Shown: positions 1 through 64,000 of the stretch, piece after piece
Layout: every line of letters begins with the position of its first letter
Position numbering within the stretch: position 1 is the stretch's first letter
Source: Convivina praedatoris
GTDB lineage: Bacteria > Bacillota > Bacilli > Lactobacillales > Lactobacillaceae
Length of the DNA: 64,000 nt
NCBI RefSeq assembly: GCF_933208495.1
Contig: NZ_CAKOET010000002.1
Location: forward strand, 62,001 to 126,000
Reading direction: 5' to 3'
Made by a program: the position numbers and the translations under genes
Notes under the pieces: model-generated
What the model saw: the letters and a program-made list of their open reading frames with translations, nothing else
Database searches by the model: none
Told to the model about the DNA's origin: nothing

Positions 1-34
1 GTATACCAACTAACAGAATAACAACTTTTTTCAT
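1..34 (-). CDS. N-terminus of a secreted or lipoprotein gene (partial)
   Basis: Only the first 11 codons are inside the window, reading leftward: MKKVVILLVGI. A Met-Lys-Lys start followed by a hydrophobic run is the beginning of a signal peptide, so the product is probably exported or a lipoprotein. A GGGAG ribosome site lies about 8 bases upstream of the ATG. Just upstream, on the same strand, are an intrinsic terminator and a short leader ORF, which suggests attenuation control. The function cannot be told from this fragment. Confidence 0.55.
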   Translation of the reverse strand, partial: MKKVVILLVGI

Positions 35-51
35 ATCTGAATCTCCCTGTA

Positions 52-88
52 TATAAAAAACCGCCCTAGATAAAAGCTAGGGCGGTTT
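52..88 (-). terminator. Intrinsic terminator or attenuator upstream of the leftward gene
   Basis: Twelve-base perfect arms (58-69 and 77-88) enclose a 7-base loop. On the minus strand the stem is followed by a run of T, so it terminates leftward transcription. It lies between the leader ORF (140-193) and the start codon at 34, a position typical of a transcription attenuator. Confidence 0.75.
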
Positions 89-139
89 GCTAGTTACGAT
101 GATTTTGAAGTGTAGAAAATATACGTCAAAATACCGGTG

Positions 140-193
140 CTAACAAGCGCCCGGCGTTAAACAAACTAATTTAGTAGGGTTAAACAATGACAT
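140..193 (-). CDS. Possible 17-codon leader peptide
   Basis: This ORF reads MSLFNPTKLVCLTPGAC and stops. It has a strong GGAGG ribosome site 6 bases before the ATG, and it sits a few bases downstream of a promoter-like sequence on the same strand. It contains two cysteine codons and is followed by an intrinsic terminator just before the next gene. The GGGCG in its Gly-Ala codons is complementary to CGCCC in the 5' arm of that terminator, so an alternative antiterminator fold is possible. Translation is inferred from the ribosome site, not proven. It could also be a small independent peptide gene with its own terminator. Confidence 0.4.
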   Translation of the reverse strand: MSLFNPTKLVCLTPGAC

Positions 194-215
194 AATATCC
201 TCCAACATATTCATC

Positions 216-244
216 AGTTTAGCGGTCTTATCATACTTTGTCAA
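216..244 (-). promoter_or_regulatory. Promoter for the leftward leader transcript
   Basis: On the minus strand TTGACA (244-239) is followed after 17 bases by TAAACT (221-216), a perfect -35 and a 4/6 -10. The transcript would start near 209, just ahead of the ribosome site of the leader ORF. Confidence 0.5.
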
Positions 245-419
245 CTATAATGATGGTTATAATTGTAATTGGTTTAATTTTGTTTTTCTCTTATATTGAT
301 TATTTTAAAGGACTTTATCTGTTTGTTTTATATTATTTATCAGATTGGCCTAGTTATTGATTTACTTTGCAATTACAATCTTTAAAGCGGTTTATCAGCC
401 TTCCTGGTCTATTAAAATT

Positions 420-428
420 TGATATAAT
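420..428 (+). promoter_or_regulatory. Extended -10 promoter element for metG
   Basis: TGATATAAT is an extended -10 element with a perfect TATAAT. No good -35 is visible 17 bases upstream, as is usual for extended -10 promoters. It lies about 45 bases before the metG start. Confidence 0.45.
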
Positions 429-471
429 AAAGCTAATTGGTCCGCCATTAGGGCTAGAAAGAGAGACTCAT

Positions 472-2511
472 ATGTCAGCGAAAAATACTTTTTATATTAC
501 TACTCCAATTTACTATCCATCCGGTAAGTTACAATTGGGTAATACTTACACGACAGTGTTGGCCGATGCAGCTGCCCGTTACCATCGTTTGTTGGGGGAT
601 GATGTTTTTTTCCTCACCGGAACTGACGAACACGGTTTGAAAATTCAACAAAAAGCAGAGGCTGCCGGTACAACCGAGATGGCCTATTTGGACGGGATGG
701 CGAAGCAAATTAAAGATTTGTGGCAATTGATGGATATTTCTTATGATCGTTTTATCCGAACAACCGAAGCAGATCATGAAAAAGCAGTTCAAAAAATCTT
801 TGAGACCTTGTTAGAGAAGGGTGATATTTACAAGGGTAAATATGAAGGCTGGTACTCAGTTTCTGATGAAGAATACTTTACTGAGTCACAGTTAGCCGAA
901 GTATTCCGTAATGACGAAGGGCAGGTAACTGGTGGCATTGCCCCTTCAGGCCATGAAGTGGAACGAGTTCAAGAAGAAACTTACTTCTTTAAAATGAGTA
1001 AATATGCTGACTGGTTAGTTGATTATTATCATAGTCATCCAGACTTTATTCAACCAGAATCACGGATGAATGAAATGATTCACAATTTCATCGAACCTGG
1101 TTTAGAGGACTTGGCAGTTACGCGGACTTCCTTTAACTGGGGCGTGCCTGTTCCGGGTGACGAAAAGCATGTTATTTATGTTTGGATTGATGCTTTGGCT
1201 AACTATATTACAGCTTTGGGATATGGTAGTGATCGAGATGAACTTTTCCAAAAGTTCTGGCCAGCTAATGTTCAATTGGTTGGAAAAGAAATTGTCCGTT
1301 TCCACACGATTTATTGGCCAATTATGCTTCATGCTTTAGGTTTGGAACTTCCTAAAGAGATTATAGGTCATGGTTGGTTAGTAATGAAAGACGGTAAGAT
1401 GTCTAAGTCTAAGGGAAATGTTATTTACCCAGAAGTCTTAGAAGAACGTTACGGTTTGGATGCTGTTCGTTACTATTTACTCCGATCGATGCCATTTGGT
1501 AATGACGGAGTCTTTACACCGGAAGACTTTGTTTCAAGAATTAACTATGATTTAGCCAATGATTTGGGTAATTTGTTAAACCGAACGGTGGCGATGATTA
1601 ACAAGTATGTTGACGGCGTTGTGCCAGCCTTAGATATTGGTAAGACACCTTTTGATCAAGAACTAGTTAATACTATTGGCCAAAGTATTGCTGATTACCA
1701 AAAGCATTTTAAAGACATTCGGACCGCCGATGCCATTGAGGATGTTTGGGCGATTGTTCGTCGGGCGAACAAGTATATTGATGAAACGCAACCATGGGTT
1801 TTGGCCAAGGAAGCTCAGCATGATAACGCTAATACTAAGATTACTGAGTTAACCGATGTCATGGCGCATTTAGCGGGTGCTCTGCGGGTAATTGCCGTAT
1901 TAATTCAACCAGTTATGACCCAAGCGCCTAAACAGATTTTTGCTCAATTAGGCTTGGACTATCCTGAAGAAGGTATTAAATTGGAAGGTTTGGCCTTTGA
2001 CCAACTTCCTGCTGGCGGTAAAGTTGTCGCTAAGGGTGAGCCAATTTTCCCTCGTTTGGATATGGAGGCCGAAGTTAAGTTTATTTCGGGCTTGGTTTCT
2101 AAGGATACTAAGGGGAAAGGACGGGCTGTCAAAGAAGCAGCCAAGAAGCAAGAAACTCAAGAATTAGCAGCCGATACAAAGGCGCCAATCGAATATGGTG
2201 ATTTTGATAAAATTCAATTAGTTGCTGCTAAAATCACAGCGGCTGAATTGCTGCCTAAGTCTAAGAAGCTAATTAAATTTACTTTGGATGATGGTTCCGG
2301 TAATAATCGTCAAATTCTTTCTGGTATTCGTCAATGGTATCCAGAACCAGAAGTTTTGCTAGGTAAAATGGTGGTGATTGTGGCCAACATGAAACCACGA
2401 AAAATGGCTGGTGAGTTAAGTCAGGGGATGATTCTATCTGCTGAAAAGAATGATATTGTCACGGTTACTATTTTGCCAGATTCGATTGAACCGGGTTCGG
2501 GAATTGAATAA
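472..2511 (+). CDS. metG: Methionyl-tRNA synthetase
   Basis: Cytoplasmic class I synthetase that charges tRNA-Met. The 679-residue length fits the form with a C-terminal tRNA-binding (EMAP/Trbp111-like) domain, here from about residue 575 (IEYGDFDKIQL). The KMSKS loop is intact near residue 310 (GKMSKSKGN). The HIGH-type motif near residues 19-24 reads KLQLGN, so the first histidine is replaced by glutamine. I chose the ATG at 472, behind GAGAGA, because it begins the conserved SAKNTFYITTPIYYPSG. An upstream in-frame start at 367 would add 35 residues unlike the family. The gene stands alone, with its own promoter and terminator. Confidence 0.97.
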   Translation: MSAKNTFYITTPIYYPSGKLQLGNTYTTVLADAAARYHRLLGDDVFFLTGTDEHGLKIQQKAEAAGTTEMAYLDGMAKQIKDLWQLMDISYDRFIRTTEADHEKAVQKIFETLLEKGDIYKGKYEGWYSVSDEEYFTESQLAEVFRNDEGQVTGGIAPSGHEVERVQEETYFFKMSKYADWLVDYYHSHPDFIQPESRMNEMIHNFIEPGLEDLAVTRTSFNWGVPVPGDEKHVIYVWIDALANYITALGYGSDRDELFQKFWPANVQLVGKEIVRFHTIYWPIMLHALGLELPKEIIGHGWLVMKDGKMSKSKGNVIYPEVLEERYGLDAVRYYLLRSMPFGNDGVFTPEDFVSRINYDLANDLGNLLNRTVAMINKYVDGVVPALDIGKTPFDQELVNTIGQSIADYQKHFKDIRTADAIEDVWAIVRRANKYIDETQPWVLAKEAQHDNANTKITELTDVMAHLAGALRVIAVLIQPVMTQAPKQIFAQLGLDYPEEGIKLEGLAFDQLPAGGKVVAKGEPIFPRLDMEAEVKFISGLVSKDTKGKGRAVKEAAKKQETQELAADTKAPIEYGDFDKIQLVAAKITAAELLPKSKKLIKFTLDDGSGNNRQILSGIRQWYPEPEVLLGKMVVIVANMKPRKMAGELSQGMILSAEKNDIVTVTILPDSIEPGSGIE

Positions 2512-2516
2512 CTAAT

Positions 2517-2553
2517 AAAAAAACCATTTTGCATTAGCAAAGTGGTTTTTTTA
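2517..2553 (+). terminator. Intrinsic terminator after metG
   Basis: A 12-base stem with one G-U pair (2521-2532 with 2537-2548) and a 4-base loop is followed by a T run. It can also serve the convergent gene ending at 2573. Confidence 0.85.
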
Positions 2554-2572
2554 ATTTTATTAAGACTAATAA

Positions 2573-3910
2573 TTAATCCAACTCACCGAAGGCAGAATAA
2601 CCAATGGTGGGGAAAATGGTAACCAAACGGGCTAGTTGTTCCGGAGTGTAGCCAAATTCAATTGCTGGAAGCAAACTGTTAATAATATCTTCAGCGCGTT
2701 CAGAAATTTCAGTGGCGCCCACTAAGCGATGCTCTTGATCATAGACCAAGGCAATTTCGCCGGCCTTTTCATAATCAACTTGGCGATACCAATCACCCAT
2801 TACATCTTTTTCGACGATTGTGTATTTATCTGGTTCTGCTTGCGCTTTTTCCACACTAATACCAGCTTGAGCAATTCGTGGACTGGTAAAGAGGTTTGTT
2901 GCAATAGCTGGGTAATCAATTGGTTCTTGGGTTTTACCAATGAATAGTTGACTTAGATACTGTGATTCAAAGGTAGCTGTTGGCGTTAACTTTGGTACGG
3001 CTTTATCCACAACATCTCCAGCAGCATAAATATTATCAACTGATGTTTGGAGATGATCGTTTACAATAATTCCGTGCTTACTGTAGGCCACTCCAATCTC
3101 ATCTAGGCCGATATTTTGTGTATTGGGTACTCGACCAGTAGCATCCAAAACCCATTCAGTCTTTAATTCACCGATATCGGTTTTGACTAACAAACCACTT
3201 GCAGTTTCTTGAACGGACTGAGTATTGGCATTAATGATAAAGTTAACGCCTTGAGCCTCCAAGTCGGCCATTAATTTTTTAACAAATTTTTCGTAAAAGG
3301 CGTTCAGTGGCCGATCGCTATGCAAAATAACGGTAACTTTAGCACCAGCGGCTACGGCCATACTAGCACTTTCCATGGCGATGTAACCACCACCAATAAT
3401 GACCATTTCTTCGGGCATCTGGGCCATGGCCAAAAAGTCCTTGGAATCATGTAGTAGTTCGTGGCCTTCAATATCCAAGCGGTGTGAATGCTCACCAGTA
3501 GCAATAACAATTTTATCAGCCGTTACTTGCTGGTCATTAATTTGAATCGTATGGGCATCGACAAACTTACCCTGTCCAAATAGGTAGGTTACACCTAATC
3601 CCTCAAAAATATTTTGTAAAATATCAGGCAAATCGTCTAATACCTGACGTTTATGAGCCTGATTTTTGACCCAATCGATTTTACCGTTTCCATTTAGAAT
3701 GCCGTTGGAATCTTTAATTTGGCGTGCCAAGGCCACTGCATATTCTAGCAGGATTTTAGCATTACATCCCCAGTTGGGGCAGGTTCCACCAATTTTATCC
3801 TCTTCAACAAAGGCTACTCTTTTACCGGCTGCAGTTAAAATTCCTGCTCCATCAAAGGCTGCGTGACCACTTCCGAGATAAAGCACATCATAATCATATT
3901 TTTTAGTCAT
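2573..3910 (-). CDS. FAD/NAD(P)-dependent disulfide oxidoreductase, glutathione reductase-like
   Basis: A 445-residue flavoprotein of the pyridine nucleotide-disulfide oxidoreductase class I family. It has the N-terminal FAD fingerprint (YLGSGHAAF), the redox-active CxxxxC (GGTCPNWGCNAK, about residues 42-53), a second Rossmann motif for NAD(P)H (IIGGGYIAMESA) and the late FAD motif (YAAGDV). The C-terminal His-Glu dyad of true glutathione or lipoamide reductases (HPTxxE) is missing: the end reads IFPTIGYSAF. It may therefore reduce another disulfide, metal or quinone substrate. The start at 3910 follows AGGAGG by 7 bases. Single gene between two terminators. Confidence 0.85.
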   Translation of the reverse strand: MTKKYDYDVLYLGSGHAAFDGAGILTAAGKRVAFVEEDKIGGTCPNWGCNAKILLEYAVALARQIKDSNGILNGNGKIDWVKNQAHKRQVLDDLPDILQNIFEGLGVTYLFGQGKFVDAHTIQINDQQVTADKIVIATGEHSHRLDIEGHELLHDSKDFLAMAQMPEEMVIIGGGYIAMESASMAVAAGAKVTVILHSDRPLNAFYEKFVKKLMADLEAQGVNFIINANTQSVQETASGLLVKTDIGELKTEWVLDATGRVPNTQNIGLDEIGVAYSKHGIIVNDHLQTSVDNIYAAGDVVDKAVPKLTPTATFESQYLSQLFIGKTQEPIDYPAIATNLFTSPRIAQAGISVEKAQAEPDKYTIVEKDVMGDWYRQVDYEKAGEIALVYDQEHRLVGATEISERAEDIINSLLPAIEFGYTPEQLARLVTIFPTIGYSAFGELD

Positions 3911-4013
3911 TTTCAATCCTCCTTACAAGTATACCATTTACTATTATACTCCCTTAGCGGTTAAACTAGATTAAATGAAAATATAAGCTATACCAAATGA
4001 AAATATTTACAAT

Positions 4014-4041
4014 AAAAAAGGCAGAGCTTTCTCTGCCTTTT
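4014..4041 (-). terminator. Intrinsic terminator after the ECF S-component gene
   Basis: Perfect 11-base arms (AAAAGGCAGAG and its complement) enclose a CTTT loop, with A and T runs on both sides, so it can work in either direction. Confidence 0.85.
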
Positions 4042-4042
4042 G

Positions 4043-4543
4043 CTATAGGTAAGAAGTGATTGATGGAACGCGCTTTAAGGCGGGCATCAGAACTAGGGCG
4101 ACAATTAAGCCCATAATATTTTGGGCAATATTACCAGGAATAGAAGCCCAACCAGCGGGCCAATTAACTAACAAAGCACCGGCCATAACATAACCAATCA
4201 GCATAACCAAGGCTCCAATGATTATAGCTAACGCTTGCTGGGGCCATTTTTTATTGTGGCCAAGATAGCCGACTAGCCAGCCTTCTAAGCCATGAATGAT
4301 CAACGAGAAGAACATCCATTGCGGATAACCCGCTAAAATATCTATTAAAAAGCCGCTTATGCCACCAACAATTAAGCCACTGCGGGCACCACCTAGAAGT
4401 GCCACTAGAAAAATGCCAGCTTCTACTAAGTTTACAAAACCAGAGGTAGCTGGGATTGGGATTTTAACAATATAAGATAGGGCAACATTAGCGGCGATGA
4501 TGACACTTAAAACAGCAATTCTGCGAGTATGGTTACTGGACAT
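4043..4543 (-). CDS. ECF transporter S component, substrate unknown
   Basis: A 166-residue hydrophobic protein with about six membrane segments and the organisation of energy-coupling factor substrate-binding subunits (VNLVEAGIFLVALLGGARSGLIVG region). Such proteins bind a vitamin or trace nutrient and dock onto a shared EcfAA'T module, which is not in this window. The substrate cannot be assigned from sequence here, and no riboswitch that would identify a vitamin is visible upstream. I chose the ATG at 4543, preceded by GAGG with a rather long 11-base spacing. A GTG at 4570 would add nine residues without a ribosome site. Confidence 0.8.
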   Translation of the reverse strand: MSSNHTRRIAVLSVIIAANVALSYIVKIPIPATSGFVNLVEAGIFLVALLGGARSGLIVGGISGFLIDILAGYPQWMFFSLIIHGLEGWLVGYLGHNKKWPQQALAIIIGALVMLIGYVMAGALLVNWPAGWASIPGNIAQNIMGLIVALVLMPALKRVPSITSYL

Positions 4544-4730
4544 AATTGATTGAACCTCACTTTTTTCCACAATTATCTAAAATATTTGTCTCTATTCTAA
4601 CATTAAGTTATTCTAAATCTAAAATTAAAATTCACCTAAATATTTCTTATTTTTTACTATAGTATACGTTGATTACTTTTGAAACAATTTCACTAACCAG
4701 GCTTAGCACTTCGCCCAAAAGAGTGCTTTG

Positions 4731-4739
4731 TGTTATAAT
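4731..4739 (+). promoter_or_regulatory. Extended -10 promoter of gap
   Basis: TGTTATAAT carries TG-N plus a perfect TATAAT box and lies about 48 bases before the gap start. The -35 region is weak. This fits the strong expression expected of a glycolytic gene. Confidence 0.6.
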
Positions 4740-4786
4740 AAACACGTTGACAAAAGTCAAAAAATGAATTGGAGGTCTCTACACAC

Positions 4787-5806
4787 ATGACTGTAAAGAT
4801 TGGTATTAACGGATTCGGTCGTATTGGTCGTTTGGCATTCCGTCGTATTTTGGAGTTGGGTGCTTCAGCCGCTGATGTTGAAGTTGCAGCAATCAATGAC
4901 TTGACTAGCCCATCAATGTTGGCATACTTACTAAAGTATGATTCAACTCACGGTACTTTGGATGCTGAAGTTTCAGCTGACGAAACTGGTATCATCGTTG
5001 ATGGTAAGCATTACACTGTTTACGCTGAACGTGATGCTCGTAATATTCCATGGGTTAAGAACGATGGTGTTGAATACGTATTGGAAGCTACTGGTTTCTA
5101 CACTTCAGCCGAAAAGTCACAGGCTCACTTGGATGCCGGTGCTAAGAAGGTTTTGATTTCTGCCCCAGCTGGTGATGTACCAACTGTTGTTTATGGTGTA
5201 AACCAAGACATCTTGAAGGCTGACGACAAGATTGTTTCTGCTGGTTCATGTACTACACAGTCATTGGCACCAATGGCACGTGTATTGCAAGACCAATTTG
5301 GTGTTGAAGTTGCTACGATGACTACCATCCACGCCTTCACTTCAACTCAAATGATTTTGGATGGACCTAAGGGTAAGAAGTTCCGTTCAAACCGTACTGC
5401 TTCAGTAAACACTATCCCTCATTCAACTGGTGCGGCTAAGGCTATTGGTCTTGTTGTTCCTGATTTGAAGGGTAAGGTTGATGGACATGCACAACGTGTT
5501 GCCGTTATCGATGGTTCTGTTACTGAATTGACTTCAGTGTTGAACAAGAAGGTAACTGCTGATGAAGTTAACGCTGCTATGAAGGCTGCTGCTTCTGATT
5601 CATTTGGTTACAATGAAGATGAAATCGTTTCATCAGACATCATTGGTGACACTCACGGTGCTACGTTTGATGCTACGCAAACTCAAATCGTTGAAGCAGG
5701 CGACAAGCAATTGGTTAAGACTGTTTCATGGTATGACAACGAATATGGTTTCACTTCAAACATGATTCGTACTTTGTTGCACTTTGCTCACATTGGTGAC
5801 AAGTAA
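4787..5806 (+). CDS. gap: Glyceraldehyde-3-phosphate dehydrogenase
   Basis: NAD-dependent glycolytic enzyme of 339 residues that oxidises glyceraldehyde-3-phosphate to 1,3-bisphosphoglycerate. It shows the N-terminal Rossmann motif INGFGRIGR, the catalytic cysteine in [12 protein letters not shown] (usually SCTTNCLAP), the catalytic histidine region [10 protein letters not shown], and WYDNEYGF near the C-terminus. Codon use is strongly biased, as in highly expressed genes. The ATG at 4787 follows GGAGG. The gene is single, not linked to pgk or tpi, as expected for a phosphoketolase-type heterofermenter. Confidence 0.98.
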
Positions 5807-5816
5807 TATATATTTT

Positions 5817-5835
5817 AAGGGGAACGTTTCGGCGT
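5817..5835 (+). terminator. Intrinsic terminator after gap
   Basis: The stem GGAACG/CGTTCC, extended by flanking A/T pairs, is followed by a run of T. Confidence 0.8.
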
Positions 5836-5862
5836 TCCTTTTTTATGTCCAAAGTGGCACAA

Positions 5863-5890
5863 CAAAAGCCCTGCATTTGCAGGGCTTTTG
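5863..5890 (-). terminator. Intrinsic terminator after nadE
   Basis: Perfect 13-base arms around a 2-base centre end two bases before the nadE stop codon. T-rich sequence follows on the minus strand. Confidence 0.8.
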
Positions 5891-5891
5891 T

Positions 5892-6713
5892 TTAGTAAAA
5901 CCAAGTGTCATAAATGGTAATAGGTGCGTGGCGCTTTTGTTGCGTGGCTAAATACATTTCTTCAAGATGAATAGCATCTGCGTCGGGAATTTTCTTGCCT
6001 TCGAGATAGTCGTCAATCTTGTCATATGTGACACCAAGAGCGACTTCGTCCGGTAACTGAGGGCGGTCGTCTTCTAAATCAGCAGTCGGGATTTTTTCGT
6101 AAAGATGCTTGGGTGCTTTGAGTTCGGCAAGTAACTGACGAACTTGACGCTTATTTAAACGCCAAAGAGGATTAATATCGGTTCCACCATCACCATACTT
6201 GGTGAAGAAACCAGCTATGGCTTCGGCGGCATGATCAGTTCCTATGACAATCCCATTGTGTTCTCGAGCTATAGCATACTGGGCAATCATGCGCATCTTA
6301 GGTTTGATGGAACCACGGCTGAGATCGTCGACCTTTAATCCCCCAGAACGTAAAGAAGTAACCATGGCATCAGTGGCGTCTTTAATATTGGTCGTTACTA
6401 TTTCATCGGGCTCAATAAAATCAAGGGCAGTCTGAGCATCATCTTCATCCTTTTGTTCGCCATAAGGTTGACGAATAGCGATGAATTGATAGCCTTCCTT
6501 AGTCTCGTTACGCAGTTCAGAGATGGCAATTTGACCAATTTTACCAGCTAAAGTTGAATCTTGACCACCGCTGACAGCTAGGACAAGGCTAGTGTAGATA
6601 CTGTGCGTCAGGTATTGCTTTAAAGAATCCACTGATCGACGAATTTCTTTTTTTGGATCAATTAGAGGTTGAACCTTAAGTTCGGCAATTATTTTGGATT
6701 GTAAAGGTCTCAT
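5892..6713 (-). CDS. nadE: NH3-dependent NAD synthetase
   Basis: A 273-residue enzyme that amidates nicotinic acid adenine dinucleotide to NAD using ammonia and ATP. The ATP-pyrophosphatase P-loop is present ([11 protein letters not shown], about residue 45). The length is that of the ammonia-dependent form, without a glutaminase domain. Its ATG overlaps the stop of pncB (ATGA), so the two are translationally coupled. Together they form a nicotinate salvage operon: pncB makes nicotinate mononucleotide and nadE performs the last step. Confidence 0.96.
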
Positions 6714-8152
6714 CTATCCATCTCCATAATGTCTTTTCGAATTTTGTGAATCAGGTTAATTTTAGCATCGTAAAGATCCTGGGCAAGGTCCACTGGATAA
6801 GTTTGTGGATTCAAAATACGCTTGTATTCGTCCCAGAGGCTTCCTAATGACCGTTTGGAAAATTCTTTGATGGCAAAAACATCTGGTAAATCATAAACTA
6901 GCTGACCATTGACAAAAATGTCGTGGAGGATTGGCTTAGCAACAAAGTCTCGAACGGTCTTTGAAATAACTGGATGGTTCGGGTCAAACATGTCGAGTGA
7001 GTCCGAGTTATTTGGGTCCTCGCCATAGAAGGTCAGATAGTCACCTTCGGATTTACCGTCTTTTCGGTCTGTGATTCGCCAAATCTGTTTTTTACCAGGC
7101 GTTGAAATTTTACCGACGTTGTTTGATAGTTTGATGGTATTATTGCCGTTGATGCTGACCATTTTGTAGACCGCACCAAGAGCAGGTTGATCATAGGCAG
7201 TAATTAGTTTGGTACCAATACCCCAGACGTCAATTTTGGCACCCTGAATTTTTAGGTTGAGGATGGTATTTTCATCTAAGTCGTTAGAGGCATAAATTTT
7301 AGCATGTGGGAAACCGGCTTTATCGAGACTCTTCCGGATTTCTTTTGATAGGTAGGCCATGTCTCCAGAGTCGATACGGACACCTTGAAAATTAATTTTA
7401 TCACCGAATTCTTTAGCTACCTTGATTGCGTTGGGAACACCAGATTTCAAGGTATCAAAAGTGTCAACGAGGAAGACAACGTTTTTGTGGGTGGTAGCGT
7501 AAGCGTGAAAAGCGTCGTAGTCGTTGCCATAAGCTTGAACTAAAGCATGGGCATGTGTTCCAGCAATAGGAATATTGAAGAGCTTTCCCGCTCGAACATT
7601 AGATGTTGCATCGAAACCTGCAATAAAGGCAGCCCGAGTTCCCCAAAGGGCGGCATCTAATTCTTGTGCCCGGCGTGTTCCGAATTCCAATAGTGGCTGA
7701 CCGGCAGTGACACTGGCAATTCTAGCAGCCTTGGTAGCAATTAAGGTTTGGAAATTAATGACGTTTAACAATAAGGTCTCAAGTAGTTGTGCATCAATCA
7801 AAGGACCGTCGACTTGTAAAAGTGGCTCGTTGTTAAACATAACTTCGCCTTCACGGGCTGCCCGAATTGTTGACTGAAGACGCCAATTTTTAAGGTAGGT
7901 TAAGAACTCATTGTCATAGAGTTTCAGAGAGTTTAGGTAGACAATATCATCATTACTAAAGTGAAGCTTTTGTAGTGTTTTTATAATTCGTTCTAGGCCA
8001 CCAAAGATGGCATATCCGCTGTGAAACGGCATTTTTCGGAAGTAGGCCTCAAAGACCACAGGAGTTTGATCAATCCCCTGCTTCCAGTACGTGTAAATCA
8101 TATTAATTTGATAGGCATCCGTGTGGAGTGCTAGGGAATCATCTGTTAACAA
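6710..8152 (-). CDS. pncB: Nicotinate phosphoribosyltransferase
   Basis: Joins nicotinate to phosphoribosyl pyrophosphate with ATP, the entry step of NAD salvage. About 480 residues, family-like along its whole length ([13 protein letters not shown] at the N-terminus, LEFGTRRAQ and GVRIDSGDM in the active-site region). I prefer the TTG at 8152 because GGAGG lies 8 bases before it. The ATG at 8173 has no ribosome site and would place GGAGG inside the coding sequence, but it remains possible and adds only seven residues. It is coupled to nadE by a 4-base overlap. Confidence 0.93.
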
Positions 8153-8270
8153 AATAAAATCCTCCGTAACCATTATAACAATAAATTAGATGCAAAGATT
8201 GATAGCCTATACTAACTTTTTAAGTGTACGAGGGTGCTGTACTAGACCAAATATCAAAGGGGAACTGGCC

Positions 8271-9104
8271 ATGAAAGTCGCGTTTTCATCAGATAATCAT
8301 TTTGACTTGAACAAAGTAGATTTAATCAATGTTTTACCTCGTCAGGCAGCCTATTTGGCTGGGCTTGGTCTCGATGCCTATATCATCAATGGAGATCTTT
8401 TCAACGACTTTAATCGTTCTTTGGAATATGTCCGACAACTACAAGAAGCGGTTGGGGGTTCATTAACTGTGCGTTTTCTTGCTGGTAATCATGACATGGG
8501 TTTTGGTGTTACCTATGAGGAGCTGGAAAGCAGTATTGACCCTCTTTACTTCCACAATAAATTTTTAGATTTCGGTGATTACCGAATCATTGGTAACAAT
8601 GGCTGGTATGATTATTCTTTTGACGAGGATCGGCATTCTATGTCCGAAATTGAGCACTTCAAACACGCATTTTGGTACGATCGGCGAATTGAACAGCCTA
8701 TGTCTGATCCCGAGCGAATGGGGATTGTTGCTGAGCAGGTCAATAACCAAATTAAGATTGCAGGGAACCGTAAATTAATTTTGGTTAATCATTTCGTTCC
8801 CAAAATTGATTTTATCCGTGAGATTCCAAATTGCAACACACGTTTTGAAATTCTCAATGCTTTTCTTGGTAGTTCCCAATTTAGTGACATAGCGCAAGCC
8901 AACCAGTTGCAGGCTGTTGTTTTTGGACATTTGCACCGCCATCCAAACCCGCTTACAGTTGGGAAAACTACATACTATAGTGCTGCCGTTGGTTACAATA
9001 CTCACCGCGTCCATGAGTGGTCTGGGACGGACATTTTTACTGAATGGGTTCAGCGATTAGTTGTTTTGGATGACAATCGTTTGGCACAAAATGGTTCTCT
9101 TTGA
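8271..9104 (+). CDS. Metallophosphoesterase of the calcineurin-like family
   Basis: A 277-residue cytoplasmic protein with the ordered metal ligands of the calcineurin-like fold: SSDNHFD at the N-terminus, then NGDLFNDF, AGNHDMG, VNHFVP and finally GHLHRHP. These coordinate two metal ions in phosphodiesterases and phosphatases of this superfamily. The substrate is unknown. The ATG at 8271 follows AAGGGGA by 7 bases; in-frame codons upstream are not conserved-looking. It is divergent from pncB and separated from the fatty acid operon by 290 bases. Confidence 0.85.
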   Translation: MKVAFSSDNHFDLNKVDLINVLPRQAAYLAGLGLDAYIINGDLFNDFNRSLEYVRQLQEAVGGSLTVRFLAGNHDMGFGVTYEELESSIDPLYFHNKFLDFGDYRIIGNNGWYDYSFDEDRHSMSEIEHFKHAFWYDRRIEQPMSDPERMGIVAEQVNNQIKIAGNRKLILVNHFVPKIDFIREIPNCNTRFEILNAFLGSSQFSDIAQANQLQAVVFGHLHRHPNPLTVGKTTYYSAAVGYNTHRVHEWSGTDIFTEWVQRLVVLDDNRLAQNGSL

Positions 9105-9297
9105 TATTGGAAATGTTATTTACTTTATTAACTTTTAGTTCGAGTTTGGCTGTAATGTTATGCTCGACATATCCGTTATGGAAGACTGGATTTGTCTGCG
9201 AGGGGGCCAAATGTTTTAATACTGTCACTGTTCTAATCTTTTAGGATTGTTTAGCCTTGGAGGGGATTAGTTTGTTTTATTACTGTTTGGTGAATAG

Positions 9298-9310
9298 TTT
9301 GACAATCGAA
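9298..9310 (+). promoter_or_regulatory. FabT operator 1
   Basis: TTTGA-CAA-TCGAA is an imperfect palindrome resembling the FabT box of streptococci and lactococci. It overlaps the -35 hexamer of the fab promoter, so binding would block RNA polymerase. Confidence 0.65.
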
Positions 9311-9327
9311 ATATAGCATGTTAGCCT
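9299..9327 (+). promoter_or_regulatory. Promoter of the fatty acid synthesis operon
   Basis: TTGACA (9299-9304), a 17-base spacer and TAGCCT (9322-9327) preceded by TGT give a consensus -35 with an extended -10. FabT box 1 covers the -35 and box 2 lies just downstream of the start site. Confidence 0.6.
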
Positions 9328-9346
9328 AAATACATTAAAAGGTTAT

Positions 9347-9359
9347 TTCGATAATCGAA
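9347..9359 (+). promoter_or_regulatory. FabT operator 2
   Basis: TTCGA-TAA-TCGAA is a perfect palindrome, centred 49 bases after box 1 and 36 bases before the first gene of the operon. The two boxes share the TCGAA right half-site. Confidence 0.7.
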
Positions 9360-9394
9360 GTATTTATATAAATTGTTATTTAGAGAGGACTACT

Positions 9395-9844
9395 ATGCCA
9401 GTTTTGACTACTACGGAAATTATGGAATTGATTCCAAATCGCTACCCAATTCTTTATATGGATTATGTTGAGGAAATGGTGCCAGATGAGTCAATCATGG
9501 CTGTTAAAAACGTTACAATCAATGAACAATATTTCCAAGGACATTTTCCTGGGAACCCTGTTATGCCAGGGGTTTTAATTATTGAGTCTTTGGCTCAAGC
9601 CGCTTCGATTTTAATTTTGTCTTCACCGCAGTTTAAGGGGAAGACGGCTTACATGACGGGTATTAACGATGCTAAATTTAAAAAAATGGTTGTACCTGGA
9701 GACGTTTTAAAGCTACATGTAACCTTTGGTAAGGTAAGAGAAAATATGGGAAGTGTATTGGTGACAGCCAAGGTTGATGGGAAGGTAGCCACTTCAGCGG
9801 AACTGATGTTTGTGGTTGCACCAGATGAAAAAGAGAATGAATGA
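9395..9844 (+). CDS. fabZ: 3-hydroxyacyl-ACP dehydratase, FabZ type (first copy)
   Basis: A 149-residue hotdog-fold dehydratase that removes water from 3-hydroxyacyl-ACP in each elongation cycle. The active-site His and Glu are both present (GHFPGNPVMPGVLIIESLAQ, about residues 48-67). A second FabZ lies at the other end of the operon (16149). In Enterococcus faecalis one of two FabZ-like proteins, FabN, also isomerises the double bond for unsaturated fatty acids. No fabM or fabA is seen here, so one copy may do this job. It is the first gene of the operon, overlapping fabT. Confidence 0.93.
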   Translation: MPVLTTTEIMELIPNRYPILYMDYVEEMVPDESIMAVKNVTINEQYFQGHFPGNPVMPGVLIIESLAQAASILILSSPQFKGKTAYMTGINDAKFKKMVVPGDVLKLHVTFGKVRENMGSVLVTAKVDGKVATSAELMFVVAPDEKENE

Positions 9845-10292
9845 ACCAGCTACAACATTTAACTTTGAAGAAACTAACCGTGAATTAGTTGAAGTTTTTA
9901 CCAACGTGATGTGGGTAGAAGAAAGAGCTCTAAATAAAGGACCGTTTTCTGATTTATCAGTTAAAGAAGTTCATACAATTGATGCAATCTCAATGTATGA
10001 GCAAAAAAGTGCTTCAGAAGTGGCTAAGCTTATTCACCTTACACCAAGTGCTATGACAACGGCCATTGATCGGTTAGTTGAAAAGGGCTATGTCGAACGT
10101 TGTCGTTCCAAGCGAGATCGTCGCGTGGTTGAATTAGTATTGACACATGCTGGTCGTGTCGTTTATCGTGCCCATCAAGAATTTCATCGAGGATTAACAC
10201 ATAGCCTCTTCGAAGATATGTCAGCAAATCAAATCAATACCCTTCAACGAGCTATTCATAGTTTGAAGATATACTTGGTTTCGTTGATTTAA
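9837..10292 (+). CDS. fabT: Fatty acid operon repressor FabT (MarR family)
   Basis: A 151-residue MarR-type winged-helix regulator (LTPSAMTTAIDRLVEKGYVER recognition-helix and wing region near residues 62-82). FabT binds palindromes in the fab promoter with acyl-ACP as corepressor and lowers fatty acid synthesis when exogenous fatty acids are available. Two such palindromes lie upstream at 9298 and 9347. The ATG at 9837 overlaps the end of fabZ. Its position as the second gene, before fabH, matches the usual FabT location next to fabH and acpP. Confidence 0.93.
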   Translation: MNEPATTFNFEETNRELVEVFTNVMWVEERALNKGPFSDLSVKEVHTIDAISMYEQKSASEVAKLIHLTPSAMTTAIDRLVEKGYVERCRSKRDRRVVELVLTHAGRVVYRAHQEFHRGLTHSLFEDMSANQINTLQRAIHSLKIYLVSLI

Positions 10293-10333
10293 AAATAGTG
10301 ATTGTTAAGGACCGGATAGAAATTTTGGAAAAC

Positions 10334-11299
10334 TTGAAAATTGCAGCTACTGCCCGCTATATTCCTGAACGAGTGGTCTCCAATAATGAACTCAGTACTA
10401 TTATGGATACTAGTGACGAGTGGATTTATCCTCGGACTGGTATTCATAATCGCCATGTAGTCACTGATGAAAATACTTCTGATTTAGCTACCCATGTGGC
10501 ACAACAGCTATTGGAGAAATCAGGCTGGTCAGCTGATGAGTTAGATTTTATTATCATTTCCACCATGTCGCCTGATTCCTTATCCCCTCATACTGCAGCG
10601 ATTGTTCAAGGAAATATTAAGGCTAGTAAGGCCTTTGCTTTTGACCTTAATGCGGCCTGTTCAGGATTTGTTTACGGTCTATCAGCCGCTTCAGCCCTGC
10701 TATCTTCTGGACGTTATCGCAAGGGAATGTTTATTGGAGCTGAGGTGCTTTCTAAGTTGGTAGATTGGAAAGATCGAACGGTTTCAGTTTTGTTTGGTGA
10801 TGGTGCTGGTGGTGTATTGTTAGAGCAAACTGATGAATCTGTTGGTTTAATTGCTGAAGAACTACAGTCTTATGGTGAAATGGGAAATGCTATTTTAACA
10901 GGACGTTTTGCCAATCGAAATGCCTTTTCAGGTGAAATTTTACCGTTAGATCCTTATTTTCATCAGGATGGCCGTAGTGTGTATGGTTTTGCTACTCGTG
11001 AAGTACCTAAGATTATGAATAAGGCTCTTGATAAGGCTGGTTTAGCTGCTGATGATGTTGACTTGTATTTAGCCCATCAAGCAAATGAACGAATTATCCG
11101 TTCAATGGCTAAGAACTTTGGTCAAGATTTGGCTAAGTTTCCAACTAACATGGCCGAGTATGGCAATACATCAGCTGGATCAACCGCCATTTTATTGGAT
11201 GAATTGGTTGAATCAGGCCAGGTTCATCCCGGTATGAAAATCGCCTTTGTCGGCTTTGGTGGTGGTTTAGCTATCGGCGTACAAATCTGGCAATTATAA
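10334..11299 (+). CDS. fabH: Beta-ketoacyl-ACP synthase III
   Basis: Starts fatty acid synthesis by condensing acetyl-CoA with malonyl-ACP. The Cys-His-Asn triad is complete: AACSGFVYG, LAHQANERI and YGNTSAGS. The length of about 321 residues from the TTG at 10334 matches the family, which usually begins with MKI-like residues just before ATARYIP. A GTG at 10298 would add 12 residues, and the start remains uncertain because neither site has a strong ribosome sequence. It is transcribed with fabT upstream and acpP downstream. Confidence 0.94.
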   Translation: MKIAATARYIPERVVSNNELSTIMDTSDEWIYPRTGIHNRHVVTDENTSDLATHVAQQLLEKSGWSADELDFIIISTMSPDSLSPHTAAIVQGNIKASKAFAFDLNAACSGFVYGLSAASALLSSGRYRKGMFIGAEVLSKLVDWKDRTVSVLFGDGAGGVLLEQTDESVGLIAEELQSYGEMGNAILTGRFANRNAFSGEILPLDPYFHQDGRSVYGFATREVPKIMNKALDKAGLAADDVDLYLAHQANERIIRSMAKNFGQDLAKFPTNMAEYGNTSAGSTAILLDELVESGQVHPGMKIAFVGFGGGLAIGVQIWQL

Positions 11300-11311
11300 A
11301 ATTTTAGTAAC

Positions 11312-11333
11312 ACGGTGTAGTAGGCTGCACCGT
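11312..11333 (+). other. Intergenic hairpin between fabH and acpP
   Basis: ACGGTG pairs with CACCGT around a 10-base loop. There is no T run after it, so it is not a terminator. It may stabilise or process the acpP message, which must be made in excess over its neighbours. Confidence 0.4.
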
Positions 11334-11377
11334 AAAAATCAAACGTATTTTTCGGTTTATATATAGGAGAAAGAAAC

Positions 11378-11620
11378 ATGACTAACGAAGAGATTTTTAA
11401 CAAGGTAGACGAGATTTTGGTTGACCAATTTGACTTGGAAGAAGGCGAAGTTAAGTTGGAAACTAACTTGACTGATGATATCGATGCCGATTCATTGGAC
11501 TTGTTTGAAGTTTTGAACCGTGTGGAAGATGACTTTGACATCAAGTTGGAAGTTGCTGAAGACATTAAGACTGTTCAAGACTTGGTTAACAAAATTAAGG
11601 AACAAACTGACAAGAAGTAA
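11378..11620 (+). CDS. acpP: Acyl carrier protein
   Basis: An 80-residue acidic protein that carries growing acyl chains on a phosphopantetheine attached to the serine in DADSLDLFEV (about residue 39). The length and net acidity are typical. A strong ribosome site (AGGAGA) and biased codons suggest high expression. It lies inside the fab operon between fabH and fabK and is flanked by small hairpins at 11312 and 11629. Confidence 0.97.
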   Translation: MTNEEIFNKVDEILVDQFDLEEGEVKLETNLTDDIDADSLDLFEVLNRVEDDFDIKLEVAEDIKTVQDLVNKIKEQTDKK

Positions 11621-11628
11621 TATCACAA

Positions 11629-11652
11629 GCGGTACGTTATACCGCGTACATA
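11629..11652 (+). other. Intergenic hairpin followed by GTACATA, between acpP and fabK
   Basis: GCGGTA and TACCGC form a 6-base stem with a 5-base loop, immediately followed by GTACATA. The same arrangement, with a different stem, occurs between accB and the second fabZ (16098-16122). There is no T run, so it is not a standard terminator. Confidence 0.45.
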
Positions 11653-11677
11653 GGATTGATAATAAGAGGATAAACAG

Positions 11678-12643
11678 ATGACTGTAGAAATTAATAACCC
11701 AATCTTTGAAAAATTAGGAATGAAATATCCGATTGTTGAGGGTGGTATGACTTGGGCCGGAACTGGGGCCTTAGCTGCTGCCGTTTCAGAAGCTGGTGGA
11801 CTAGGCTTTATTGGGACTGGTTATTGGCACGGGGATGATGTTCGCCGTGAAATTAAGCGCGCTAAAGCATTAACTGATAAGCCATTTGGTGTAAATGTCA
11901 TGCTTATGAGTCGTCATATCCGCGAAGTGTTTGACGTTATTTTAGAAGAGGGCGTCAAGGTTGTTGCCACTGGTGCAGGTGATCCTTCACCATTCTTAGA
12001 TGAGTTACATGCTGCTGGAATTATTGTTATGCCAGTTGTTCCTTCGGTTTCTTTAGCAAAGATGATGGAGCGTAAAGGTGTGGATGCGGTCATTGCTGAA
12101 GGTATGGAATCTGGTGGTCATATTGGCCAAATGACAACTATGACTTTGATTCCACAAGTAGTGGATGCCGTTTCCATTCCAGTTATTGCTGCTGGTGGTA
12201 TTGGCGATGGTCGCGGAGTTGCTGCTGCTTTCATGTTAGGCGCTTCTGGGGTTCAAATGGGGACTCGTTTCCTAACTGCAACTGAGTCTGAAATTCATGA
12301 GAATTTTAAGAAAAAGATTTTGAAGGCTCGTGATATTGATACGATTATCACTGGTAATTTACTTGGTAGTCGTGCTCGAGTTTTGAAAAATAAGATGGCT
12401 AAAGAATTTGTTAAAAATGAAGTCAATGAACTACAAAAACCCAAGCCGGATTATGAAACTATTGAAAAATTAGAGTCTGGTACCTTAAGGGCGGCTGTAC
12501 AAGATGGTGATAAGGACCACGGAGCTTTCATGGCCGGTCAAATATCTGGTTTGATTAATGATGAAAAACCAGTAGCTGATATCTTAGCTGATATTTGGGC
12601 GCAAGCGACAGAATTAATGGGAATTCCAGATACAACCAAGTAA
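11678..12643 (+). CDS. fabK: Enoyl-ACP reductase II, FMN-dependent
   Basis: A 321-residue FMN-containing TIM-barrel enzyme of the nitronate monooxygenase superfamily that reduces trans-2-enoyl-ACP with NAD(P)H. Features are the N-terminal KYPIVEGGMTWAG, the FMN-phosphate motif IPVIAAGGIGDGRG and GASGVQMGTRFL. FabK replaces FabI in many lactobacilli and streptococci, and no fabI is present in this operon. It is followed after 17 bases by fabD, in the conserved order fabK-fabD-fabG-fabF. Confidence 0.95.
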   Translation: MTVEINNPIFEKLGMKYPIVEGGMTWAGTGALAAAVSEAGGLGFIGTGYWHGDDVRREIKRAKALTDKPFGVNVMLMSRHIREVFDVILEEGVKVVATGAGDPSPFLDELHAAGIIVMPVVPSVSLAKMMERKGVDAVIAEGMESGGHIGQMTTMTLIPQVVDAVSIPVIAAGGIGDGRGVAAAFMLGASGVQMGTRFLTATESEIHENFKKKILKARDIDTIITGNLLGSRARVLKNKMAKEFVKNEVNELQKPKPDYETIEKLESGTLRAAVQDGDKDHGAFMAGQISGLINDEKPVADILADIWAQATELMGIPDTTK

Positions 12644-12660
12644 GGGAGTAGGATACAACC

Positions 12661-13599
12661 ATGAAAATCGGATTAATGTTTTCAGGGCAGGGAGCTCAGC
12701 AAGTTGATATGGGGATGGATTTCTACCAATCACTGCCAGCCTACCGCAATCTAATTGATCAAGCCTCTCAGCAACTTGGCTATGATTTAACTGAAGTAGC
12801 ACAAGATGAAAGTAAAATTAAGCAAACTGAGTTCGCACAACCTGCGATCGTGGCCATGAGTTTAGCTATTGTGCAGGCTTTGGGGGCTGATTTACCAAAG
12901 CCTGCAGCTAGTGTTGGCCTTAGTCTAGGAGAATACTCTGCATTAGCTGCGGCTGGAGCGATGAGTTTTGATCAAGTATTGGCTATTATCAAAGACCGCG
13001 GTCGCTATATGCAAGAAGTTGGGGACCAAAATCCAGGTAAAATGGTTGCGGTAATGGGTGATGATCAAGATTTGATTGTGACTACTTTAAAAAAGCTGCA
13101 AGAGCGTGGTCTGCAAGTTTATCCTGCTAATTTTAATACTTTTGCACAACTAGTAATTGGTGGTGTGGCCGCTGATGTTGATCAAGCAGTGGACGAGTTA
13201 ACCGCTGCTGGCATCAAACGTATGGTTGAATTACCAGTTGTAGGTGCCTTCCACACACCACTTTTAAATGAGGCTGCTCTTCGTTTGCAGAATCGTTTAG
13301 CTGATGAGACATTCCAACCGTTGCTTTATCCAGTTTATTCTAATACTACGAAACAACCTTTTATTATTGATCAATTAAAAGACACGTTGAGGAAACAAAT
13401 TGTTTCACCAACATATTTTGCGCAAGACTTACAGGCTATGTTGGACCAAGGTGTGGATACTCTGATTGAGATCGGCCCTGCCGCAACTTTGGTTAAATTT
13501 GCTAAAAAGATTGCACCCAAGGAAGTGGCGCGTCATTCAATCACCGACCTAGATAGTTTCCGAGAAGTACAGCAAATGTTAAGTGCTGGAAAGGAATAA
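12661..13599 (+). CDS. fabD: Malonyl-CoA:ACP transacylase
   Basis: A 312-residue enzyme that transfers malonyl from CoA to acyl carrier protein. The nucleophilic serine sits in GLSLGEYSAL (about residue 88), the N-terminus carries FSGQGAQ, and the catalytic histidine is in GAFHTPLL. It ends 2 bases before fabG, consistent with translational coupling in the fab operon. Confidence 0.96.
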   Translation: MKIGLMFSGQGAQQVDMGMDFYQSLPAYRNLIDQASQQLGYDLTEVAQDESKIKQTEFAQPAIVAMSLAIVQALGADLPKPAASVGLSLGEYSALAAAGAMSFDQVLAIIKDRGRYMQEVGDQNPGKMVAVMGDDQDLIVTTLKKLQERGLQVYPANFNTFAQLVIGGVAADVDQAVDELTAAGIKRMVELPVVGAFHTPLLNEAALRLQNRLADETFQPLLYPVYSNTTKQPFIIDQLKDTLRKQIVSPTYFAQDLQAMLDQGVDTLIEIGPAATLVKFAKKIAPKEVARHSITDLDSFREVQQMLSAGKE

Positions 13600-13601
13600 A
13601 A

Positions 13602-14330
13602 ATGAATTTTACCGATAAAACTGTATTAGTGACCGGATCCTCGCGAGGCATTGGCCTAGCAATTGCACATGCTTTTGATAAGCTGGGTGCTCGGTTAATC
13701 TTACACGCACGTTCAGCCATTAAACCAGAAGTAATTGCCAGTTTTCATCAGGAACCATTGACTTTACAATTTGATATTGCTGATGCTAAAGCTGCTGAAG
13801 AAGCATTGAAGGCTTTGTACAAGCAAGATGACTTTGAAGGTATTGACATTTTAGTTAATAATGCCGGTATCACTAAAGATCAAATCACTATTGGTATGTT
13901 ACCTGCTGATTTTGCCCAAGTGGTTAACGTAAATTTGAATGGGACGTTTAACGTAACGCAGCCTATTTTTAAGAAAATGATTCGCCAAAAGCACGGTTCA
14001 ATTATTAATATTAGTTCCGTTGTTGGGCAAATGGGTAATGTTGGGCAGGTTAATTATTCAGCTGCTAAGGCGGGATTAATTGGTATGACTAAGACTTTGG
14101 CCAAAGAAGGTGCTCGACGTCAAATTCAAGTTAATGCAATCGCACCAGGGATGATTGTTTCTGATATGACTGATCAATTATCAGATAAGGCGCGTAAATC
14201 ACTTTTGGAAAGTATCCCTTTGAGCCGATTTGGTTCAGCAGAAGATGTTGCTGATGTTGCTGTTTTTCTAGCGGGTAATAACTATATTACTGGGCAAACA
14301 ATTACAGTTGATGGTGGTTTACATATTTAA
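13602..14330 (+). CDS. fabG: 3-oxoacyl-ACP reductase
   Basis: A 242-residue short-chain dehydrogenase that reduces 3-oxoacyl-ACP with NADPH. It has the cofactor motif TGSSRGIG, the NNAG motif, and the catalytic Ser-Tyr-Lys in ISSVVGQMG and NYSAAKAG, with C-terminal GQTITVDGGL. It lies between fabD and fabF, in the standard order. The length is typical. Confidence 0.96.
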   Translation: MNFTDKTVLVTGSSRGIGLAIAHAFDKLGARLILHARSAIKPEVIASFHQEPLTLQFDIADAKAAEEALKALYKQDDFEGIDILVNNAGITKDQITIGMLPADFAQVVNVNLNGTFNVTQPIFKKMIRQKHGSIINISSVVGQMGNVGQVNYSAAKAGLIGMTKTLAKEGARRQIQVNAIAPGMIVSDMTDQLSDKARKSLLESIPLSRFGSAEDVADVAVFLAGNNYITGQTITVDGGLHI

Positions 14331-14354
14331 ATCGTTGGATAGAGAGGATAGAAT

Positions 14355-15620
14355 ATGACACGAGTAGTAATTACCGGAATTGGGGCAGTTACCCCCCTTG
14401 GAAATGATACCGAGACCTTTTTGGATGGTATTTTTAATGAAAAGATAGGTATCAAGCCAATTACTAAGTTTGATGCGAGTGAGACTGGTATTACCGTTGC
14501 TGGGCAGGTTGATGGCTTTGATCCTGCTCAACGAGTTGGAAAACGTGATGCCCGTAAGTTGGATTTGTTTTCACAGTATGCTATCGATGCTGCTGATCAA
14601 GCAATGGAACAAGCTGGTTTAAAGGCTCCTGAAGGATCTGAAGTGCCAACTACTGTGGCTGATTCAACTCGGTTTGGTGTTATTTTAGGAAACGGGATTG
14701 GTGGTTTGACGACCATCCAAGAACAAGTAATTAAGATGCATGATAAAGGTCCTCAACGAGTAAGTCCTTTGTTTGTGCCTGAATCCATTCCTAATATGGT
14801 ATCAGGGAATGTATCTCTTCGTTTTGGCGCTAAGGGTGTTAACTTTACAGTTGTAACGGCCTGTGCCTCAGCTACGAACGCTGTTGGGGAAGCTTTTTGG
14901 CGGATTCAATCTGGTAAGGAAGATGTGATGTTAACTGGTGGTGCTGAAGCTACGGTTAACGAGATTGGAATTGCCGGTTTCGCTGCTTTGACTGCTCTTT
15001 CTAAGGAAACTAATCCAGCCAAGGCTTCTAAGCCATTTGATAAAAATCGTCATGGGTTCGTCTTAGGTGAGGGATCAGGTGTTATGGTCCTTGAGAGCTT
15101 AGAACATGCCCAAGCACGTGGTGCTAATATTTTGGCTGAAGTAGTTGGTTACGGTGTTTCATCCGATGCTTATCATATGACCAGTCCCGCTCCTGATGGG
15201 GAAGGTGCTGCTCGGGCTATGAAAGCTGCTTTGGCTGATGCGCAAATTACACCCGAACAAGTAACTTATATTAATGCTCACGGAACTGCTACGGGTGCCA
15301 ATGATTCAGCTGAATCAGAAGCCATTGCTTCAATCTTTGGCCCTAACTCAGTCTTAGTGTCATCTACTAAGGGAATGACTGGTCACTTACTTGGTGCGGC
15401 AGGAGCCATTGAAGCGGTTGCTTCAATCGGTAGTTTGCTACGTGGTCAAGTACCAGTAAACGTTGGTTTTGACGAACCAGATGAACATACTAAGTTGGTT
15501 AACTTGGTTGATAAGAGTAGCAAAAATACTGCTCCTGAATATGTTATGAGTGCTAACTATGGCTTTGGTGGACATAATGCCGCTGTAGTCTTTAAAAAAT
15601 GGGCGGGAGATAATAAGTAA
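14355..15620 (+). CDS. fabF: Beta-ketoacyl-ACP synthase II
   Basis: A 421-residue condensing enzyme that elongates acyl-ACP with malonyl-ACP. The Cys-His-His triad is visible: VTACASATNA, NAHGTATGAND and GMTGHLLGAAG. It ends with the conserved NYGFGGHNA. The stop codon overlaps the start of accB by one base (TAATG), so elongation and malonyl-CoA supply are translated together. Confidence 0.97.
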   Translation: MTRVVITGIGAVTPLGNDTETFLDGIFNEKIGIKPITKFDASETGITVAGQVDGFDPAQRVGKRDARKLDLFSQYAIDAADQAMEQAGLKAPEGSEVPTTVADSTRFGVILGNGIGGLTTIQEQVIKMHDKGPQRVSPLFVPESIPNMVSGNVSLRFGAKGVNFTVVTACASATNAVGEAFWRIQSGKEDVMLTGGAEATVNEIGIAGFAALTALSKETNPAKASKPFDKNRHGFVLGEGSGVMVLESLEHAQARGANILAEVVGYGVSSDAYHMTSPAPDGEGAARAMKAALADAQITPEQVTYINAHGTATGANDSAESEAIASIFGPNSVLVSSTKGMTGHLLGAAGAIEAVASIGSLLRGQVPVNVGFDEPDEHTKLVNLVDKSSKNTAPEYVMSANYGFGGHNAAVVFKKWAGDNK

Positions 15621-16090
15621 TGGACCTGAATATTAAAGAAATCCGAGAATTGATGGCGGATCTTGAGAAGGGTTCACTACGAGAAGTAAACATCCAAGAG
15701 GGTGACTTTGCTTTGCATCTTTCTAAAAATGAAAATATTACGAGCCCAGTAATTGCTCCGGTTGCTGCAACATCAGCGACTCCAGTGGCTACTACGCCTG
15801 TACCAACTACAGAAACAGTATCGGATGCTAGCCAATCAGCATCAGTTTCAGGTGAAGAAATTAAGGCACCAATGGTGGGAACAGTTTACTTGAAGCCTAA
15901 ACCAGATATGCCTGACTTTAAACAGGTTGGGGATCATGTTGAAGCTGGTGAAACCGTTGCAATTATTGAAGCAATGAAGCTAATGACGGACATTAAAAGT
16001 GACGTTACTGGTACCATTGCGCAAGTGTTAGTTAAAAATGAAGAAGTGGTTGATTATGATAAGCCACTTTATCTAATAACAGTTGATTAA
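15620..16090 (+). CDS. accB: Biotin carboxyl carrier protein of acetyl-CoA carboxylase
   Basis: A 156-residue carrier whose biotin is attached to the lysine in EAMKLM (about residue 122). It has an N-terminal helix, a proline/threonine/alanine-rich linker (about residues 48-78) and a C-terminal biotinyl domain. It carries the carboxyl group from AccC to the AccAD transferase. It needs biotin ligase, which is not in this window. It is coupled to fabF. Confidence 0.96.
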   Translation: MDLNIKEIRELMADLEKGSLREVNIQEGDFALHLSKNENITSPVIAPVAATSATPVATTPVPTTETVSDASQSASVSGEEIKAPMVGTVYLKPKPDMPDFKQVGDHVEAGETVAIIEAMKLMTDIKSDVTGTIAQVLVKNEEVVDYDKPLYLITVD

Positions 16091-16097
16091 TTAGCAT

Positions 16098-16122
16098 GTT
16101 TGGTTTCGGCCAAACGTACATA
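16098..16122 (+). other. Intergenic hairpin followed by GTACATA, between accB and fabZ
   Basis: GTTTGG and CCAAAC form a 6-base stem, directly followed by GTACATA. It is a second example of the arrangement seen after acpP. The stem sequence differs but the position and the 3' heptamer are the same. Confidence 0.45.
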
Positions 16123-16148
16123 AGTCAAAACAAAAGGAGAGAGTGTAA

Positions 16149-16580
16149 ATGACTATTTTAAATACCCAGGAAATTCAAGAAATTTTGCCACACCGTTATC
16201 CTATGTTGATGTTGGATACGGTTGAAGAATTAGAGCCTGGTAAGCGAGCTGTAGCTTTGAAAAATATCAGTATCAACGAAGAAATTTTTCAAGGACATTT
16301 TCCTGGTAATCCGACCTTTCCAGGGGCATTAACAGTTGAAGCGCTTGCTCAAACTGGTGCTGTAGCCTTGTTGTCTATGCCAGAATTCAAAGGTAAGACT
16401 GCTTATTTCGGTGGCATCAAAAAGGCTCGTTATCGTAAGATGGTTCGTCCTGGGGATCAAGTTCGCCTAGAAGTGACATTGGATCGTTTGCGAGGTCCTA
16501 TCGGCACAGGCAAGGGAATTGCTTGGGTTAACGGCAAGAAAGCCACAACCGCTGAACTAACCTTTATCATTGGAGAATAG
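16149..16580 (+). CDS. fabZ: 3-hydroxyacyl-ACP dehydratase FabZ (second copy)
   Basis: A 143-residue hotdog dehydratase with both catalytic residues in HFPGNPTFPGALTVEALAQ. It is clearly a paralogue of the first gene of the operon but diverged around the active-site tunnel (TFPGALTVEALAQ against VMPGVLIIESLAQ). Its place between accB and accC is the usual one for the housekeeping FabZ of lactic acid bacteria. AGGAGAGAG precedes the ATG. It ends 1 base before accC. Confidence 0.94.
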   Translation: MTILNTQEIQEILPHRYPMLMLDTVEELEPGKRAVALKNISINEEIFQGHFPGNPTFPGALTVEALAQTGAVALLSMPEFKGKTAYFGGIKKARYRKMVRPGDQVRLEVTLDRLRGPIGTGKGIAWVNGKKATTAELTFIIGE

Positions 16581-16581
16581 A

Positions 16582-17970
16582 ATGTTTAAAAAAGTATTGG
16601 TAGCCAATCGGGGAGAGGTGGCAGTACGTATTATCCGCACCCTTCAGGAAATGGGAATCACTGCAGTAGCAATTTATTCTACGGTAGATCGGGATAGTTT
16701 ACACGTGCAGATAGCTGATGAGGCCATTTGTGTTGGTGGCCCTAAACCTACTGACTCCTACTTAAACATGAAAAACGTGATAAGTGCCGCTGTGTTAACT
16801 GGCTCTGAAGCAATTCATCCCGGTTACGGTTTCTTATCGGAGAATAGTTTATTTGCTGAAATGGTCGGTGAAGTTGGCATTAAGTGGATTGGTCCTCGAC
16901 CAGAAACTATTGATTTAATGGGAAACAAAGCTAATGCGCGTGAAGAGATGCGTAAGGCTAAGGTGCCTGTGATTCCAGGATCAGAAGGCTTTATCCACAA
17001 TGTCGACGAAGCTAAAGTCGTTGCTCAAGAAATTGGCTATCCTCTACTATTGAAAGCTGCTGCTGGTGGTGGTGGTAAGGGAATGCGTTTTGTTTATCAT
17101 GAAGAGGAACTAGCTGAAAAGTTTGACAGTGCTCAAAGTGAAGCGCAAGTTTCTTATGGTGACGAACACATGTACATTGAAAAAGTGATGACCCATGTTC
17201 GTCACATCGAGATGCAAGTGGTTCGTGATCAGAATGGTCATGTTTTATGTTTGCCGGAACGAAACTGTTCCCTACAACGTCGTAATCAAAAGGTCATGGA
17301 AGAATCACCAGCTGCTTCAGTTACGCCAACTATGCGAGCTGAATTAGCTGATATTGTGACCAAGGCGGTTAATGCCATTGACTATGAAAATACCGGAACG
17401 ATTGAATTTTTGCAGGATCATGATGGTAAGTTCTATTTCATGGAAATGAACACTCGAATTCAAGTTGAGCATCCCGTGACTGAGATGGTCACTGGCTTGG
17501 ACCTGGTTCGTTTACAGGTCCAAGTGGCTGCGGGTATGGATTTACCTCTTCAACAAGAAGATATTCAAATTAAGGGCCATGCGGTTGAAATGCGATTAAC
17601 AGCTGAAAAACCAGAACAAGATTTTGCGCCAAGTGCTGGAAAGATTGAATTTGTATTCTTACCAACTGGTGGACCGGGTGTTCGAATTGATTCAGCTCTT
17701 TATACCGGAGACACTATTCAACCCTTCTATGATTCGATGATTGCCAAGTTAATTGCTCATGATAATACACGAGCAGAAGCATTAACAAAATTGGAACGTA
17801 TTGTTGACGAGACTGTTGTGGTAGGAGTGTCTACTAGTCGAAAGTTCCAAAAGGCACTTTTGTTAGATGAAAATGTTCAAAATGATCGTTTTGATACCAA
17901 GTATTTGGAAGATGGTTTCCTACCAAATTGGGAGAAACATAAAGCTGAATTAGTAGCTCAAGATGATTAA
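16582..17970 (+). CDS. accC: Biotin carboxylase subunit of acetyl-CoA carboxylase
   Basis: A 462-residue ATP-grasp enzyme that carboxylates the biotin on AccB with bicarbonate and ATP. It shows VANRGEVAVRIIR at the N-terminus, the glycine-rich ATP loop KAAAGGGGKGMR, the metal-binding EMNTRIQVEHPVTE and the C-terminal biotin carboxylase domain. The length is typical. The ATG at 16582 follows the fabZ stop immediately, with GGAG inside the end of fabZ as the ribosome site. Confidence 0.97.
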   Translation: MFKKVLVANRGEVAVRIIRTLQEMGITAVAIYSTVDRDSLHVQIADEAICVGGPKPTDSYLNMKNVISAAVLTGSEAIHPGYGFLSENSLFAEMVGEVGIKWIGPRPETIDLMGNKANAREEMRKAKVPVIPGSEGFIHNVDEAKVVAQEIGYPLLLKAAAGGGGKGMRFVYHEEELAEKFDSAQSEAQVSYGDEHMYIEKVMTHVRHIEMQVVRDQNGHVLCLPERNCSLQRRNQKVMEESPAASVTPTMRAELADIVTKAVNAIDYENTGTIEFLQDHDGKFYFMEMNTRIQVEHPVTEMVTGLDLVRLQVQVAAGMDLPLQQEDIQIKGHAVEMRLTAEKPEQDFAPSAGKIEFVFLPTGGPGVRIDSALYTGDTIQPFYDSMIAKLIAHDNTRAEALTKLERIVDETVVVGVSTSRKFQKALLLDENVQNDRFDTKYLEDGFLPNWEKHKAELVAQDD

Positions 17971-18022
17971 TTTGTCTGTTTGATTCTTGGCCGGAGAATT
18001 AGAGGAGAAGGCGTCAAAGACT

Positions 18023-18862
18023 ATGGATTTATTTAATTCACATAAAAATGATATTGCTAATATTGTTGTTGATGAAGCGGCCAAAAATCGAATTCCCGAT
18101 GGCCTCTTTTTGGCCTGCCCGTACTGTGGTAGTCAAATGTACAATAAGCAATTGGGCAAATACCGAGTGTGTGCCAATTGTGGTTACGGTTTCCGTTTGC
18201 AAGCCCGTGAACGGGTTGCTTTGCTAGCCGATGAATTTGAAGAATTCGATGAAGATGTATCAATGCATAATCCGGATTTTCCAGGGTATGCTGATAAATT
18301 AGCACGAGCAAAGAAACAAACTGATATGGGTGAGTCAGTTTTAACTGGGCGGGCATTAATTAAGGGCCAAGCGGTTGCTTTGGGAATCATGGATTCATAC
18401 TTTATGATGGGTTCTTTAGGCTCAAAAACGGGTGAAAAAATCACACGACTGTTTGAGTATGCCACTGCTAATCGATTGCCACTAGTGATGTTTACTGCTT
18501 CCGGTGGTGCTCGAATGCAAGAAGGAATCAATTCCTTAATGCAAATGGCTAAGATTTCAGGTGCCGTAGCTGCTCATCAAGAAGCTGGGTTGTTATATCT
18601 AGTTGTCTTAACTGATCCAACTACTGGTGGCGTAACTGCCAGTTTTGCTATGCAAGGTGATATTACTTTAGCTGAGCCTCACGCTTTAGTTGGTTTTGCC
18701 GGTGCTCGTGTCATTGAATCAACCATCCATGAAAAACTACCGAAAGATTTTCAACGAGCAGAAACCTTATTAGCCAACGGTTTTGTTGATAAAATTGTTC
18801 CTCGCCCTGATTTAGCTAGTGTAATTGCTAAGATTGTTCAAATGCATTCAGGGGAGGTGTAA
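18023..18862 (+). CDS. accD: Acetyl-CoA carboxylase carboxyltransferase beta subunit
   Basis: A 279-residue subunit of the carboxyltransferase that moves CO2 from biotin to acetyl-CoA. It has an N-terminal four-cysteine zinc ribbon (CPYCGSQ and CANCGYG) and the carboxyltransferase core ([25 protein letters not shown]). I chose the ATG at 18023, preceded by GAGGAGAAGG. A TTG at 17987 would extend the protein by 12 residues past the ribosome site. It is adjacent to accA, its partner subunit. Confidence 0.95.
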
Positions 18863-18863
18863 A

Positions 18864-19661
18864 ATGGCTGATTTGTTAGGATTTTTATTTAAACATGATG
18901 TAGCTCCAGCGGAAGTTGTGAAACGTTCTCGTGAAGATCGATTTTTGGCTCGGGAATTAATTGATGGCCTATTTACTGATTTTATTGAACTTCACGGAGA
19001 CCGCCTTGGTAATGATGATGAATCTATCATTGGTGGTGTTGCTATGCTAGGTAACCGTCCGGTGACGGTCATTGCCATTGATAAGGGAATTGATATCAAT
19101 GATAAGTTATCCAAGCGGAATGGGTCACCACAACCTTGGGGTTATCGTAAGGCGCAACGATTGATGAAACAAGCTGAAAAATTTCATCGTCCCATTATTA
19201 CCTTTATCAATACACCTGGTGCTTTCCCTGGTAAAGAGGCAGAAGCTCAAGGGCAAGGAGATGCCATTGCTCAATCAATTTTAGAATCAATGAAATTGAC
19301 CGTACCAATGATTGCAATTATCTATGGTGAGGGGGGATCTGGTGGAGCCTTAGCCTTGGCTACTGCTGATCAAGTATGGATGTTTGAAAATGCAACCTAT
19401 TCAATTCTTTCACCAGAAGGATTTGCATCTATTTTGTGGAAGGATAGTAAGCGGAGTGATGAAGCAGCCGGTATCATGGGGCTTACACCAAAAGATTTGT
19501 TGGAAAAACATATTATTGAGTATGTTATTCCAGAAAATCGACACCATGCTAAAGTGTTTAGTGCTTTATCAGCTAAGCTAACGACTGAAATTAACCAATT
19601 AGAACAAGTTGGTGGACAAGAATTAGTTAAAATGCGTCGTGCCCGTTTTCGTGCCTTTTAG
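18864..19661 (+). CDS. accA: Acetyl-CoA carboxylase carboxyltransferase alpha subunit
   Basis: A 265-residue partner of AccD and the last gene of the fab operon. Recognisable segments are FIELHGDR, TFINTPGAFPG and IYGEGGSGGALALA, which form the acetyl-CoA site. It is shorter at the N-terminus than the E. coli protein, as is normal for lactic acid bacteria. GGGGAGG lies just before the ATG at 18864, one base after the accD stop. A perfect palindromic terminator follows. Confidence 0.96.
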   Translation: MADLLGFLFKHDVAPAEVVKRSREDRFLARELIDGLFTDFIELHGDRLGNDDESIIGGVAMLGNRPVTVIAIDKGIDINDKLSKRNGSPQPWGYRKAQRLMKQAEKFHRPIITFINTPGAFPGKEAEAQGQGDAIAQSILESMKLTVPMIAIIYGEGGSGGALALATADQVWMFENATYSILSPEGFASILWKDSKRSDEAAGIMGLTPKDLLEKHIIEYVIPENRHHAKVFSALSAKLTTEINQLEQVGGQELVKMRRARFRAF

Positions 19662-19685
19662 CCTTAGCTAATCTTTGTTATAATG

Positions 19686-19717
19686 AAAGCTACTAGGATA
19701 TCCTAGTAGCTTTTATT
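19686..19717 (+). terminator. Terminator of the fatty acid operon
   Basis: A perfect 28-base palindrome (19686-19713) with AAAGCTACTAGGAT arms is followed by TATTTT. It lies between accA and the start of ssrA at 19720, so it separates the two transcripts completely. Confidence 0.85.
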
Positions 19718-19719
19718 TT

Positions 19720-20074
19720 GGGTCTGTTTATGGAATTCGACAGGCTGTTTAGAGCATTGGCTGCATTCCGCCGTCCGGGCGTAAAACGGGCAGACATTTA
19801 ACTGCAAAAAACAATAATTCTTACGCAATCGCTGCCTAAAAACCAGTGATCCGTAGCCTGAATTTGAAGGCTAGCATTTGAATTTGGGTTTAATAAATGG
19901 CTAGACCGCCAATTCTTACCCACCTGATAAGAATTGGTTAAATTAATCAGGTTAGTGGTGCTGATGGGCCTTGAGCTATGGCGGACAGCATCATGAAATT
20001 AAATGATAGTCCTAAGAATGTAGACGCTGATGTATCGGGCGGTTTGGACAGGGGTTCGACTCCCCTCAGATCCA
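19720..20074 (+). ncRNA. ssrA: Transfer-messenger RNA (tmRNA)
   Basis: Rescues stalled ribosomes and tags their products for proteolysis. The 5' end GGGTCTG pairs with the 3' end CAGATCC to form the acceptor stem, and the T-arm sequence GGGGTTCGACTCCCC is present. The resume codon GCA is at 19804 and the tag frame (19804-19839) reads AKNNNSYAIAA before TAA, an alanine-ended tag typical of lactic acid bacteria. The 3' CCA is not encoded: the sequence after the discriminator is CTA. A prophage remnant begins directly at its 3' end, a common integration site. Confidence 0.97.
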
Positions 20075-20170
20075 CTAAGGTAAACTAAGAGGGACTAAGA
20101 AGCACTACAAGGTGCATTCTTAAGCCTTTTTTATTTTTTACGACACTAAGAGAAACTAAGAAAAACTAGG
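20074..20170 (+). repeat. Phased ACTAAG repeats at the tmRNA 3' end
   Basis: ACTAAG occurs at 20074, 20084, 20094, 20145 and 20155, with ACTACA at 20104 and ACTAGG at 20165. Within each group the spacing is exactly 10 bases, one helical turn. Tandem, helically phased short repeats beside a tmRNA resemble arm-type sites of a tyrosine recombinase. Part of the first group also contributes to the stem of a terminator-like hairpin. Confidence 0.5.
20094..20132 (+). terminator. Probable tmRNA terminator
   Basis: TAAGAA-GCAC pairs with GTGC-A-TTCTTA (20096-20122) and is followed by CCTTTTTTATTTTTT. It is the first terminator after ssrA. Its left arm includes two of the phased ACTAAG units, so it may have been brought in with the element. 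Confidence 0.6.
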
Positions 20171-20209
20171 GGAAACTTCCCACAAAATAAATAGTCCTAT
20201 CAGCAATGT

Positions 20210-20232
20210 AACGGCGTTTAAGCCGTTTTTTA
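20210..20232 (+). terminator. Terminator-like hairpin in the prophage left end
   Basis: AACGGC and GCCGTT enclose a 6-base loop and are followed by a T run. The 414 bases between ssrA and the first phage gene otherwise hold only the repeats described above and short inverted repeats. Confidence 0.55.
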
Positions 20233-20491
20233 TTTGTCCTAATGCCCCACAAACTTCCCGTAAATAGTAAAATACTTTGTTAGTATATTGTTGATGTGAA
20301 TAGAACAACCGCGGATGTGTTCACGCTTGCAAACGGGTGTATCTTAAAGTACGCCTGTTCTATTTGGCTGTGTGGTTACATCCACGTAGCAAGTAGTCAG
20401 AGCTACGCTTGTTACAAGGGTGCATACAAGCACGGTTGTGAGAGCACCGTAGTTACAACTACACAGGTTAAACAGTACATAGCTAAGGGGG

Positions 20492-20899
20492 ATGAATGGC
20501 AGACTAAAAAGACAAGATACCAAAGCATACTTTACGGGTAAAATGGCCTTAGCCATTAAACAACGTGAGCTAGAAATACGTTCCGGGCACAACAATGCTG
20601 ACGACGTAAACCGCAACATTAAAGCTAAGAACAAACAGAGCCATAGTACTGAGACTACCTTAGCAGTCTTAGAGCAAGACCCATACATAAACGCCACTAA
20701 AGAGACCATGGAGTATATTAGCGAGTGGCTGAATGTCTTTGATGAGTTAGATCAACAGATTTTTAAACTAAGATACACGGGGCATAGCTGGGTAAACATT
20801 GAGCAACGGCTACTCATTAGCAAGAGTGCAGGTCAGAGGCGACTCAATGAGGCTAAGACATGGCTAGTACTGGATGATAGCTGTATATTGAATAGATAA
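20492..20899 (+). CDS. Phage late-transcription regulator, RinA/ArpU-like
   Basis: A 135-residue protein with a C-terminal sigma-70 region 4-like helix-turn-helix (LDQQIFKLRYTGHSWVNIE, then SKSAGQRRLNEAKTWL). This arrangement is seen in ArpU/RinA-type proteins, which switch on phage late genes upstream of the packaging genes. That matches its place in the remnant, before a terminase-like region that is now missing. Assignment is by pattern and context only. The ATG at 20492 is very close to GGGGG; no better start is apparent. Confidence 0.6.
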   Translation: MNGRLKRQDTKAYFTGKMALAIKQRELEIRSGHNNADDVNRNIKAKNKQSHSTETTLAVLEQDPYINATKETMEYISEWLNVFDELDQQIFKLRYTGHSWVNIEQRLLISKSAGQRRLNEAKTWLVLDDSCILNR

Positions 20900-20964
20900 A
20901 TTAATCATTACAGTTATTGGATATGTGCTTGTAAGTTTTCGATAATTTTGAAAGGAAATTTTAT

Positions 20965-21399
20965 ATGTGGAATTATTTGAAAGATAATGTTGTGACAGCC
21001 ATAATTTCGTCAGTGATTTCATCGTTCGTTGGCCTTCTTTTTACCAAACATAGTAAGGCAGTAGATAAGAAAATAGGAGATCAAAATCGATTGTTGCAAA
21101 TATGCTCGGAATATATATCTCAGGATATAAATTTACATCAAGATATTGTTTTGGGGATATATAATTTTAGACCTAGAGGAGTATTTGATGTTAATAGCTT
21201 AAAGCAGCAGAATCGAGTAAAAGTTAAAACGTATCTTCAGGCTATTAAGGATAATTTTGAGATGAATCGGCTATTATCTAATTTAAATATTGATAACAAC
21301 CTTATAAGTACTGTGGAGAAATGTCTTGATATGGATGATGTTTATGAACAATTAGATACTGTAAAAGCAACATTGGAAGATATACAGCATAAAATATAA
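20965..21399 (+). CDS. Hypothetical membrane-anchored protein in prophage remnant
   Basis: A 144-residue protein I do not recognise. It has one N-terminal hydrophobic segment (about residues 8-27, TAIISSVISSFVGLLF) followed by a polar, mostly helical domain with no cysteine pair or catalytic motif that I can see. AAGGAAA precedes the ATG by 7 bases. The A+T-rich base composition differs from the phage genes on either side, which suggests a separately acquired gene, perhaps a lysogenic-conversion cargo. It could interact with membrane processes, but no function can be assigned. Confidence 0.6.
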   Translation: MWNYLKDNVVTAIISSVISSFVGLLFTKHSKAVDKKIGDQNRLLQICSEYISQDINLHQDIVLGIYNFRPRGVFDVNSLKQQNRVKVKTYLQAIKDNFEMNRLLSNLNIDNNLISTVEKCLDMDDVYEQLDTVKATLEDIQHKI

Positions 21400-22425
21400 A
21401 AATGATTGCTTTGGGCTATAAATAGTACGGCATTGTGTAACAAAATAAATTTAACGGATACTATAGCAAGTAATCTAAGCGTTTTTATTTTTCAGTGGTG
21501 TATTTGTACAATCAAAGACATAAAAAGCTAGATAACCCCCGCCCTATTCGTCTAAACGAGAGAGCGCTCACATATCGTCGTCTTATAAAAAAGTTCAATT
21601 TTTAAAAATTTTAGGTAGGGGGGTACCCCTGACAAAGCCCAGTGTTAAGCGGTTTGTGTTTTTGCCACTTTTGGCAGAAAAAGGCGCTAAATAGGGCAAT
21701 TGGTAGGTGTTTTCTGCCTGTTTAGAACGGCTATAAAGCTAGTGATAGCAATGGACTAACCGTTATCGGACTAAAAGCGTGCGCATTTTAGAATAAGTAG
21801 CTATGTACCGAATGCGACTATAAAGTGACGACACTTTAAGCACTGATACATAAGTGTTTGTAGCTGTTTTGGTTGTTATCGTGGGAACTTTATCGGTGTT
21901 TTAGGCATCTTAGTCTTCGCATTTGGTACAGATTGACCAAAATTGGTCAAAAAAGAAACAGGGGAGCACTGTGCCCAAAAGTGGGTATGAATATTCTCCA
22001 CGACTGGGGAAAGCGAGAGACGAAACGTGACGGCCTAGACTAAACCTATACCGACATGAAGTAGGTGCAGGGGAGAGCGAATCACGCCCCCCTAAGTAGA
22101 ACTTAGACCGATTATGTTAGTGGGTCAACTTGCTTATTATTGGCCTATATAGCTAATATTTTGTGACTTAAAGCTCTTTATATCAGTATTCCTAGTAGTG
22201 GACCAAGTTAGTACTTTGTTTTTTGATTTGTAGGCTAAGCATTGCCATATCTGGTAACGACGTGAGTTTTTCGCCAGTAGTGGCGAAGATGTTTAAGGTG
22301 GCGCCCTGAAATGAGACCTCATGTAAGGGGGTGTCCATTTTGGACAGTCCTTACATGGTTTTTGGTATTGAATTATAAGTAAGCACGGTCTACTCTGTAG
22401 TTGTGCATTGGAGGAGGCGTATTTT
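21400..22425. other. Long non-coding stretch of the prophage remnant
   Basis: About 1 kb without a convincing gene on either strand. It holds a GGGGTACCCC palindrome near 21620, a perfect hairpin TCGCCA-GTAG-TGGCGA (22271-22286) and a nested hairpin (22320-22357). It probably represents decayed phage coding sequence between the late regulator and the packaging genes. I see no RNA gene in it. Confidence 0.5.
22320..22357 (+). other. Nested hairpin upstream of the SnoaL-like gene
   Basis: CATGTAAGG and CCTTACATG form the outer stem and TGTCC/GGACA the inner stem around ATTTT. It is followed by GTTTTT, so it might act as a weak terminator or as part of the 5' leader of the gene at 22426. Confidence 0.45.
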
Positions 22426-22785
22426 ATGACTAAGCTTGAAATGGTAAAAGAATATTTTGAATTATCAGATACAGCCACTACAAATTTAGCTGATCGTCAG
22501 AAAATAGTGAATTTGTTTGCTGATGATGTTGTTTTAGAGTCAGGTATTGGTGAAAAAGTTAGTGGTATTAAAGCTCTCAAAGAATTTTTTGATGTGTTTT
22601 TTAGCCGTAATATCAAATTGAAACATGTTTTTGTAACGGATGAACAAAGTGAACAGTATAAAACCGCTTGGGCTGTGGCTGGTATTAATAAAGATGGCCA
22701 ACTATTTTCATTAACAGGTTATGATAAATACCATTTCAACCCAGAAGGCAAAATAGATTATATTACAGTACATGTTGAGAGCTGA
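22426..22785 (+). CDS. SnoaL/NTF2-like small protein
   Basis: A 119-residue protein with the cone-shaped alpha+beta fold pattern of the SnoaL/nuclear transport factor 2 superfamily: an N-terminal helix, then NLFADDVVLES, a helix, and paired strands ending KIDYITVHVES. Such proteins are cyclases, isomerases or ligand-binding proteins, so no reaction can be inferred. GGAGGAGG lies 8 bases before the ATG at 22426. It sits inside the prophage remnant with its own terminator, so it may be cargo. Base composition is chromosomal in character. Confidence 0.65.
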   Translation: MTKLEMVKEYFELSDTATTNLADRQKIVNLFADDVVLESGIGEKVSGIKALKEFFDVFFSRNIKLKHVFVTDEQSEQYKTAWAVAGINKDGQLFSLTGYDKYHFNPEGKIDYITVHVES

Positions 22786-22815
22786 TTGTTAGTTATCTAA
22801 TTCTATAAAATATTT

Positions 22816-22844
22816 AGCAGCCGATTATAAGAGGCTGCTTTTTT
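22816..22844 (+). terminator. Terminator after the SnoaL-like gene
   Basis: AGCAGCC pairs with GGCTGCT around a 10-base loop, followed by six T. Confidence 0.85.
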
Positions 22845-22857
22845 GTATGCAACGATG

Positions 22858-22964
22858 TGTAACCTTGTGTGCAAAAAAGGTTACAAGCTTACACACACTA
22901 TAAACGTTGATATAATAACGATAACAAGCCACACAGTCTTAAAAGGTGTGCAACAAGGTTACAA
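22858..22964 (+). repeat. Direct and inverted repeats around a promoter
   Basis: Near-identical 19-20-base direct repeats GTGTGCAA...AAGGTTACAA lie at 22867-22886 and 22946-22964. TGTAACCTTG at 22858-22867 is the exact inverse of CAAGGTTACA at 22954-22963. A TATAAT-like box (22911-22916) lies between the repeats. They could be operator sites for a lost phage regulator controlling the gene at 23003. Confidence 0.5.
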
Positions 22965-23002
22965 AATTTTCCTAATGATTTAGACATGAATTGAGGGTTG
23001 CA

Positions 23003-23494
23003 ATGCAAAAGGTCACTAGTTATCCAAAACTAAATATCAAAGAGCTAGATTTTAGGAAACATCCCCATGCTAAGCGTGTGAACTGGCAAGGCTACAAGAT
23101 AACCATAGCGATTACTAGGCCTAACTATGGTGGTGTGCTCTATTGGCTGGTCTGTCCTTACTGTGGCAAAAGAAAAAGCCTACTCTATCACGTAGGGCAG
23201 GCAGAACAGTGTCGTGTATGTGCTGGCTTGTATTATCCTGACCAGGACAACAAGGCTAGGCGTGATGGGGTCTATAAGATTATGGGACTGCATGAGAAGC
23301 AACTAAGGCTAATCAACAAGTTAGATCCAGCTTTGTATAACAGTTACATGGAGCTGGGTCGTTTAGTTGCCTGTGACTTGGCTTTCAGAATATATAGAAC
23401 ACCCAAACGGCCAAAGGGGATGCACTGGACTACTTACGCTAGGAAGCTGGAGCAGATTGACCGTATAAGCCTACAGTTAGCTAAGTTCTATTAA
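23003..23494 (+). CDS. Phage-type zinc-ribbon protein
   Basis: A 163-residue basic protein with two cysteine pairs, CPYCGKRKS and CRVCAGLYYPDQ (about residues 51-82), forming a probable zinc ribbon, followed by a positively charged helical C-terminus (RTPKRPKG). Proteins of this kind sit beside terminase genes in phages of lactic acid bacteria; the exact role is unknown to me. The ATG at 23003 follows GAGGG by 5 bases. Directly after it the phage sequence is cut off and joined to chromosomal DNA. Confidence 0.6.
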   Translation: MQKVTSYPKLNIKELDFRKHPHAKRVNWQGYKITIAITRPNYGGVLYWLVCPYCGKRKSLLYHVGQAEQCRVCAGLYYPDQDNKARRDGVYKIMGLHEKQLRLINKLDPALYNSYMELGRLVACDLAFRIYRTPKRPKGMHWTTYARKLEQIDRISLQLAKFY

Positions 23495-24289
23495 CTATAC
23501 TAAGAGGCTAGAGAAGCACACGACAAGGCTATTAAGGAGCAATAGGAGCAGGCACAGGAGTATCTGCATGGACATAGTTAAACATACAAAAATTATGGTG
23601 CCGCCAATGATAATAAAAGCAATGGCCATTGTTATGCTTAGTGATAGAGGTGGTAATTTTGTTCGTCCGACCGTGTACCAAAAAGGGATACTACTAATTA
23701 ACATACTCCAGCCCACAATCGCCGTTTCACTAAAATTAGTTAATAATTGACGAGGCAACAAAGTGTAAGATGCTTGGCTTAAACCAGCTAGCAGGCCCCA
23801 AATGATTGCAATTGGAGTAAGTGAAAGCGAGTTGATATTACCACTGGTAACTAGTAAAAAAGTGCCTATCATTGCGACGCCAATTGCCATGAGATTTATC
23901 TTGCTTGGTAGGAAATGATTGACTACTGATAAATAAATCGTAATAAAAACTGGTGCTAAAAACTGCAGCACAGTGGCGGTGGCGGCATTACCGTATTGAA
24001 TCGCCATGAAATAAGAAAGTTGTGATGGGAGCATTCCTAGAAATGAAAAAAACATAAGACGGCTAGCCGCCTTTTTATCCCGCCAGACATTAAATATATT
24101 TTGTTTAGTGATAATTGAAAGGAACAATAATAACAGACCGGCCGTTAGCAGTCGTACACCGACTAGCCAAGTGGCGGATATGTTATGAGCGTTGAAGAGG
24201 GATTGGGCAACGGTTCCCGAAGCACCCCATAAAATGCTGCCAGTAATGGCGTAGATTAGGCTCGTACGTCTTGAAAGTGTATGCATCAT
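23495..24289 (-). pseudogene. EamA/DMT-family transporter, 3' end replaced by phage DNA
   Basis: Ten-helix drug/metabolite exporters consist of two EamA repeats. Here the first repeat and about half of the second are intact, up to IIIGGTIIFV. The last roughly 25 codons are translated out of phase from phage DNA (ILLCLLLLLLNSLVVC) to a chance stop, so the last two membrane helices are missing. It is probably non-functional. The start at 24289 follows GAAGAGA. The truncation point marks the right border of the prophage remnant. Confidence 0.75.
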
Positions 24290-24333
24290 AATATCTCTTC
24301 TCATTGGACGACAAAGATTGCCACTGGGAGTTA

Positions 24334-25152
24334 TTAAAAGTGAATATCGATTTTTTGATTTAATTCTTGTGCAATTCGTTCTAAGCGTTTTTTAAAATTG
24401 ATTTTAGTAAAATTGGTATAAACATAATAAGGTGTGTCCGTAATTGGTTTAGTTAATTCTTTACCTAAACTAGAAATTTTTGATGCGGTACCAATAAATT
24501 GAATAGTATTCGGTTCTTCATCGCTGATGAAGGGCATCAATGATGTGATTTTTTCTGAATGAACGAGGTCGGTTATAATTTCAATAAATATTTGACTGGT
24601 AAATTTATTGACATAGCGCTTATTATTAAAATCTACAAAGTTTTCATCAGTATCTTCTGAGTCAATGATGTCTGAGATTTCTTCATCAAATAAATTAATA
24701 TTAGCAATATTTGCTAGGGTATCTTTAACGCGTACTAGAAGTGTTTTGGCGGTTATTTTTCCTAATTTATCAATGTAGCTTGTATTTCCAATGGTATTAT
24801 TATCTAATTCTAAATCTGCTTTTGAAAATTCTTGGATTAATTCTGCCTCAAGAAAATCTAACTGGGCTTTAGAAAGATGACCATCCTCACGGCCAAAGAA
24901 AATTACTTTATGCCACCAATTTTTATGCACACTATGCTGTTGTAGTCGAGTAAAAGTTGCGCCAGATGCTTGCCCAACGTATCGTTTATGTTCACCAATA
25001 AGAATATAAATTCCTGGTTTATGAGCTTCTTCCAAAAGATTAATTTTGGTCAGATCGTCTTTTTGAGCACTTACGATAAAAATGGGTTCATTATAGTAAA
25101 TTGAAATGTGATCATTAGTAGATTCTTGATTTATGAAAATATGACGAGGCAT
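24334..25152 (-). CDS. GIY-YIG domain protein
   Basis: A 272-residue protein with a GIY-YIG nuclease-like domain at about residues 46-130: PGIYILIG, then KRYVGQASG, a conserved arginine, and LSKAQLDFLEAELIQEF, which supplies the helix with the glutamate expected in this fold. The C-terminal half (about 170-272) is unlike anything I recognise and probably determines the target. Related proteins occur in defence and restriction settings, but no methylase or partner is adjacent. AAAGGAA precedes the ATG. Its downstream neighbour is the broken transporter at the prophage border. Confidence 0.7.
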   Translation of the reverse strand: MPRHIFINQESTNDHISIYYNEPIFIVSAQKDDLTKINLLEEAHKPGIYILIGEHKRYVGQASGATFTRLQQHSVHKNWWHKVIFFGREDGHLSKAQLDFLEAELIQEFSKADLELDNNTIGNTSYIDKLGKITAKTLLVRVKDTLANIANINLFDEEISDIIDSEDTDENFVDFNNKRYVNKFTSQIFIEIITDLVHSEKITSLMPFISDEEPNTIQFIGTASKISSLGKELTKPITDTPYYVYTNFTKINFKKRLERIAQELNQKIDIHF

Positions 25153-25200
25153 TTTTTAGTTCCTTTTATTAGTATTACAGACTAAATGAATTATATCTTA

Positions 25201-25233
25201 AAAAGGCTTCCTATATAGAATAGGAAGCCTTTT
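25201..25233 (-). terminator. Terminator of the mscL operon
   Basis: Perfect 14-base arms (AAAAGGCTTCCTAT and complement) around a 5-base loop, with T-rich flanks in both directions. The 170 bases between it and the end of the gene at 25408 hold nothing recognisable. Confidence 0.85.
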
Positions 25234-25407
25234 CCGGTTGAAATAGCTTATTGGACAGTTATCTTGTTTGTATTTCAATACGAATACAAGTGCTAGAAGG
25301 TCCTCAGTAGAAAATGATATGGTACCAGGGAATAGGAGTTTCACAAACGAGATAGTAGTGAAATTGGCATCAAGATATAATTGAAATTTTGGACTGATTC
25401 TATATCT

Positions 25408-25770
25408 CTACACAATAGTTGTGTGAGTACTAGTACCGCCAGTATGAGTAGCCATAGTTAGTATAAATCCAATAAAAGCGATATAGAGAATAATACCAAT
25501 TAAACCAATAATAAACTGAGCTAATCCAGCTCGATTCCATGTTGCTTGAACTGCTCTAAAGGTGTCAATGTCTTTGTAATCACCCTTTTGCCAGGCCCAC
25601 TCGTTTCCCTTGAAACCACAGACAAACATCCAGATTAAGTTGAAGCCAGGAATTAAGCAAAGTAAAGGTAAATAGGTTTTATTACCGATTCCCCAAAACA
25701 CATTGTATATAAAGGCTCCCCAGTTCCATCCTTTAATTTCGCTAGGTACGATTTTACCATTTTCATTCAT
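25408..25770 (-). CDS. Small membrane protein, DUF2628-like
   Basis: A 120-residue protein with hydrophobic segments at about 24-36, 40-54 and 85-108 and a tryptophan-rich loop (GWNWGAFIYNVFWG, KGNEWAWQKG). This pattern resembles DUF2628-type membrane proteins. Function unknown. The ATG at 25770 has AAGGAGC upstream. It is the last gene of a four-gene leftward operon with mscL. The first gene of that operon (26492-26800) is a related protein, so the pair may work together at the membrane. Confidence 0.65.
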   Translation of the reverse strand: MNENGKIVPSEIKGWNWGAFIYNVFWGIGNKTYLPLLCLIPGFNLIWMFVCGFKGNEWAWQKGDYKDIDTFRAVQATWNRAGLAQFIIGLIGIILYIAFIGFILTMATHTGGTSTHTTIV

Positions 25771-25791
25771 AATAATTTGCTCCTTCAATAA

Positions 25792-26289
25792 TTATTGTTT
25801 TTCTTGAATAGCTTCTAGTTTTGATAATATCTCTCGTTGAAGTTTGGCATTTTCCGCTTGCAATTTATTGTTTTCCGCCTGCATTTTTTGGAAGACGAGG
25901 GCGTCTTCATGCGCTTGATCAAATCCCCATTGCTCTTCTTTGGTTCTAATTAATGAATTATTAATAAATTGAATTGTATAAAAAACAGTTAGGGCAATAA
26001 ACAGCATAGTTAGAAAACTATTTAAAAAATCACCAAATGGAGCCATAATCAAATCAAAGTCAAGGGGGTGATTCTTATTCATAGACCATTTAAGGATGAA
26101 GTTAACCGTGCCAGAAGCGGTTGAAATTAAATCCTTAATGGCTGACCCAAAGCTATTACCTACTACAACCGAAATTACAAAAGTTAGCAGGTTCGGTGCA
26201 AAGATAAACTGCCGAAAGGCGACCCACTTAGCATTGGTACTGTTAATTATTTTGTCAGTTCCTTTAGTAATGTGATCTTTAGCTTTCAT
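25792..26289 (-). CDS. mscL: Large-conductance mechanosensitive channel with C-terminal coiled coil
   Basis: Forms the pentameric pore that opens on hypo-osmotic shock. The conserved first half of the family is present: FRQFIFAPNLLTFVISVVVGNSFGSAI in part and the second membrane helix FLTMLFIALTVFYTIQF. At 165 residues it is longer than the usual 120-140 because of a C-terminal heptad repeat (KMQAENNKLQAENAKLQ, about residues 133-155), a clear coiled coil. It lies in an operon with three small membrane proteins, 21-28 bases apart. The first membrane helix is more diverged than in classical MscL. Confidence 0.8.
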   Translation of the reverse strand: MKAKDHITKGTDKIINSTNAKWVAFRQFIFAPNLLTFVISVVVGNSFGSAIKDLISTASGTVNFILKWSMNKNHPLDFDLIMAPFGDFLNSFLTMLFIALTVFYTIQFINNSLIRTKEEQWGFDQAHEDALVFQKMQAENNKLQAENAKLQREILSKLEAIQEKQ

Positions 26290-26316
26290 AGTAATTACAT
26301 AACTCCTTAATATTGC

Positions 26317-26481
26317 TTAGTTCTGATGGCGATTAGTCCACACGAAGGCAACCAATAGAATGACTGTAGCTAAGTTAGCCGTGATAAGTGAAAAATCAGT
26401 TGCTTGTAAAATCCAACTTACGAGCGAGACAAACATTAATAATAATGAGATAATTATGGCTATTGTGCTCATTTTATTCAT
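26317..26481 (-). CDS. 54-residue membrane protein
   Basis: A small gene with two hydrophobic helices (IAIIISLLLMFVSLVSWI and LATVILLVAFVW) separated by a short polar loop and a basic C-terminus (NRHQN). The ATG at 26481 is preceded by AAGGAG. It lies 10 bases after the gene at 26492 and 27 before mscL, so it is almost certainly cotranscribed with both. Function unknown. Confidence 0.65.
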   Translation of the reverse strand: MNKMSTIAIIISLLLMFVSLVSWILQATDFSLITANLATVILLVAFVWTNRHQN

Positions 26482-26491
26482 AAAAAACTCC

Positions 26492-26800
26492 TTAAAATTG
26501 ATAACCTTGTGAATTTATGATGTTCTTGGACATATCATCCATGGGTCGATAACCTTTGGCTAGTAAGTCTCTTAGGTAAAGCCCATTGTAAATAAAGGCA
26601 AAGACAATGCTAAATATACCAACGCCAATTCCAAAACTGGGTACACCTAATATGATTTGAATTACTAATGCAATGAAAAACCATTTCCAATCACCACGAA
26701 AAAGAGTTGGAAAAGCATTAAAAAATAAGGTTGTCCATGAAAAACCGATTTTTACACGTTTGGTATGCCTGTTTACAGGGTTAATTAGATTAACATACAT
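26492..26800 (-). CDS. Small membrane protein, first gene of the mscL operon
   Basis: A 102-residue protein with an N-terminal polar stretch (NPVNRHTKRVKIGFSW) and two hydrophobic segments (about 35-50 and 52-75), resembling the DUF2628-like protein at the other end of the operon. Function unknown. The ATG at 26800 has GAGGAG 8 bases upstream; an in-frame ATG at 26851 has no ribosome site. It opens a leftward operon of four membrane-protein genes including mscL, divergent from the gene at 26958. Confidence 0.65.
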   Translation of the reverse strand: MYVNLINPVNRHTKRVKIGFSWTTLFFNAFPTLFRGDWKWFFIALVIQIILGVPSFGIGVGIFSIVFAFIYNGLYLRDLLAKGYRPMDDMSKNIINSQGYQF

Positions 26801-26957
26801 TATTTTTCTCCTCAAGGTGGGCATTACGTAAGGTAATAAGACGATTGCCACACTTATTAATGGCTCTAGCTTTATTTTATCATGATTCCAATAACCAATT
26901 TCTTTCTAACTATTGTTTTTAAAAATCTTTTATAATTGAGTAGATAAGGGAGTAGCG

Positions 26958-28142
26958 ATGATTAAAAAGAGAAATAAAGGCAGTTTTATTTATGTATCGG
27001 TAATACTCATTTTGTTTATTTGTTTCAGTATTGGTATTGCTCAGATTGATCGTACTGATAAATACAAAAGAATGATTGCTAGTGCTAAAGATGTGCCTAT
27101 GTGGCAGGCTGATACACATGAACTAGTCAGTGAAGCTGAATTTAAACATAATTTTGAGATTGCCAATCACCAGGGAAACAAAGATGCGCGGGTTCCCACA
27201 GACAATATCACCTCGATTGTTATGCCAGGCCTGCGGGGGGCATGGTCTGTTGACCATAAAACTAAGCGTGCTAGTTTTGGTAATAACTGGGTGCCTCAGG
27301 GTATCACACAAAATAGTAGTTATTTCTTTATTAGTCTCTATGATGGGGATCACAAGCGTAATTCATTAATTATTGTCATTGATAAGCAAAATCGCCAGTA
27401 TGTTAAAAGTTTAATCTTAGACAGTAAGTCACATGTTGGCGGATTAGCTTATGATGTCGAACATGATCGGCTTTGGTGGTCCAATGATGGTACTCAATTT
27501 GCGGGACTTTCTTACGCCTATTTAAGTGATATTAAGCAGTATCAGCCGACTGAGGAGGAGCCGACTTTAAAGAGCCAGCGGATTGCAATCCCTTGGGCAA
27601 GTCGTACCTCGGGGATTGCTTACCATAATCATGAGATGTTTATTGTTAAATATGGATTGAATGTCGCTAACCGAACAATTGCGGTGATGGCATTTAATCC
27701 AGATACTGGCTTACCATCTGATAATCAGCAGGTACAAGTGGTTTATAAGGGTACTAGCTTACAAGAATATATCGAAACTCTAATCAAAGAAAAGAAAATT
27801 AAATCAGTTGCTTCTGGTTTTGATCGAATGCAGGGGTTAGCAATTACTAAGTACAATTTAGCCTTAATTACACAATCAAATGGGGATGATAATTCAGTCT
27901 TAATGGTTGTGCAGCCTAATGGGAAGACTGGTTCAAAATTTGATTATACCGATGACGTGGCAGGTGCAAAAAAGATTGTTTTACCGCCTTCAGTGGAACA
28001 AGTTAATACTAATAATAACAATAGTATGTCGCTCATTTTTGAAAGTGGGGCTAAAATGTATCGCGAGCAGGGGCAAGTTTCTAAGCGTGCTAAAATCATT
28101 GATCGTATTGTGACCATTCCAATAACAGTTAGTCAAGAATAA
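26958..28142 (+). CDS. Secreted or membrane-anchored protein of unknown function
   Basis: A 394-residue protein with one N-terminal membrane helix (about residues 10-29) and a large outward-facing domain rich in beta-strand patterns (VPQGITQNSSYFFISLYD, HVGGLAYDVEHDRLWWSND). Repeated strand-turn units suggest a beta-propeller, but I cannot name the family. No cysteines or catalytic motif are obvious. AAGGGAG precedes the ATG. It is a single gene, divergent from the mscL operon, with its own terminator. A surface binding protein or a sensor domain is possible. Confidence 0.7.
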   Translation: MIKKRNKGSFIYVSVILILFICFSIGIAQIDRTDKYKRMIASAKDVPMWQADTHELVSEAEFKHNFEIANHQGNKDARVPTDNITSIVMPGLRGAWSVDHKTKRASFGNNWVPQGITQNSSYFFISLYDGDHKRNSLIIVIDKQNRQYVKSLILDSKSHVGGLAYDVEHDRLWWSNDGTQFAGLSYAYLSDIKQYQPTEEEPTLKSQRIAIPWASRTSGIAYHNHEMFIVKYGLNVANRTIAVMAFNPDTGLPSDNQQVQVVYKGTSLQEYIETLIKEKKIKSVASGFDRMQGLAITKYNLALITQSNGDDNSVLMVVQPNGKTGSKFDYTDDVAGAKKIVLPPSVEQVNTNNNNSMSLIFESGAKMYREQGQVSKRAKIIDRIVTIPITVSQE

Positions 28143-28154
28143 ATACTGATATAA

Positions 28155-28182
28155 AAAACCTCTTAGTGCACTAAGGGGTTTT
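28155..28182 (+). terminator. Bidirectional terminator between convergent genes
   Basis: AAAACC-TCTTAGTG pairs with CACTAAGGGGTTTT, with A and T runs on the two sides. It serves the genes ending at 28142 and 28196. Confidence 0.8.
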
Positions 28183-28195
28183 ATATTGGGTATTT

Positions 28196-28516
28196 TTAAG
28201 ATGGTTCAAACCAGGAGACGATAACTACGCCAATGACAATGAGAGCTATGCCAATGATACTCATCCAGCTAACGCTTTCCTTCCAGAAAAGAACCGCGAT
28301 TAATGTAGTAATGATAATTCCAAGACCAGCCCAAACAGCGTAAGCAATACTTAAATTGACACTTTTTAGTGATAGTGCAAAGAAATAAAAACAGATGCCA
28401 TAGGTCGTTAAGGCACCAATGGAAGGCCAAAATTGACTAAAGCCGTTGGAAGCTTTAAGTAGATTAGTAGCAATAATTTCACCAATTATAGCTAGAGCTA
28501 GAAAGAAATATCCCAT
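28196..28516 (-). CDS. Small multidrug resistance (SMR) transporter
   Basis: A 106-residue four-helix membrane protein of the EmrE/QacC family, which works as an antiparallel dimer and exports cationic drugs or guanidinium compounds in exchange for protons. The essential glutamate in helix 1 is present (AIIGEIIATNLLK), as is the family motif SIAYAVWAGLG in helix 3. The ATG at 28516 has AGGAGA upstream. Whether it is a drug exporter or a guanidinium (Gdx) type cannot be decided; no guanidine riboswitch is visible. Confidence 0.9.
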   Translation of the reverse strand: MGYFFLALAIIGEIIATNLLKASNGFSQFWPSIGALTTYGICFYFFALSLKSVNLSIAYAVWAGLGIIITTLIAVLFWKESVSWMSIIGIALIVIGVVIVSWFEPS

Positions 28517-28588
28517 ATTTTCTCCTGTAATTATAATATCTTTTATTAACCATTGTATTATATGAATCACTAAATAATTGTAAATAAA

Positions 28589-28613
28589 AACCACTCAAGT
28601 AGATAGAGTGGTT
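28589..28613 (-). terminator. Terminator after the nitroreductase gene
   Basis: AACCACTC and GAGTGGTT enclose a 9-base loop and are followed by a T run on the minus strand. Confidence 0.8.
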
Positions 28614-28622
28614 AAATGTGAA

Positions 28623-29231
28623 TTACTTAGTTGAGGTGATAAGTTGGAAACGATCTTCATCAGGCATGTAGTCTTTTTGACCAGCTGGCGCTTCAATTGA
28701 ACCGAATGGCATTTCAGCCCGTAATCGCCAGGTACTTGGAATATTAAACTCATTTTGAACATCCTCATCAATCAATGGATTATAGTGTTGAGTAGAAGCG
28801 CCAATACCAGCTTCAGCTAAGGCTACCCAGATGGCGTAGTCGGCAATTCCTAGACCTTGTTCGGACCAATCATAGAAGTTATCAGCATATAATGGGAAAT
28901 TTTCTTCAAGTCCCTTAACAACCGGTGTGTCGGTGAATAATAGTACGGTTCCAAAACCAGCCTTGAAGGACTGATTAATTTTATCGGTCGTCTTTTCGAA
29001 GGATTCGGCACTTTTAGAAACGGCCTTTAATTTAGCCAGAACGATATCCCACAATCTATCATGGGCGGCTCCTGTTAGTACAATTGCTCGAACTGACTGG
29101 CTATTAAAAGCAGTTGGTGTTTCACGAACTGCGCCTTTCACAATATTAAAAATCTCTTCAGGTGTCTGTGAAACATTCTTACCCAGACTATAAATTGAAC
29201 GACGTTGCTTCTGTAGTGTATCAAATGACAT
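28623..29231 (-). CDS. Nitroreductase-family FMN oxidoreductase
   Basis: A 202-residue flavoprotein of the nitroreductase superfamily, closest in pattern to the Frm2/YdgI-like branch (RRSIYSLGKN at the N-terminus, PTAFNSQSVRAIVLTG, GIGASTQHYNPLID). Members use NAD(P)H to reduce nitro compounds, quinones or flavins. The native substrate is unknown. GGAGAATT precedes the ATG. It is transcribed away from an Rrf2-family regulator (29313), with a small palindrome between the starts, so it is probably under that regulator's control. Confidence 0.88.
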   Translation of the reverse strand: MSFDTLQKQRRSIYSLGKNVSQTPEEIFNIVKGAVRETPTAFNSQSVRAIVLTGAAHDRLWDIVLAKLKAVSKSAESFEKTTDKINQSFKAGFGTVLLFTDTPVVKGLEENFPLYADNFYDWSEQGLGIADYAIWVALAEAGIGASTQHYNPLIDEDVQNEFNIPSTWRLRAEMPFGSIEAPAGQKDYMPDEDRFQLITSTK

Positions 29232-29264
29232 GACAATTCTCCTTGTGCTTATATAAAATACACC

Positions 29265-29279
29265 TAGTATGCTATACTA
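29265..29279 (+). promoter_or_regulatory. Operator candidate for the Rrf2 regulator
   Basis: TAGTAT-GCT-ATACTA is a palindrome in the 81 bases between the divergent nitroreductase and Rrf2 genes. It is placed to control both promoters. Confidence 0.5.
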
Positions 29280-29312
29280 TTTTTAGCAAACGGTCAAGTC
29301 AGGGGATAAATA

Positions 29313-29723
29313 ATGAAGTATTCTTTACAGTTTAGTGATGCCTTACATATTTTGGCTTATTTAAAAATTTTTGAAGAAAATGAGGGTATCACTAGTCAAC
29401 AAATTGCTGAAAGTGTTAATACCAATCCAACTCGGATTAGACGGATAATGGGGAAGTTAAAAAAAGCCGGTTTGATTTGTTCGACCAGTGGGGTGGCCAC
29501 CCCTTCTCTGGCAAAATCAGTTGATCAAATTACTTTTTTGGCGGTTTATCAAGCGTTAGATGAACAGCAGCGAGTGATTCCTATTGATGAAAATACGAAT
29601 CTAGAATGTCCAGTTGGTAAAAATATTAAAAAGGCATTAGCCATCGAATATGATCAATTGGATCAAGTAGTTGAACAGCAGCTAGCGAAAATGACTTTGG
29701 GTGATTTGGTGGCAAATTTATAA
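29313..29723 (+). CDS. Rrf2-family transcriptional regulator
   Basis: A 136-residue winged-helix protein (YSLQFSDALHILAYL at the N-terminus, then TSQQIAESVNTNPTRIRRIMGKLKKAG in part as the helix-turn-helix). Only one cysteine pair candidate exists (Cys near 58 and Cys near 103), not the three-cysteine cluster of IscR/NsrR, so an iron-sulfur cofactor is unlikely. It is divergent from a nitroreductase and probably regulates it and itself. The signal is unknown, possibly electrophiles or redox state. Confidence 0.85.
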   Translation: MKYSLQFSDALHILAYLKIFEENEGITSQQIAESVNTNPTRIRRIMGKLKKAGLICSTSGVATPSLAKSVDQITFLAVYQALDEQQRVIPIDENTNLECPVGKNIKKALAIEYDQLDQVVEQQLAKMTLGDLVANL

Positions 29724-29730
29724 ATAATAT

Positions 29731-29764
29731 AAAAAGACGCCTATCGTTAGATAAGCGTCTTTTT
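29731..29764 (+). terminator. Bidirectional terminator between rrf2 and the wall-protein gene
   Basis: AAAAAGACGC pairs with GCGTCTTTTT, with an inner TATC/GATA pairing. It serves the convergent genes on both sides. Confidence 0.85.
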
Positions 29765-29776
29765 ATATTATGGAAG

Positions 29777-31306
29777 TTAGTTATATTTCTTCTTGTTCAA
29801 TACAACAGCACCGGCCATGGCGGTACCGGCTAAAGCGAAGGCTGTTAAAGCGGCTACATTATTTTCAGCTGTTTTAGCAGTGGCTGGTAGGGCAGCTGCG
29901 CTCTTAGCAATTACTTGCTTAGCAGCTGCTTCTTGATTAGCCTTGAAAGAAAGTGCTTGAGCAGCCATTGCGGCTGCTTGTTTGGCAGTAGCCTGTCCGT
30001 TGGCTTGTTGCGTAGCACTTTTAGCGGCTTGGACAGCGGCCGCTTGAGCAGCCATAGCAGCTTCTTGGGCGGCTTTAGCAGCATCAATAGCTTGCTGAGC
30101 AGCTTCTTGGGCGGCTTTAGCAGCAGCTTGCGCAGCCTTTACAGCATCATCAGTTGATGTGCTATCAATCTTACCACCTTGCTTAGCATCTTCATAGGCT
30201 TTTTGGGCAGCATCAGCTGCCTTGTCTAAGTCGGCTGCCTTTAACTTAAGGGTTTGCGCAAGCTTAGCATCCTTAGCAGCAGTGTCATTAGCCGTTTTAG
30301 CATTGGCATCAGCCTTCTTAACTATTTCAGCCGCTTGAGAATCTTCCTTTTTGGCTTGATCAAAATTCTTTTGAGCAGACTCTAATGCTTTAGTGGCCTC
30401 AAAACGAGCTTTTTCAGCTGTATCTAGGGCCTTTTTGGTACTATCAACTTTGGATTGGTCAGCAGGTAGGGCATCTTTAGCGGCCTTGGCATCCTTTTGA
30501 GCTTTTTCATAGGCTGCTTGGGCTGCGTCAGCTGTTTTCTTAGCCGTTTGATAGGCTTGGTACTTTTCTGAAGCAGCCGCAGAAGCTGTATCTGTGACTT
30601 TCTTGGCAGCCTCATACTTGGCATCAGCTGCTTTAACGGCTTCAGAATCTTGATTTTTTTGCGCCTCTGCTAATTTCTTGTCAGCTTGATCTTGGGCCCT
30701 ATTAGCTTCGCTACGAGTTTTCTCAGCTTGATATAGGTTATCTTTAGAGATAACTAGTTCACTTTGAGTGGTTGAAGCGGATTGACTAACACTGTTGAGT
30801 TGGTCAACCACAGCCTGATCTTTAGCTAATTGATCTTGGGCCTTGGTATTGGCATCATGAGCTTTTACAGCCTTAGCTGAGGCGTCATCAACCGCTTGTT
30901 TAGACTTATCAACTTGTTTACCAGCTTCTTGAACCGCTGTACTGGTTGAAGTGGCAATTTGTTTTGCTTTTGCATCGTTAGCATTAATTTGCTTGGCTGT
31001 CTGTGATGACTTGTCAGCCTTTTGTTGTGCAGCATCTGCTTGACTATGAGCCGTGCTAGCAGCTGTTGAAGTTGACTGAGCAGTTTTAGCTAAGTCATCT
31101 AAACTAGCAACTGTACTTGTTGGCACAGAGGCTGGGGTAGTGGTGTTAGTTGAATCTGCTTTGGCAGTAGTCGGAACGGTAGTATCTGCACTCGCTGTGT
31201 TATTAAGTGCGATGGCACCACCCACCAGAGTAGCTGTAAGCATCATTGAGTAAACCCATTGTTTACCATTTTTGTACATCTTGTAGTGTTCAGTAGTACT
31301 TGGCAT
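29777..31306 (-). CDS. Sortase-anchored coiled-coil wall protein with KxYKxGKxW signal
   Basis: A 509-residue surface protein. The N-terminus carries a KxYKxGKxW-type signal (KMYKNGKQW, residues 9-17) followed by a hydrophobic stretch ending ASAD. The mature part is alanine-, lysine- and glutamine-rich with heptad-like repeats (AAQAAYEKAQKDAKAAKDA), predicting a long coiled-coil stalk. The end has LPATA (residues 473-477), a membrane helix and KKKYN, a sortase A sorting signal with alanine in place of glycine. No binding domain is recognisable. AAGGGAG precedes the ATG. Confidence 0.85.
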   Translation of the reverse strand: MPSTTEHYKMYKNGKQWVYSMMLTATLVGGAIALNNTASADTTVPTTAKADSTNTTTPASVPTSTVASLDDLAKTAQSTSTAASTAHSQADAAQQKADKSSQTAKQINANDAKAKQIATSTSTAVQEAGKQVDKSKQAVDDASAKAVKAHDANTKAQDQLAKDQAVVDQLNSVSQSASTTQSELVISKDNLYQAEKTRSEANRAQDQADKKLAEAQKNQDSEAVKAADAKYEAAKKVTDTASAAASEKYQAYQTAKKTADAAQAAYEKAQKDAKAAKDALPADQSKVDSTKKALDTAEKARFEATKALESAQKNFDQAKKEDSQAAEIVKKADANAKTANDTAAKDAKLAQTLKLKAADLDKAADAAQKAYEDAKQGGKIDSTSTDDAVKAAQAAAKAAQEAAQQAIDAAKAAQEAAMAAQAAAVQAAKSATQQANGQATAKQAAAMAAQALSFKANQEAAAKQVIAKSAAALPATAKTAENNVAALTAFALAGTAMAGAVVLNKKKYN

Positions 31307-31459
31307 AAATTAATATCTCCCTTAGCTCCTTAATTTTCGAAACTTTTCACACTTTGATTATAAAGCAAATTTATTCGATTTTAAATAATAAGTATATCTG
31401 CGAATACATTTCCTCTCAAATACATTTATTTTGTAGTTCAATTTTTAATTTTGGAATTG

Positions 31460-31495
31460 GCAACCGTAGGTTGCTAACGCTGCTACTAAAGCGTT
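31460..31495 (+). promoter_or_regulatory. Twin small palindromes upstream of the HTH-ABC gene
   Basis: GCAACC-GTA-GGTTGC (31460-31474) is followed at once by AACGCT...AGCGTT (31476-31495). No T run follows. They lie about 80 bases before the gene for a protein with its own DNA-binding domain and may be its operators. The rest of the 270-base gap is A+T-rich promoter sequence. Confidence 0.4.
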
Positions 31496-31576
31496 ACAGC
31501 AATTTTACTCTAGTACTTGGCATTTATATTTTGATTGATATGCTGAATATATTATCAAGTAACGGAAGGAATAAAT

Positions 31577-32464
31577 ATGAACAATATTTTCAGACAACAG
31601 TTGGTCAGTCTAAGACAACGCCAATCTTTATCACAGGCGGCCCTGGCACAAAAATTATTTGTCAGTCGTCAATCGGTTTCTAAATGGGAACTAGGAGAAG
31701 CTGAACCAGATATTGATAAATTACTTAAAATTGCGGATGTTTTTTCGGTTGACTTGAATTTTTTATTAGCTGGTTTGTATTCACCAAATCAATCGATTCT
31801 ACATATTTCTCACTTAGTTAAAAAATTTAATCATCCTCTGTTACAAGATGTTAGTTTTGATATTAGCCATAATGAGCGGGTAGCCCTATTGGGAGATAAT
31901 GGTGCAGGAAAAACAACTTTAGTTAATTTAATTATGGGGATTATTCAACCTGATCAAGGAGAAATTAAACGATTATTTGATTTACATCACGATTTGGGTG
32001 TGATGACTCAGGATAATAATTTATTGGAGTCTCTAACGGTTGGGGAACAAGTTGATTTGATGGCTGCTATCGATGGTGTTAATGATCCTAGTTACACGGC
32101 AGGTATGTTACAAAAATTCAAATTAGCTAGTTATCGTCAAAATTTGGTTGGTAAGTTGTCAGGTGGTCAAAAACGACGTCTCTCCTTGTTATTAAGTCTA
32201 TTGAAAAAAACTAAATTATTAATTCTGGATGAACCAACGGTGGGGATGGATTTAAAATCAATTGATTTTTTCTGGTCCTATCTCGATCACATCAATAGTA
32301 GTGTTTTAATGATTACTCACGATTTTAACCAGATTGATAAATTTTTTACTAAAGTTATGTTATTAAAAGATGGTCAGATTATAACGGCGAGTGTTGCTGA
32401 TGTTCATGCTAATAACCAAACGATTGAACAATGGTATCGTCGCCGTACGGAGGTAACTACGTGA
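31577..32464 (+). CDS. XRE helix-turn-helix fused to ABC transporter ATPase
   Basis: A 295-residue two-domain protein. Residues 1-65 form an XRE-type helix-turn-helix (LSQAALAQKLFVSRQSVSKW). Residues 73-270 form an ABC ATPase with Walker A GDNGAGKTT (106-114), Q-loop Gln near 145, signature LSGGQ (194-198), Walker B LLILDEP (214-220) and H-loop His near 248. The ATPase therefore looks active and may also bind DNA, linking transport state to transcription. It overlaps the permease gene (GTGA). The permease and a 95-residue protein complete the operon. Confidence 0.88.
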   Translation: MNNIFRQQLVSLRQRQSLSQAALAQKLFVSRQSVSKWELGEAEPDIDKLLKIADVFSVDLNFLLAGLYSPNQSILHISHLVKKFNHPLLQDVSFDISHNERVALLGDNGAGKTTLVNLIMGIIQPDQGEIKRLFDLHHDLGVMTQDNNLLESLTVGEQVDLMAAIDGVNDPSYTAGMLQKFKLASYRQNLVGKLSGGQKRRLSLLLSLLKKTKLLILDEPTVGMDLKSIDFFWSYLDHINSSVLMITHDFNQIDKFFTKVMLLKDGQIITASVADVHANNQTIEQWYRRRTEVTT

Positions 32465-33189
32465 TTAAGTATATTGATTTGAAAAACACCTTGCGTAATA
32501 AACGCTTTATTTTATTTACCCTCTTAGTTCCCTCTTTTTGGTATGTGTTCATGGTCTTTTCGGCTCATAGTGGAGGCTATTGGAGTCAAAAATATGCCTA
32601 TATTTGGTATATGGCCTCGGCTTTGATTGGAATTTTAGGTAATTCGATTGTTACTTTTGCCAAAAAAATAAGTGCTAGTAAGCGCTTTTTCCTCCTGCAA
32701 TTGCACATTAGTGACTACTCATTTGGGCGATGGATCAAGGATCAACTATTTACCCAAATTATCTTAAATACCTTAATTCAATTGGTGATTTTGGTAGTTG
32801 GTCTACTCATGGGTGCCATTAAGATCGATCTGGTTGTTATTGTGGGTTTGTTGTTAGTAATCGTGCTGGGAATATATTTTAGTATTATTGGTTTCTTGTT
32901 GGGAATTTATGTCGATAGTAAAACTTTGGATACCATTGGTACGCCAATTATGATGGTTTTAGCCATGGTGGTGGTACCTTTTCACACCTTTATGTCTGGT
33001 ACTTTAGCCGATGTAATTACCTATTTTCAGCAGCTTTTCCCAGGTTACTATGTTTATCAAATTATTTTGAAAATGCTAATACATCAATCGGTAGGAGTAG
33101 ACTATTTAGGTTTAATTTTGACTTTTGGTATTATTATTTTACCTGTCTTGCTGGTGTCTTGGCGTGGCAAATTGAAAGAGGCTCGATAA
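32461..33189 (+). CDS. ABC-2-type permease partner of the HTH-ABC ATPase
   Basis: A 242-residue membrane protein with about six helices in the ABC-2 export layout (N-terminal LKNTLRNKRFILFTLLVPSF, a helix pair, then LIQLVILVVGLLMGAI and a C-terminal helix). The GTG start at 32461 overlaps the stop of the ATPase gene and has GGAGG 7 bases upstream; an earlier ATG at 32431 lies inside the ATPase gene and is less likely. It should form the exporter with the upstream ATPase. Substrate unknown; peptides, lipids and drugs are all possible. Confidence 0.82.
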   Translation: MIKYIDLKNTLRNKRFILFTLLVPSFWYVFMVFSAHSGGYWSQKYAYIWYMASALIGILGNSIVTFAKKISASKRFFLLQLHISDYSFGRWIKDQLFTQIILNTLIQLVILVVGLLMGAIKIDLVVIVGLLLVIVLGIYFSIIGFLLGIYVDSKTLDTIGTPIMMVLAMVVVPFHTFMSGTLADVITYFQQLFPGYYVYQIILKMLIHQSVGVDYLGLILTFGIIILPVLLVSWRGKLKEAR

Positions 33190-33477
33190 ATGATTATTAA
33201 GGAAATTAGGGCACTTCATGATCAAGTTAAACATGATTATGAAGCTGGCCTTTATCAAAAGCAAACTACTTTCTATGCTAAAAATTATGCTAAAAATACA
33301 AGTTCAGACTACCAATTAGGATATGAACAAGCTGTACGAGATAATCATAAGCAACAGCAGAAACATTATCCGCGTCGTCTTATTTTAGGTTTGAATTGGG
33401 TATTATTCAATCAGTTACACGAGTTAGTTGATTTTGTGAATGGATATAATGATTTTTATCGCAAACTAGATAAGTAG
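33190..33477 (+). CDS. Small protein of the HTH-ABC operon
   Basis: A 95-residue, charged, soluble-looking protein that starts right after the permease stop codon, so it is translated with it. It is rich in Lys, Gln, Tyr and His, and predicted mainly helical (KEIRALHDQVKHDYEAGLY). No membrane helix or known motif is apparent. Its tight coupling to the exporter suggests an accessory or immunity-like role, but this is only positional inference. Confidence 0.65.
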   Translation: MIIKEIRALHDQVKHDYEAGLYQKQTTFYAKNYAKNTSSDYQLGYEQAVRDNHKQQQKHYPRRLILGLNWVLFNQLHELVDFVNGYNDFYRKLDK

Positions 33478-33508
33478 AAAAGTTTCCAAATTTTTTGGAG
33501 GCTTTTTT
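33478..33508 (+). terminator. Terminator of the HTH-ABC operon
   Basis: AAAAGTTTCCAAA pairs with TTTGGAGGCTTTT with one mismatch, and ends in a T run. Confidence 0.8.
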
Positions 33509-33580
33509 ACGTTGAGATGATAAATATTTAGTCCATATTTTTAGAATAAATATTTAAAAATTTAATTACTTTAACGTATA

Positions 33581-33595
33581 AAGAAAGCGCTTTCA
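33581..33595 (+). promoter_or_regulatory. CcpA cre site of the maltose operon
   Basis: The perfect palindrome GAAAGCGCTTTC (33583-33594) with flanks matches the catabolite-responsive element (minus strand TGAAAGCGCTTTCTT). It lies about 80 bases before the transporter gene, so the operon is probably repressed when glucose is present. Confidence 0.8.
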
Positions 33596-33671
33596 TTTTA
33601 ATTAATAAAGTTGTAAAATGGAATTGCAATGTCATAAGGGATGAATAACTAGATGAGGAGATGAATAAATT

Positions 33672-35027
33672 ATGACGGAGAAAGTAAAGGGGAGAGGATT
33701 ACCAGATTTACCTTTGGGTACCATTTGGATGATGAGTTTTGGTTTCCTAGGTGTTCAAATGGCCTTTTCACTGCAAAGTTCTCAGATGGGAAGAATTTTT
33801 CAAACTTTGGGTGCTGATCCTACTAAGTTGGGATTTTTCTTTATTTTGCCACCTTTAGCAGGTATGGTTGTTCAGCCATTGGTTGGATATTTTTCGGATC
33901 GAACGTGGACTAAACGCTTTGGCCGACGGATGCCGTACTTATTAGTGGGTGCCTTGGTATCAGTGATTGTAATGTTTTTGCTACCTAATTCAGGGAGTTT
34001 TGGTTTTTCAACAGTTGCTGGTTTGTGGTTTGGGGCCATCGCCATATTATTTATGGATTTAAGCTCTAACGTTGCGATGCAGCCTTTTAAAATGGTTGTT
34101 GGCGATATGGTTAATGAAAAACAAAAGTCGTATGCATATTCGATTCAAAGTTTTCTATCAAATACTGGTTCAGTATTAGCAACGGTTTTTCCTTTCTTGT
34201 TGACAGCGATTGGCGTCGCAAATACGGCTCCCAAAGGGCAAGTGCCACCTTCAGTTGTTATTTCTTTTTATGTTGGTGCGGTTGTTTTGGTGGTCTTTTC
34301 GTTAATTGCGGTCTTTAATGTGAAGGAATACGACGATGCAACCTATGAGTTGTATCATGGCTATGCTTTAAACATACCTGATGAGGGTGATGGGAATTTT
34401 ATTACTTTATTAAAAAAAGCACCTAAAACTTTCTGGACTGTGACTGTAACTCAATTTTTCTGCTGGATGGCTTTTCAATATCTTTGGACGTACGGAACTG
34501 GTGCGGTAGCTGATAATGTCTTTCATGCTACAGACCCAAGCACGGTAGGTTATCAAAACGGTGGTAATTGGTTTGGTATTTTATCAGCGGTATATGCTGT
34601 TGCAGCTGTTTTATGGTCATTAGTTTTATCAAAAATTCCAGCGACAAAGAATAAGAGGGGCTACGCTTTGTCTTTGTTTTTGGGATCGCTCGGATTTATC
34701 TCGGTTTTTTATTTCCATTCGCTAGTTTTGTTGACGATTTCGTTTATTTTAATTGGAATTTCATGGGCGGGTATGATGGCCTATCCATTCATCATGGTTA
34801 CGAATGCTTTGCCTGGTGATCATATGGGAACCTACTTAGGTTTGTTTAATTGTTCCATTTGTTTACCTCAAATTGTAGCGTCAGTAGCTAGTTTTGCCTT
34901 GTTCCCACTGTTGGGTTCACATTTTCCTTCTATGATTTTGATATCAGGAATTTTAATGTTGGTTGGCGCTATCAGTGTTCACTTTATTCAAGAGATGATT
35001 CAAGGTGGCGGATATAAAGTTGATTAA
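33672..35027 (+). CDS. MFS maltose/disaccharide transporter (SLC45/GPH-like)
   Basis: A 451-residue, twelve-helix sugar permease. The N-terminal part (QSSQMGRIFQTLGADP, then PLVGYFSDRTWTKRFGRRMPY) is characteristic of the major-facilitator maltose/sucrose group that imports disaccharide by proton symport without phosphorylation. It lies 32 bases upstream of maltose phosphorylase, which needs unphosphorylated maltose. GATGAGGAG-type ribosome sequence precedes the ATG. Maltose is the most likely substrate, by context. Confidence 0.88.
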   Translation: MTEKVKGRGLPDLPLGTIWMMSFGFLGVQMAFSLQSSQMGRIFQTLGADPTKLGFFFILPPLAGMVVQPLVGYFSDRTWTKRFGRRMPYLLVGALVSVIVMFLLPNSGSFGFSTVAGLWFGAIAILFMDLSSNVAMQPFKMVVGDMVNEKQKSYAYSIQSFLSNTGSVLATVFPFLLTAIGVANTAPKGQVPPSVVISFYVGAVVLVVFSLIAVFNVKEYDDATYELYHGYALNIPDEGDGNFITLLKKAPKTFWTVTVTQFFCWMAFQYLWTYGTGAVADNVFHATDPSTVGYQNGGNWFGILSAVYAVAAVLWSLVLSKIPATKNKRGYALSLFLGSLGFISVFYFHSLVLLTISFILIGISWAGMMAYPFIMVTNALPGDHMGTYLGLFNCSICLPQIVASVASFALFPLLGSHFPSMILISGILMLVGAISVHFIQEMIQGGGYKVD

Positions 35028-35059
35028 TATCGGCTATTTTGAAATAGAAAGAGAGAGAA

Positions 35060-37318
35060 ATGAAAAGAATTTTTGAAGTTAATCCATGGACTGTCACTTC
35101 ACATGATTTAAATTCAGACGATAAGCGTTTACAAGAATCTATGACTAGTCTTGGAAATGAATATATGGGTATGCGGGGGATGTTTGAGGAACGGTATTCT
35201 GGTGATACTCACCAAGGTATTTACATCGGTGGCGTGTGGTTTCCCGATAAAACTCGTGTTGGTTGGTGGAAAAATGGATATCCATTATATTTTGGTAAAG
35301 CAATCAATGCATTAAATTTTGTTAAAGCGGATATTTATGTTGATGGGCAACAAGTTGATTTGGCACAGAACCAGTTTGATGATTTTGAAATTTCGTTGGA
35401 TATGAAAAAGGGCATACTAGTTCGTCAATTTACTGTTTTTGGAGTTCATTTTCAAATTACCCGGTTAGTATCTGTTGCCACCAAAGAATTAGCTGATATT
35501 CATTATGAATTTACCTCAGTGGATGGACAGGCACATCAAATTCACTTTGATGCTAGTGTTGATGCTGATGTTACCAATGAAGATTCAAATTATGACGAAA
35601 AATTTTGGCAGGTATTGGGTCAAGGACACGATAATACTGGCTCTTATATAGCTACTCAGACGATTAAAAATCCTTTTGGGGTACCACAATTTACGGTAGT
35701 AGCTCATCAGAGTTTTATCGGAGGTGAGTTTGCAAAAAATGAGCAAAGCGATCAAGAGATTACGGATAGCTTTGTAATTAATGTTCCAGAAAAAGGATCT
35801 ATTACTTTTGAAAAGCGTGTTTTTGTTACGACTTCGCGAGATTATCATTCTCTAGAAGAAATAATTGCGGCTGGCCGTCAATTATCTCAAAAATATCAAG
35901 GCCAAGATTATCAAAGTATTTATGATGCACATGTATCTGAATGGTCAAAGCGTTGGGAAAAAGCTGATGTTGAAATAAGAGGTGATGATGCTGCTCAACA
36001 AGGCATTCGCTTTAACTTGTTCCAATTATTTTCAACATATTATGGCCAGGATTCACGTTTGAACATTGGGCCAAAGGGCTTTACTGGAGAAAAGTATGGT
36101 GGGGCTACTTATTGGGATACAGAAGCATTTGCTATTCCAGTTTACTTAGGGGTTGCAGACCCATCTGTTACCAAAGCACTACTGCAGTACCGATTTGATC
36201 AATTAGCAGGTGCCTTTCATAATGCTAAGGAACAGGGACTCAAAGGGGCTTTATATCCAATGGTTACCTTTGATGGGATTGAATCACATAACGAGTGGGA
36301 AATAACTTTTGAAGAAATCCACCGTAATTCAACCATTGCTTATGCCATCTACAATTACACCAATATAACAGGAGATCATTCTTGGTTAGATGGAAATGGG
36401 GCTCAAGTACTATACAATATCGCTCGTTTCTGGGCTGATCGTGTACATTATTCGGTACGTAAGCAACAGTATATGATTCATGGAGTAACTGGTCCTAATG
36501 AGTATGAAAATAATGTTAATAATAATTTTTATACCAATTGGATGGCTAAGTGGGTCTTACAATATGCCATTGATAGCTACTCTGAGATTGATGAGGATCA
36601 GAGGGTTAAATTAGCGATTACACCAGCTGAATTAGCTAACTGGCAAGAAATTGCTAATAAAATGTATTTACCTGAAGCAGATGTAGATTTGAACGGTAAG
36701 AAGACTCATATTTTTGTACAACACGATACCTTCTTAGATAAAGATCTAACACCAATTGCTGATATGCCCCAAGAAATTCGGCCAATTAATCAGCATTGGT
36801 CATGGGACAGAATTTTGCGGTCGCCATACATTAAACAATCAGACACGCTTCATGCCATGTTCTATTTTCCAGATGCATTTACTGAGGATGAAAAGCGTAA
36901 TAACTTTAATTTCTATGAACCACTAACAGTTCATGAATCGTCATTGTCGCCTTCTGTTCATTCGATTTTGGCTGCTGACTTGAGAATGGAGGATAAGGCG
37001 GTTGAAATGTATGAACGTGCAGCACGGCTTGATCTTGATAACTATAATAATGACACCAGTGATGGATTGCATATTACAGCTATGACCGGTTCATGGTTAG
37101 CTATTGTTCAAGGATTTTCGGGGATGCGTGTGCGTGATGGAAAATTGTATTTCAAGCCATTCTTACCCCAAAAATGGACAGAGTATTCTTTCCGTTTAGT
37201 ATTTAGAGGCCGAGTATTAGAAGTGGTTGTTAATACTCAAGGGGCTAAAGTTAAATTAGTATCTGGTGATCCTTTAATCATTAATTTACTTGGGAAAGAT
37301 ATTCATTTAGATAAATAG
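35060..37318 (+). CDS. mapA: Maltose phosphorylase (glycoside hydrolase family 65)
   Basis: A 752-residue cytoplasmic enzyme that splits maltose with phosphate into glucose and beta-glucose-1-phosphate. It has the family layout: N-terminal beta-sandwich, linker, (alpha/alpha)6 barrel and a small C-terminal sheet. The general acid lies in GVTGPNEYENN (about residue 485), and WDTEAF and WSWDRILRSP are typical sites. GH65 also holds trehalose and kojibiose phosphorylases, so the substrate rests on the overall pattern and the transporter. No beta-phosphoglucomutase gene, needed for the next step, is adjacent. Confidence 0.88.
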   Translation: MKRIFEVNPWTVTSHDLNSDDKRLQESMTSLGNEYMGMRGMFEERYSGDTHQGIYIGGVWFPDKTRVGWWKNGYPLYFGKAINALNFVKADIYVDGQQVDLAQNQFDDFEISLDMKKGILVRQFTVFGVHFQITRLVSVATKELADIHYEFTSVDGQAHQIHFDASVDADVTNEDSNYDEKFWQVLGQGHDNTGSYIATQTIKNPFGVPQFTVVAHQSFIGGEFAKNEQSDQEITDSFVINVPEKGSITFEKRVFVTTSRDYHSLEEIIAAGRQLSQKYQGQDYQSIYDAHVSEWSKRWEKADVEIRGDDAAQQGIRFNLFQLFSTYYGQDSRLNIGPKGFTGEKYGGATYWDTEAFAIPVYLGVADPSVTKALLQYRFDQLAGAFHNAKEQGLKGALYPMVTFDGIESHNEWEITFEEIHRNSTIAYAIYNYTNITGDHSWLDGNGAQVLYNIARFWADRVHYSVRKQQYMIHGVTGPNEYENNVNNNFYTNWMAKWVLQYAIDSYSEIDEDQRVKLAITPAELANWQEIANKMYLPEADVDLNGKKTHIFVQHDTFLDKDLTPIADMPQEIRPINQHWSWDRILRSPYIKQSDTLHAMFYFPDAFTEDEKRNNFNFYEPLTVHESSLSPSVHSILAADLRMEDKAVEMYERAARLDLDNYNNDTSDGLHITAMTGSWLAIVQGFSGMRVRDGKLYFKPFLPQKWTEYSFRLVFRGRVLEVVVNTQGAKVKLVSGDPLIINLLGKDIHLDK

Positions 37319-37330
37319 TATAGTGGGTAC

Positions 37331-37360
37331 AAAAAATAAGCGACTAGTCGCTTATTTTTT
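37331..37360 (+). terminator. Terminator between maltose phosphorylase and mutarotase
   Basis: A perfect 30-base palindrome with AAAAAATAAGCGACT arms. Because galM follows on the same strand with only 18 bases in between, it may act as a partial terminator or mRNA-stabilising stem in a single operon. Confidence 0.7.
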
Positions 37361-37378
37361 GTGAAAACGAGGTTCCTT

Positions 37379-38356
37379 ATGAAAGTAGTAAAAAAAGAAT
37401 TTGGTAAATTAAACAACGGACAAGTTGTGTGGGCATACACCTTGGAAAATAGAAAAGGAACTAGTCTTACTGCCATATCTTATGGGGCTACTTGGCAATC
37501 GTTGATAGTTAATCATTTAGGAAAAGCACAAGAATTATTAGTTAAATTCCATGATATGAAATCATATCTCAATAATCCATTTCATCTAGGCAATACAATT
37601 GGTCGTGTTGGTGGACGTTTATCCCGGATAAGCTATGACTTAGGGGGAAATCGGTTTAACTTAACTGCTAATGATCATGGACATGTGTTACATTCTGGGA
37701 TTAACGGGTTTGATTCAGTAAACTGGTCAGCAGAAATTGCTGACCATGGTGACAGAGCTGAAATTATATTTTCACATACCTTCGAGGATGAGTTTCCGGG
37801 TCACTTATTGGCACAGGTTATTTATACTCTAGATGACCAAAATAAGATTCAAATTTCTTTCAGCGGAAGATCTACACTACCAACGTTATTTAATCCAATG
37901 ACGCATGTGTACTTTAATTTGGCAGGTGGGGGTTTAAATATCAGCCAACATCAACTAAGGATTAACTCTAAAAAACATGTCGAAGTAGATAATGTCAAAA
38001 TTCCGACGGGAAATTTGCTTCAAAATACTGATACACGATTTGATTTTTCTGATTTTAAAACAATTAGGAATCAGGAATTTGATGATGCGTGGTTATTAGA
38101 TAATAATCACCAAGGACCACTGGTCAGTTTAAAAAATCCTACAAATGGTATTCAACTTGATATAAATTCTGATCGAAATGGCGTCGTGGTGTTCACAACT
38201 GATCCAGCCCAAAATAGTTCTGAAAATACAGCAATCGCGATTGAAATGCAAACCCTACCAGATGCAATTAATCATGAAAATTTTGGCAATATTAATTTAC
38301 CAGCTAATCAAACACAAACGTATTCGGTGACGTATCAGTTGAAATATAATCAGTAA
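37379..38356 (+). CDS. galM: Aldose 1-epimerase (mutarotase)
   Basis: A 325-residue beta-sandwich enzyme that interconverts alpha and beta anomers of glucose or galactose. Family residues are visible: GNTIGRVGGRL, the histidine in HVLHSG, HVYFNLAG and the C-terminal IEMQTLPDA with the catalytic glutamate region. In maltose phosphorolysis it would equilibrate the released glucose. The ATG at 37379 has GAGG upstream; a GTG at 37361 lies inside the preceding palindrome and is unlikely. It is the last gene of the maltose locus. Confidence 0.9.
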   Translation: MKVVKKEFGKLNNGQVVWAYTLENRKGTSLTAISYGATWQSLIVNHLGKAQELLVKFHDMKSYLNNPFHLGNTIGRVGGRLSRISYDLGGNRFNLTANDHGHVLHSGINGFDSVNWSAEIADHGDRAEIIFSHTFEDEFPGHLLAQVIYTLDDQNKIQISFSGRSTLPTLFNPMTHVYFNLAGGGLNISQHQLRINSKKHVEVDNVKIPTGNLLQNTDTRFDFSDFKTIRNQEFDDAWLLDNNHQGPLVSLKNPTNGIQLDINSDRNGVVVFTTDPAQNSSENTAIAIEMQTLPDAINHENFGNINLPANQTQTYSVTYQLKYNQ

Positions 38357-38361
38357 AGATA

Positions 38362-38679
38362 CTACTTGTCCAATTTTACTGCTGTTCCGTAAGCCGTGAT
38401 GGACATCATATCTTGTCCAATTGAACCAGAGTCAAAGCGCATCATAATCACAGCATCAGCTCCCATCGTTTGGGCATTGACACACATTCGATCAATAGCT
38501 TCCTGCCGAGCTTCTTCTAACATTTTAGTATAGGGTTTGATTTCACCACCCACGATGTTTTTCAAACCAGCGCTCATATTACTGAACATATTGCGGGATT
38601 GAACGGTCATGCCAAATACTTCGCCAATGGTTTAAACCACCTGATGGTTGGCAACTGTTTCGCTGGTTGCAACTAACAT
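38362..38679 (-). pseudogene. YbjQ/UPF0145 heavy-metal-binding-like protein with nonsense mutation
   Basis: The gene is in frame over 106 codons from the ATG at 38679 (GGAGG upstream) to 38362, but codon 16 is TAA (38634-38632) between NHQVV and [14 protein letters not shown]. In relatives this position is followed directly by the conserved IGEVFG block, so a single base change is enough to explain the stop. The rest ([30 protein letters not shown]) is family-like. Restart at the ATG at 38610 would lose the N-terminal strand. Confidence 0.8.
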
Positions 38680-38820
38680 AAAAAACCTCCTCTATAAACT
38701 GTGTGTGACAGTTGTAATATCAATACCATTAAAAAGATAAAAATATACATATGATATGATTTTATCATGAGAAGATGTTATAACTACCATTTTATCGAGA
38801 CCAGAAATTGAGGGTAATCA

Positions 38821-39507
38821 ATGAGTAAAGTTTTTTTAGTTGAAGATGATCCGACTATTCGTGAAAATATTAGAACTGCCTTAAATAAATGGCAATATGA
38901 AGTAATCATTGTCCAAGATTGGAATCAAGTGGTTAGTGAAATTATGGCCGCTCAGGTAGACTTAGTATTGATGGATATCACTTTACCGATATTTGATGGG
39001 TTCCACTGGACTGAAGAGCTTCGAAAGCAGTCACAAGTACCGATTATTTTTATTTCTTCGGCCGACATGAACCCCAATGCAGTCCGAGCGATTGCTACTG
39101 GAGCCGATGATTATGTCACGAAACCCTTTGTCCTGGATGTTTTGATTTCTAAGGTTCAGGCTATTTTACGGCGAGTTAATCAATATAATCCAACCGATAA
39201 TTCGGTGTTAGATTTTGATGGTAGCACCTTGAGTACTTTAACTAACGAATTAAACTATGGTGATGCGACGGTCAAGTTGACCCCCACCGAAGGCTATATT
39301 TTGCAATTGTTAATTTTAAACCTCAATCAAATTGTTTCCAAAACTAAGATTATGCGGATGCTTTGGCAGGGGGGAGCTTTTATTGATGAGGATGTGCTTA
39401 ACACAAATATTAGTCGTTTACGATCAAAAATGAAAACAGTCGATTTACCGGATCGAATTATTACAGAACGTGGACAGGGATATCGTTTGGTGGAAAATGA
39501 TTTGTAA
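38821..39507 (+). CDS. bceR: Response regulator, BceR-like (OmpR family)
   Basis: A 228-residue regulator with a receiver domain (acidic pair EDD at 8-10, phosphorylated Asp in LVLMDITLP near residue 51, Lys in DDYVTKPF) and a C-terminal winged-helix DNA-binding domain (about 130-225). The overlapping kinase and the following ABC genes define a Bce-type module that senses and exports cell-wall-targeting peptide antibiotics such as bacitracin. GAGGGT precedes the ATG. The gene name follows the module and does not imply a tested ligand. Confidence 0.9.
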   Translation: MSKVFLVEDDPTIRENIRTALNKWQYEVIIVQDWNQVVSEIMAAQVDLVLMDITLPIFDGFHWTEELRKQSQVPIIFISSADMNPNAVRAIATGADDYVTKPFVLDVLISKVQAILRRVNQYNPTDNSVLDFDGSTLSTLTNELNYGDATVKLTPTEGYILQLLILNLNQIVSKTKIMRMLWQGGAFIDEDVLNTNISRLRSKMKTVDLPDRIITERGQGYRLVENDL

Positions 39508-40465
39508 AATAAAATATTTGGCGCAGTTATTGAGTCAACAAATTATTATCTTAATTGTTTACTTGACCATGTTGGTTATTCCAACGATGATTTTAAAGCT
39601 CCAGGGGGATAATGTTAATTTAGTCTGGCAGACCTTTCAATTTACCTGGATTCCAGTCTTGTTGGTGATTATTTGTCGTGTATATGGAAGCCATGTGACC
39701 ATTAAAAAAGTGCAAAAGAGAGTGCCAATTCGCTCTTGGAATCCTGTTTTACAGGTTCAGCAACAGGTTATTTTGGCTGAAAGTCAGCGCTTCAATGATT
39801 TAGAAAGTCAAAACTATTTTAAAACCCGTCAATTGATTGATTACTTGATGACTTGGAGTCATGAAATGAAACTGCCAATTGCTGCGTTAAATTTAATGGC
39901 TGAACAAGAGTCTACGGTTGATAGTGACCAAGTTGTTAAACAATTGTCTCTGATGAAAAATCAGTTAGAAATGTTACTAAGTTATGAACGTTTAAATGAT
40001 TTTAATCATGACTTAGACTTTAGCTGGTTAACTATCGCTGATATTATTGATGAAACAATCAAAGAATATTCAACTTTTTTCATTGAAAAACAATTAAAAC
40101 CAGTCATTCGGGTGTCTCCAACCAGAATTCTTAGTGACCAAAAATGGTTGTTATTTATCGTTAAGCAACTGGTGTATAACGCTATTAAATATAGTAATCC
40201 GCAATCAGAAATTGAGCTTAATTGGTCGGACAATCAATTAACTATTAGTAACCATGGTCTGCCGATTGCGGCCAATGATTTACCACGGATTTTTGAACCT
40301 GGTTTTACCGGCGATAACGGCCACCAGCAACAATCCGCCACGGGGATGGGATTGTATCTGGTTCAACAAATTTGTCAACAGTTGGATATCACGATTACTA
40401 TTAGTTCTGACCCCCAAGTTACCAGGGCTGCCCTAACCTTTCCTAAGGCAGCGTTGAAAGTCTAA
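39497..40465 (+). CDS. bceS: Intramembrane-sensing histidine kinase, BceS-like
   Basis: A 322-residue kinase with two N-terminal membrane helices (about residues 12-33 and 42-60) and almost no extracellular loop, the layout of kinases that take their signal from the partner BceAB transporter. The phosphoaccepting histidine is in TWSHEMKLPIAAL, followed by the N box (LVYNAIKYS) and G box (ATGMGLYLV). The ATG at 39497 overlaps the end of bceR. A GTG at 39470 is possible but has no ribosome site. Confidence 0.9.
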   Translation: MICKIKYLAQLLSQQIIILIVYLTMLVIPTMILKLQGDNVNLVWQTFQFTWIPVLLVIICRVYGSHVTIKKVQKRVPIRSWNPVLQVQQQVILAESQRFNDLESQNYFKTRQLIDYLMTWSHEMKLPIAALNLMAEQESTVDSDQVVKQLSLMKNQLEMLLSYERLNDFNHDLDFSWLTIADIIDETIKEYSTFFIEKQLKPVIRVSPTRILSDQKWLLFIVKQLVYNAIKYSNPQSEIELNWSDNQLTISNHGLPIAANDLPRIFEPGFTGDNGHQQQSATGMGLYLVQQICQQLDITITISSDPQVTRAALTFPKAALKV

Positions 40466-40537
40466 CAAACTGTAAGATTGGTTCTAACAGAAGTCTTTTA
40501 CAATTGAACTTATTCAAAGTAAAGAGAAGGAATTATC

Positions 40538-41296
40538 ATGACATTGTTAGAACTACAGCATATTCAAAAAAGTTACCAGGAAGGTTTGAAAAGTAAAGTT
40601 GCTTTAAAAGATATTTCCTTTGGTATTGAATCTGGCGAATATGTCGCCATTATGGGTGAATCTGGAGCCGGAAAAACGACCCTGTTAAATATTATGGCTA
40701 CCTTGGATAAGCCAACCAGTGGCAAGATTGAATTAAATGGAACTGATTTGAAGAGCTTATCAGAAAATGAAGCTGCTCATTTCCGTCGTGAAGAATTAGG
40801 ATTTGTTTTTCAAAATTTTGATTTATTAGATACGTTTAATAACCGCGACAATATATTTTTACCGCTTGTTTTGTCTAAAGTGCCAGAAAAAGAGATGCAA
40901 GATCGTCTCACTGGACTAGCGGAACAATTGGAAATTACTGATTTATTGGATCGTTATCCGAGTGAGATTTCTGGGGGTCAAAAACAACGAGTGGCTGCTG
41001 CTCGGGCGCTCATTACTCATCCAGAGTTAATTTTGGCTGATGAACCGACTGGTGCCTTGGATTCTCACAGTTCTGCTCAACTTCTGGGATTATTTGATCA
41101 AGTTAATCAATTGGGACAAACAATTTTAATGGTTACTCATAGTGCTTTAACAGCCAGTTACTCTAAGCGTACGCTTTTCATTAAAGATGGCATTATTTAT
41201 CATCAACTTAATCGTGGCGAGTTAACTCAAAAAGAATATCTGGATAAGATCTCAACTAGTTTGAATGCTATCATCAGTGGTGGGAGCGTTAACTAA
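40538..41296 (+). CDS. bceA: ABC transporter ATPase, BceA-like
   Basis: A 252-residue MacB-type ATPase with Walker A GESGAGKTT, Q-loop FVFQNFDLLD, signature SGGQKQR and Walker B LILADEPTGALD. It powers the BceB permease, which frees lipid-cycle intermediates from peptide antibiotics. It is separated from bceS by 72 bases carrying its own promoter region (TGTAAGATTGG...TTTACAATTG, a weak inverted repeat that may be the BceR site). Its stop overlaps the permease start by one base. Confidence 0.93.
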   Translation: MTLLELQHIQKSYQEGLKSKVALKDISFGIESGEYVAIMGESGAGKTTLLNIMATLDKPTSGKIELNGTDLKSLSENEAAHFRREELGFVFQNFDLLDTFNNRDNIFLPLVLSKVPEKEMQDRLTGLAEQLEITDLLDRYPSEISGGQKQRVAAARALITHPELILADEPTGALDSHSSAQLLGLFDQVNQLGQTILMVTHSALTASYSKRTLFIKDGIIYHQLNRGELTQKEYLDKISTSLNAIISGGSVN

Positions 41297-43251
41297 TGGT
41301 TGAATTGAAATTAGCATGGCATAGTTTAACTAGGAATTGGCAGCGTTACACCCTATTTGTTTTATCAAGCACCTTGTTAGTTGCTATTAATTATATTTTT
41401 GTTAGTATTTTGCAAAATCCAAGCATTAAAGCACCGACCAATAATGGAAAAATGGTGATTTCAGTTGTGGCGATTGGTTTTGTCTTTATTGCTTTGCTAT
41501 CACTGATTTTCATGTTTTACGCTAACGGATTTTTAACTCGACAGCGCAATCAAGAATTGGGTATTTATAATATTTTAGGAATGACCCATCGTGAGCTGAA
41601 TGTAATTGTTTTTTTTCAAAACAGTATGATGTATGTGGTAAGTCTAATAACCGGGTTACTGGTTGGTATTTCTTTTCAAGAGTTAGCCTTTTTAGTACTT
41701 CGAAATTTACTGGATAATGATCAAATAGTTGGGAATACAGCTTTTTCATCGGTGTTACTCATTGCGACGTTTTTCCTAGTTATCAATTTACTGATTTATC
41801 TCCGAGATATTTTCAAAATGCGCCGGTTAAATCCAATCAATTTGTTAAAAGCAGCCCGTCAAGCGCCCAAAGAACCGAAAGCTCGTTGGATTATCGGGGG
41901 ATTGGGAATAGTCATTTTAGGAACTGGCTATTATCTATCGGTTACCACTAAACCTAGTCTATCAGCGATTATCCTATTTATGATTGCGGTAGTGCTGGTA
42001 GTAATTGGTACTTATTTCCTATTTATTGCCGGCAGTATTGTTATTTTGAAGTTGTTACGCCAAAATAAGAAATTCTATTATCAACCGAATCATTTTATTT
42101 CAGTTTCGGGGATGCTTTTTCGGATGAAACAAAATGGTGCGGGCTTGGCATCAATTTGTTTGCTATGTACGTCAACTTTAGTAGTGTTGACTGCAGTCAT
42201 CAGTCTATTTGCTGGTTCTCAAAAAATTATGGAAAATTTCATGCCCTATGACATGTTCATGACCAGTAGCCAGCCACTGAATCAGACACAACAAAAACAT
42301 ATTAAAGAACTAGCCACTGATAATCATTTGAAGATCAGTAATCAACGGCAATTAACAACCTCTTATTCAACGCCAATTAATATTGCGAATGAACATCAGG
42401 TTAAACCTGAATTTAAAGATATTAGCCTTAAAAATTTGAATTTAACGGCTACAACTGTTGAACAATATAATCAGTGGCAGGGTAAGCATCTTAGTGTCGC
42501 TGACGATGAGCTATTGGTCTATTCACCAAAAGAAAGGTTAAAGACTGACATTTTAACCATCAATGGGATTACTTATCATATCAAGCAAATTAGTGATTTT
42601 GATATGCCAGATAGTTATGCGGATTCTGCTCCTAAAATGATGTATTTATTTGCTAACAATAGAGAAACAGTCGAAAAATTGTTAGCTCATGATGAAACGA
42701 ATGATGCTGTACCAACTGGATTTAATAAAAATATTTTTGTGTTTAATGTGCGGGGGACTCTTAATCAAAAACTAACGTTTACTAAAGAAGTCAAAAAGTA
42801 TTTATCTAATTTAGAAGGGAATGTTGATTCTAAGTCAGAAATGGCACAGGCTTTTAAAGCTATCTTCGGTGGCTTACTATTTGTCGGAAGTTTAATTGGT
42901 ATTACGCTAAGCATTATCACTGCACTGATTATTTATTATAAGCAGATTTCTGAAGGATTAGCTGATCGACATAACTTTGAAACGATGCAACGTGTGGGCT
43001 TAAGTTATAAGGAAACGCAAAAGGCAATTCATAGTCAAATGTTAATGGTCTTTATGCTACCAATTGCCGGGGCGGTGATTAACTTAGGCTTTGCTTATCC
43101 AGCCTTAAGGAGTGTCTTTAAAGGCTTGGGTGTCTGGGATCAGGGCATCTTTGCCAGCGTAGCGTTATCAGTAACGGTCATCTTATTTATCTGTTATATT
43201 ATTGTTTATCTCTTAACAACTCGAGTTTATCATCGGATTGTTAACGGTTAA
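41296..43251 (+). CDS. bceB: FtsX-type ABC permease, BceB-like
   Basis: A 651-residue permease with ten predicted membrane helices and a large extracellular domain of about 200 residues between helices 7 and 8 (around residues 320-525), the hallmark of BceB and the part that recognises the antibiotic. The helix arrangement 1 + 3 + 3 + 3 and C-terminal FtsX domain fit. Coupled to bceA. The sequence of the extracellular domain, which decides specificity, is not recognisable, so the ligand is unknown. Confidence 0.92.
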   Translation: MVELKLAWHSLTRNWQRYTLFVLSSTLLVAINYIFVSILQNPSIKAPTNNGKMVISVVAIGFVFIALLSLIFMFYANGFLTRQRNQELGIYNILGMTHRELNVIVFFQNSMMYVVSLITGLLVGISFQELAFLVLRNLLDNDQIVGNTAFSSVLLIATFFLVINLLIYLRDIFKMRRLNPINLLKAARQAPKEPKARWIIGGLGIVILGTGYYLSVTTKPSLSAIILFMIAVVLVVIGTYFLFIAGSIVILKLLRQNKKFYYQPNHFISVSGMLFRMKQNGAGLASICLLCTSTLVVLTAVISLFAGSQKIMENFMPYDMFMTSSQPLNQTQQKHIKELATDNHLKISNQRQLTTSYSTPINIANEHQVKPEFKDISLKNLNLTATTVEQYNQWQGKHLSVADDELLVYSPKERLKTDILTINGITYHIKQISDFDMPDSYADSAPKMMYLFANNRETVEKLLAHDETNDAVPTGFNKNIFVFNVRGTLNQKLTFTKEVKKYLSNLEGNVDSKSEMAQAFKAIFGGLLFVGSLIGITLSIITALIIYYKQISEGLADRHNFETMQRVGLSYKETQKAIHSQMLMVFMLPIAGAVINLGFAYPALRSVFKGLGVWDQGIFASVALSVTVILFICYIIVYLLTTRVYHRIVNG

Positions 43252-43281
43252 AAAGGAAACAAGTTTAACTTGTTTCCTTTT
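43251..43281 (+). terminator. Bidirectional terminator between bceB and arsR
   Basis: Perfect 15-base arms (AAAAGGAAACAAGTT and complement) with a single central base. It starts at the last base of bceB and ends one base before the arsR-type gene. Confidence 0.85.
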
Positions 43282-43578
43282 TTACTGATCTTTTTGATAG
43301 CTATAATGATGATCCTGATGTAAAACCACATGGGCACTGTGTTCATAGGCCATTTCAACAACTGCTAAAATATGGGGATCCGTTAAACTATAGCGGATCT
43401 TTTTACCATCTCGTTGGGTGGTAAGTAATTGGTGCTTTCTTAAAAGTGATAATTGATGGGAAACCATGGATTGTTCTAATTTTAAGGCTGTTACAATTTG
43501 ACTTACACTCAGCGGTTCTTTTTCTAGGAGCAATAAAATCCGTAGTCGGGTGGGATTGCTCAGTAGTTTAAAAATCAA
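43282..43578 (-). CDS. ArsR/SmtB-family regulator, CadC/CadX-like, with abnormal start
   Basis: A winged-helix metal-sensor type repressor (IFKLLSNPTRLRILLLL, then VSQIVTALKLEQSMVSHQLSLL in part). It follows cadD by 45 bases, the usual cadD-cadX layout, and presumably releases the operator on binding Cd or Zn. His-rich C-terminus (HQDHHYSYQ) could bind metal. The only standard start is TTG at 43578, which trims the N-terminal helix. Homology-like sequence (NTEKLHETS) extends upstream to an ATC at 43608, where an ATG would be expected behind AAGGGAAGG. Confidence 0.75.
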   Translation of the reverse strand: MIFKLLSNPTRLRILLLLEKEPLSVSQIVTALKLEQSMVSHQLSLLRKHQLLTTQRDGKKIRYSLTDPHILAVVEMAYEHSAHVVLHQDHHYSYQKDQ

Positions 43579-43623
43579 GCTGGTTTCATGTAATTTTTCA
43601 GTATTGATAAGCGGGGCCTTCCC

Positions 43624-44193
43624 TTAATGAAAGAGTAACTGATAGATGTGAGTTAAAAAACCACTATCAAAGAGGACGTAGAGACCAATCAGGATGTAGC
43701 AAATTTTCATTAATTGTTCGCCAAAGCGGTTAATTAAGCTTTGAATCAGGTGATTGCGTTCAATTAATTTTAGCAGAAAAACAATTAGAACGGTTAGGGC
43801 ACTAGTATAAATCAAGGTTTGTAGGAAGGTTGTTAGGCTTTCGCCCAATAGGACTGGTAGAAAAATGGATAAATTACAACCGGCACAAACTGACAGATAG
43901 GTGATTAACACGGCTAGCAGTGGCGACTTTTTTGTGACAGTTTCATTGTCATCATCGTCATCCTTAAAGGCTAAGTAAATTGGAATAATCCCTAGGATAC
44001 CTAATAACCATTCCGGTAAAAAATTTTCGAGTAATTTTCCGGCCATGAAACTAAGAATCATTAAAATTAGATTCCCAAGCAGGTAACCCAGTAGGACTTG
44101 CGATAGGGGATATTTTTTTAATAGGAATAATAGCATGATGAAGAAATCTAAATTGACCGCTACAAAAGTTAAGGTTAAAAGTGTGATATTCAT
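43624..44193 (-). CDS. cadD: Cadmium resistance transporter, CadD family
   Basis: A 189-residue membrane protein with about six helices, an acidic cytoplasmic loop (KDDDDDNE, about residue 77) and CAGCN in the fourth helix region, all typical of CadD, which exports cadmium and confers low-level resistance. The ArsR-family gene downstream is its likely regulator. An inverted repeat ATATGA-N8-TCATAT sits just upstream of the start (44208-44227). ATAT-rich leader and ribosome sequence AAGGATAA precede the ATG. Confidence 0.88.
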   Translation of the reverse strand: MNITLLTLTFVAVNLDFFIMLLFLLKKYPLSQVLLGYLLGNLILMILSFMAGKLLENFLPEWLLGILGIIPIYLAFKDDDDDNETVTKKSPLLAVLITYLSVCAGCNLSIFLPVLLGESLTTFLQTLIYTSALTVLIVFLLKLIERNHLIQSLINRFGEQLMKICYILIGLYVLFDSGFLTHIYQLLFH

Positions 44194-44207
44194 ATTGTTA
44201 TCCTTTC

Positions 44208-44227
44208 ATATGAATATAATATCATAT
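44208..44227 (-). promoter_or_regulatory. Operator candidate of the cadD promoter
   Basis: ATATGA-N8-TCATAT is an inverted repeat of the type bound by ArsR/CadC repressors. It lies 15 bases upstream of cadD. Confidence 0.55.
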
Positions 44228-44261
44228 ATTAAAAACATAGTTCCGATATTTATTGACAATC

Positions 44262-44277
44262 CGTCATTATATTGACG
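44262..44277 (+). promoter_or_regulatory. Operator candidate of the TetR/ABC operon
   Basis: CGTCA-N6-TGACG is a perfect inverted repeat, 3 bases after a TTGACA (44253-44258) that may be the -35. GTCA/TGAC half-sites recur nearby at 44282 and 44301, suggesting more than one binding site. Confidence 0.5.
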
Positions 44278-44331
44278 TTTTGTCATTTTGATGATAACCT
44301 GTCAATACTATTAAGATTGGTGAATATATTG

Positions 44332-44862
44332 ATGCCTAAAGAAACTTTTTTGAATCTAAGCGCAGCTAAGCAGAATCGTATTGAGGCCAGTTTAGCTACT
44401 GAATTTTCGGGTTATTGTTTGCTTGATGTCAGCGTAGAGCGGATTGTAAAGGGGGCCAATATCTCCAGAGGCTCCTTTTATACTTACTTTGAGGATGTTG
44501 ATGATGCTTATTTATGGATATTAAAGCAAATTGTGGCGGATATTCATCAAAATGTGGGACCCGAAGATTCGTTGGAAAATTTATTAAAATTTATCCAAGA
44601 TGTAGAAAATAATCCAAGTTATAATTTCCTACGGAACTACTATTTGATTAATCGAGCTATTTTAGAATTACATCGATATGAAAAAGAATTTAATGGCACC
44701 GGAATTCCATCCTTAGAATTTGAACAATCTTTATTGCCTTGGATGACTAATTTAGCAGGGCATGAATTGATTCGGCAGTACTTTTGGCATCCGGCCGATA
44801 AAAATCAGATTATAGAACGAATTCAAGCCATAGAACAATGGCATAAAGGAGCAAATAAATGA
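44332..44862 (+). CDS. TetR-family regulator of an ABC exporter operon
   Basis: A 176-residue repressor with an N-terminal TetR helix-turn-helix (VERIVKGANISRGSFYTYFED, about residues 30-50) and a helical ligand domain. The ATG at 44332 begins the family-like MPKETFLNLSAAKQ; upstream in-frame codons run through the operator region. Its stop overlaps the start of the permease (ATGA). It should control its own operon and respond to the substrate of the exporter or to membrane stress. The ligand is unknown. Confidence 0.85.
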   Translation: MPKETFLNLSAAKQNRIEASLATEFSGYCLLDVSVERIVKGANISRGSFYTYFEDVDDAYLWILKQIVADIHQNVGPEDSLENLLKFIQDVENNPSYNFLRNYYLINRAILELHRYEKEFNGTGIPSLEFEQSLLPWMTNLAGHELIRQYFWHPADKNQIIERIQAIEQWHKGANK

Positions 44863-45918
44863 CATTTTTAGCGATTCGTGAAATGAAAAAAGAAAAATTT
44901 CGTTATGGTTTAGTAATCGCTGTTATTACCATGATTAGTTTTTTTGATTTTTATTTTAAGTGCTTTAGCTTTTGGGCTATCCCGTGAAAATACGACTGCA
45001 GTAGAAGCATGGCATACTAACTCGGTGGTAATGAGCAAAGATGCTGATGGCAATTTAAGTCAGTCTCTCTTGACTGCCGATGATCTTGCTGATTATGCCG
45101 TTAATCAGGACCAAGCTCAAGTTGCTTTAACGCCCGGTATTATGAAGGGGGCTGGTTTACGTGAAGGGGTGATGTTTGTCGGCATCAACGCCGATGATTT
45201 GGTCAGCCGGAGTATCACTTTAACGAAAGGGCATCTATCCCAAAATAGTGATGAGTTAGTTGTATCTGATAAATTACGGCAAAAGGGCTTTAAATTAGGC
45301 CAAACTGTCGAATTAGGTATTAATAATCAGAATTTTAAAATTGTTGGTTTTGCCAAAGATGCCGAGTATAATATCGCACCTGTCGCCTATGGGGATATTA
45401 AAGAATGGAGTAATGTTAAGGGCGTTTCGAATCGTTTTGTCGCTAGTGGGGTAGTTTCTAAGAAAACGCTAGTAGCCAAATCAGACCAAGTTAAAGCCTA
45501 CAGTAAAGCGCAATTTTTGAATAAAATGCCGGGTTACAGTGCTCAAAATAGTACTTTCTTGTTTATGATTGTGTTCTTAATTGTCATTTCAGTCATTGTG
45601 GTTACGATTTTCCTCTATATTTTGACGATTCAAAAAGTTGAAAACTTTGCTGTTTTACGGGCTCAGGGGATTCCGAGTCGCTATTTAGCTCTCAACACGC
45701 TCAGTCAAACCGTCATTATTATGGTTTCCGCAGTGGCCTTAAGTGTAATTTTGGCCTTACTGGTTAGCTTGGTGATTCCAACCCAAGTACCAATGTATTT
45801 TGATATACCATTAATCTTGCTAACGGGTCTGGGCTTAGTTGTGATGGGCACGTTGGGGTCGTTAATTCCAATGGGGATTATTGCTAGAATCGATCCAGTA
45901 ACCGTGATTGGGGGATAA
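44859..45918 (+). pseudogene. FtsX/MacB-type ABC permease with a frameshift in a T7 run
   Basis: Translation from the ATG at 44859 reads TFLAIREMKKEKFRYG and a membrane helix to MISFF, then leaves frame after seven T at 44939-44945 and soon stops. With six T the frame continues as MISFLIFILSALAFGL and the remaining 320 residues are intact: an extracellular domain and three C-terminal helices ending IARIDPVTVIGG. The gene therefore carries a one-base insertion in a homopolymer. It could be a true null, a phase-variable switch or a sequencing error. Confidence 0.82.
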
Positions 45919-45923
45919 AGTTA

Positions 45924-46601
45924 ATGGAAAAATTAGTCTTAAAAAATATAACGAAGCAATTTGGTAGCGATACTAATCTGGTAACTGCCTTAGATGATAT
46001 TAATTTTACGGCTGAAGATGGCCAGTTAACTTTAATCTTGGGACCTTCTGGCTCTGGAAAAAGTACTTTGCTAACGATTCTTGGTGGGCTCCAGCGCCCC
46101 AGTCAGGGACAAGTGGCGATTAACGGTCAAAATATTGATCAACTATCAACTAAGGAGGCTGATCAGTTCCGTTTGGATCATATTGGTTTCGTACTCCAAT
46201 CCTATAATTTGGTGCCATATTTGAATGTAAAGGACCAATTTACCCTAGTTGATCAAGTCAAACCTAAGGGCAATGTAACGGCCCAAAAATTTGAATCTTA
46301 TCTAAATACTTTAGGCATTACTAAGCTCATCAATAAATTTCCTACCGAGTTATCGGGTGGACAAACGCAGCGAGTGGCAATCGCTCGAGCCTTATATACT
46401 AATCCAGACTTCATCTTGGCCGATGAACCAACGGCAGCCTTAGATAGCAGTCGCGTTGAAGAAGTTGGGCAATTATTTAAAAATATTGCCGTTCAAGAGG
46501 ACAAAGCGGTTGTCGTGGTAACTCATGATTTGCGTTTGCGAGCCTATGCTGATCGGATTTATCAGTTAGTAGATGGTAAGATTTCTTTAGAAGAAATTTA
46601 A
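45924..46601 (+). CDS. ABC transporter ATPase, MacB/LolD-like
   Basis: A 225-residue ATPase with Walker A GPSGSGKST, Q-loop FVLQSYNLVP, signature SGGQTQR and Walker B FILADEPTAALD. It follows the permease by 5 bases and would form the exporter with it. Because the permease is frameshifted, the ATPase may have no partner in this strain. GGGGATAAAG overlaps the end of the permease as a ribosome site. Confidence 0.9.
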   Translation: MEKLVLKNITKQFGSDTNLVTALDDINFTAEDGQLTLILGPSGSGKSTLLTILGGLQRPSQGQVAINGQNIDQLSTKEADQFRLDHIGFVLQSYNLVPYLNVKDQFTLVDQVKPKGNVTAQKFESYLNTLGITKLINKFPTELSGGQTQRVAIARALYTNPDFILADEPTAALDSSRVEEVGQLFKNIAVQEDKAVVVVTHDLRLRAYADRIYQLVDGKISLEEI

Positions 46602-46602
46602 A

Positions 46603-46713
46603 TTAGTAATTATTTTGCCAATTGATTGCCCGTTGAATTAGAATTATCAGTTTTTCTTTAACGGCCGACGGCATGGCCTGCCGTTCCAAATCTGAAAAAG
46701 TTGTTTTTTCCAT
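46603..46713 (-). CDS. Possible 36-residue peptide
   Basis: A short ORF opposite to its neighbours: MEKTTFSDLERQAMPSAV and 18 more residues to a stop, with AAGAGGA 6 bases before the ATG. It is amphipathic and charged, with no membrane helix or double-glycine leader. It could be a real small protein, or the remains of a larger gene. I see no further support. Confidence 0.3.
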   Translation of the reverse strand: MEKTTFSDLERQAMPSAVKEKLIILIQRAINWQNNY

Positions 46714-46796
46714 GATTATTCCTCTTGATTTTTATACAAGTTACTTTAACCTTAATGTATTCATTAATCTAGTACTAAATAAGGAGAATTGAAACT

Positions 46797-47186
46797 ATGC
46801 CATTAATGCGTATTGATGTGATTAAGGGTCATGATGACGAATATTTAAAACACTTGTTAGACATTGCCTATGAGGTTCAGGTGGATGTATTTCAAACTCC
46901 AAAAGCTGATCGTTATCAAATTCTAACCCAACATGAACCTTTCGAAATGCAGATTCTAGATACTGGTCTGGGAATTGAACGTAGTCGCGATATTGTCGTT
47001 TTTAACTTGGTAACCCGCCCGCGTTCAACTAAGGCTAAACAAGCCTTTTATCAAACCGTGACCGAGCGTTTGCAGCAAGAATTAGGCTTACGAAAAGAAG
47101 ACATTATGTTTAGCTTAGTGCCCAATAACGACGATGATTGGAGTTTCGGTAATGGGGAGGCTGAGTTTTTAAATGGTAAATTGTGA
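46797..47186 (+). CDS. Tautomerase-family protein
   Basis: A 129-residue protein that begins Met-Pro-Leu, so the catalytic proline of 4-oxalocrotonate tautomerase-like enzymes would be exposed after removal of Met. The double-length form corresponds to two fused beta-alpha-beta units. The natural substrate is unknown; relatives act on enol and dehalogenation substrates. AAGGAGA precedes the ATG. It is a single gene with a terminator, in a region rich in detoxification genes. Confidence 0.8.
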   Translation: MPLMRIDVIKGHDDEYLKHLLDIAYEVQVDVFQTPKADRYQILTQHEPFEMQILDTGLGIERSRDIVVFNLVTRPRSTKAKQAFYQTVTERLQQELGLRKEDIMFSLVPNNDDDWSFGNGEAEFLNGKL

Positions 47187-47190
47187 ACAA

Positions 47191-47220
47191 AAGCTGAGGT
47201 GAAAAACCTTGGCTCTTTTT
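47191..47220 (+). terminator. Terminator after the tautomerase gene
   Basis: AGC-TG-AGGT pairs with ACCT-TG-GCT around GAAAA (internal mismatch), followed by five T. Confidence 0.7.
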
Positions 47221-47259
47221 AATTGACAAAGTAATTTATGAGGATTATGGTATGTCGTA

Positions 47260-47284
47260 TTTACCGGTCGTATCGACCGGTAAA
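47260..47284 (+). promoter_or_regulatory. Perfect 25-bp operator of the PadR/efflux operon
   Basis: TTTACCGGTCG-TAT-CGACCGGTAAA is a perfect palindrome with 11-base arms. It ends 18 bases before the padR start and replaces the core promoter region, so it is very likely bound by the PadR protein. Confidence 0.75.
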
Positions 47285-47301
47285 ACTGTTGGGAGTTTTA
47301 T

Positions 47302-47844
47302 ATGTATGATTTATTGATTCTAACGCTATTAAGCTCAAGGACAATGTCTGGTTATAAGTTGGCTTTAATCTTGGGATCTTCGGTGATGCCCAGACGGAAA
47401 ATTTCCAACGGTATTATTTACCCTCTGCTCACAAAATTAGAACAAAAAGGGTATATTGAAAGCCGTTGTGGTGATAGTCGGAATGCTAAAGTTTATGAAA
47501 TTACTAAGGCGGGGAAGCAATACCTTCAACAGTTGATGCAGGAACCGGTCACTCAAGATGGCAATCGGGATAATATTTACTGCTTTAAATTTCGTTCATT
47601 TGGTTATTTAAACAATCAACAAAGGTTAGCAATTTTACAAGAATATCAAGTAGCAATTGAACAAGATTTGGCTGTCTATGATGATATTTTGCCGCATTTT
47701 GTTGATTTATCTCAGCGTTTTCCAGAGCAAAGTGAGTATTATCAATGGGTGATTCGGACAGTCAGCCTCCAGCAACAACTTAGCCAAACTAAGTTGACTT
47801 GGGTTCAAGATAATTTAAATCAGCTAAGTCAGAAAGAAAAATAA
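47302..47844 (+). CDS. PadR-family transcriptional regulator
   Basis: A 180-residue winged-helix repressor of the PadR family, subtype with a long C-terminal dimerisation helix (DLLILTLLSSRTMSGYKL at the N-terminus, GIIYPLLTKLEQKGYIESR as recognition helix and wing). Such proteins (LmrR, PadR, VanR) sense phenolic acids or drugs. It is directly upstream of and probably represses the MFS pump that starts 2 bases after its stop. A perfect palindromic operator precedes the gene. Confidence 0.88.
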   Translation: MYDLLILTLLSSRTMSGYKLALILGSSVMPRRKISNGIIYPLLTKLEQKGYIESRCGDSRNAKVYEITKAGKQYLQQLMQEPVTQDGNRDNIYCFKFRSFGYLNNQQRLAILQEYQVAIEQDLAVYDDILPHFVDLSQRFPEQSEYYQWVIRTVSLQQQLSQTKLTWVQDNLNQLSQKEK

Positions 47845-47845
47845 T

Positions 47846-49393
47846 ATGCAAAGCAAAAATACGAAAAAATGGTGGGCCTTATTCGCCCTTTCACTGGGTG
47901 TATTCATGGGACTGCTTGATATTACAGTAGTTAATGTTGCCCTCCCAACCATGGTGAAGAGTTTTTCAACAACTTTTAATGACCTACAGTGGGTTGTCAA
48001 TGCCTATACAATTGCCTTTTCGGTGATTTTACTGGTCGTATCCAAGTTGGGGGACATGTACGGTCGTAAAAAAGTTGTCCTAATTAGTATGTTGGTGTTT
48101 GTCATTGCTTCAGCCATTAATGGCTTGGCAACAAATTTACTAATCTTAGATATTGGACGAGTTGTGCAAGCCTTTGGTGGCGCGGGATTAATGACCTTAT
48201 CAATGGCCTTGGTTGCTTCTAATTTTGGTGGGCCCCAACGGGGTACAGCACTGGGGATTTTAGGCTCAGTAATGGGCCTATCAACCGTGTCTGGTCCGCT
48301 AATTGGTGGATTATTAGTGGAATCTTTTGGTTGGCCCGCTATTTTTTATGTCAATGTTCCAATTGGTATTATTGCGGCAATTCTAATCTGGTTTACCATT
48401 GATGAAACGCCCAGCTATGGTAAAGGTCAAAAGATTGATTGGTTAGGGATGTTTCTATCAACGGCAGCAATTTTCTTTGCGGTCTATGGCTTGGTTGAAA
48501 AGGAAAATCATCCCCATCTACCATGGACTGATTTGAGTATTGCGGCTTGGTTAGTAGCCGCAGTGGCGCTCTTATTAATTTTTATTTTAGTAGAAATGCG
48601 TTCTAATCATCCAATGATGAATTTGAAATTATTTAAGAATGCTAACTTTGTTGGATCTGTCATTGTGGCCTTTACTCTTGGATCGGCAGTTTATGCCAGC
48701 AATATCTATTTGACTTCGCTGATGCAAAATTATATGGGCTACTCGGCTTTTGATACCGGAGTTCGCCAACTAACCATGACTGTTTGGAGTCTGATTTTAG
48801 GACCAGTCACTGGCTATCTTGGGGCCAAATATTCGAAGCGTAAAATTATCTCAGCCTCGCTGCTCTTAGCTGGGATGGGCTTTTTGCTTCTAGCCAATGC
48901 GATGACCACTAAGTTGACCTATATGCAATTAGTACCAACGTTAATAATGCTGGGAATTACTAATGGCTTGGTGAATCCGATGTTAAATACGGCTGGACTA
49001 GAAGGCGCAGCACCCAAAGAAATTGGCATGGTTTCAGGTTTGTTGAACGTGTTCCGTCAGTTGGGTACGTCGTTTGGTATTGTTATTTTAGGATTGGCCC
49101 AAACCAGTCACTATGATCAGTATCTAAATGCTCACTTTAGTTTTTCACAGGTACCGCTAGCCATGGCTGAAAGCCTCAAACAGACCTTAATTCAAGCTGG
49201 TCCGTTTTCTGGAAACACCATTGCTTATAGCTCTAAGTTGCAAGATTTACCGTTTGTTAAAGAATTACAAGGAGTTGTTTGGAACGCCTATTGTAGTGGG
49301 ATGCGAGGATTGGCTTATACGGCCATGACCATTGTTTTAATTGGAGCAGTTGGTGCCTTTTGTTTATTAAAGGACAATTCTAAAAGTAAATAG
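47846..49393 (+). CDS. DHA2-family multidrug efflux MFS transporter
   Basis: A 515-residue permease with fourteen predicted helices of the EmrB/QacA family. Motifs include LDITVVNVALPTM in helix 1, the loop motif SKLGDMYGRKKV and the antiporter motif GPLIGGLLVE in helix 5. It exports hydrophobic or phenolic drugs against protons. It is cotranscribed with the PadR regulator upstream. The substrate is unknown; the PadR family points to phenolics or lipophilic cations. Confidence 0.92.
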   Translation: MQSKNTKKWWALFALSLGVFMGLLDITVVNVALPTMVKSFSTTFNDLQWVVNAYTIAFSVILLVVSKLGDMYGRKKVVLISMLVFVIASAINGLATNLLILDIGRVVQAFGGAGLMTLSMALVASNFGGPQRGTALGILGSVMGLSTVSGPLIGGLLVESFGWPAIFYVNVPIGIIAAILIWFTIDETPSYGKGQKIDWLGMFLSTAAIFFAVYGLVEKENHPHLPWTDLSIAAWLVAAVALLLIFILVEMRSNHPMMNLKLFKNANFVGSVIVAFTLGSAVYASNIYLTSLMQNYMGYSAFDTGVRQLTMTVWSLILGPVTGYLGAKYSKRKIISASLLLAGMGFLLLANAMTTKLTYMQLVPTLIMLGITNGLVNPMLNTAGLEGAAPKEIGMVSGLLNVFRQLGTSFGIVILGLAQTSHYDQYLNAHFSFSQVPLAMAESLKQTLIQAGPFSGNTIAYSSKLQDLPFVKELQGVVWNAYCSGMRGLAYTAMTIVLIGAVGAFCLLKDNSKSK

Positions 49394-49400
49394 TTTTTGA

Positions 49401-49425
49401 AAAAGTCTGCGTGCAGGCTTTTTTT
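49401..49425 (+). terminator. Terminator after the DHA2 pump
   Basis: AAGTCTGC pairs with GCAGGCTT (one G-T pair) and a GT loop, followed by a T run. Confidence 0.75.
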
Positions 49426-49438
49426 GTTAAATGTTTGC

Positions 49439-49469
49439 TTGACTTGGAGTTCACTCCAAGGTGTAGTCT
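49439..49469 (+). promoter_or_regulatory. MerR-type promoter A with operator CTTGGAGT-TC-ACTCCAAG
   Basis: TTGACT (49439-49444) and TAGTCT (49464-49469) are 19 bases apart, the long spacer that MerR-family activators correct by DNA distortion. The palindrome with perfect 8-base arms lies at 49443-49460, between the hexamers. As I recall, AdhR of Bacillus subtilis recognises CTTAAAG-N4-CTTTAAG, the same skeleton. Confidence 0.8.
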
Positions 49470-49632
49470 AACGTTATTCTAACTAAGGGAGAGCAGACCA
49501 GTTGAAGAAATGTATTCTTATAAATTAATGCCAATATTATTAATTATAATCAGTACTTTTTTGATAAATAGACAGCACTACGAAATCAGTACAATAACTA
49601 AGAAAGAACAGAAAATAAAATCGGAGGATTCA

Positions 49633-50163
49633 ATGAAAAATAAAAAAAATTTAATTGTTTATTATTCTCGTACCGGGAATACTGCAGCAGTAGCTAATAT
49701 TATTCATCAACAGGTTGGGGGCGATATTGTTCAACTGGAGACTACAGTAGTTCGTCCAAGTGATTATGAAACTGAGGTAGCTCAAAATCAGAGTGAACAA
49801 AATCAAGCTATTTTACCAGCGTTAAAAACTAAAATTGATAACTTTTCAACATACGATGTAATGTTTATCGGGACACCAACCTGGAATATGGCTTTACCCC
49901 AGGCAGTGGTTACATTTTTAAATGACTACAATCTTTCTGGCAAAACAGTAATTCCTTTTAATACAAATGGAGGATATGGGTCTGGGAACACCTTTACGCA
50001 AATTCAATCAAAAGCCAAAGGTGCCAAAGTATTAAAAGGATTTTCTGTTCAAGGTGGAAAAGAAAAAGATGGTGTTCTGTTGAGCATTAAAGATCAGAGA
50101 GAAGTAGTGGTCAGTAAGGAGATTGATAATTGGTTAGTCGATATTGGTCAAATTAAAAAGTGA
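49633..50163 (+). CDS. Flavodoxin
   Basis: A 176-residue FMN-binding electron carrier or quinone-reductase-like flavodoxin (LIVYYSRTGNTAAVAN phosphate loop near residues 7-22, GTPTWNMALPQAV, FNTNGGYGSGNTF). First gene behind MerR-type promoter A, so it is probably induced by electrophile stress. I chose the ATG at 49633 because CGGAGGA lies 7 bases upstream. The same frame continues upstream to an ATG at 49510 and would add a hydrophobic N-terminal segment (LMPILLIIISTFLI) that could anchor the protein. Confidence 0.85.
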   Translation: MKNKKNLIVYYSRTGNTAAVANIIHQQVGGDIVQLETTVVRPSDYETEVAQNQSEQNQAILPALKTKIDNFSTYDVMFIGTPTWNMALPQAVVTFLNDYNLSGKTVIPFNTNGGYGSGNTFTQIQSKAKGAKVLKGFSVQGGKEKDGVLLSIKDQREVVVSKEIDNWLVDIGQIKK

Positions 50164-50255
50164 TACTTTTTGAAAATTTAATATCGCTAAAGGTTTTAAC
50201 ATCCTAATTAATGAGTTGTTGGCTTTAGTATACCGATAGTATAAAGAAAGCGGGT

Positions 50256-50894
50256 ATGAACATGAAAATTGTTATTTTAGGGGCTGCAGGGCAAATTGCA
50301 CGCCAATTAACAGAACGTCTATTACATGAAAGTAATGATACCATTACCTTGTTTGCTAGAAATGCTCAAAAACGCCTAAATGAGTATCAAAATAATGGAA
50401 GAGTAACAATAGTTGATGGAGATTTTTCCGATGAACCGTTACTCCATCGAATCATACAAGGACAAGATATAGTTTTTGTAGATTCTGATCGCAATATGTC
50501 TCCAATCATAGCGGCAATGAAAGCCACTGGAGTTCAAAGACTAATTATTGCGGGGGCACTGGGTATTTATAATGAAGTTAGTGGTGCTTTTGGTGAGTGG
50601 AATCGGTCGATGATGGGTCCTGTGCCACTTTGGCGACAAAAAATGATTCATGATGTTGAGAATTACGGATTGGACTATACCTATATGAGAATGACCTGGC
50701 TGTATAACGAGAAAGATAATACTAGCTATGCAACAACACAAAAAGGAGAGCCTTTCATTGGAGCTCAGATAACTCGTCAGGCAGTGGTCCAATATATTCT
50801 AGATCTACTAGCTAATCCACAGCGTGATTTAAAAGCCAGTGTCGGTATCTATGAACCAGGCAGTGAAAAAATGGCTAAACCTAGTTTTTATTAA
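50256..50894 (+). CDS. NmrA/SDR-like NAD(P)-binding protein
   Basis: A 212-residue atypical short-chain dehydrogenase with the N-terminal dinucleotide motif VILGAAGQIARQL and an NmrA-like layout (IFVDSDRNM, LIIAGALGIYNE, YTYMRMTWLYN). The catalytic Tyr-x-x-x-Lys is not clear, so it may act as a redox sensor or a quinone or flavin reductase like its relatives. It lies 92 bases after the flavodoxin gene. A box TAGTATACCGATAGTATAAAG in part resembles a separate promoter upstream. Confidence 0.82.
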   Translation: MNMKIVILGAAGQIARQLTERLLHESNDTITLFARNAQKRLNEYQNNGRVTIVDGDFSDEPLLHRIIQGQDIVFVDSDRNMSPIIAAMKATGVQRLIIAGALGIYNEVSGAFGEWNRSMMGPVPLWRQKMIHDVENYGLDYTYMRMTWLYNEKDNTSYATTQKGEPFIGAQITRQAVVQYILDLLANPQRDLKASVGIYEPGSEKMAKPSFY

Positions 50895-50910
50895 AGTGTG
50901 AAAGGAAAAA

Positions 50911-52239
50911 ATGGAAAAAAAGAAATTTGGTATTGTGCTACCGATTGTACTATTTACTTACTTTATTATTTTGTTGGATAATTCAATTGTGTTTACTGGG
51001 ACGGTACAGATTGCTCAAGGATTGAACTTGAGTGTGCGGGAACTATCCTGGGTATCAAACGCCTATGTCCTAACGTTTGGTGGGCTGTTATTAGCCATGG
51101 CTCGTGCCGGTGATTTGTTTGTTCGTAAAAAAATATTTATTAGTGGGCTTGTAATTTTCGCCCTCGGCTCTCTAGCAGTTGGAATGGCTAATTCAGCCTT
51201 AACCATTATTTTTTCCCGAGCTTTTCAGGGGATTGGGTCAGCCATCTTAGCGCCTTCAACCTTGGCCATTATTATGGATAATTATCAAGGGCAACAGCGA
51301 AATCAAGCCATTGCTTATTATGGGGCTACAGCCGGTATTGGTGGTATCGCAGGCTTGATTTTGGGTGGCTGGATTATTCAAACTTTTTCGTGGCGAGTTG
51401 GTTTTTTAATTAACGTGCCGATTGCTATAGTAGTTGCTATTATAGCCTTAGCCTTTATTCCCAGGGTTAAAGGTCAAAATGGACAACTAGACTATGCAGG
51501 TATGCTCTTGTCTGTATTAGCAATGAGTTCACTGGTGTACGGTATCGTGGGAACGGTATGGCAGCAATGGTTCTTAGGTTTTTCGATTTTAGCGTTCATT
51601 GTCCTATACTTTGTTGAAAAGAATAATAAAAATCCCCTAGTACCCTTATCCCTATTTGATGATCGTCAACGGTGGGGAGCTTATCTGGCTCGTTTTATTT
51701 TCATGGGGGCGATCTTTTCATATTGGTTCCTAACGCCCCAAGCCATGCAAAATGTTTTGGGATTTACATCGATGATGGCTGGATTGGCTTTTATCCCTAT
51801 GTCAATTCCACAGTTTATACTCAGTATGCAGGTATCTAAATTAACGCAACGTTATGGGAATACAATGGTTATGATGTGGGGGTTAATTTTTTGTTTGTTA
51901 GGCTTATTGGTGCCATCTTTGGTACCATTGTCCTATGGTTATTGGCTAACGATGGCTTTGCCAATGGTTTTACTAGGTATTGGACAAGGATTAGCGCTCA
52001 GTCCCTTAACGGTTGCTGGGGTTGCCAATACCAAAGCCTATATTAGTGGGGCAGCCAGCGGAATGGTCAACACGACACATCAAATTGGTTCGTCCGTCGG
52101 ATTGTCAATTATCATCGCCTTAACGGCTAATATGAAATTACCCGCCATGCAATACCAACATGCATTATGGATCATTAGTATTTTTATGTTGATGGCTATT
52201 ATAATAGCTTGGTTAGTGATTCGACCGATAGAAAAATAA
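50911..52239 (+). CDS. DHA2-family MFS efflux transporter
   Basis: A 442-residue permease with twelve to fourteen helices (LDNSIVFTGTVQIAQ in helix 1, the loop RAGDLFVRKKI, GLILGGWIIQ as the antiporter motif). It lies 16 bases after the NmrA-like gene and 14 before a MerR regulator, so it belongs to cluster A. It would export the toxic compound or its conjugate, but the substrate is unknown. It is shorter than the pump at 47846 and is not a recent duplicate. Confidence 0.88.
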   Translation: MEKKKFGIVLPIVLFTYFIILLDNSIVFTGTVQIAQGLNLSVRELSWVSNAYVLTFGGLLLAMARAGDLFVRKKIFISGLVIFALGSLAVGMANSALTIIFSRAFQGIGSAILAPSTLAIIMDNYQGQQRNQAIAYYGATAGIGGIAGLILGGWIIQTFSWRVGFLINVPIAIVVAIIALAFIPRVKGQNGQLDYAGMLLSVLAMSSLVYGIVGTVWQQWFLGFSILAFIVLYFVEKNNKNPLVPLSLFDDRQRWGAYLARFIFMGAIFSYWFLTPQAMQNVLGFTSMMAGLAFIPMSIPQFILSMQVSKLTQRYGNTMVMMWGLIFCLLGLLVPSLVPLSYGYWLTMALPMVLLGIGQGLALSPLTVAGVANTKAYISGAASGMVNTTHQIGSSVGLSIIIALTANMKLPAMQYQHALWIISIFMLMAIIIAWLVIRPIEK

Positions 52240-52253
52240 CTTGGAGTATTGAT

Positions 52254-52631
52254 ATGAATATTAAAAAAGCAGCTGACTTAACAGATCTATCAGCTGATAC
52301 TATTCGTTATTATGAACGAGTTGGTATTATTGGGCCTGTCCCACGTTTAGAGAATGGTATTCGAGATTTTGGTGAGCGAAGTATTAATCAATTGAATTTT
52401 GCTCGAATTATGCGTAATGCAGGAATGAGCATTGAACTGTTAAAGCAGTATATTGATTTGATTTATGCTGATGACGATCAGACTATTCCAGCACGTAAAG
52501 AAATGTTGCAAGAGGCTGCTGATGAGATGGATAGTAAAATTGAGAAATTAACAACTGCACGAGATTATTTGAATCATAAAATTCAGAATTACTATGGGCA
52601 CATGCGAGATACTGAGCGAAATCTATTTTAG
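52254..52631 (+). CDS. MerR-family regulator A, AdhR/NmlR-like
   Basis: A 125-residue activator with an N-terminal MerR winged helix (KKAADLTDLSADTIRYYERVG, about 4-24), a second helix pair and a C-terminal dimer coiled coil. There is no metal-binding C-terminal tail. It contains no cysteine at all, so it cannot use the redox-cysteine mechanism proposed for AdhR and NmlR. The ATG at 52254 has GGAG upstream. It probably acts at promoter A (49439), at the start of the gene cluster that contains it. Confidence 0.86.
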   Translation: MNIKKAADLTDLSADTIRYYERVGIIGPVPRLENGIRDFGERSINQLNFARIMRNAGMSIELLKQYIDLIYADDDQTIPARKEMLQEAADEMDSKIEKLTTARDYLNHKIQNYYGHMRDTERNLF

Positions 52632-52654
52632 AAGAATTCAAGGAGAATAACGTA

Positions 52655-53518
52655 ATGGAATATAAGACTTTATCCAATCAAGTGAAGATACCAGTATTAG
52701 GTTTTGGTGTTTTTCAAATGCAAGAGGCAGGGGAAGCCAAACAGGCTGTGTTTGAGGCGATTAAAGCAGGCTATCGTTTAATTGACACTGCAGCTAGTTA
52801 TGGTAACGAGCGTGAAGTTGGTCAAGGAATCGCTGCTGCGATTTCAGATGGACTTGTTAAACGAGAAGATTTGTTTGTGACGAGTAAAATGTGGGTGGCC
52901 GATGTAGCACCCGATAAAGCTGCAGCGGCAATTGATGCGTCTTTGGCACGCTTACAGTTAGATTATTTAGATTTGTATCTAATCCATCAACCATATAATG
53001 ATGTATTTAGTGCTTGGCGAGCTATGGAGGAGGCTTATCGTCTTGGTAAGTTACGTTCTATTGGTGTATCGAACTTTGATATTGCCCAGTTAACTAATTT
53101 GGCCGAATTTTCAGAAATTAAGCCAATGCTTAATCAGATTGAGGTCAATCCCTTTCAGCAAAATCAAAAAGATGCAGAATATTTTGAACAATATGGTGTG
53201 CAAGTTGAAGCATGGGCACCGTTTGCTGAAGGGAAGAATGGATTATTTGAGAATCCTATTTTGCAAAAAATAGCAGAATCGCATCAGAAGTCAATCGCCC
53301 AAGTAATACTACGTTGGTTAGTACAAAGAGATATCGTAGTATTAGCTAAATCAAACAAATCCGAACGAATGCAACAGAATTTAGCAGTGCTAGATTTTGA
53401 CTTAAGTATGGATGAGATGCAAAAAATTCAGCAACTAAATACTGGGAAAAGCATGTTTTTTGATCATGCAGATCCTAAAATGATTCAATGGATGGCAGGT
53501 CGTGAAATTCAATATTAA
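52655..53518 (+). CDS. Aldo/keto reductase
   Basis: A 287-residue NADPH-dependent (beta/alpha)8 reductase of aldehydes and ketones. Catalytic residues are present: Asp and Tyr in LIDTAASYGNE (about 44-54), Lys in VTSKMWV (about 76) and His in LYLIHQPYN (about 108). The C-terminal cofactor region LAKSNKSERMQQN fits. It is part of cluster A, 23 bases after MerR A. The AdhR regulon in Bacillus likewise controls aldehyde-reducing enzymes, which supports a role in aldehyde or methylglyoxal detoxification. Confidence 0.92.
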   Translation: MEYKTLSNQVKIPVLGFGVFQMQEAGEAKQAVFEAIKAGYRLIDTAASYGNEREVGQGIAAAISDGLVKREDLFVTSKMWVADVAPDKAAAAIDASLARLQLDYLDLYLIHQPYNDVFSAWRAMEEAYRLGKLRSIGVSNFDIAQLTNLAEFSEIKPMLNQIEVNPFQQNQKDAEYFEQYGVQVEAWAPFAEGKNGLFENPILQKIAESHQKSIAQVILRWLVQRDIVVLAKSNKSERMQQNLAVLDFDLSMDEMQKIQQLNTGKSMFFDHADPKMIQWMAGREIQY

Positions 53519-53565
53519 ATAATTATTAGTGGCAGTGTATAGTAAGCTTAAAAGGGAACTTTAGT

Positions 53566-54140
53566 ATGAATAAAGAGCGTTTGGCAACTTTTATTGATGC
53601 CATGTTAGCGATTATTATGACAATATTGGTGCTAGAGTTGGAGCACCCTAAAACAATTTCTTTGGCTGGCTTTTGGGCCATGCGTGAGCACTATTTCGCT
53701 TATACCTTGGCTTTTTTTGGCTGGGTGCAATGTGGGTTAAATTGCATAATAATTGGTATCGCATCCAAAGAATCAACCCTAAGATTATATGGGCTTCCTT
53801 ATTGATGCTATTTACTTCCTCACTTTTCCCATATGCTACTAGCATCGTTTCTGAAAATTTTGATAATCGCGCTGCTCAAATTTTCTATGGATTAGTAGTA
53901 TTGTCGATCACGGCTAGTAATCAGTTACAATATTATTTACTACAACGGGCTAATCAGTCACAAGAGAATTCTGTTCGGCATATTGCTGCCCGTCGTGGTT
54001 GGGCAAAATATGATGTTGCGCTCAAATTGTCAGGGATGCTTTTGGCAATGACTGTTTATCCACTAGCAATGATTTTTTCAGTGTTGATAACTTTAATGAC
54101 TTTCGTAATTCCTAATCAATTAAAAATAAAGTGTGTTTAA
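53566..54140 (+). pseudogene. TMEM175-like (DUF1211) channel with a frameshift in a T7 run
   Basis: The signature of bacterial TMEM175-type potassium channels is at the start (RLATFIDAMLAIIMTILVLE). After AYTLAFF the frame breaks at seven T (53712-53718); with eight T it continues as FFWLGAMWVKLHNNWYRI, and the rest of the gene, with the last helices, is intact to 54140. An intact relative lies at 56116. The gene may be inactive or phase-variable, or the run may be a sequencing error. AAGGGAAC precedes the ATG. Confidence 0.82.
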
Positions 54141-54198
54141 ATATTTTCTGTTTTGCAGAGAAGGATTAATATCAATCTCTGTACATTGTTTAGCTGTT

Positions 54199-54228
54199 AG
54201 ATTAATCCCCTGGGGTTAGTCTTTTTTA
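54199..54228 (+). terminator. Terminator of cluster A
   Basis: AGATTAA-T-CCCC pairs with GGGGTTAGTCT with one bulged T, followed by six T. Confidence 0.7.
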
Positions 54229-54234
54229 TTTTAC

Positions 54235-54265
54235 TTGACTTAAAGTGAACTTTAAGATTTATCAT
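54235..54265 (+). promoter_or_regulatory. MerR-type promoter B with operator CTTAAAGT-GA-ACTTTAAG
   Basis: TTGACT (54235-54240) and TATCAT (54260-54265) are separated by 19 bases. The palindrome at 54239-54256 has perfect 8-base arms. The core CTTAAAG-N4-CTTTAAG is identical to the AdhR site known to me from B. subtilis. Confidence 0.82.
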
Positions 54266-54297
54266 AATGAATACTATAACTACTTAAGGAGGAGTTT

Positions 54298-54927
54298 ATG
54301 AAAATCGTCGTTAAATATACACTATTAGCACTTGTATTTTTATTAATTGGTGTCGCATGTGGTGGATGGGCATTTAACCACGGAGCAACATCAAAAAGGA
54401 ACCAGTCTAGTCAAGGAGGAGGGACCGTGCAAACGAGATTGCAAATGACCTTTACTAAACCACAAAATGTGAATACTTCCGGTAAGAAAGTGTTCTTAAA
54501 CGCCAGCCAAAATACTGATGGTAACACAGCTAAAATGGCAAAAGAATTATTTGGTAATGAAAAATATACGCAAATTAATTTGTCAGAGTATAATATTCCT
54601 CAAGTTGGTCAAGGAGATGGCGATTATCAAAAAGTATTTGACCAGTTAAAGGGGGCTAAAGTGATTGTGATTGGTACGCCGGTGTACTGGTCAAACATGT
54701 CTGGTTACTTAAAAACCTTTATGGATCATATGAACATTAACAGTGAACTCAAAGGTGCCGATTTATACACGATTGTTCAAGGAGCAGATTCGGATCAAAG
54801 TGCCGCCATTCAATCAACTTATGGTAGCTTAAACCGAATTGCTCGCCGCTTTGAGTTGAATTTTGTTGGTGTTGGATCCAATAATTCTGATATGAAAGTG
54901 TTGCATAATCAATTGGTTGGAGAATAA
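54298..54927 (+). CDS. Membrane-anchored flavodoxin-fold protein
   Basis: A 209-residue protein with an N-terminal hydrophobic segment (about residues 6-26, YTLLALVFLLIGVACGG) and then a flavodoxin/FMN-reductase-like domain (VFLNASQNTDGNTAKMA, VIVIGTPVYWSNMSGY). The cysteine after LIGVA resembles a lipobox imperfectly, so it is either a lipoprotein or a single-pass anchor. A glutamine- and serine-rich linker follows (about 33-43). If exported, it would be an extracytoplasmic flavoprotein. First gene of cluster B, with GGAGG before the ATG. Confidence 0.8.
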   Translation: MKIVVKYTLLALVFLLIGVACGGWAFNHGATSKRNQSSQGGGTVQTRLQMTFTKPQNVNTSGKKVFLNASQNTDGNTAKMAKELFGNEKYTQINLSEYNIPQVGQGDGDYQKVFDQLKGAKVIVIGTPVYWSNMSGYLKTFMDHMNINSELKGADLYTIVQGADSDQSAAIQSTYGSLNRIARRFELNFVGVGSNNSDMKVLHNQLVGE

Positions 54928-54946
54928 ATTATTTTAAGGATTTTCG

Positions 54947-55351
54947 ATGAAAATTGAAAAAGTTAGTAAAAAATGCGGAGTTCCAGCAGCCACCCTACGC
55001 TATTGGGAGTCGATTGGGCTTTTACCACCGATTAGCCGTAATAGCAGTGGTCATCGTGATTATGAACAGCGGGATTTGAATTGGGTATTTTATGTAAAGG
55101 CGCTGCGTGGCGCTGGCATGGACATTGACACCTTAAAAAAATTTATTGATTCGTATCGAAATTCAGATTCTATTGCAGAACGAAAACAGATTTTAATTGA
55201 TCAAAAGGTGGAACTTTTGTCCCAGCTAACAAAACTTCAAAAAACTTTACAGTACTTAGATTTTAAAATTGATAATTTTGATTCACATATGATTGGCTAC
55301 GAAGAAGAAAAATTAGCTTATCATCAGAGCGAAAAGGGGGAAAATATATGA
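54947..55351 (+). CDS. MerR-family regulator B, AdhR/NmlR-like
   Basis: A 134-residue MerR-type regulator (KVSKKCGVPAATLRYWESIG, about 5-24) with a C-terminal coiled coil. Its only cysteine lies in the DNA-binding helix (Cys10), not in the linker position used by AdhR or NmlR. It is part of cluster B and is expected to act at promoter B, 690 bases upstream. Its end overlaps the start of the SDR gene by 4 bases. It is diverged from MerR A and C. Confidence 0.87.
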   Translation: MKIEKVSKKCGVPAATLRYWESIGLLPPISRNSSGHRDYEQRDLNWVFYVKALRGAGMDIDTLKKFIDSYRNSDSIAERKQILIDQKVELLSQLTKLQKTLQYLDFKIDNFDSHMIGYEEEKLAYHQSEKGENI

Positions 55352-56091
55352 CAACAGCAAAAGTAATCGTAATTACCGGGGCATCATCCGGTATTGGGAA
55401 AGCTATTGCCAAAGCGCGCGCAGCTAAAGGAGATAAAATTGTCCTTGGTGCCCGTCGTGAAGACCGTTTACAGCAAATTCAAAAAGCAATTGAACAGGCC
55501 AACGGCACTGCTACCTATGCGGTAACTGATGTCACTGAACTTGAGCAGGTTAAAGCTCTAGCCCAGCAAGCGCTAGATAGCTACGGTCGGATTGATGTTT
55601 GGATTAACAATGCCGGACTAATGCCACATTCCCTATTGATTGAGGCTAAGGTTGATGACTGGAATCGCATGATTGATGTCAATTTGCGGGGAACCTTGTA
55701 CGGCATTGCTGCAGCTCAAGGTATTTTTCATGAGCAAAATGAAGGCCACTTTATTAACCTGGGATCAGTTGCTAGTTTGTACTCACATGCTGGTGGAGCA
55801 GTTTATTCTGCTACTAAGTGGGCTGTAAAAGCTATTTCGGAAAGTTTACGTGAGGAAGAAGCACAAGCGGGTAAAAATGTGCGTGTTACTACCCTTTATC
55901 CAGGTGCCGTAAAATCTGAATTAGTATCACATATGACGGATCCTGCCCGTCGAGAAGCAACCGATAAGTTTTATGACCAGTTTGCCATTCCAGCCGAGCG
56001 GATTGCCAAAGTTGTTAGTGATGTATTAGATATGCCGGCTGATGCAACCTTAAACGAAATAGTTATTCGTCCTAGTAAGCAAGTTCAGTAA
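55348..56091 (+). CDS. Short-chain dehydrogenase/reductase
   Basis: A 247-residue classical SDR with the cofactor motif TGASSGIGKAIA, NNAG, and the catalytic Ser-Tyr-Lys (LGSVASLYSHAGG and VYSATKWAVKA). The Arg residues after the first motif (LGARREDR) favour NADPH. It resembles the YdfG/YusZ-like reductases of hydroxy acids and aldehydes; the substrate is unknown. It is translationally coupled to MerR B (ATGA-type overlap), with AAGGGGG upstream. Confidence 0.9.
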   Translation: MTTAKVIVITGASSGIGKAIAKARAAKGDKIVLGARREDRLQQIQKAIEQANGTATYAVTDVTELEQVKALAQQALDSYGRIDVWINNAGLMPHSLLIEAKVDDWNRMIDVNLRGTLYGIAAAQGIFHEQNEGHFINLGSVASLYSHAGGAVYSATKWAVKAISESLREEEAQAGKNVRVTTLYPGAVKSELVSHMTDPARREATDKFYDQFAIPAERIAKVVSDVLDMPADATLNEIVIRPSKQVQ

Positions 56092-56105
56092 ACTCAGGTA
56101 AAAAT

Positions 56106-56133
56106 AAAAACGACCTTATTGGGTCGCTTTTTT
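56106..56133 (+). terminator. Terminator between SDR and TMEM175-like genes
   Basis: CGACC/GGTCG with A/T-rich flanks. It overlaps the 3' end of the convergent gene. Confidence 0.7.
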
Positions 56134-56673
56134 ATTTTGGTGAATGCTAATAACGTATAGAAATAAACCGGCTAAAAATACAAAAATTAAAATTGCCATG
56201 GGGTAAACGGTGATGGCAATGACAAAACCAATCAATTTAATCACTAAATCCAAAGATAGGTTCTTTAGATAAATTTGAAATTCTTTGCCTTGATGTAAAG
56301 TGGCATACTGCCAGAGATTACTAAAACTCACCAGGAAGATAATAACCCCATAAAAGCCAGCAGCAAACCGGTTATTAGGCTCTAATGATAAAACTTCTGT
56401 TGCCCAAGGAATCAACGAAGCGAAAAATAACATGACCACGGTGGCCCATAAAGTGCTGTCGGTAACGTCCTCTTTGTTTTGAAAGCGGCCATGGCTATTA
56501 ATCCACATCATGCCTAACCAGAAAAAGGAAATGGCATAGGCAAAGAAGTCAGTTCTAAGCTCAAACAGGGTGGAAAAATCTAAATGCTGAGGTTTCGGGA
56601 ATTCCAAAACCAGAAAAGTCATAATAATTGGTAGCATTGCGTCTAAAAAAGTGATGACACGATCTTTTTTCAT
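56116..56673 (-). CDS. TMEM175-like (DUF1211) channel
   Basis: A 185-residue membrane protein with about six helices and the TMEM175 signature at the start (RVITFLDAMLPIIMTFLVLEF). Bacterial homologues form potassium-selective leak channels. It is an intact paralogue of the frameshifted gene at 53566 and lies on the opposite strand between clusters B and C. Its presence in the middle of electrophile-response genes recalls the use of potassium flux in protection from electrophiles in other bacteria (KefC type), but that link is inference. GGAGAT precedes the ATG. Confidence 0.82.
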   Translation of the reverse strand: MKKDRVITFLDAMLPIIMTFLVLEFPKPQHLDFSTLFELRTDFFAYAISFFWLGMMWINSHGRFQNKEDVTDSTLWATVVMLFFASLIPWATEVLSLEPNNRFAAGFYGVIIFLVSFSNLWQYATLHQGKEFQIYLKNLSLDLVIKLIGFVIAITVYPMAILIFVFLAGLFLYVISIHQNKKATQ

Positions 56674-56747
56674 GAATTAATATCTCCTAATCCATTTAAT
56701 TATATAACCAAGCGCATCATGATTTGAATAACTTTTTTGCTGTTGGT

Positions 56748-56778
56748 TTGACTTATAGTTAACTCTAAGTTGTATAGT
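56748..56778 (+). promoter_or_regulatory. MerR-type promoter C with operator CTTATAGT-TA-ACTCTAAG
   Basis: TTGACT (56748-56753) and TATAGT (56773-56778) are 19 bases apart. The 8-base arms differ at one position. The skeleton is the same as in promoters A and B, but the inner bases differ. Confidence 0.8.
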
Positions 56779-56807
56779 GACTGTAAAGAATTTGGGAGGT
56801 TATCAAT

Positions 56808-57143
56808 ATGGTAAAACAAACTGCAGGACGTGATAATTTAGGAGATTTTGCTCCTAAATTTGCTGAATTAAACGATGATGTTTTATTTGGTGAAGTTTGG
56901 TCACGAGATAAAGAACTTTCTTTACGAGATCGTAGCTTAATTACTATTGCAGCTTTAATTTCAGGTGGTAATTTTGCACAATTGGGTCATCATTTACAGA
57001 CCGGTAAACAAAACGGGCTTAAACAGTCTGAAGTGGTGGAGGTTATTACTCAGTTAGCTTTTTATGTTGGTTGGCCCAAAGCGTGGTCAGCATTTAATAT
57101 TGCTAAAGAAATTTATTCAGATAAGGAGCCCAACAATGATTAA
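56808..57143 (+). CDS. Carboxymuconolactone decarboxylase-family protein
   Basis: A 111-residue helical protein of the CMD/AhpD-like fold (FGEVWSRDKELSLRDRSLITIAALISGG in part, LGHHLQTGKQNGLKQSE). There is no CxxC, so it is not an AhpD-type peroxidase, and it is closer to the decarboxylase-like or YurZ-type proteins. Its reaction is unknown. First gene behind promoter C, with GGGAGG upstream, overlapping the cupin gene by 8 bases. Confidence 0.85.
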   Translation: MVKQTAGRDNLGDFAPKFAELNDDVLFGEVWSRDKELSLRDRSLITIAALISGGNFAQLGHHLQTGKQNGLKQSEVVEVITQLAFYVGWPKAWSAFNIAKEIYSDKEPNND

Positions 57144-57561
57144 AAATGAGTTCATAAAAGCAGATAGCCTGTTTGGCGTGGGGGAAAGTAATGATAATTT
57201 TGCTAAATTTTTCACCGGAAAAAGTTATTTAAACATGTTAGTTAATGATCCAGCGGTGGATGTCGGTGTTGGCAATGTGACGTTTGAACCAGGATGCCGG
57301 AACAATTGGCATATTCATCGTGATGGGTATCAAATTTTACTAGTAACTGGCGGAGAGGGGTTATATCAGGAAGATGGGCAAACTGCTCGTCATCTTTTTC
57401 CTGGGGATGTAGTTGTGACCCATGATGGCGTTAAACATTGGCATGGGGCAACGCCTAATAGTTGGTTTGAACATATTGCGATTACTGCTGGAACACCGGA
57501 GTGGTTAGAACCAGTGGCTGATGCAGATTATCAAGTGGCAGCTGAAACGATATCGGAGTAG
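57136..57561 (+). CDS. Cupin-domain protein
   Basis: A 141-residue single-domain cupin with the metal-binding histidines visible (NNWHIHRDGYQILLV and a second motif DGVKHWHGATP). Pairing of a CMD-family protein with such a cupin is widespread and the two also occur fused, which suggests sequential or joint action on a reactive carbonyl or quinone compound. The ATG at 57136 has AAGGAG upstream and overlaps the end of the CMD gene. The substrate is unknown. Confidence 0.87.
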   Translation: MIKNEFIKADSLFGVGESNDNFAKFFTGKSYLNMLVNDPAVDVGVGNVTFEPGCRNNWHIHRDGYQILLVTGGEGLYQEDGQTARHLFPGDVVVTHDGVKHWHGATPNSWFEHIAITAGTPEWLEPVADADYQVAAETISE

Positions 57562-57567
57562 TAACGC

Positions 57568-57984
57568 ATGGGGACTCGACAATATCATGTTGGAAAATTT
57601 GCCAAATTATTGGGAGTGACAACTTATACGGTTCGTTATTATGAGCAGGAAGGGTTGTTGCAATTTAATAAGGTTAACAATCAGCGCATTTATGACGATC
57701 AAGATGTTTTGTGGTTCCAATTTTTACAACACTTAAAAGGAGCAGGTTTTAGCTTAGCTGAGATGAAACAATACGTGAAATTGCGGGTTCAGGGAGATTC
57801 AACGATTGCCCAACGGGAAACATTATTGCGAGAAAAGCAAGCTGAACTAAAGAAAGAAATTAAGCAAAAACAGACTCATTTAGCGGTTGTGAAAGACAAA
57901 ATTAATTTTTATCAACTTAAGCAAACCAAGAATTACAACGGAGATTTTGCAACCTTTCGTCAGCATGAAAAAAAATCGGAATAA
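57568..57984 (+). CDS. MerR-family regulator C, AdhR/NmlR-like
   Basis: A 138-residue MerR-type regulator (HVGKFAKLLGVTTYTVRYYEQ, about 7-27), with a Lys-rich C-terminal coiled coil (LLREKQAELKKEIKQKQ). It has no cysteine. Last gene of cluster C, 6 bases after the cupin gene, and expected to act at promoter C. The three MerR proteins differ in their recognition helices (SADTIRYY, PAATLRYW, TTYTVRYY), as do their operators. Confidence 0.87.
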   Translation: MGTRQYHVGKFAKLLGVTTYTVRYYEQEGLLQFNKVNNQRIYDDQDVLWFQFLQHLKGAGFSLAEMKQYVKLRVQGDSTIAQRETLLREKQAELKKEIKQKQTHLAVVKDKINFYQLKQTKNYNGDFATFRQHEKKSE

Positions 57985-57998
57985 ATTTCCGATTTTTT
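57969..57998 (+). terminator. Bidirectional terminator after MerR C
   Basis: AAAAAATCGGAA and TTCCGATTTTTT form the stem. It overlaps the last codons of MerR C and ends 5 bases before the convergent XRE gene. Confidence 0.85.
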
Positions 57999-58002
57999 AT
58001 TT

Positions 58003-58206
58003 TTAATCAGCCGCATATTCTAAAATATCACCGGGTTGGCAATTTAATAGTGCACAAATTTTTTCTAAGGTACTAAAGCGAATACCTTTGGCTTTACCTG
58101 TTTTTAGGATAGATAGATTTGCGGGTGTGATGCCAATTGCCTGGGCTAAGTCTTTAGAGGATATTTGTCGATCTAATAAAACTTTATCTAAATTTACTTT
58201 GATCAT
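58003..58206 (-). CDS. Small XRE-family regulator, YozG-like
   Basis: A 67-residue protein that is only a Cro/C1 helix-turn-helix (SSKDLAQAIGITPANLSIL, about 17-35). These short regulators are regularly found next to DUF2975 membrane proteins, as here (gap of 17 bases). They probably act as a pair in which the membrane protein modulates the regulator. Function beyond this is unknown. GGGAG precedes the ATG. Confidence 0.85.
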   Translation of the reverse strand: MIKVNLDKVLLDRQISSKDLAQAIGITPANLSILKTGKAKGIRFSTLEKICALLNCQPGDILEYAAD

Positions 58207-58223
58207 GTATAGCTCCCAGTTAG

Positions 58224-58763
58224 TTAAATCATGCTATCAGAATCTTCTTGTAGAGTTATTCCCTTATTGAAAATCAGATAGATGACGTAGATTGCGACTA
58301 AGATTAGTATATTTTTGAAAATTTCGGATAGTGGTAGGTTGAATGTCTGAGTGGCGTTCAGCTCTACTAAGCAGTAATTAATGCTCATCATGGATTGGAA
58401 AATGGTCATGCAAAGAACAGCAATCATAACCCTTTTAATTTGTATTAAATTAGCTTGAACAAAATAAGCTCCTTGGCGTAAGTTGTTAACCAAACGCCGA
58501 GTTGAATCAATTATAAAATAATATGTTGCCGAAATGAATAGGGCCAAAAAGTAGGTTGAAATTAAAATTACAGGCGACACGTGACTGTTTAATAATGAAT
58601 GATGACCTAAAGACATCGAATAATTAATCGTAGCCTGGTCGGGATGCAAAGCAACTAGGATACCACCTAAGATTAACAGGCCAATTGCGGCAATAGTGCC
58701 AATTTCAACTAAAATGATGAGGATTGATAACAATTTGAAGATGATCATTGATTTATTATTCAT
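58224..58763 (-). CDS. DUF2975 membrane protein
   Basis: A 179-residue protein with four hydrophobic segments (about 10-36, 60-85, 108-130, 145-165) and the family layout of DUF2975 (RRLVNNLRQGAYFVQANLIQIK between helices 2 and 3). It is the first gene of a two-gene leftward unit with the XRE regulator. Function unknown; in similar pairs the membrane protein is thought to tune the regulator. GAGGGAAA precedes the ATG. Confidence 0.83.
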   Translation of the reverse strand: MNNKSMIIFKLLSILIILVEIGTIAAIGLLILGGILVALHPDQATINYSMSLGHHSLLNSHVSPVILISTYFLALFISATYYFIIDSTRRLVNNLRQGAYFVQANLIQIKRVMIAVLCMTIFQSMMSINYCLVELNATQTFNLPLSEIFKNILILVAIYVIYLIFNKGITLQEDSDSMI

Positions 58764-58851
58764 AATTTTTCCCTCGCTAAATATGTTTGTATAAATATTT
58801 ATACACCTTTTATTATTGTTTTACAATAATAAATTATCCTTTAAGTATAAT

Positions 58852-58888
58852 AAAAAGCACTATTCCTAATTTGTGAATAGTACTTTTT
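58852..58888 (-). terminator. Terminator of the YhgE-type gene
   Basis: AAAAAG-C-ACTATTC pairs with GAATAGT-A-CTTTTT, with T-rich ends on both strands. Confidence 0.75.
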
Positions 58889-58899
58889 GAGGGGAATAA

Positions 58900-60036
58900 T
58901 TATAGAAAACTTGCTTTGTGGCGCTTGCTGAAGCTTTCTAAAAAGAAAAGACCTAAGCCGGTCAAGCTAATGACCATTAAAGCGATGGTATTTTGGTTAA
59001 TAAAATTATTACTGTAGTAGAGTAGTTCGCGGATACCTTCGTACAAGAAACGCATGGGCAACCAAGGTAAAATCCAATTTTGGTAGAAGGTTGGTAACAT
59101 TTCTGGTGCCATGACTAAGAGGGGCAGGCCAAAGAATAATAGTAATCCAAAGATTGCCACACCGGGAACGCCAAGCCAAGCAATAAAGCCTGAGAATAGC
59201 ATGATAAAGGCAAAGCTAGCTAAACTTAAGAACAGTGATAAGGTCAATGAATCTGGAAAGTTATAATCCAGAATTTGACTAGCGTAGAAGCGGGTTGAAA
59301 AACCAATTAAAATTGAAATGATAGCAATCAAACCAACTGTGATCGTTTTAAATTTGAGAACATCTTGACGATGACGAGGTTGAAAAGCCTTAGAAGCAAA
59401 GTACATAAGCATGGTAACAGCTAAGCTGGCAATCCAAATTGGTTGGAAGAAGACTGAACTGGCAGCTTCAAGGTTGGTGGTCTGGTGAGTTTTGGTGACT
59501 TCGACTTTAAGTGGATTGGCAATGGTATTCACTTTATTAGCGGGAATAGTAGCATCTCCCAGTTTAGCCAGTGAATTATTCCCAATGCCAGTGCCAATTT
59601 TAGTAAACATGCCGGTTAAAATTTGGTTAATCGAAGTGGATAAAGTGTTGTTACGACCTTGGTTAAGCACAATTTTAATTGTAACTGGTTGATTTGTTTG
59701 ACTAATTTGCATAATATCGGTGGTAAAGTTTTTAGGAATAATAACAGTGGCGTAGTTGCCGTTAAAATCTAAATCTTTCTCCGCAGCGGACTGATTATCA
59801 TATTGATGCCACTTGAAGATGGGATTATCGGCATGGTCGACTTTGGTTTTGTTATTCATGATTTGTTTGGTGATGTTTTTTCCCAGAGCTCCTTGATCTT
59901 CATTAACGATGGCGACCGGAATGTTTTGCATGGTCGATTTGGCAGATGGAATTTGGGCAATCGTCATGATTAGTGTGACTAATAAGGATGCTAAGATAGC
60001 AAATCCTAAGAATGTATTTTTAAAAATTGCTTGCAT
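58900..60036 (-). CDS. YhgE/Pip-domain ABC-2 permease
   Basis: A 378-residue membrane protein with one N-terminal helix (about 10-30), an extracytoplasmic domain starting VAIVNEDQGALG (the YhgE/Pip signature), and five to six C-terminal helices of the ABC-2 type. Proteins of this family act in drug or lipid export and in bacteriophage and polymer receptors (Pip). It has no ATPase next to it. The ATG at 60036 has GGAGAAAA upstream. It is divergent from a TetR-type regulator with an operator-like palindrome between them. Confidence 0.85.
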   Translation of the reverse strand: MQAIFKNTFLGFAILASLLVTLIMTIAQIPSAKSTMQNIPVAIVNEDQGALGKNITKQIMNNKTKVDHADNPIFKWHQYDNQSAAEKDLDFNGNYATVIIPKNFTTDIMQISQTNQPVTIKIVLNQGRNNTLSTSINQILTGMFTKIGTGIGNNSLAKLGDATIPANKVNTIANPLKVEVTKTHQTTNLEAASSVFFQPIWIASLAVTMLMYFASKAFQPRHRQDVLKFKTITVGLIAIISILIGFSTRFYASQILDYNFPDSLTLSLFLSLASFAFIMLFSGFIAWLGVPGVAIFGLLLFFGLPLLVMAPEMLPTFYQNWILPWLPMRFLYEGIRELLYYSNNFINQNTIALMVISLTGLGLFFLESFSKRHKASFL

Positions 60037-60120
60037 AATTTTCTCCTCCACAACTGCGACACTTAGTTGCTTTTTATCTGTGATTAAGCATATAGTGGGA
60101 GTGAAGTAATTGTAAGAATT

Positions 60121-60145
60121 AAAATGCATAAAAGTGTTGCATTTT
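60121..60145 (+). promoter_or_regulatory. Operator candidate between the YhgE-type gene and tetR
   Basis: AAAATGCA-N9-TGCATTTT is a perfect inverted repeat with 8-base arms, ending 11 bases before the tetR start. It lies where a TetR repressor controlling both divergent genes would bind. Confidence 0.65.
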
Positions 60146-60156
60146 GGGGGAGAAAT

Positions 60157-60774
60157 TTGGCTAGTTATTCTAATAAAATTAATGTTACTAATGAGAAGAT
60201 TGAAAATACTTTGTTGCAGTTACTAGATAAAATGCCATTTAATAAAGTTTCGGTTAATAATATATGTGAATTGGCCGCCATTAATCGTTCTACTTTTTAT
60301 CGTCATTATGTTGATAAATACCAAGTTTTGGATGATATTGAACAAAAAATCCTCCAGCAACTTCGTGCGATTTCTAGTAGCGAGTTTGAACAAAGTACTA
60401 GTGTTAGTGACCTAGCGGTTAATTTGGAAGCGATTATTCAACAAATGTTGGCTGTTGTCGAAGCTAATCAATCCACTTTATTCCTGTTACTAAATCAAAA
60501 TGGGGATGCTAATTTTCAAAATCAGTTAAAGCAAGTCTTTGTTGAACGAATGCGGGATAGCTGGCAGCGAGTTAATCAGCACTTAAAAGTTGATAACCAT
60601 GGGATTGATACTGGTTTATCTATCGAATTTATTGTTTCAGCAGATATGACAATTTTAAATTATGCTGTTAATAATCCCCAAATTAGCCATCAACAAATTA
60701 CAGAAACATTCACTAAACTCTTGATTAAAGGGCCGTTAAATACCCTTTATCAGTCAGTTAGTACAGAAGATTAG
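60157..60774 (+). CDS. TetR-family regulator
   Basis: A 205-residue repressor with an N-terminal helix-turn-helix (FNKVSVNNICELAAINRSTFYRHY in part, about 28-50) and a helical ligand domain of the TetR_C_8-like type. The TTG at 60157 has GGGGGAG 6 bases upstream. An ATG at 60124 lies inside the operator and is unlikely. Divergent from the YhgE-type permease gene, which it probably represses. Such TetR-YhgE pairs are common in lactic acid bacteria. Confidence 0.86.
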   Translation: MASYSNKINVTNEKIENTLLQLLDKMPFNKVSVNNICELAAINRSTFYRHYVDKYQVLDDIEQKILQQLRAISSSEFEQSTSVSDLAVNLEAIIQQMLAVVEANQSTLFLLLNQNGDANFQNQLKQVFVERMRDSWQRVNQHLKVDNHGIDTGLSIEFIVSADMTILNYAVNNPQISHQQITETFTKLLIKGPLNTLYQSVSTED

Positions 60775-60778
60775 ACGC

Positions 60779-60813
60779 AAAAAGGAGCCTGTCGTTGAGG
60801 ACGAGCTCCTTTT
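60779..60813 (+). terminator. Bidirectional terminator between tetR and the Mn catalase
   Basis: AAAAGGAGC pairs with GCTCCTTTT around a 16-base loop. T-rich on both sides. Confidence 0.75.
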
Positions 60814-60830
60814 GTACTGTACATAAACAA

Positions 60831-61637
60831 TTAGCCTTGGTCGTTGTGCAAACGTTTATCGGCTGGCTTAGTTTCAGGAATACCACCCATAGCTTCGGGT
60901 TCTTCTTGATAGGTAAACTTTTCGCCATCCTTGGCGATTTGACCCTCGAATTGACGAGAACCATCACCATCCGAGAAGTTCATTAGGACGTGGGTAAATT
61001 CTTGGTGTTCAATATCTTTCATATCACCCGGTACAATGACACCATACTTTTCTTCTAGTTCTTCTTGGGCCTTCATGAATTGCAACTGATGTTGGGTTTC
61101 ACGGGCTAACAAGAACTTTAACATGTCGCGAACGCCTTTATCCTCAGTCATGTAGTACAAGCGACTAACTTGCAAACGAGCTTGAGATTCACGGACAACG
61201 TTAAAACGCATATCAGCAACTAGGTTACCACTTGAAGTTACGTAACCGGCATTCCAAGCAGCACCGTTAGGATTGTTTAATCCAGCCGTTAAGCCGTGCA
61301 CTAAGGCATGTTCTGGATCCATGCCGCTCATCAACGCTGCCAAAGAAGGATCTTTCTTTAATTCTTCGGGGGTAGCTTGGAAGGGGGCTCCTTCTAAAAG
61401 ATAGGCAATCATGGTCGAAATCATTTCTACGTGGCCAATTTCTTCGGTACCAGTGTCTAACAATAAATCCTTATATTTTTCATCACCAGTTGATGACCAT
61501 CCTTGAGAAAGGTATGACATCATGCCAGTTGTTTCACCCCATTGACCTCCTAAGGCTTCTTGTAAACGACGAGCCATTAGTGGATCTGGACGGTCGGGCT
61601 TGGCATTGTACTGCAATTTACGAGTGTGCTTAAACAT
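60831..61637 (-). CDS. Manganese catalase
   Basis: A 268-residue non-haem catalase that destroys hydrogen peroxide with a dimanganese centre. The metal ligands are in the four-helix bundle: Glu near 35 (QEALGGQWGETTG), EEIGHVEMIST around residues 66-76, and E-H in RETQHQLQF around 180. The length and start (MFKHTRKLQYNAKPDRPDP in part) fit the family. It is regulated from a 5' region with a long nested inverted repeat. This enzyme suits a manganese-rich, haem-free lactic acid bacterium. Confidence 0.95.
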   Translation of the reverse strand: MFKHTRKLQYNAKPDRPDPLMARRLQEALGGQWGETTGMMSYLSQGWSSTGDEKYKDLLLDTGTEEIGHVEMISTMIAYLLEGAPFQATPEELKKDPSLAALMSGMDPEHALVHGLTAGLNNPNGAAWNAGYVTSSGNLVADMRFNVVRESQARLQVSRLYYMTEDKGVRDMLKFLLARETQHQLQFMKAQEELEEKYGVIVPGDMKDIEHQEFTHVLMNFSDGDGSRQFEGQIAKDGEKFTYQEEPEAMGGIPETKPADKRLHNDQG

Positions 61638-61665
61638 AAGAACCTACTTTCTTTGCAATGTGAGA

Positions 61666-61727
61666 ACGTATATTGATTTAAAATAATACCAATTTTAATA
61701 TTATTTTAAGTATCTGGCGATATACGT
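61666..61727 (-). promoter_or_regulatory. Nested inverted repeat upstream of the Mn catalase
   Basis: Outer arms ACGTATAT (61666-61673) and ATATACGT (61720-61727) enclose an inner stem of 11 perfect pairs (TTAAAATAATA, 61678-61688 with 61699-61709). It lies 29-90 bases upstream of the start codon. It may fold in the 5' leader RNA or act as two operators. The rest of the 272-base gap is A+T-rich. Confidence 0.5.
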
Positions 61728-61909
61728 CCGGTGTTTTAATATTTAATGTTGAATTTCTGAATTATTTAACTTCTCATCAACATTGGTTAATAATATATCA
61801 CAACTATACCAATTAATACAATAAAATATTTATTTTATTTTTTGTCATATATAATTGACTTTTAAGTTGCAGTTAATTAAGATGAGGGCGAAAGGTGTAC
61901 GGAAGCATT

Positions 61910-62107
61910 ATGATCAATCGAATTCAAGAATACCGAAAACAACAAGGGTTGACTCAGGCTGATTTAGCTCAGCAGGTTGGGATTGCTCGCCAGACGGTCA
62001 ATTTAATTGAAAATGGCAAGTATAATCCCAGTTTGGATTTATGTATTCGGATTTGTCAGTGCTTGGATACCGATTTGAACACCTTATTTTGGGAGGTAGA
62101 GAGATGA
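61910..62107 (+). CDS. Small XRE-family regulator
   Basis: A 65-residue Cro/C1-type helix-turn-helix protein (LTQADLAQQVGIARQTVNLI, about residues 14-33). It overlaps the next gene (a DUF3278 membrane protein) by 4 bases, so the two are co-translated. The ATG at 61910 has ACGGAAG upstream; a GTG at 61895 is possible. Short XRE regulators are typically paired with small membrane proteins of this type. Confidence 0.87.
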   Translation: MINRIQEYRKQQGLTQADLAQQVGIARQTVNLIENGKYNPSLDLCIRICQCLDTDLNTLFWEVER

Positions 62108-62619
62108 AGCGCTTTACATCGATATTCCTAGGCTTGTTTTATTGTTTTTGGGAACCGATTGATCAAAAGACTGAGCAGGCAATGGCCAAGTTCGGTAGTG
62201 TTGTCTTTCCGATGTTTTCAATTTATACCTTGATTTCTAGTTTTGCGGTGGCTTGCTTAGTGGGGCAGGATGCGCAACGCCTTATCTATGGGATTTTATT
62301 CAGTAATTTTATAGTGTTTTTTATTCTACTGATGTCTTTTGGTTACTATATCCGTAAACACAAGTTGATCCAGGGAGAGGACTTTTGGATGCAAGCTCCT
62401 TCAAAAAGAGTAGCGCTTAGTCGTGCCATTAGTTCAGGACTATTCTTTGGCCTTGCGTATGTTATATTTGATGGTTTTATGAATGTTTTTTTGAATGAAG
62501 GTTCCTTTGTCGGTGCTTTTGGTGTCCGTTCGTTGCTTGGAGATTTTGTTGCTGGTTTTGTTTGGGGTGGGCTTATTTTATTGATTAGCTATCCCTATCG
62601 TAGTGGTAATAAAAAGTAG
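62104..62619 (+). CDS. DUF3278-type membrane protein (first copy)
   Basis: A 171-residue protein with four hydrophobic segments (about 35-58, 63-85, 112-130, 145-163) and the start KRFTSIFLGLFYCFWEPIDQ. The family is found next to small XRE regulators, as here, and its function is unknown. The ATG at 62104 overlaps the regulator's stop (ATGA), with GGAGG upstream. A related gene follows 60 bases later. Confidence 0.8.
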   Translation: MKRFTSIFLGLFYCFWEPIDQKTEQAMAKFGSVVFPMFSIYTLISSFAVACLVGQDAQRLIYGILFSNFIVFFILLMSFGYYIRKHKLIQGEDFWMQAPSKRVALSRAISSGLFFGLAYVIFDGFMNVFLNEGSFVGAFGVRSLLGDFVAGFVWGGLILLISYPYRSGNKK

Positions 62620-62679
62620 TTTAGGTGAAGAATTTATAAAATATTGACTAATGTTTTTTATAAATTGGAGGGTAGAGAG

Positions 62680-63192
62680 ATGAAGTTATATAACCGTCTA
62701 TATATAGGCTTATTGCGCTGGTTTTATGGTATTGATGGTGTGATAGATGAGTATAAGGAGCAAAAGCTTAATAAGTTTGGCAATATTGCTTTTATTTTGT
62801 TGATGATATATTTGATATTATCGACTTTTGTGACACTGCTCTTCTGGGCAAAATATGGTGATGGTGTACTTATTAATTTAGTTTTGCTTAATATGGCTGT
62901 TTTCTTTGTTTCTGCTTTGATAGAAGGCTTTTATGTTTTTAAAAATAAGCTGGATAAAACGTATTCAAAATCACCTGATAATCAAAAGAAAAAGTATCAA
63001 CGAAAAGCAATACGAGTAGGTGTATTTTTTGGATTTTGGATGTATTTGTCAACTGGAATCCTGGATTATATAATCGATAAAACGTCACTCGTTAATTTAT
63101 TATCTATACAATCCATTGGTAGAGGAATTATTCAAGGTGTGTTTTTTGGAGCGTTCATGTATTTGATGTTTAAGCACCGAATTGATAAATAA
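62680..63192 (+). CDS. DUF3278-type membrane protein (second copy)
   Basis: A 170-residue paralogue of the preceding gene (start KLYNRLYIGLLRWFYGIDGV, four hydrophobic segments, same spacing). The two are clearly related in layout but strongly diverged in sequence, so the duplication is old. The ATG at 62680 has GGAGGG upstream; a TTG start at 62644 is less likely. It is probably part of the same operon as the XRE regulator. Function unknown. Confidence 0.8.
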   Translation: MKLYNRLYIGLLRWFYGIDGVIDEYKEQKLNKFGNIAFILLMIYLILSTFVTLLFWAKYGDGVLINLVLLNMAVFFVSALIEGFYVFKNKLDKTYSKSPDNQKKKYQRKAIRVGVFFGFWMYLSTGILDYIIDKTSLVNLLSIQSIGRGIIQGVFFGAFMYLMFKHRIDK

Positions 63193-63194
63193 AT

Positions 63195-63225
63195 TAAAAA
63201 AGGCTCCCTGTCAGGGGCCTTTTTA
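63195..63225 (+). terminator. Terminator after the DUF3278 operon
   Basis: AAAAAGGC-T-CCCTG pairs with CAGGG-GCCTTTTT around a short loop, followed by T. Confidence 0.85.
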
Positions 63226-63268
63226 ATCGCTATTCTTGTGTTATATTGACAGTAAATAAATTATTTGA

Positions 63269-64000
<732 letters not shown>

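Follow-up and report, generated by a model that had tools for sequence, protein, structure and literature searches.

CueR and GolS of Salmonella are paralogous MerR regulators that are separated by a few recognition-helix residues and a few operator bases; both are metal sensors, and the residues involved differ from those discussed here. Among heavy-metal MerR regulators, of which five subfamilies are covered in the available part of the study by Korostelev et al. (2016; PMC5045206), the second residue of the recognition helix (residue 2; position 14) shows the strongest correlation with the operator, G-D and A-A are among the enriched residue-base pairs, and position 21 appears too. Among the papers listed in a search on MerR operator specificity among paralogues and on orthogonality, that heavy-metal study was the only directly relevant one. 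In the NmlR clade, the sensing cysteine is described as absolutely conserved, and HiNmlR of Haemophilus influenzae, which carries it as Cys54, answers formaldehyde (PMC4776306, available part).

Three neighboring gene clusters of Convivina praedatoris, each headed by one of the operators O1, O2 and O3 and each containing its own MerR gene (R1, R2 and R3, respectively; Table 1), can be compared with these systems. HiNmlR (PDB 5D8C), one of the closest sequence matches to R3 in the PDB, shares Tyr with it at the specificity residue and was crystallised, according to the available part of PMC6480146, on cttagagttcactctaag, which has the skeleton of O1-O3 with AG/AG as inner dinucleotides; they differ in that R3 has His in place of Cys54 and no cysteine at all, and in that O3 has AT in one half. 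Similarly, an AdhR-like MerR of Bacillus spizizenii combines Ala at the specificity residue with an AA/AA operator of the same skeleton, as do R2 and O2, but possesses the cysteine where R2 has Ala. Based on Cys52, counted from the second Met, and on a nearby alcohol dehydrogenase, this B. spizizenii regulator may be the orthologue of B. subtilis AdhR.

Operators and genes of the three clusters

An earlier note on the window, i.e., the whole 64,000-nucleotide stretch of DNA analysed here, had placed operators with a common skeleton and a 19-base spacer at 49439, 54235 and 56748 and had read the recognition helices as SADTIRYY, PAATLRYW and TTYTVRYY; we recovered the operators at exactly these positions and the same helices from the sequence. 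With up to two mismatches, the 22-bp pattern TTGACTTNNAGTNNACTNNAAG matches only three sites in the whole 1.52 Mb genome, all in the window, while the reversed-pattern control yields one match in the whole genome at the same tolerance and none at zero mismatches. On these counts, we rejected the idea that O1-O3 are chance matches. The 18-bp core occurs without mismatches within the window only at O1, O2 and O3, and with up to two mismatches it has eight matches there vs. 3.2 expected. All three operators lie in a promoter spacer of 19 bases, as MerR operators do in spacers of 19-20 bp, and have the NmlR/AdhR operator form CTTnnAGTnnACTnnAAG. O3 is asymmetric, with CTTAGAGT as its right half-site. 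R1, R2 and R3 each score over the cut-off for the N-terminal MerR winged HTH (PF13411). None of the papers searched brought together four or more of MerR, CMD, cupin, flavodoxin and Lactobacillus.

Table 1. Promoters, operators and genes of the three clusters (positions in the window)
Feature	Cluster	Position	Strand	Details
O1 promoter/operator	1	49439..49469	+	-35 TTGACT at 49439; 22-bp site 49439-49460; palindrome 49443-49460; -10 TAGTCT at 49464; spacer 19; inner dinucleotides GG/GG
Flavodoxin (Flavodoxin_4)	1	49510..50163	+	likely start 49633
NAD(P)-binding NmrA-like protein	1	50256..50894	+	
MFS transporter	1	50911..52239	+	nearest models DHA2-type efflux, below their cut-offs
R1, MerR regulator	1	52254..52631	+	helix SADTIRYY; specificity residue Asp15; no cysteine
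Aldo/keto reductase	1	52655..53518	+	
Terminator-like hairpin, directly upstream of O2		54199..54222	+	consensus scan, 10 sites in the region vs. 6.8 by chance
O2 promoter/operator	2	54235..54265	+	22-bp site 54235-54256; palindrome 54239-54256; -10 TATCAT at 54260; spacer 19; inner dinucleotides AA/AA
Flavodoxin-like FMN-reductase-family protein	2	54298..54927	+	N-terminal hydrophobic segment, read from sequence
R2, MerR regulator	2	54947..55351	+	helix PAATLRYW; specificity residue Ala15; sole cysteine Cys10, in HTH
Short-chain dehydrogenase	2	55348..56091	+	
O3 promoter/operator	3	56748..56778	+	22-bp site 56748-56769; palindrome 56752-56769; -10 TATAGT at 56773; spacer 19; inner dinucleotides AT/AG
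Carboxymuconolactone decarboxylase (CMD)-family protein	3	56808..57143	+	
Cupin	3	57139..57561	+	
R3, MerR regulator	3	57568..57984	+	helix TTYTVRYY; specificity residue Tyr20; no cysteine

We propose that each cluster is an autoregulated MerR-type switch, in which the MerR dimer would bind its own promoter at the palindrome, within the over-long spacer of 19 bases, and repress that promoter, and upon arrival of the signal would distort the DNA and activate it. Promoter choice would depend mainly on residue 2 of the recognition helix, which may directly contact the inner two base pairs of every half-site, and the proposed pairings are Asp15 of R1 with GG, Ala15 of R2 with AA and Tyr20 of R3 with A(G/T). 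The sites, promoter architecture, covariation, switches within orthologue groups and synteny reported here are computational observations, and we consider it probable that the three clusters are such switches and a local case of a code seen across this NmlR/AdhR-like branch of the MerR family.

Covariation of the recognition helix and the operator

Exact operator matches were found in 153 of 397 genomes of the same family, and the reversed control gave one match (in G227) among the matches listed. The survey comprised 100 family regions hand-picked for variety among the matches listed, 40 regions added later (second operators of multi-operator genomes and others) and an all-bacteria scan of at least 118 stretches (L004-L121); short loci (L001-L003, L122-L174 and L275-L294) were left out before counting, and the relaxed operator searches used for orthologue groups and synteny tolerated two to three mismatches. 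Among the 277 exact operators (three being duplicates by context, two paired and one unpaired), TANNNT stands at spacer 19 in 225 and at any other spacer of 15-23 in at most 18. By distance (downstream within 4.5 kb, divergent within 300 bp or just upstream within 300 bp), 164 operators were paired with a MerR; no MerR of this kind lies near the other 113, of which 46 are flanked by 4.5 kb or more on each side. The class counts of the 164 pairs leave out the orthologue-search regions (L295-L314, L316-L324 and L355).

The results support covariation of helix residue 2 (Asp15 of R1, Ala15 of R2 and Tyr20 of R3) with the inner operator dinucleotide. An MI scan over 135 pairs and 128 regulators set 70 protein columns against three operator positions. 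With 103 representatives clustered at 80%, the helix residue comes out on top at N5 (Z 13.8) as well as at N4 (Z 10.3), and with 49 representatives at 60% its Z values are 8.8 and 6.6, respectively. Over the 164 pairs, D is found with GG/AG/GA, S/A/P with AA/CA and Y/H/F with AG/CG, the three residue classes having been defined after viewing a table that included the window's own pairs. Among the 160 pairs that were classed, A at N5 in both halves occurs in 65 of 71 with S/A/P/T, 3 of 47 with Y/H/F and 0 of 42 with D/E, while G at N4 in at least one half occurs in 6 of 71, 2 of 47 and 33 of 42, respectively; removal of two duplicate pairs lowers the Y/H/F total from 47 to 45 and leaves the other class counts the same. 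In a tight subset of 128 pairs, A at N5 in both halves is found in 54 of 59 S-class, 2 of 41 Y-class and 0 of 26 D-class pairs. Correlated-evolution likelihood-ratio tests, made with a rough optimiser on one tree of an earlier set with the two top columns left out (126 tips, of which 26, 20 and 28 were ambiguous in the operator trait), gave p values of 2e-11, 4e-5 and 2e-6; on this tree the class changed 10-11 times. After training on 106 pairs less than 45% identical to R1-R3, held-out 3x3 scoring gave the correct pairing +7.1 bits and the five wrong pairings -6.2 to -16.8.

The three-way code, which the earlier note had offered as its own inference, is supported by the top rank of the helix residue, the positive tree tests and the assignment of the window's pairs when held out, and homologous clusters without covariation of operator and regulator, which that note regarded as refuting it, are the exception and not the rule. 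The exceptions comprise AA/AA or AA/CA operators of three His regulators, an AG/AG operator of one Thr regulator, GG/GA operators of two Ser regulators and, for three further regulators, one unusual half. The code is also degenerate, in that one half carries A at N5 in 19 of the 42 D/E operators, and the AT of the left half of O3 is uncommon among Tyr regulators (2 of 58 half-sites, O3 itself being one).

Columns 14 and 21 of our alignment rank highest, in keeping with the positions named for the heavy-metal MerR regulators, and Asp15 of R1 aligns with a Lys of CueR that is listed at position 14 in the available part of PMC5045206, from which we also take it that the key residue probably faces the DNA; the two operator numberings were compared without base-by-base reconciliation. 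The present results differ from that study in concerning the NmlR/AdhR-like branch and in adding the Y/H/F class, the P class and switches inside orthologue groups. The helix-residue code is, on sequence evidence, an extension of the known MerR rule to this branch. The operator of an uncharacterised NmlR/AdhR-like regulator may then be partly readable from one residue, which would help to assign promoters to regulators in genomes that have more than one.

Covariation within the orthologue groups of R1, R2 and R3 is likewise supported. In the R3 group, where operators were found in 45 of 59 members, A at N5 in both halves occurs in 26 of 26 with a P helix and 0 of 18 with a Y/H/F helix, although the group consists partly of close relatives and the 26 and 18 are non-independent events. 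In the R2 group (operators found in 8 of 13), all three operators with an A/S helix are without G at N4 and all five with a D helix have it in at least one half; since three of these five are of the GA type (A at N5 in both halves, mismatches tolerated), only N4 switches in this group. Asp is present in 9 of the 13 members of the R2 group, with G-type operators, so that a D-to-A switch is suggested for R2 and the orthologue closest to it (in G026). These R2 orthologues with Asp or Ala and R3 relatives with Pro or Tyr may serve as natural before/after pairs in which regulator and site change together.

Possible cross-talk among the three regulators

The code predicts low cross-talk among R1, R2 and R3. 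Of the cross-pairs, R3 on O2 is excluded least strongly (-1.9 bits in held-out scoring), because AA is occasionally found with Tyr regulators (9 of 58 half-sites). The same Tyr half-sites, several genomes with two same-class regulators and operators, and an R1-like regulator in G340 that lies among four operators with somewhat different dinucleotides would also suit interchangeable operators, whose inner dinucleotide drifts neutrally, with the three MerRs sharing a single cross-regulating regulon. We regard this as unlikely, since neutral drift would yield neither covariation of Z 13.8 at a single helix residue, nor matched switches inside orthologue groups, nor the surplus of operators with symmetric half-sites (131 of 277 vs. 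54 expected with independent halves). If the predicted insulation is true, the three clusters could be useful for orthogonal promoters, as a compact set of three classes built on a single promoter skeleton.

General selection for insulation was tested as class differences within genomes and was not found in the ten genomes with at least two distinct paired regulators, six of which are from one genus: pairs of different class show no enrichment, with 4 of 11 observed vs. 6.6 in shuffles, 486 of 500 of which reach at least four. If anything, co-resident regulators elsewhere are more often of the same class.

Absence of the sensing cysteine

The canonical sensing-cysteine column (Cys54/Cys52) holds Ile in R1, Ala in R2 and His in R3, and Cys in 48 of the 128 paired regulators. 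Because all three lack the AdhR/NmlR sensing cysteine, electrophile sensing is unsupported, and the earlier suggestion of responses to related electrophiles by the AdhR/NmlR mechanism fails at this point. The oxidoreductase genes next to R1-R3, and the presence of a CMD-family gene in the B. subtilis AdhR regulon too, according to the available part of PMC4776306, would fit cysteine modification as in AdhR/NmlR and three responses to related carbonyls. Such sensing is nevertheless quite doubtful, as R1 and R3 contain no cysteine anywhere, R2 contains only Cys10 in its HTH, and all three fall short of the 175-bit cut-off of the NmlR equivalog model (NCBIfam NF041849), with 133.2, 100.2 and 60.5 bits for R1, R2 and R3, respectively. 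In the available part of a 2013 survey of regulons in lactic acid bacteria, NmlR stands in the row of the Streptococcaceae and not in that of the Lactobacillaceae (PMC3616900).

Origin of the three proposed switches

Same-family genomes were densely sampled and many pairs are from related genomes, as would be expected to produce covariation if subfamilies had simply inherited helix and operator together with no causal link. We find this very improbable, as same-class pairs agree at N5 more often than different-class pairs at every level of identity (0.82 vs. 0.33 below 35%, 0.70 vs. 0.36 at 35-45%, 0.63 vs. 0.35 at 45-55%, 0.67 vs. 0.15 at 55-70% and 0.85 vs. 0.25 above 70%, the last with only six different-class pairs), the tree-based tests are positive, and the all-bacteria set taken by itself (69 pairs) follows the rule, with A at N5 in both halves in 19 of 22 S-class, 3 of 19 Y-class and 0 of 25 D-class pairs.

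R1, R2 and R3 are 28-34% identical to each other and have closer relatives in other genera (75-77, 57-58 and 48-50% identical, respectively), from which we take them to be old paralogues. Duplicated regulators in a recent sense, as the earlier note had them, i.e., tandem duplicates that came to differ in specificity through two base changes in each half-site, might be suggested by the adjacency and similar layout of the clusters and by the apparent D-to-A switch of R2, but recent duplication was rejected on these identities, and with adjacent clusters of other class combinations present in other genomes (L318 and L229) that scenario is very improbable.

More tentatively than the switches themselves, we suggest that one side chain may be the main dial of a three-letter alphabet (acidic, small and aromatic/His) throughout the NmlR/AdhR-like branch, and that this bacterium may have split the single oxidoreductase regulon of a relative into three insulated, cysteine-independent switches; on balance we lean slightly against so broad a reading. 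In the relative G340, the only MerR of this kind found in the stretch is an R1 orthologue; it lies beside the four operators, none of which is AA, and these are surrounded by genes related to all three clusters of the window. Given this single-regulator arrangement, the enzymes of C. praedatoris look divided among three regulators of different code class.

Operator architecture and cluster anatomy

The operators O1, O2 and O3 lie exactly where the earlier note had placed them, each heading one of three neighbouring clusters. Even at a tolerance of two mismatches, the 1.52 Mb genome matches the 22-base pattern TTGACTTNNAGTNNACTNNAAG at three places, all inside 7.4 kb; the reversed-pattern control matches once at that tolerance and never without mismatches. 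A -10-like hexamer is found downstream of all three operators alike, with a spacer of 19 bases; O3 is asymmetric, with half-sites AT and AG at the inner dinucleotide (positions N4 and N5). The operator pattern is present in 153 of 397 family genomes, across which the reversed pattern gave one match among the matches listed. Exact matches gathered from this and other genomes amount to 277 operators (274 distinct), and TANNNT is found at spacer 19 in 225 of the 277 and in at most 18 at any other spacer from 15 to 23, so the motif represents a genuine promoter of the MerR type.

Coordinates of operators and associated genes
Feature	Position	Strand	Gene order or description
O1	49439	+	cluster 1: O1, flavodoxin, NmrA-like protein, MFS transporter, R1, aldo/keto reductase (AKR)
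O2	54235	+	cluster 2: O2, flavodoxin-like FMN-reductase-family protein, R2, short-chain dehydrogenase (SDR)
O3	56748	+	cluster 3: O3, CMD-family protein, cupin, R3
TMEM175-like gene	53566-54140	+	broken across two frames: N-terminal part matches PF06736, then stop; second frame continues without Pfam match
TMEM175-family gene	56116-56673	-	intact-looking
Island of genome G340 (locus L249)	4978-15927		relatives of genes from all three clusters

The MerR regulators R1, R2 and R3 are each encoded downstream of, and on the same strand as, their own operators and are therefore probably autoregulated. Terminator-like hairpins are found directly before O2, after cluster 2 and after cluster 3, although the scan total of 10 is not clearly higher than the 6.8 (sd 2.9) expected by chance. 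One further genome from the same genus was searched and has no exact operator, no match to R2 at 1e-18, a match of only 38% to R3 and a weak match to R1, and the locus is thus variable within the genus.

Covariation of helix residue and operator dinucleotide

Operators were gathered with the inner dinucleotides left free, each was paired to a nearby small MerR, and the aligned regulators were scanned for mutual information between 70 DNA-binding-domain columns and three operator positions. The covariation of recognition helix and operator that the earlier note had proposed to seek in related genomes was found: the top column for both N4 and N5 is residue 2 of the helix, with Z of 10.3 and 13.8, respectively, among 103 representatives clustered at 80% identity, and of 6.6 and 8.8 among 49 at 60%. 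Column 20 (from 0; after YYE) ranks second for N4/N5, and column 59 (from 0) correlates with the central operator base (Z 4.9 and 4.2).

In an enlarged set of 164 pairs, 160 could be classed by this specificity residue. N5 is A in both half-sites for 65 of 71 regulators with Ser, Ala, Pro or Thr, 3 of 47 with Tyr, His or Phe (all three His) and 0 of 42 with Asp or Glu; N4 is G in at least one half for 6/71, 2/47 and 33/42, respectively. The same pattern is found in a tight subset (128 pairs) and an all-bacteria subset (69 pairs). Exceptions include the sole Thr regulator, with AG/AG contrary to its class, and one Tyr regulator with AC/AC. N5 agreement is higher in same-class than in different-class pairs in every identity bin (0.63 versus 0.35 at 45-55%; 0.67 versus 0.15 at 55-70%). 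Correlated-evolution tests on a tree from which the two top columns were left out, and which shows 10-11 class changes, gave likelihood ratios of 55.9, 25.3 and 31.7 (p = 2e-11, 4e-5 and 2e-6).

Natural switches are also found within orthologue groups. Operators were located for 8 of the 13 members of the R2 group: all five Asp members have N4=G in at least one half, and three of them have N5=A in both (GA/GA, GA/TA, GA/CA); the Ala/Ser members, i.e., R2, its nearest orthologue (genome G026) and one other, have no N4=G (AA/AA, AA/TA, AA/AA). N4 is consequently the switching position in this group. In the R3 group (45 located among 59), N5 is A in both halves for 26 of 26 Pro members and 0 of 18 Tyr/His/Phe members (no half in 16, one in 2), and one truncated member has AG/AG. 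In the R1 group (18 located among 29), N5=A occurs in no half for 10 and in one half for 4 of 14 Asp/Glu members; one Ser and one Ala member each have AA/AA, and the remaining two are mixed. Gly occupies the specificity position in two R1-like regulators, whose operators are AT/AT at two mismatches, possibly a fourth class.

With a scoring table learned from 106 pairs less than 45% identical to R1-R3, the true pairing scored +7.1 bits and the five alternatives -6.2 to -16.8, a test held out for the numbers and not for the grouping, as these three pairs were already part of the table used to define the classes. R3 on O2 is the least excluded cross-pair (-1.9 bits).

The specificity code is real and well supported in another branch of the known MerR family, and the locus is a tidy three-class example of it. 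In five heavy-metal MerR subfamilies the same helix residue is reported to be the most correlated, with G-D and A-A pairs (PMC5045206). HiNmlR fits the Tyr/His/Phe class with Tyr and an AG/AG site (PMC6480146), and a Bacillus AdhR-like protein fits the small-residue class with Ala and AA/AA. The open-access papers searched, for the most part judged from listings, gave no description of the code for NmlR/AdhR-like proteins.

Apparent regulon partition, origin and sensing

The G340 island contains one R1 orthologue (75-77%), with no other MerR of this type detected in that stretch, and four exact operators (AG/GG, AG/GA, GA/AG and TG/AG), together with relatives of the MFS transporter (62%), flavodoxin (67%), NmrA (70%), AKR (77%), SDR (79%), CMD (75%) and cupin (50%). 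The genes of the three clusters therefore appear to form a single regulon in G340 that is split three ways in the window. In G026, AA/CA-type operators (two mismatches each, one with three) surround the R2 orthologue, near relatives of NmrA/AKR, SDR/flavodoxin, MFS and flavodoxin. We infer that the neighbouring regulator controls all these operators.

Insulation of the three regulators is a prediction only. Among 10 genomes with at least two distinct paired regulators, 4 of 11 within-genome pairs differ in class, versus 6.6 in shuffles, and three of the 4 are this genome's own; as a count of 4 or more came up in 486 of 500 shuffles, the trend, if anything, is towards co-resident regulators sharing a class. 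No NmlR-type MerR is nearby for 113 of the 277 operators. Of these exact operators, 46 have 4.5 kb or more of sequence to either side and were still left without an NmlR-type MerR by the distance rules; they may be regulated in trans or by another regulator type, or a gene may have been missed.

R1-R3 are only 28-34% identical pairwise and are thus old paralogues, which tells against a recent origin for the set of duplicated regulators envisaged in the earlier note. Nor is AdhR/NmlR-type electrophile sensing supported: Ile (R1), Ala (R2) and His (R3) stand in place of the NmlR/AdhR cysteine, and none of the three reaches the NCBIfam NmlR cut-off. Judged by these two sequence tests, they are NmlR-like and not NmlR. 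At the AdhR Cys52 column, His replaces Cys in most tabulated R3-group members, from lactic acid bacteria, and His in R3-like regulators could reflect a different sensing chemistry. Among 128 paired regulators, this column holds His in 37 and Cys in 48.
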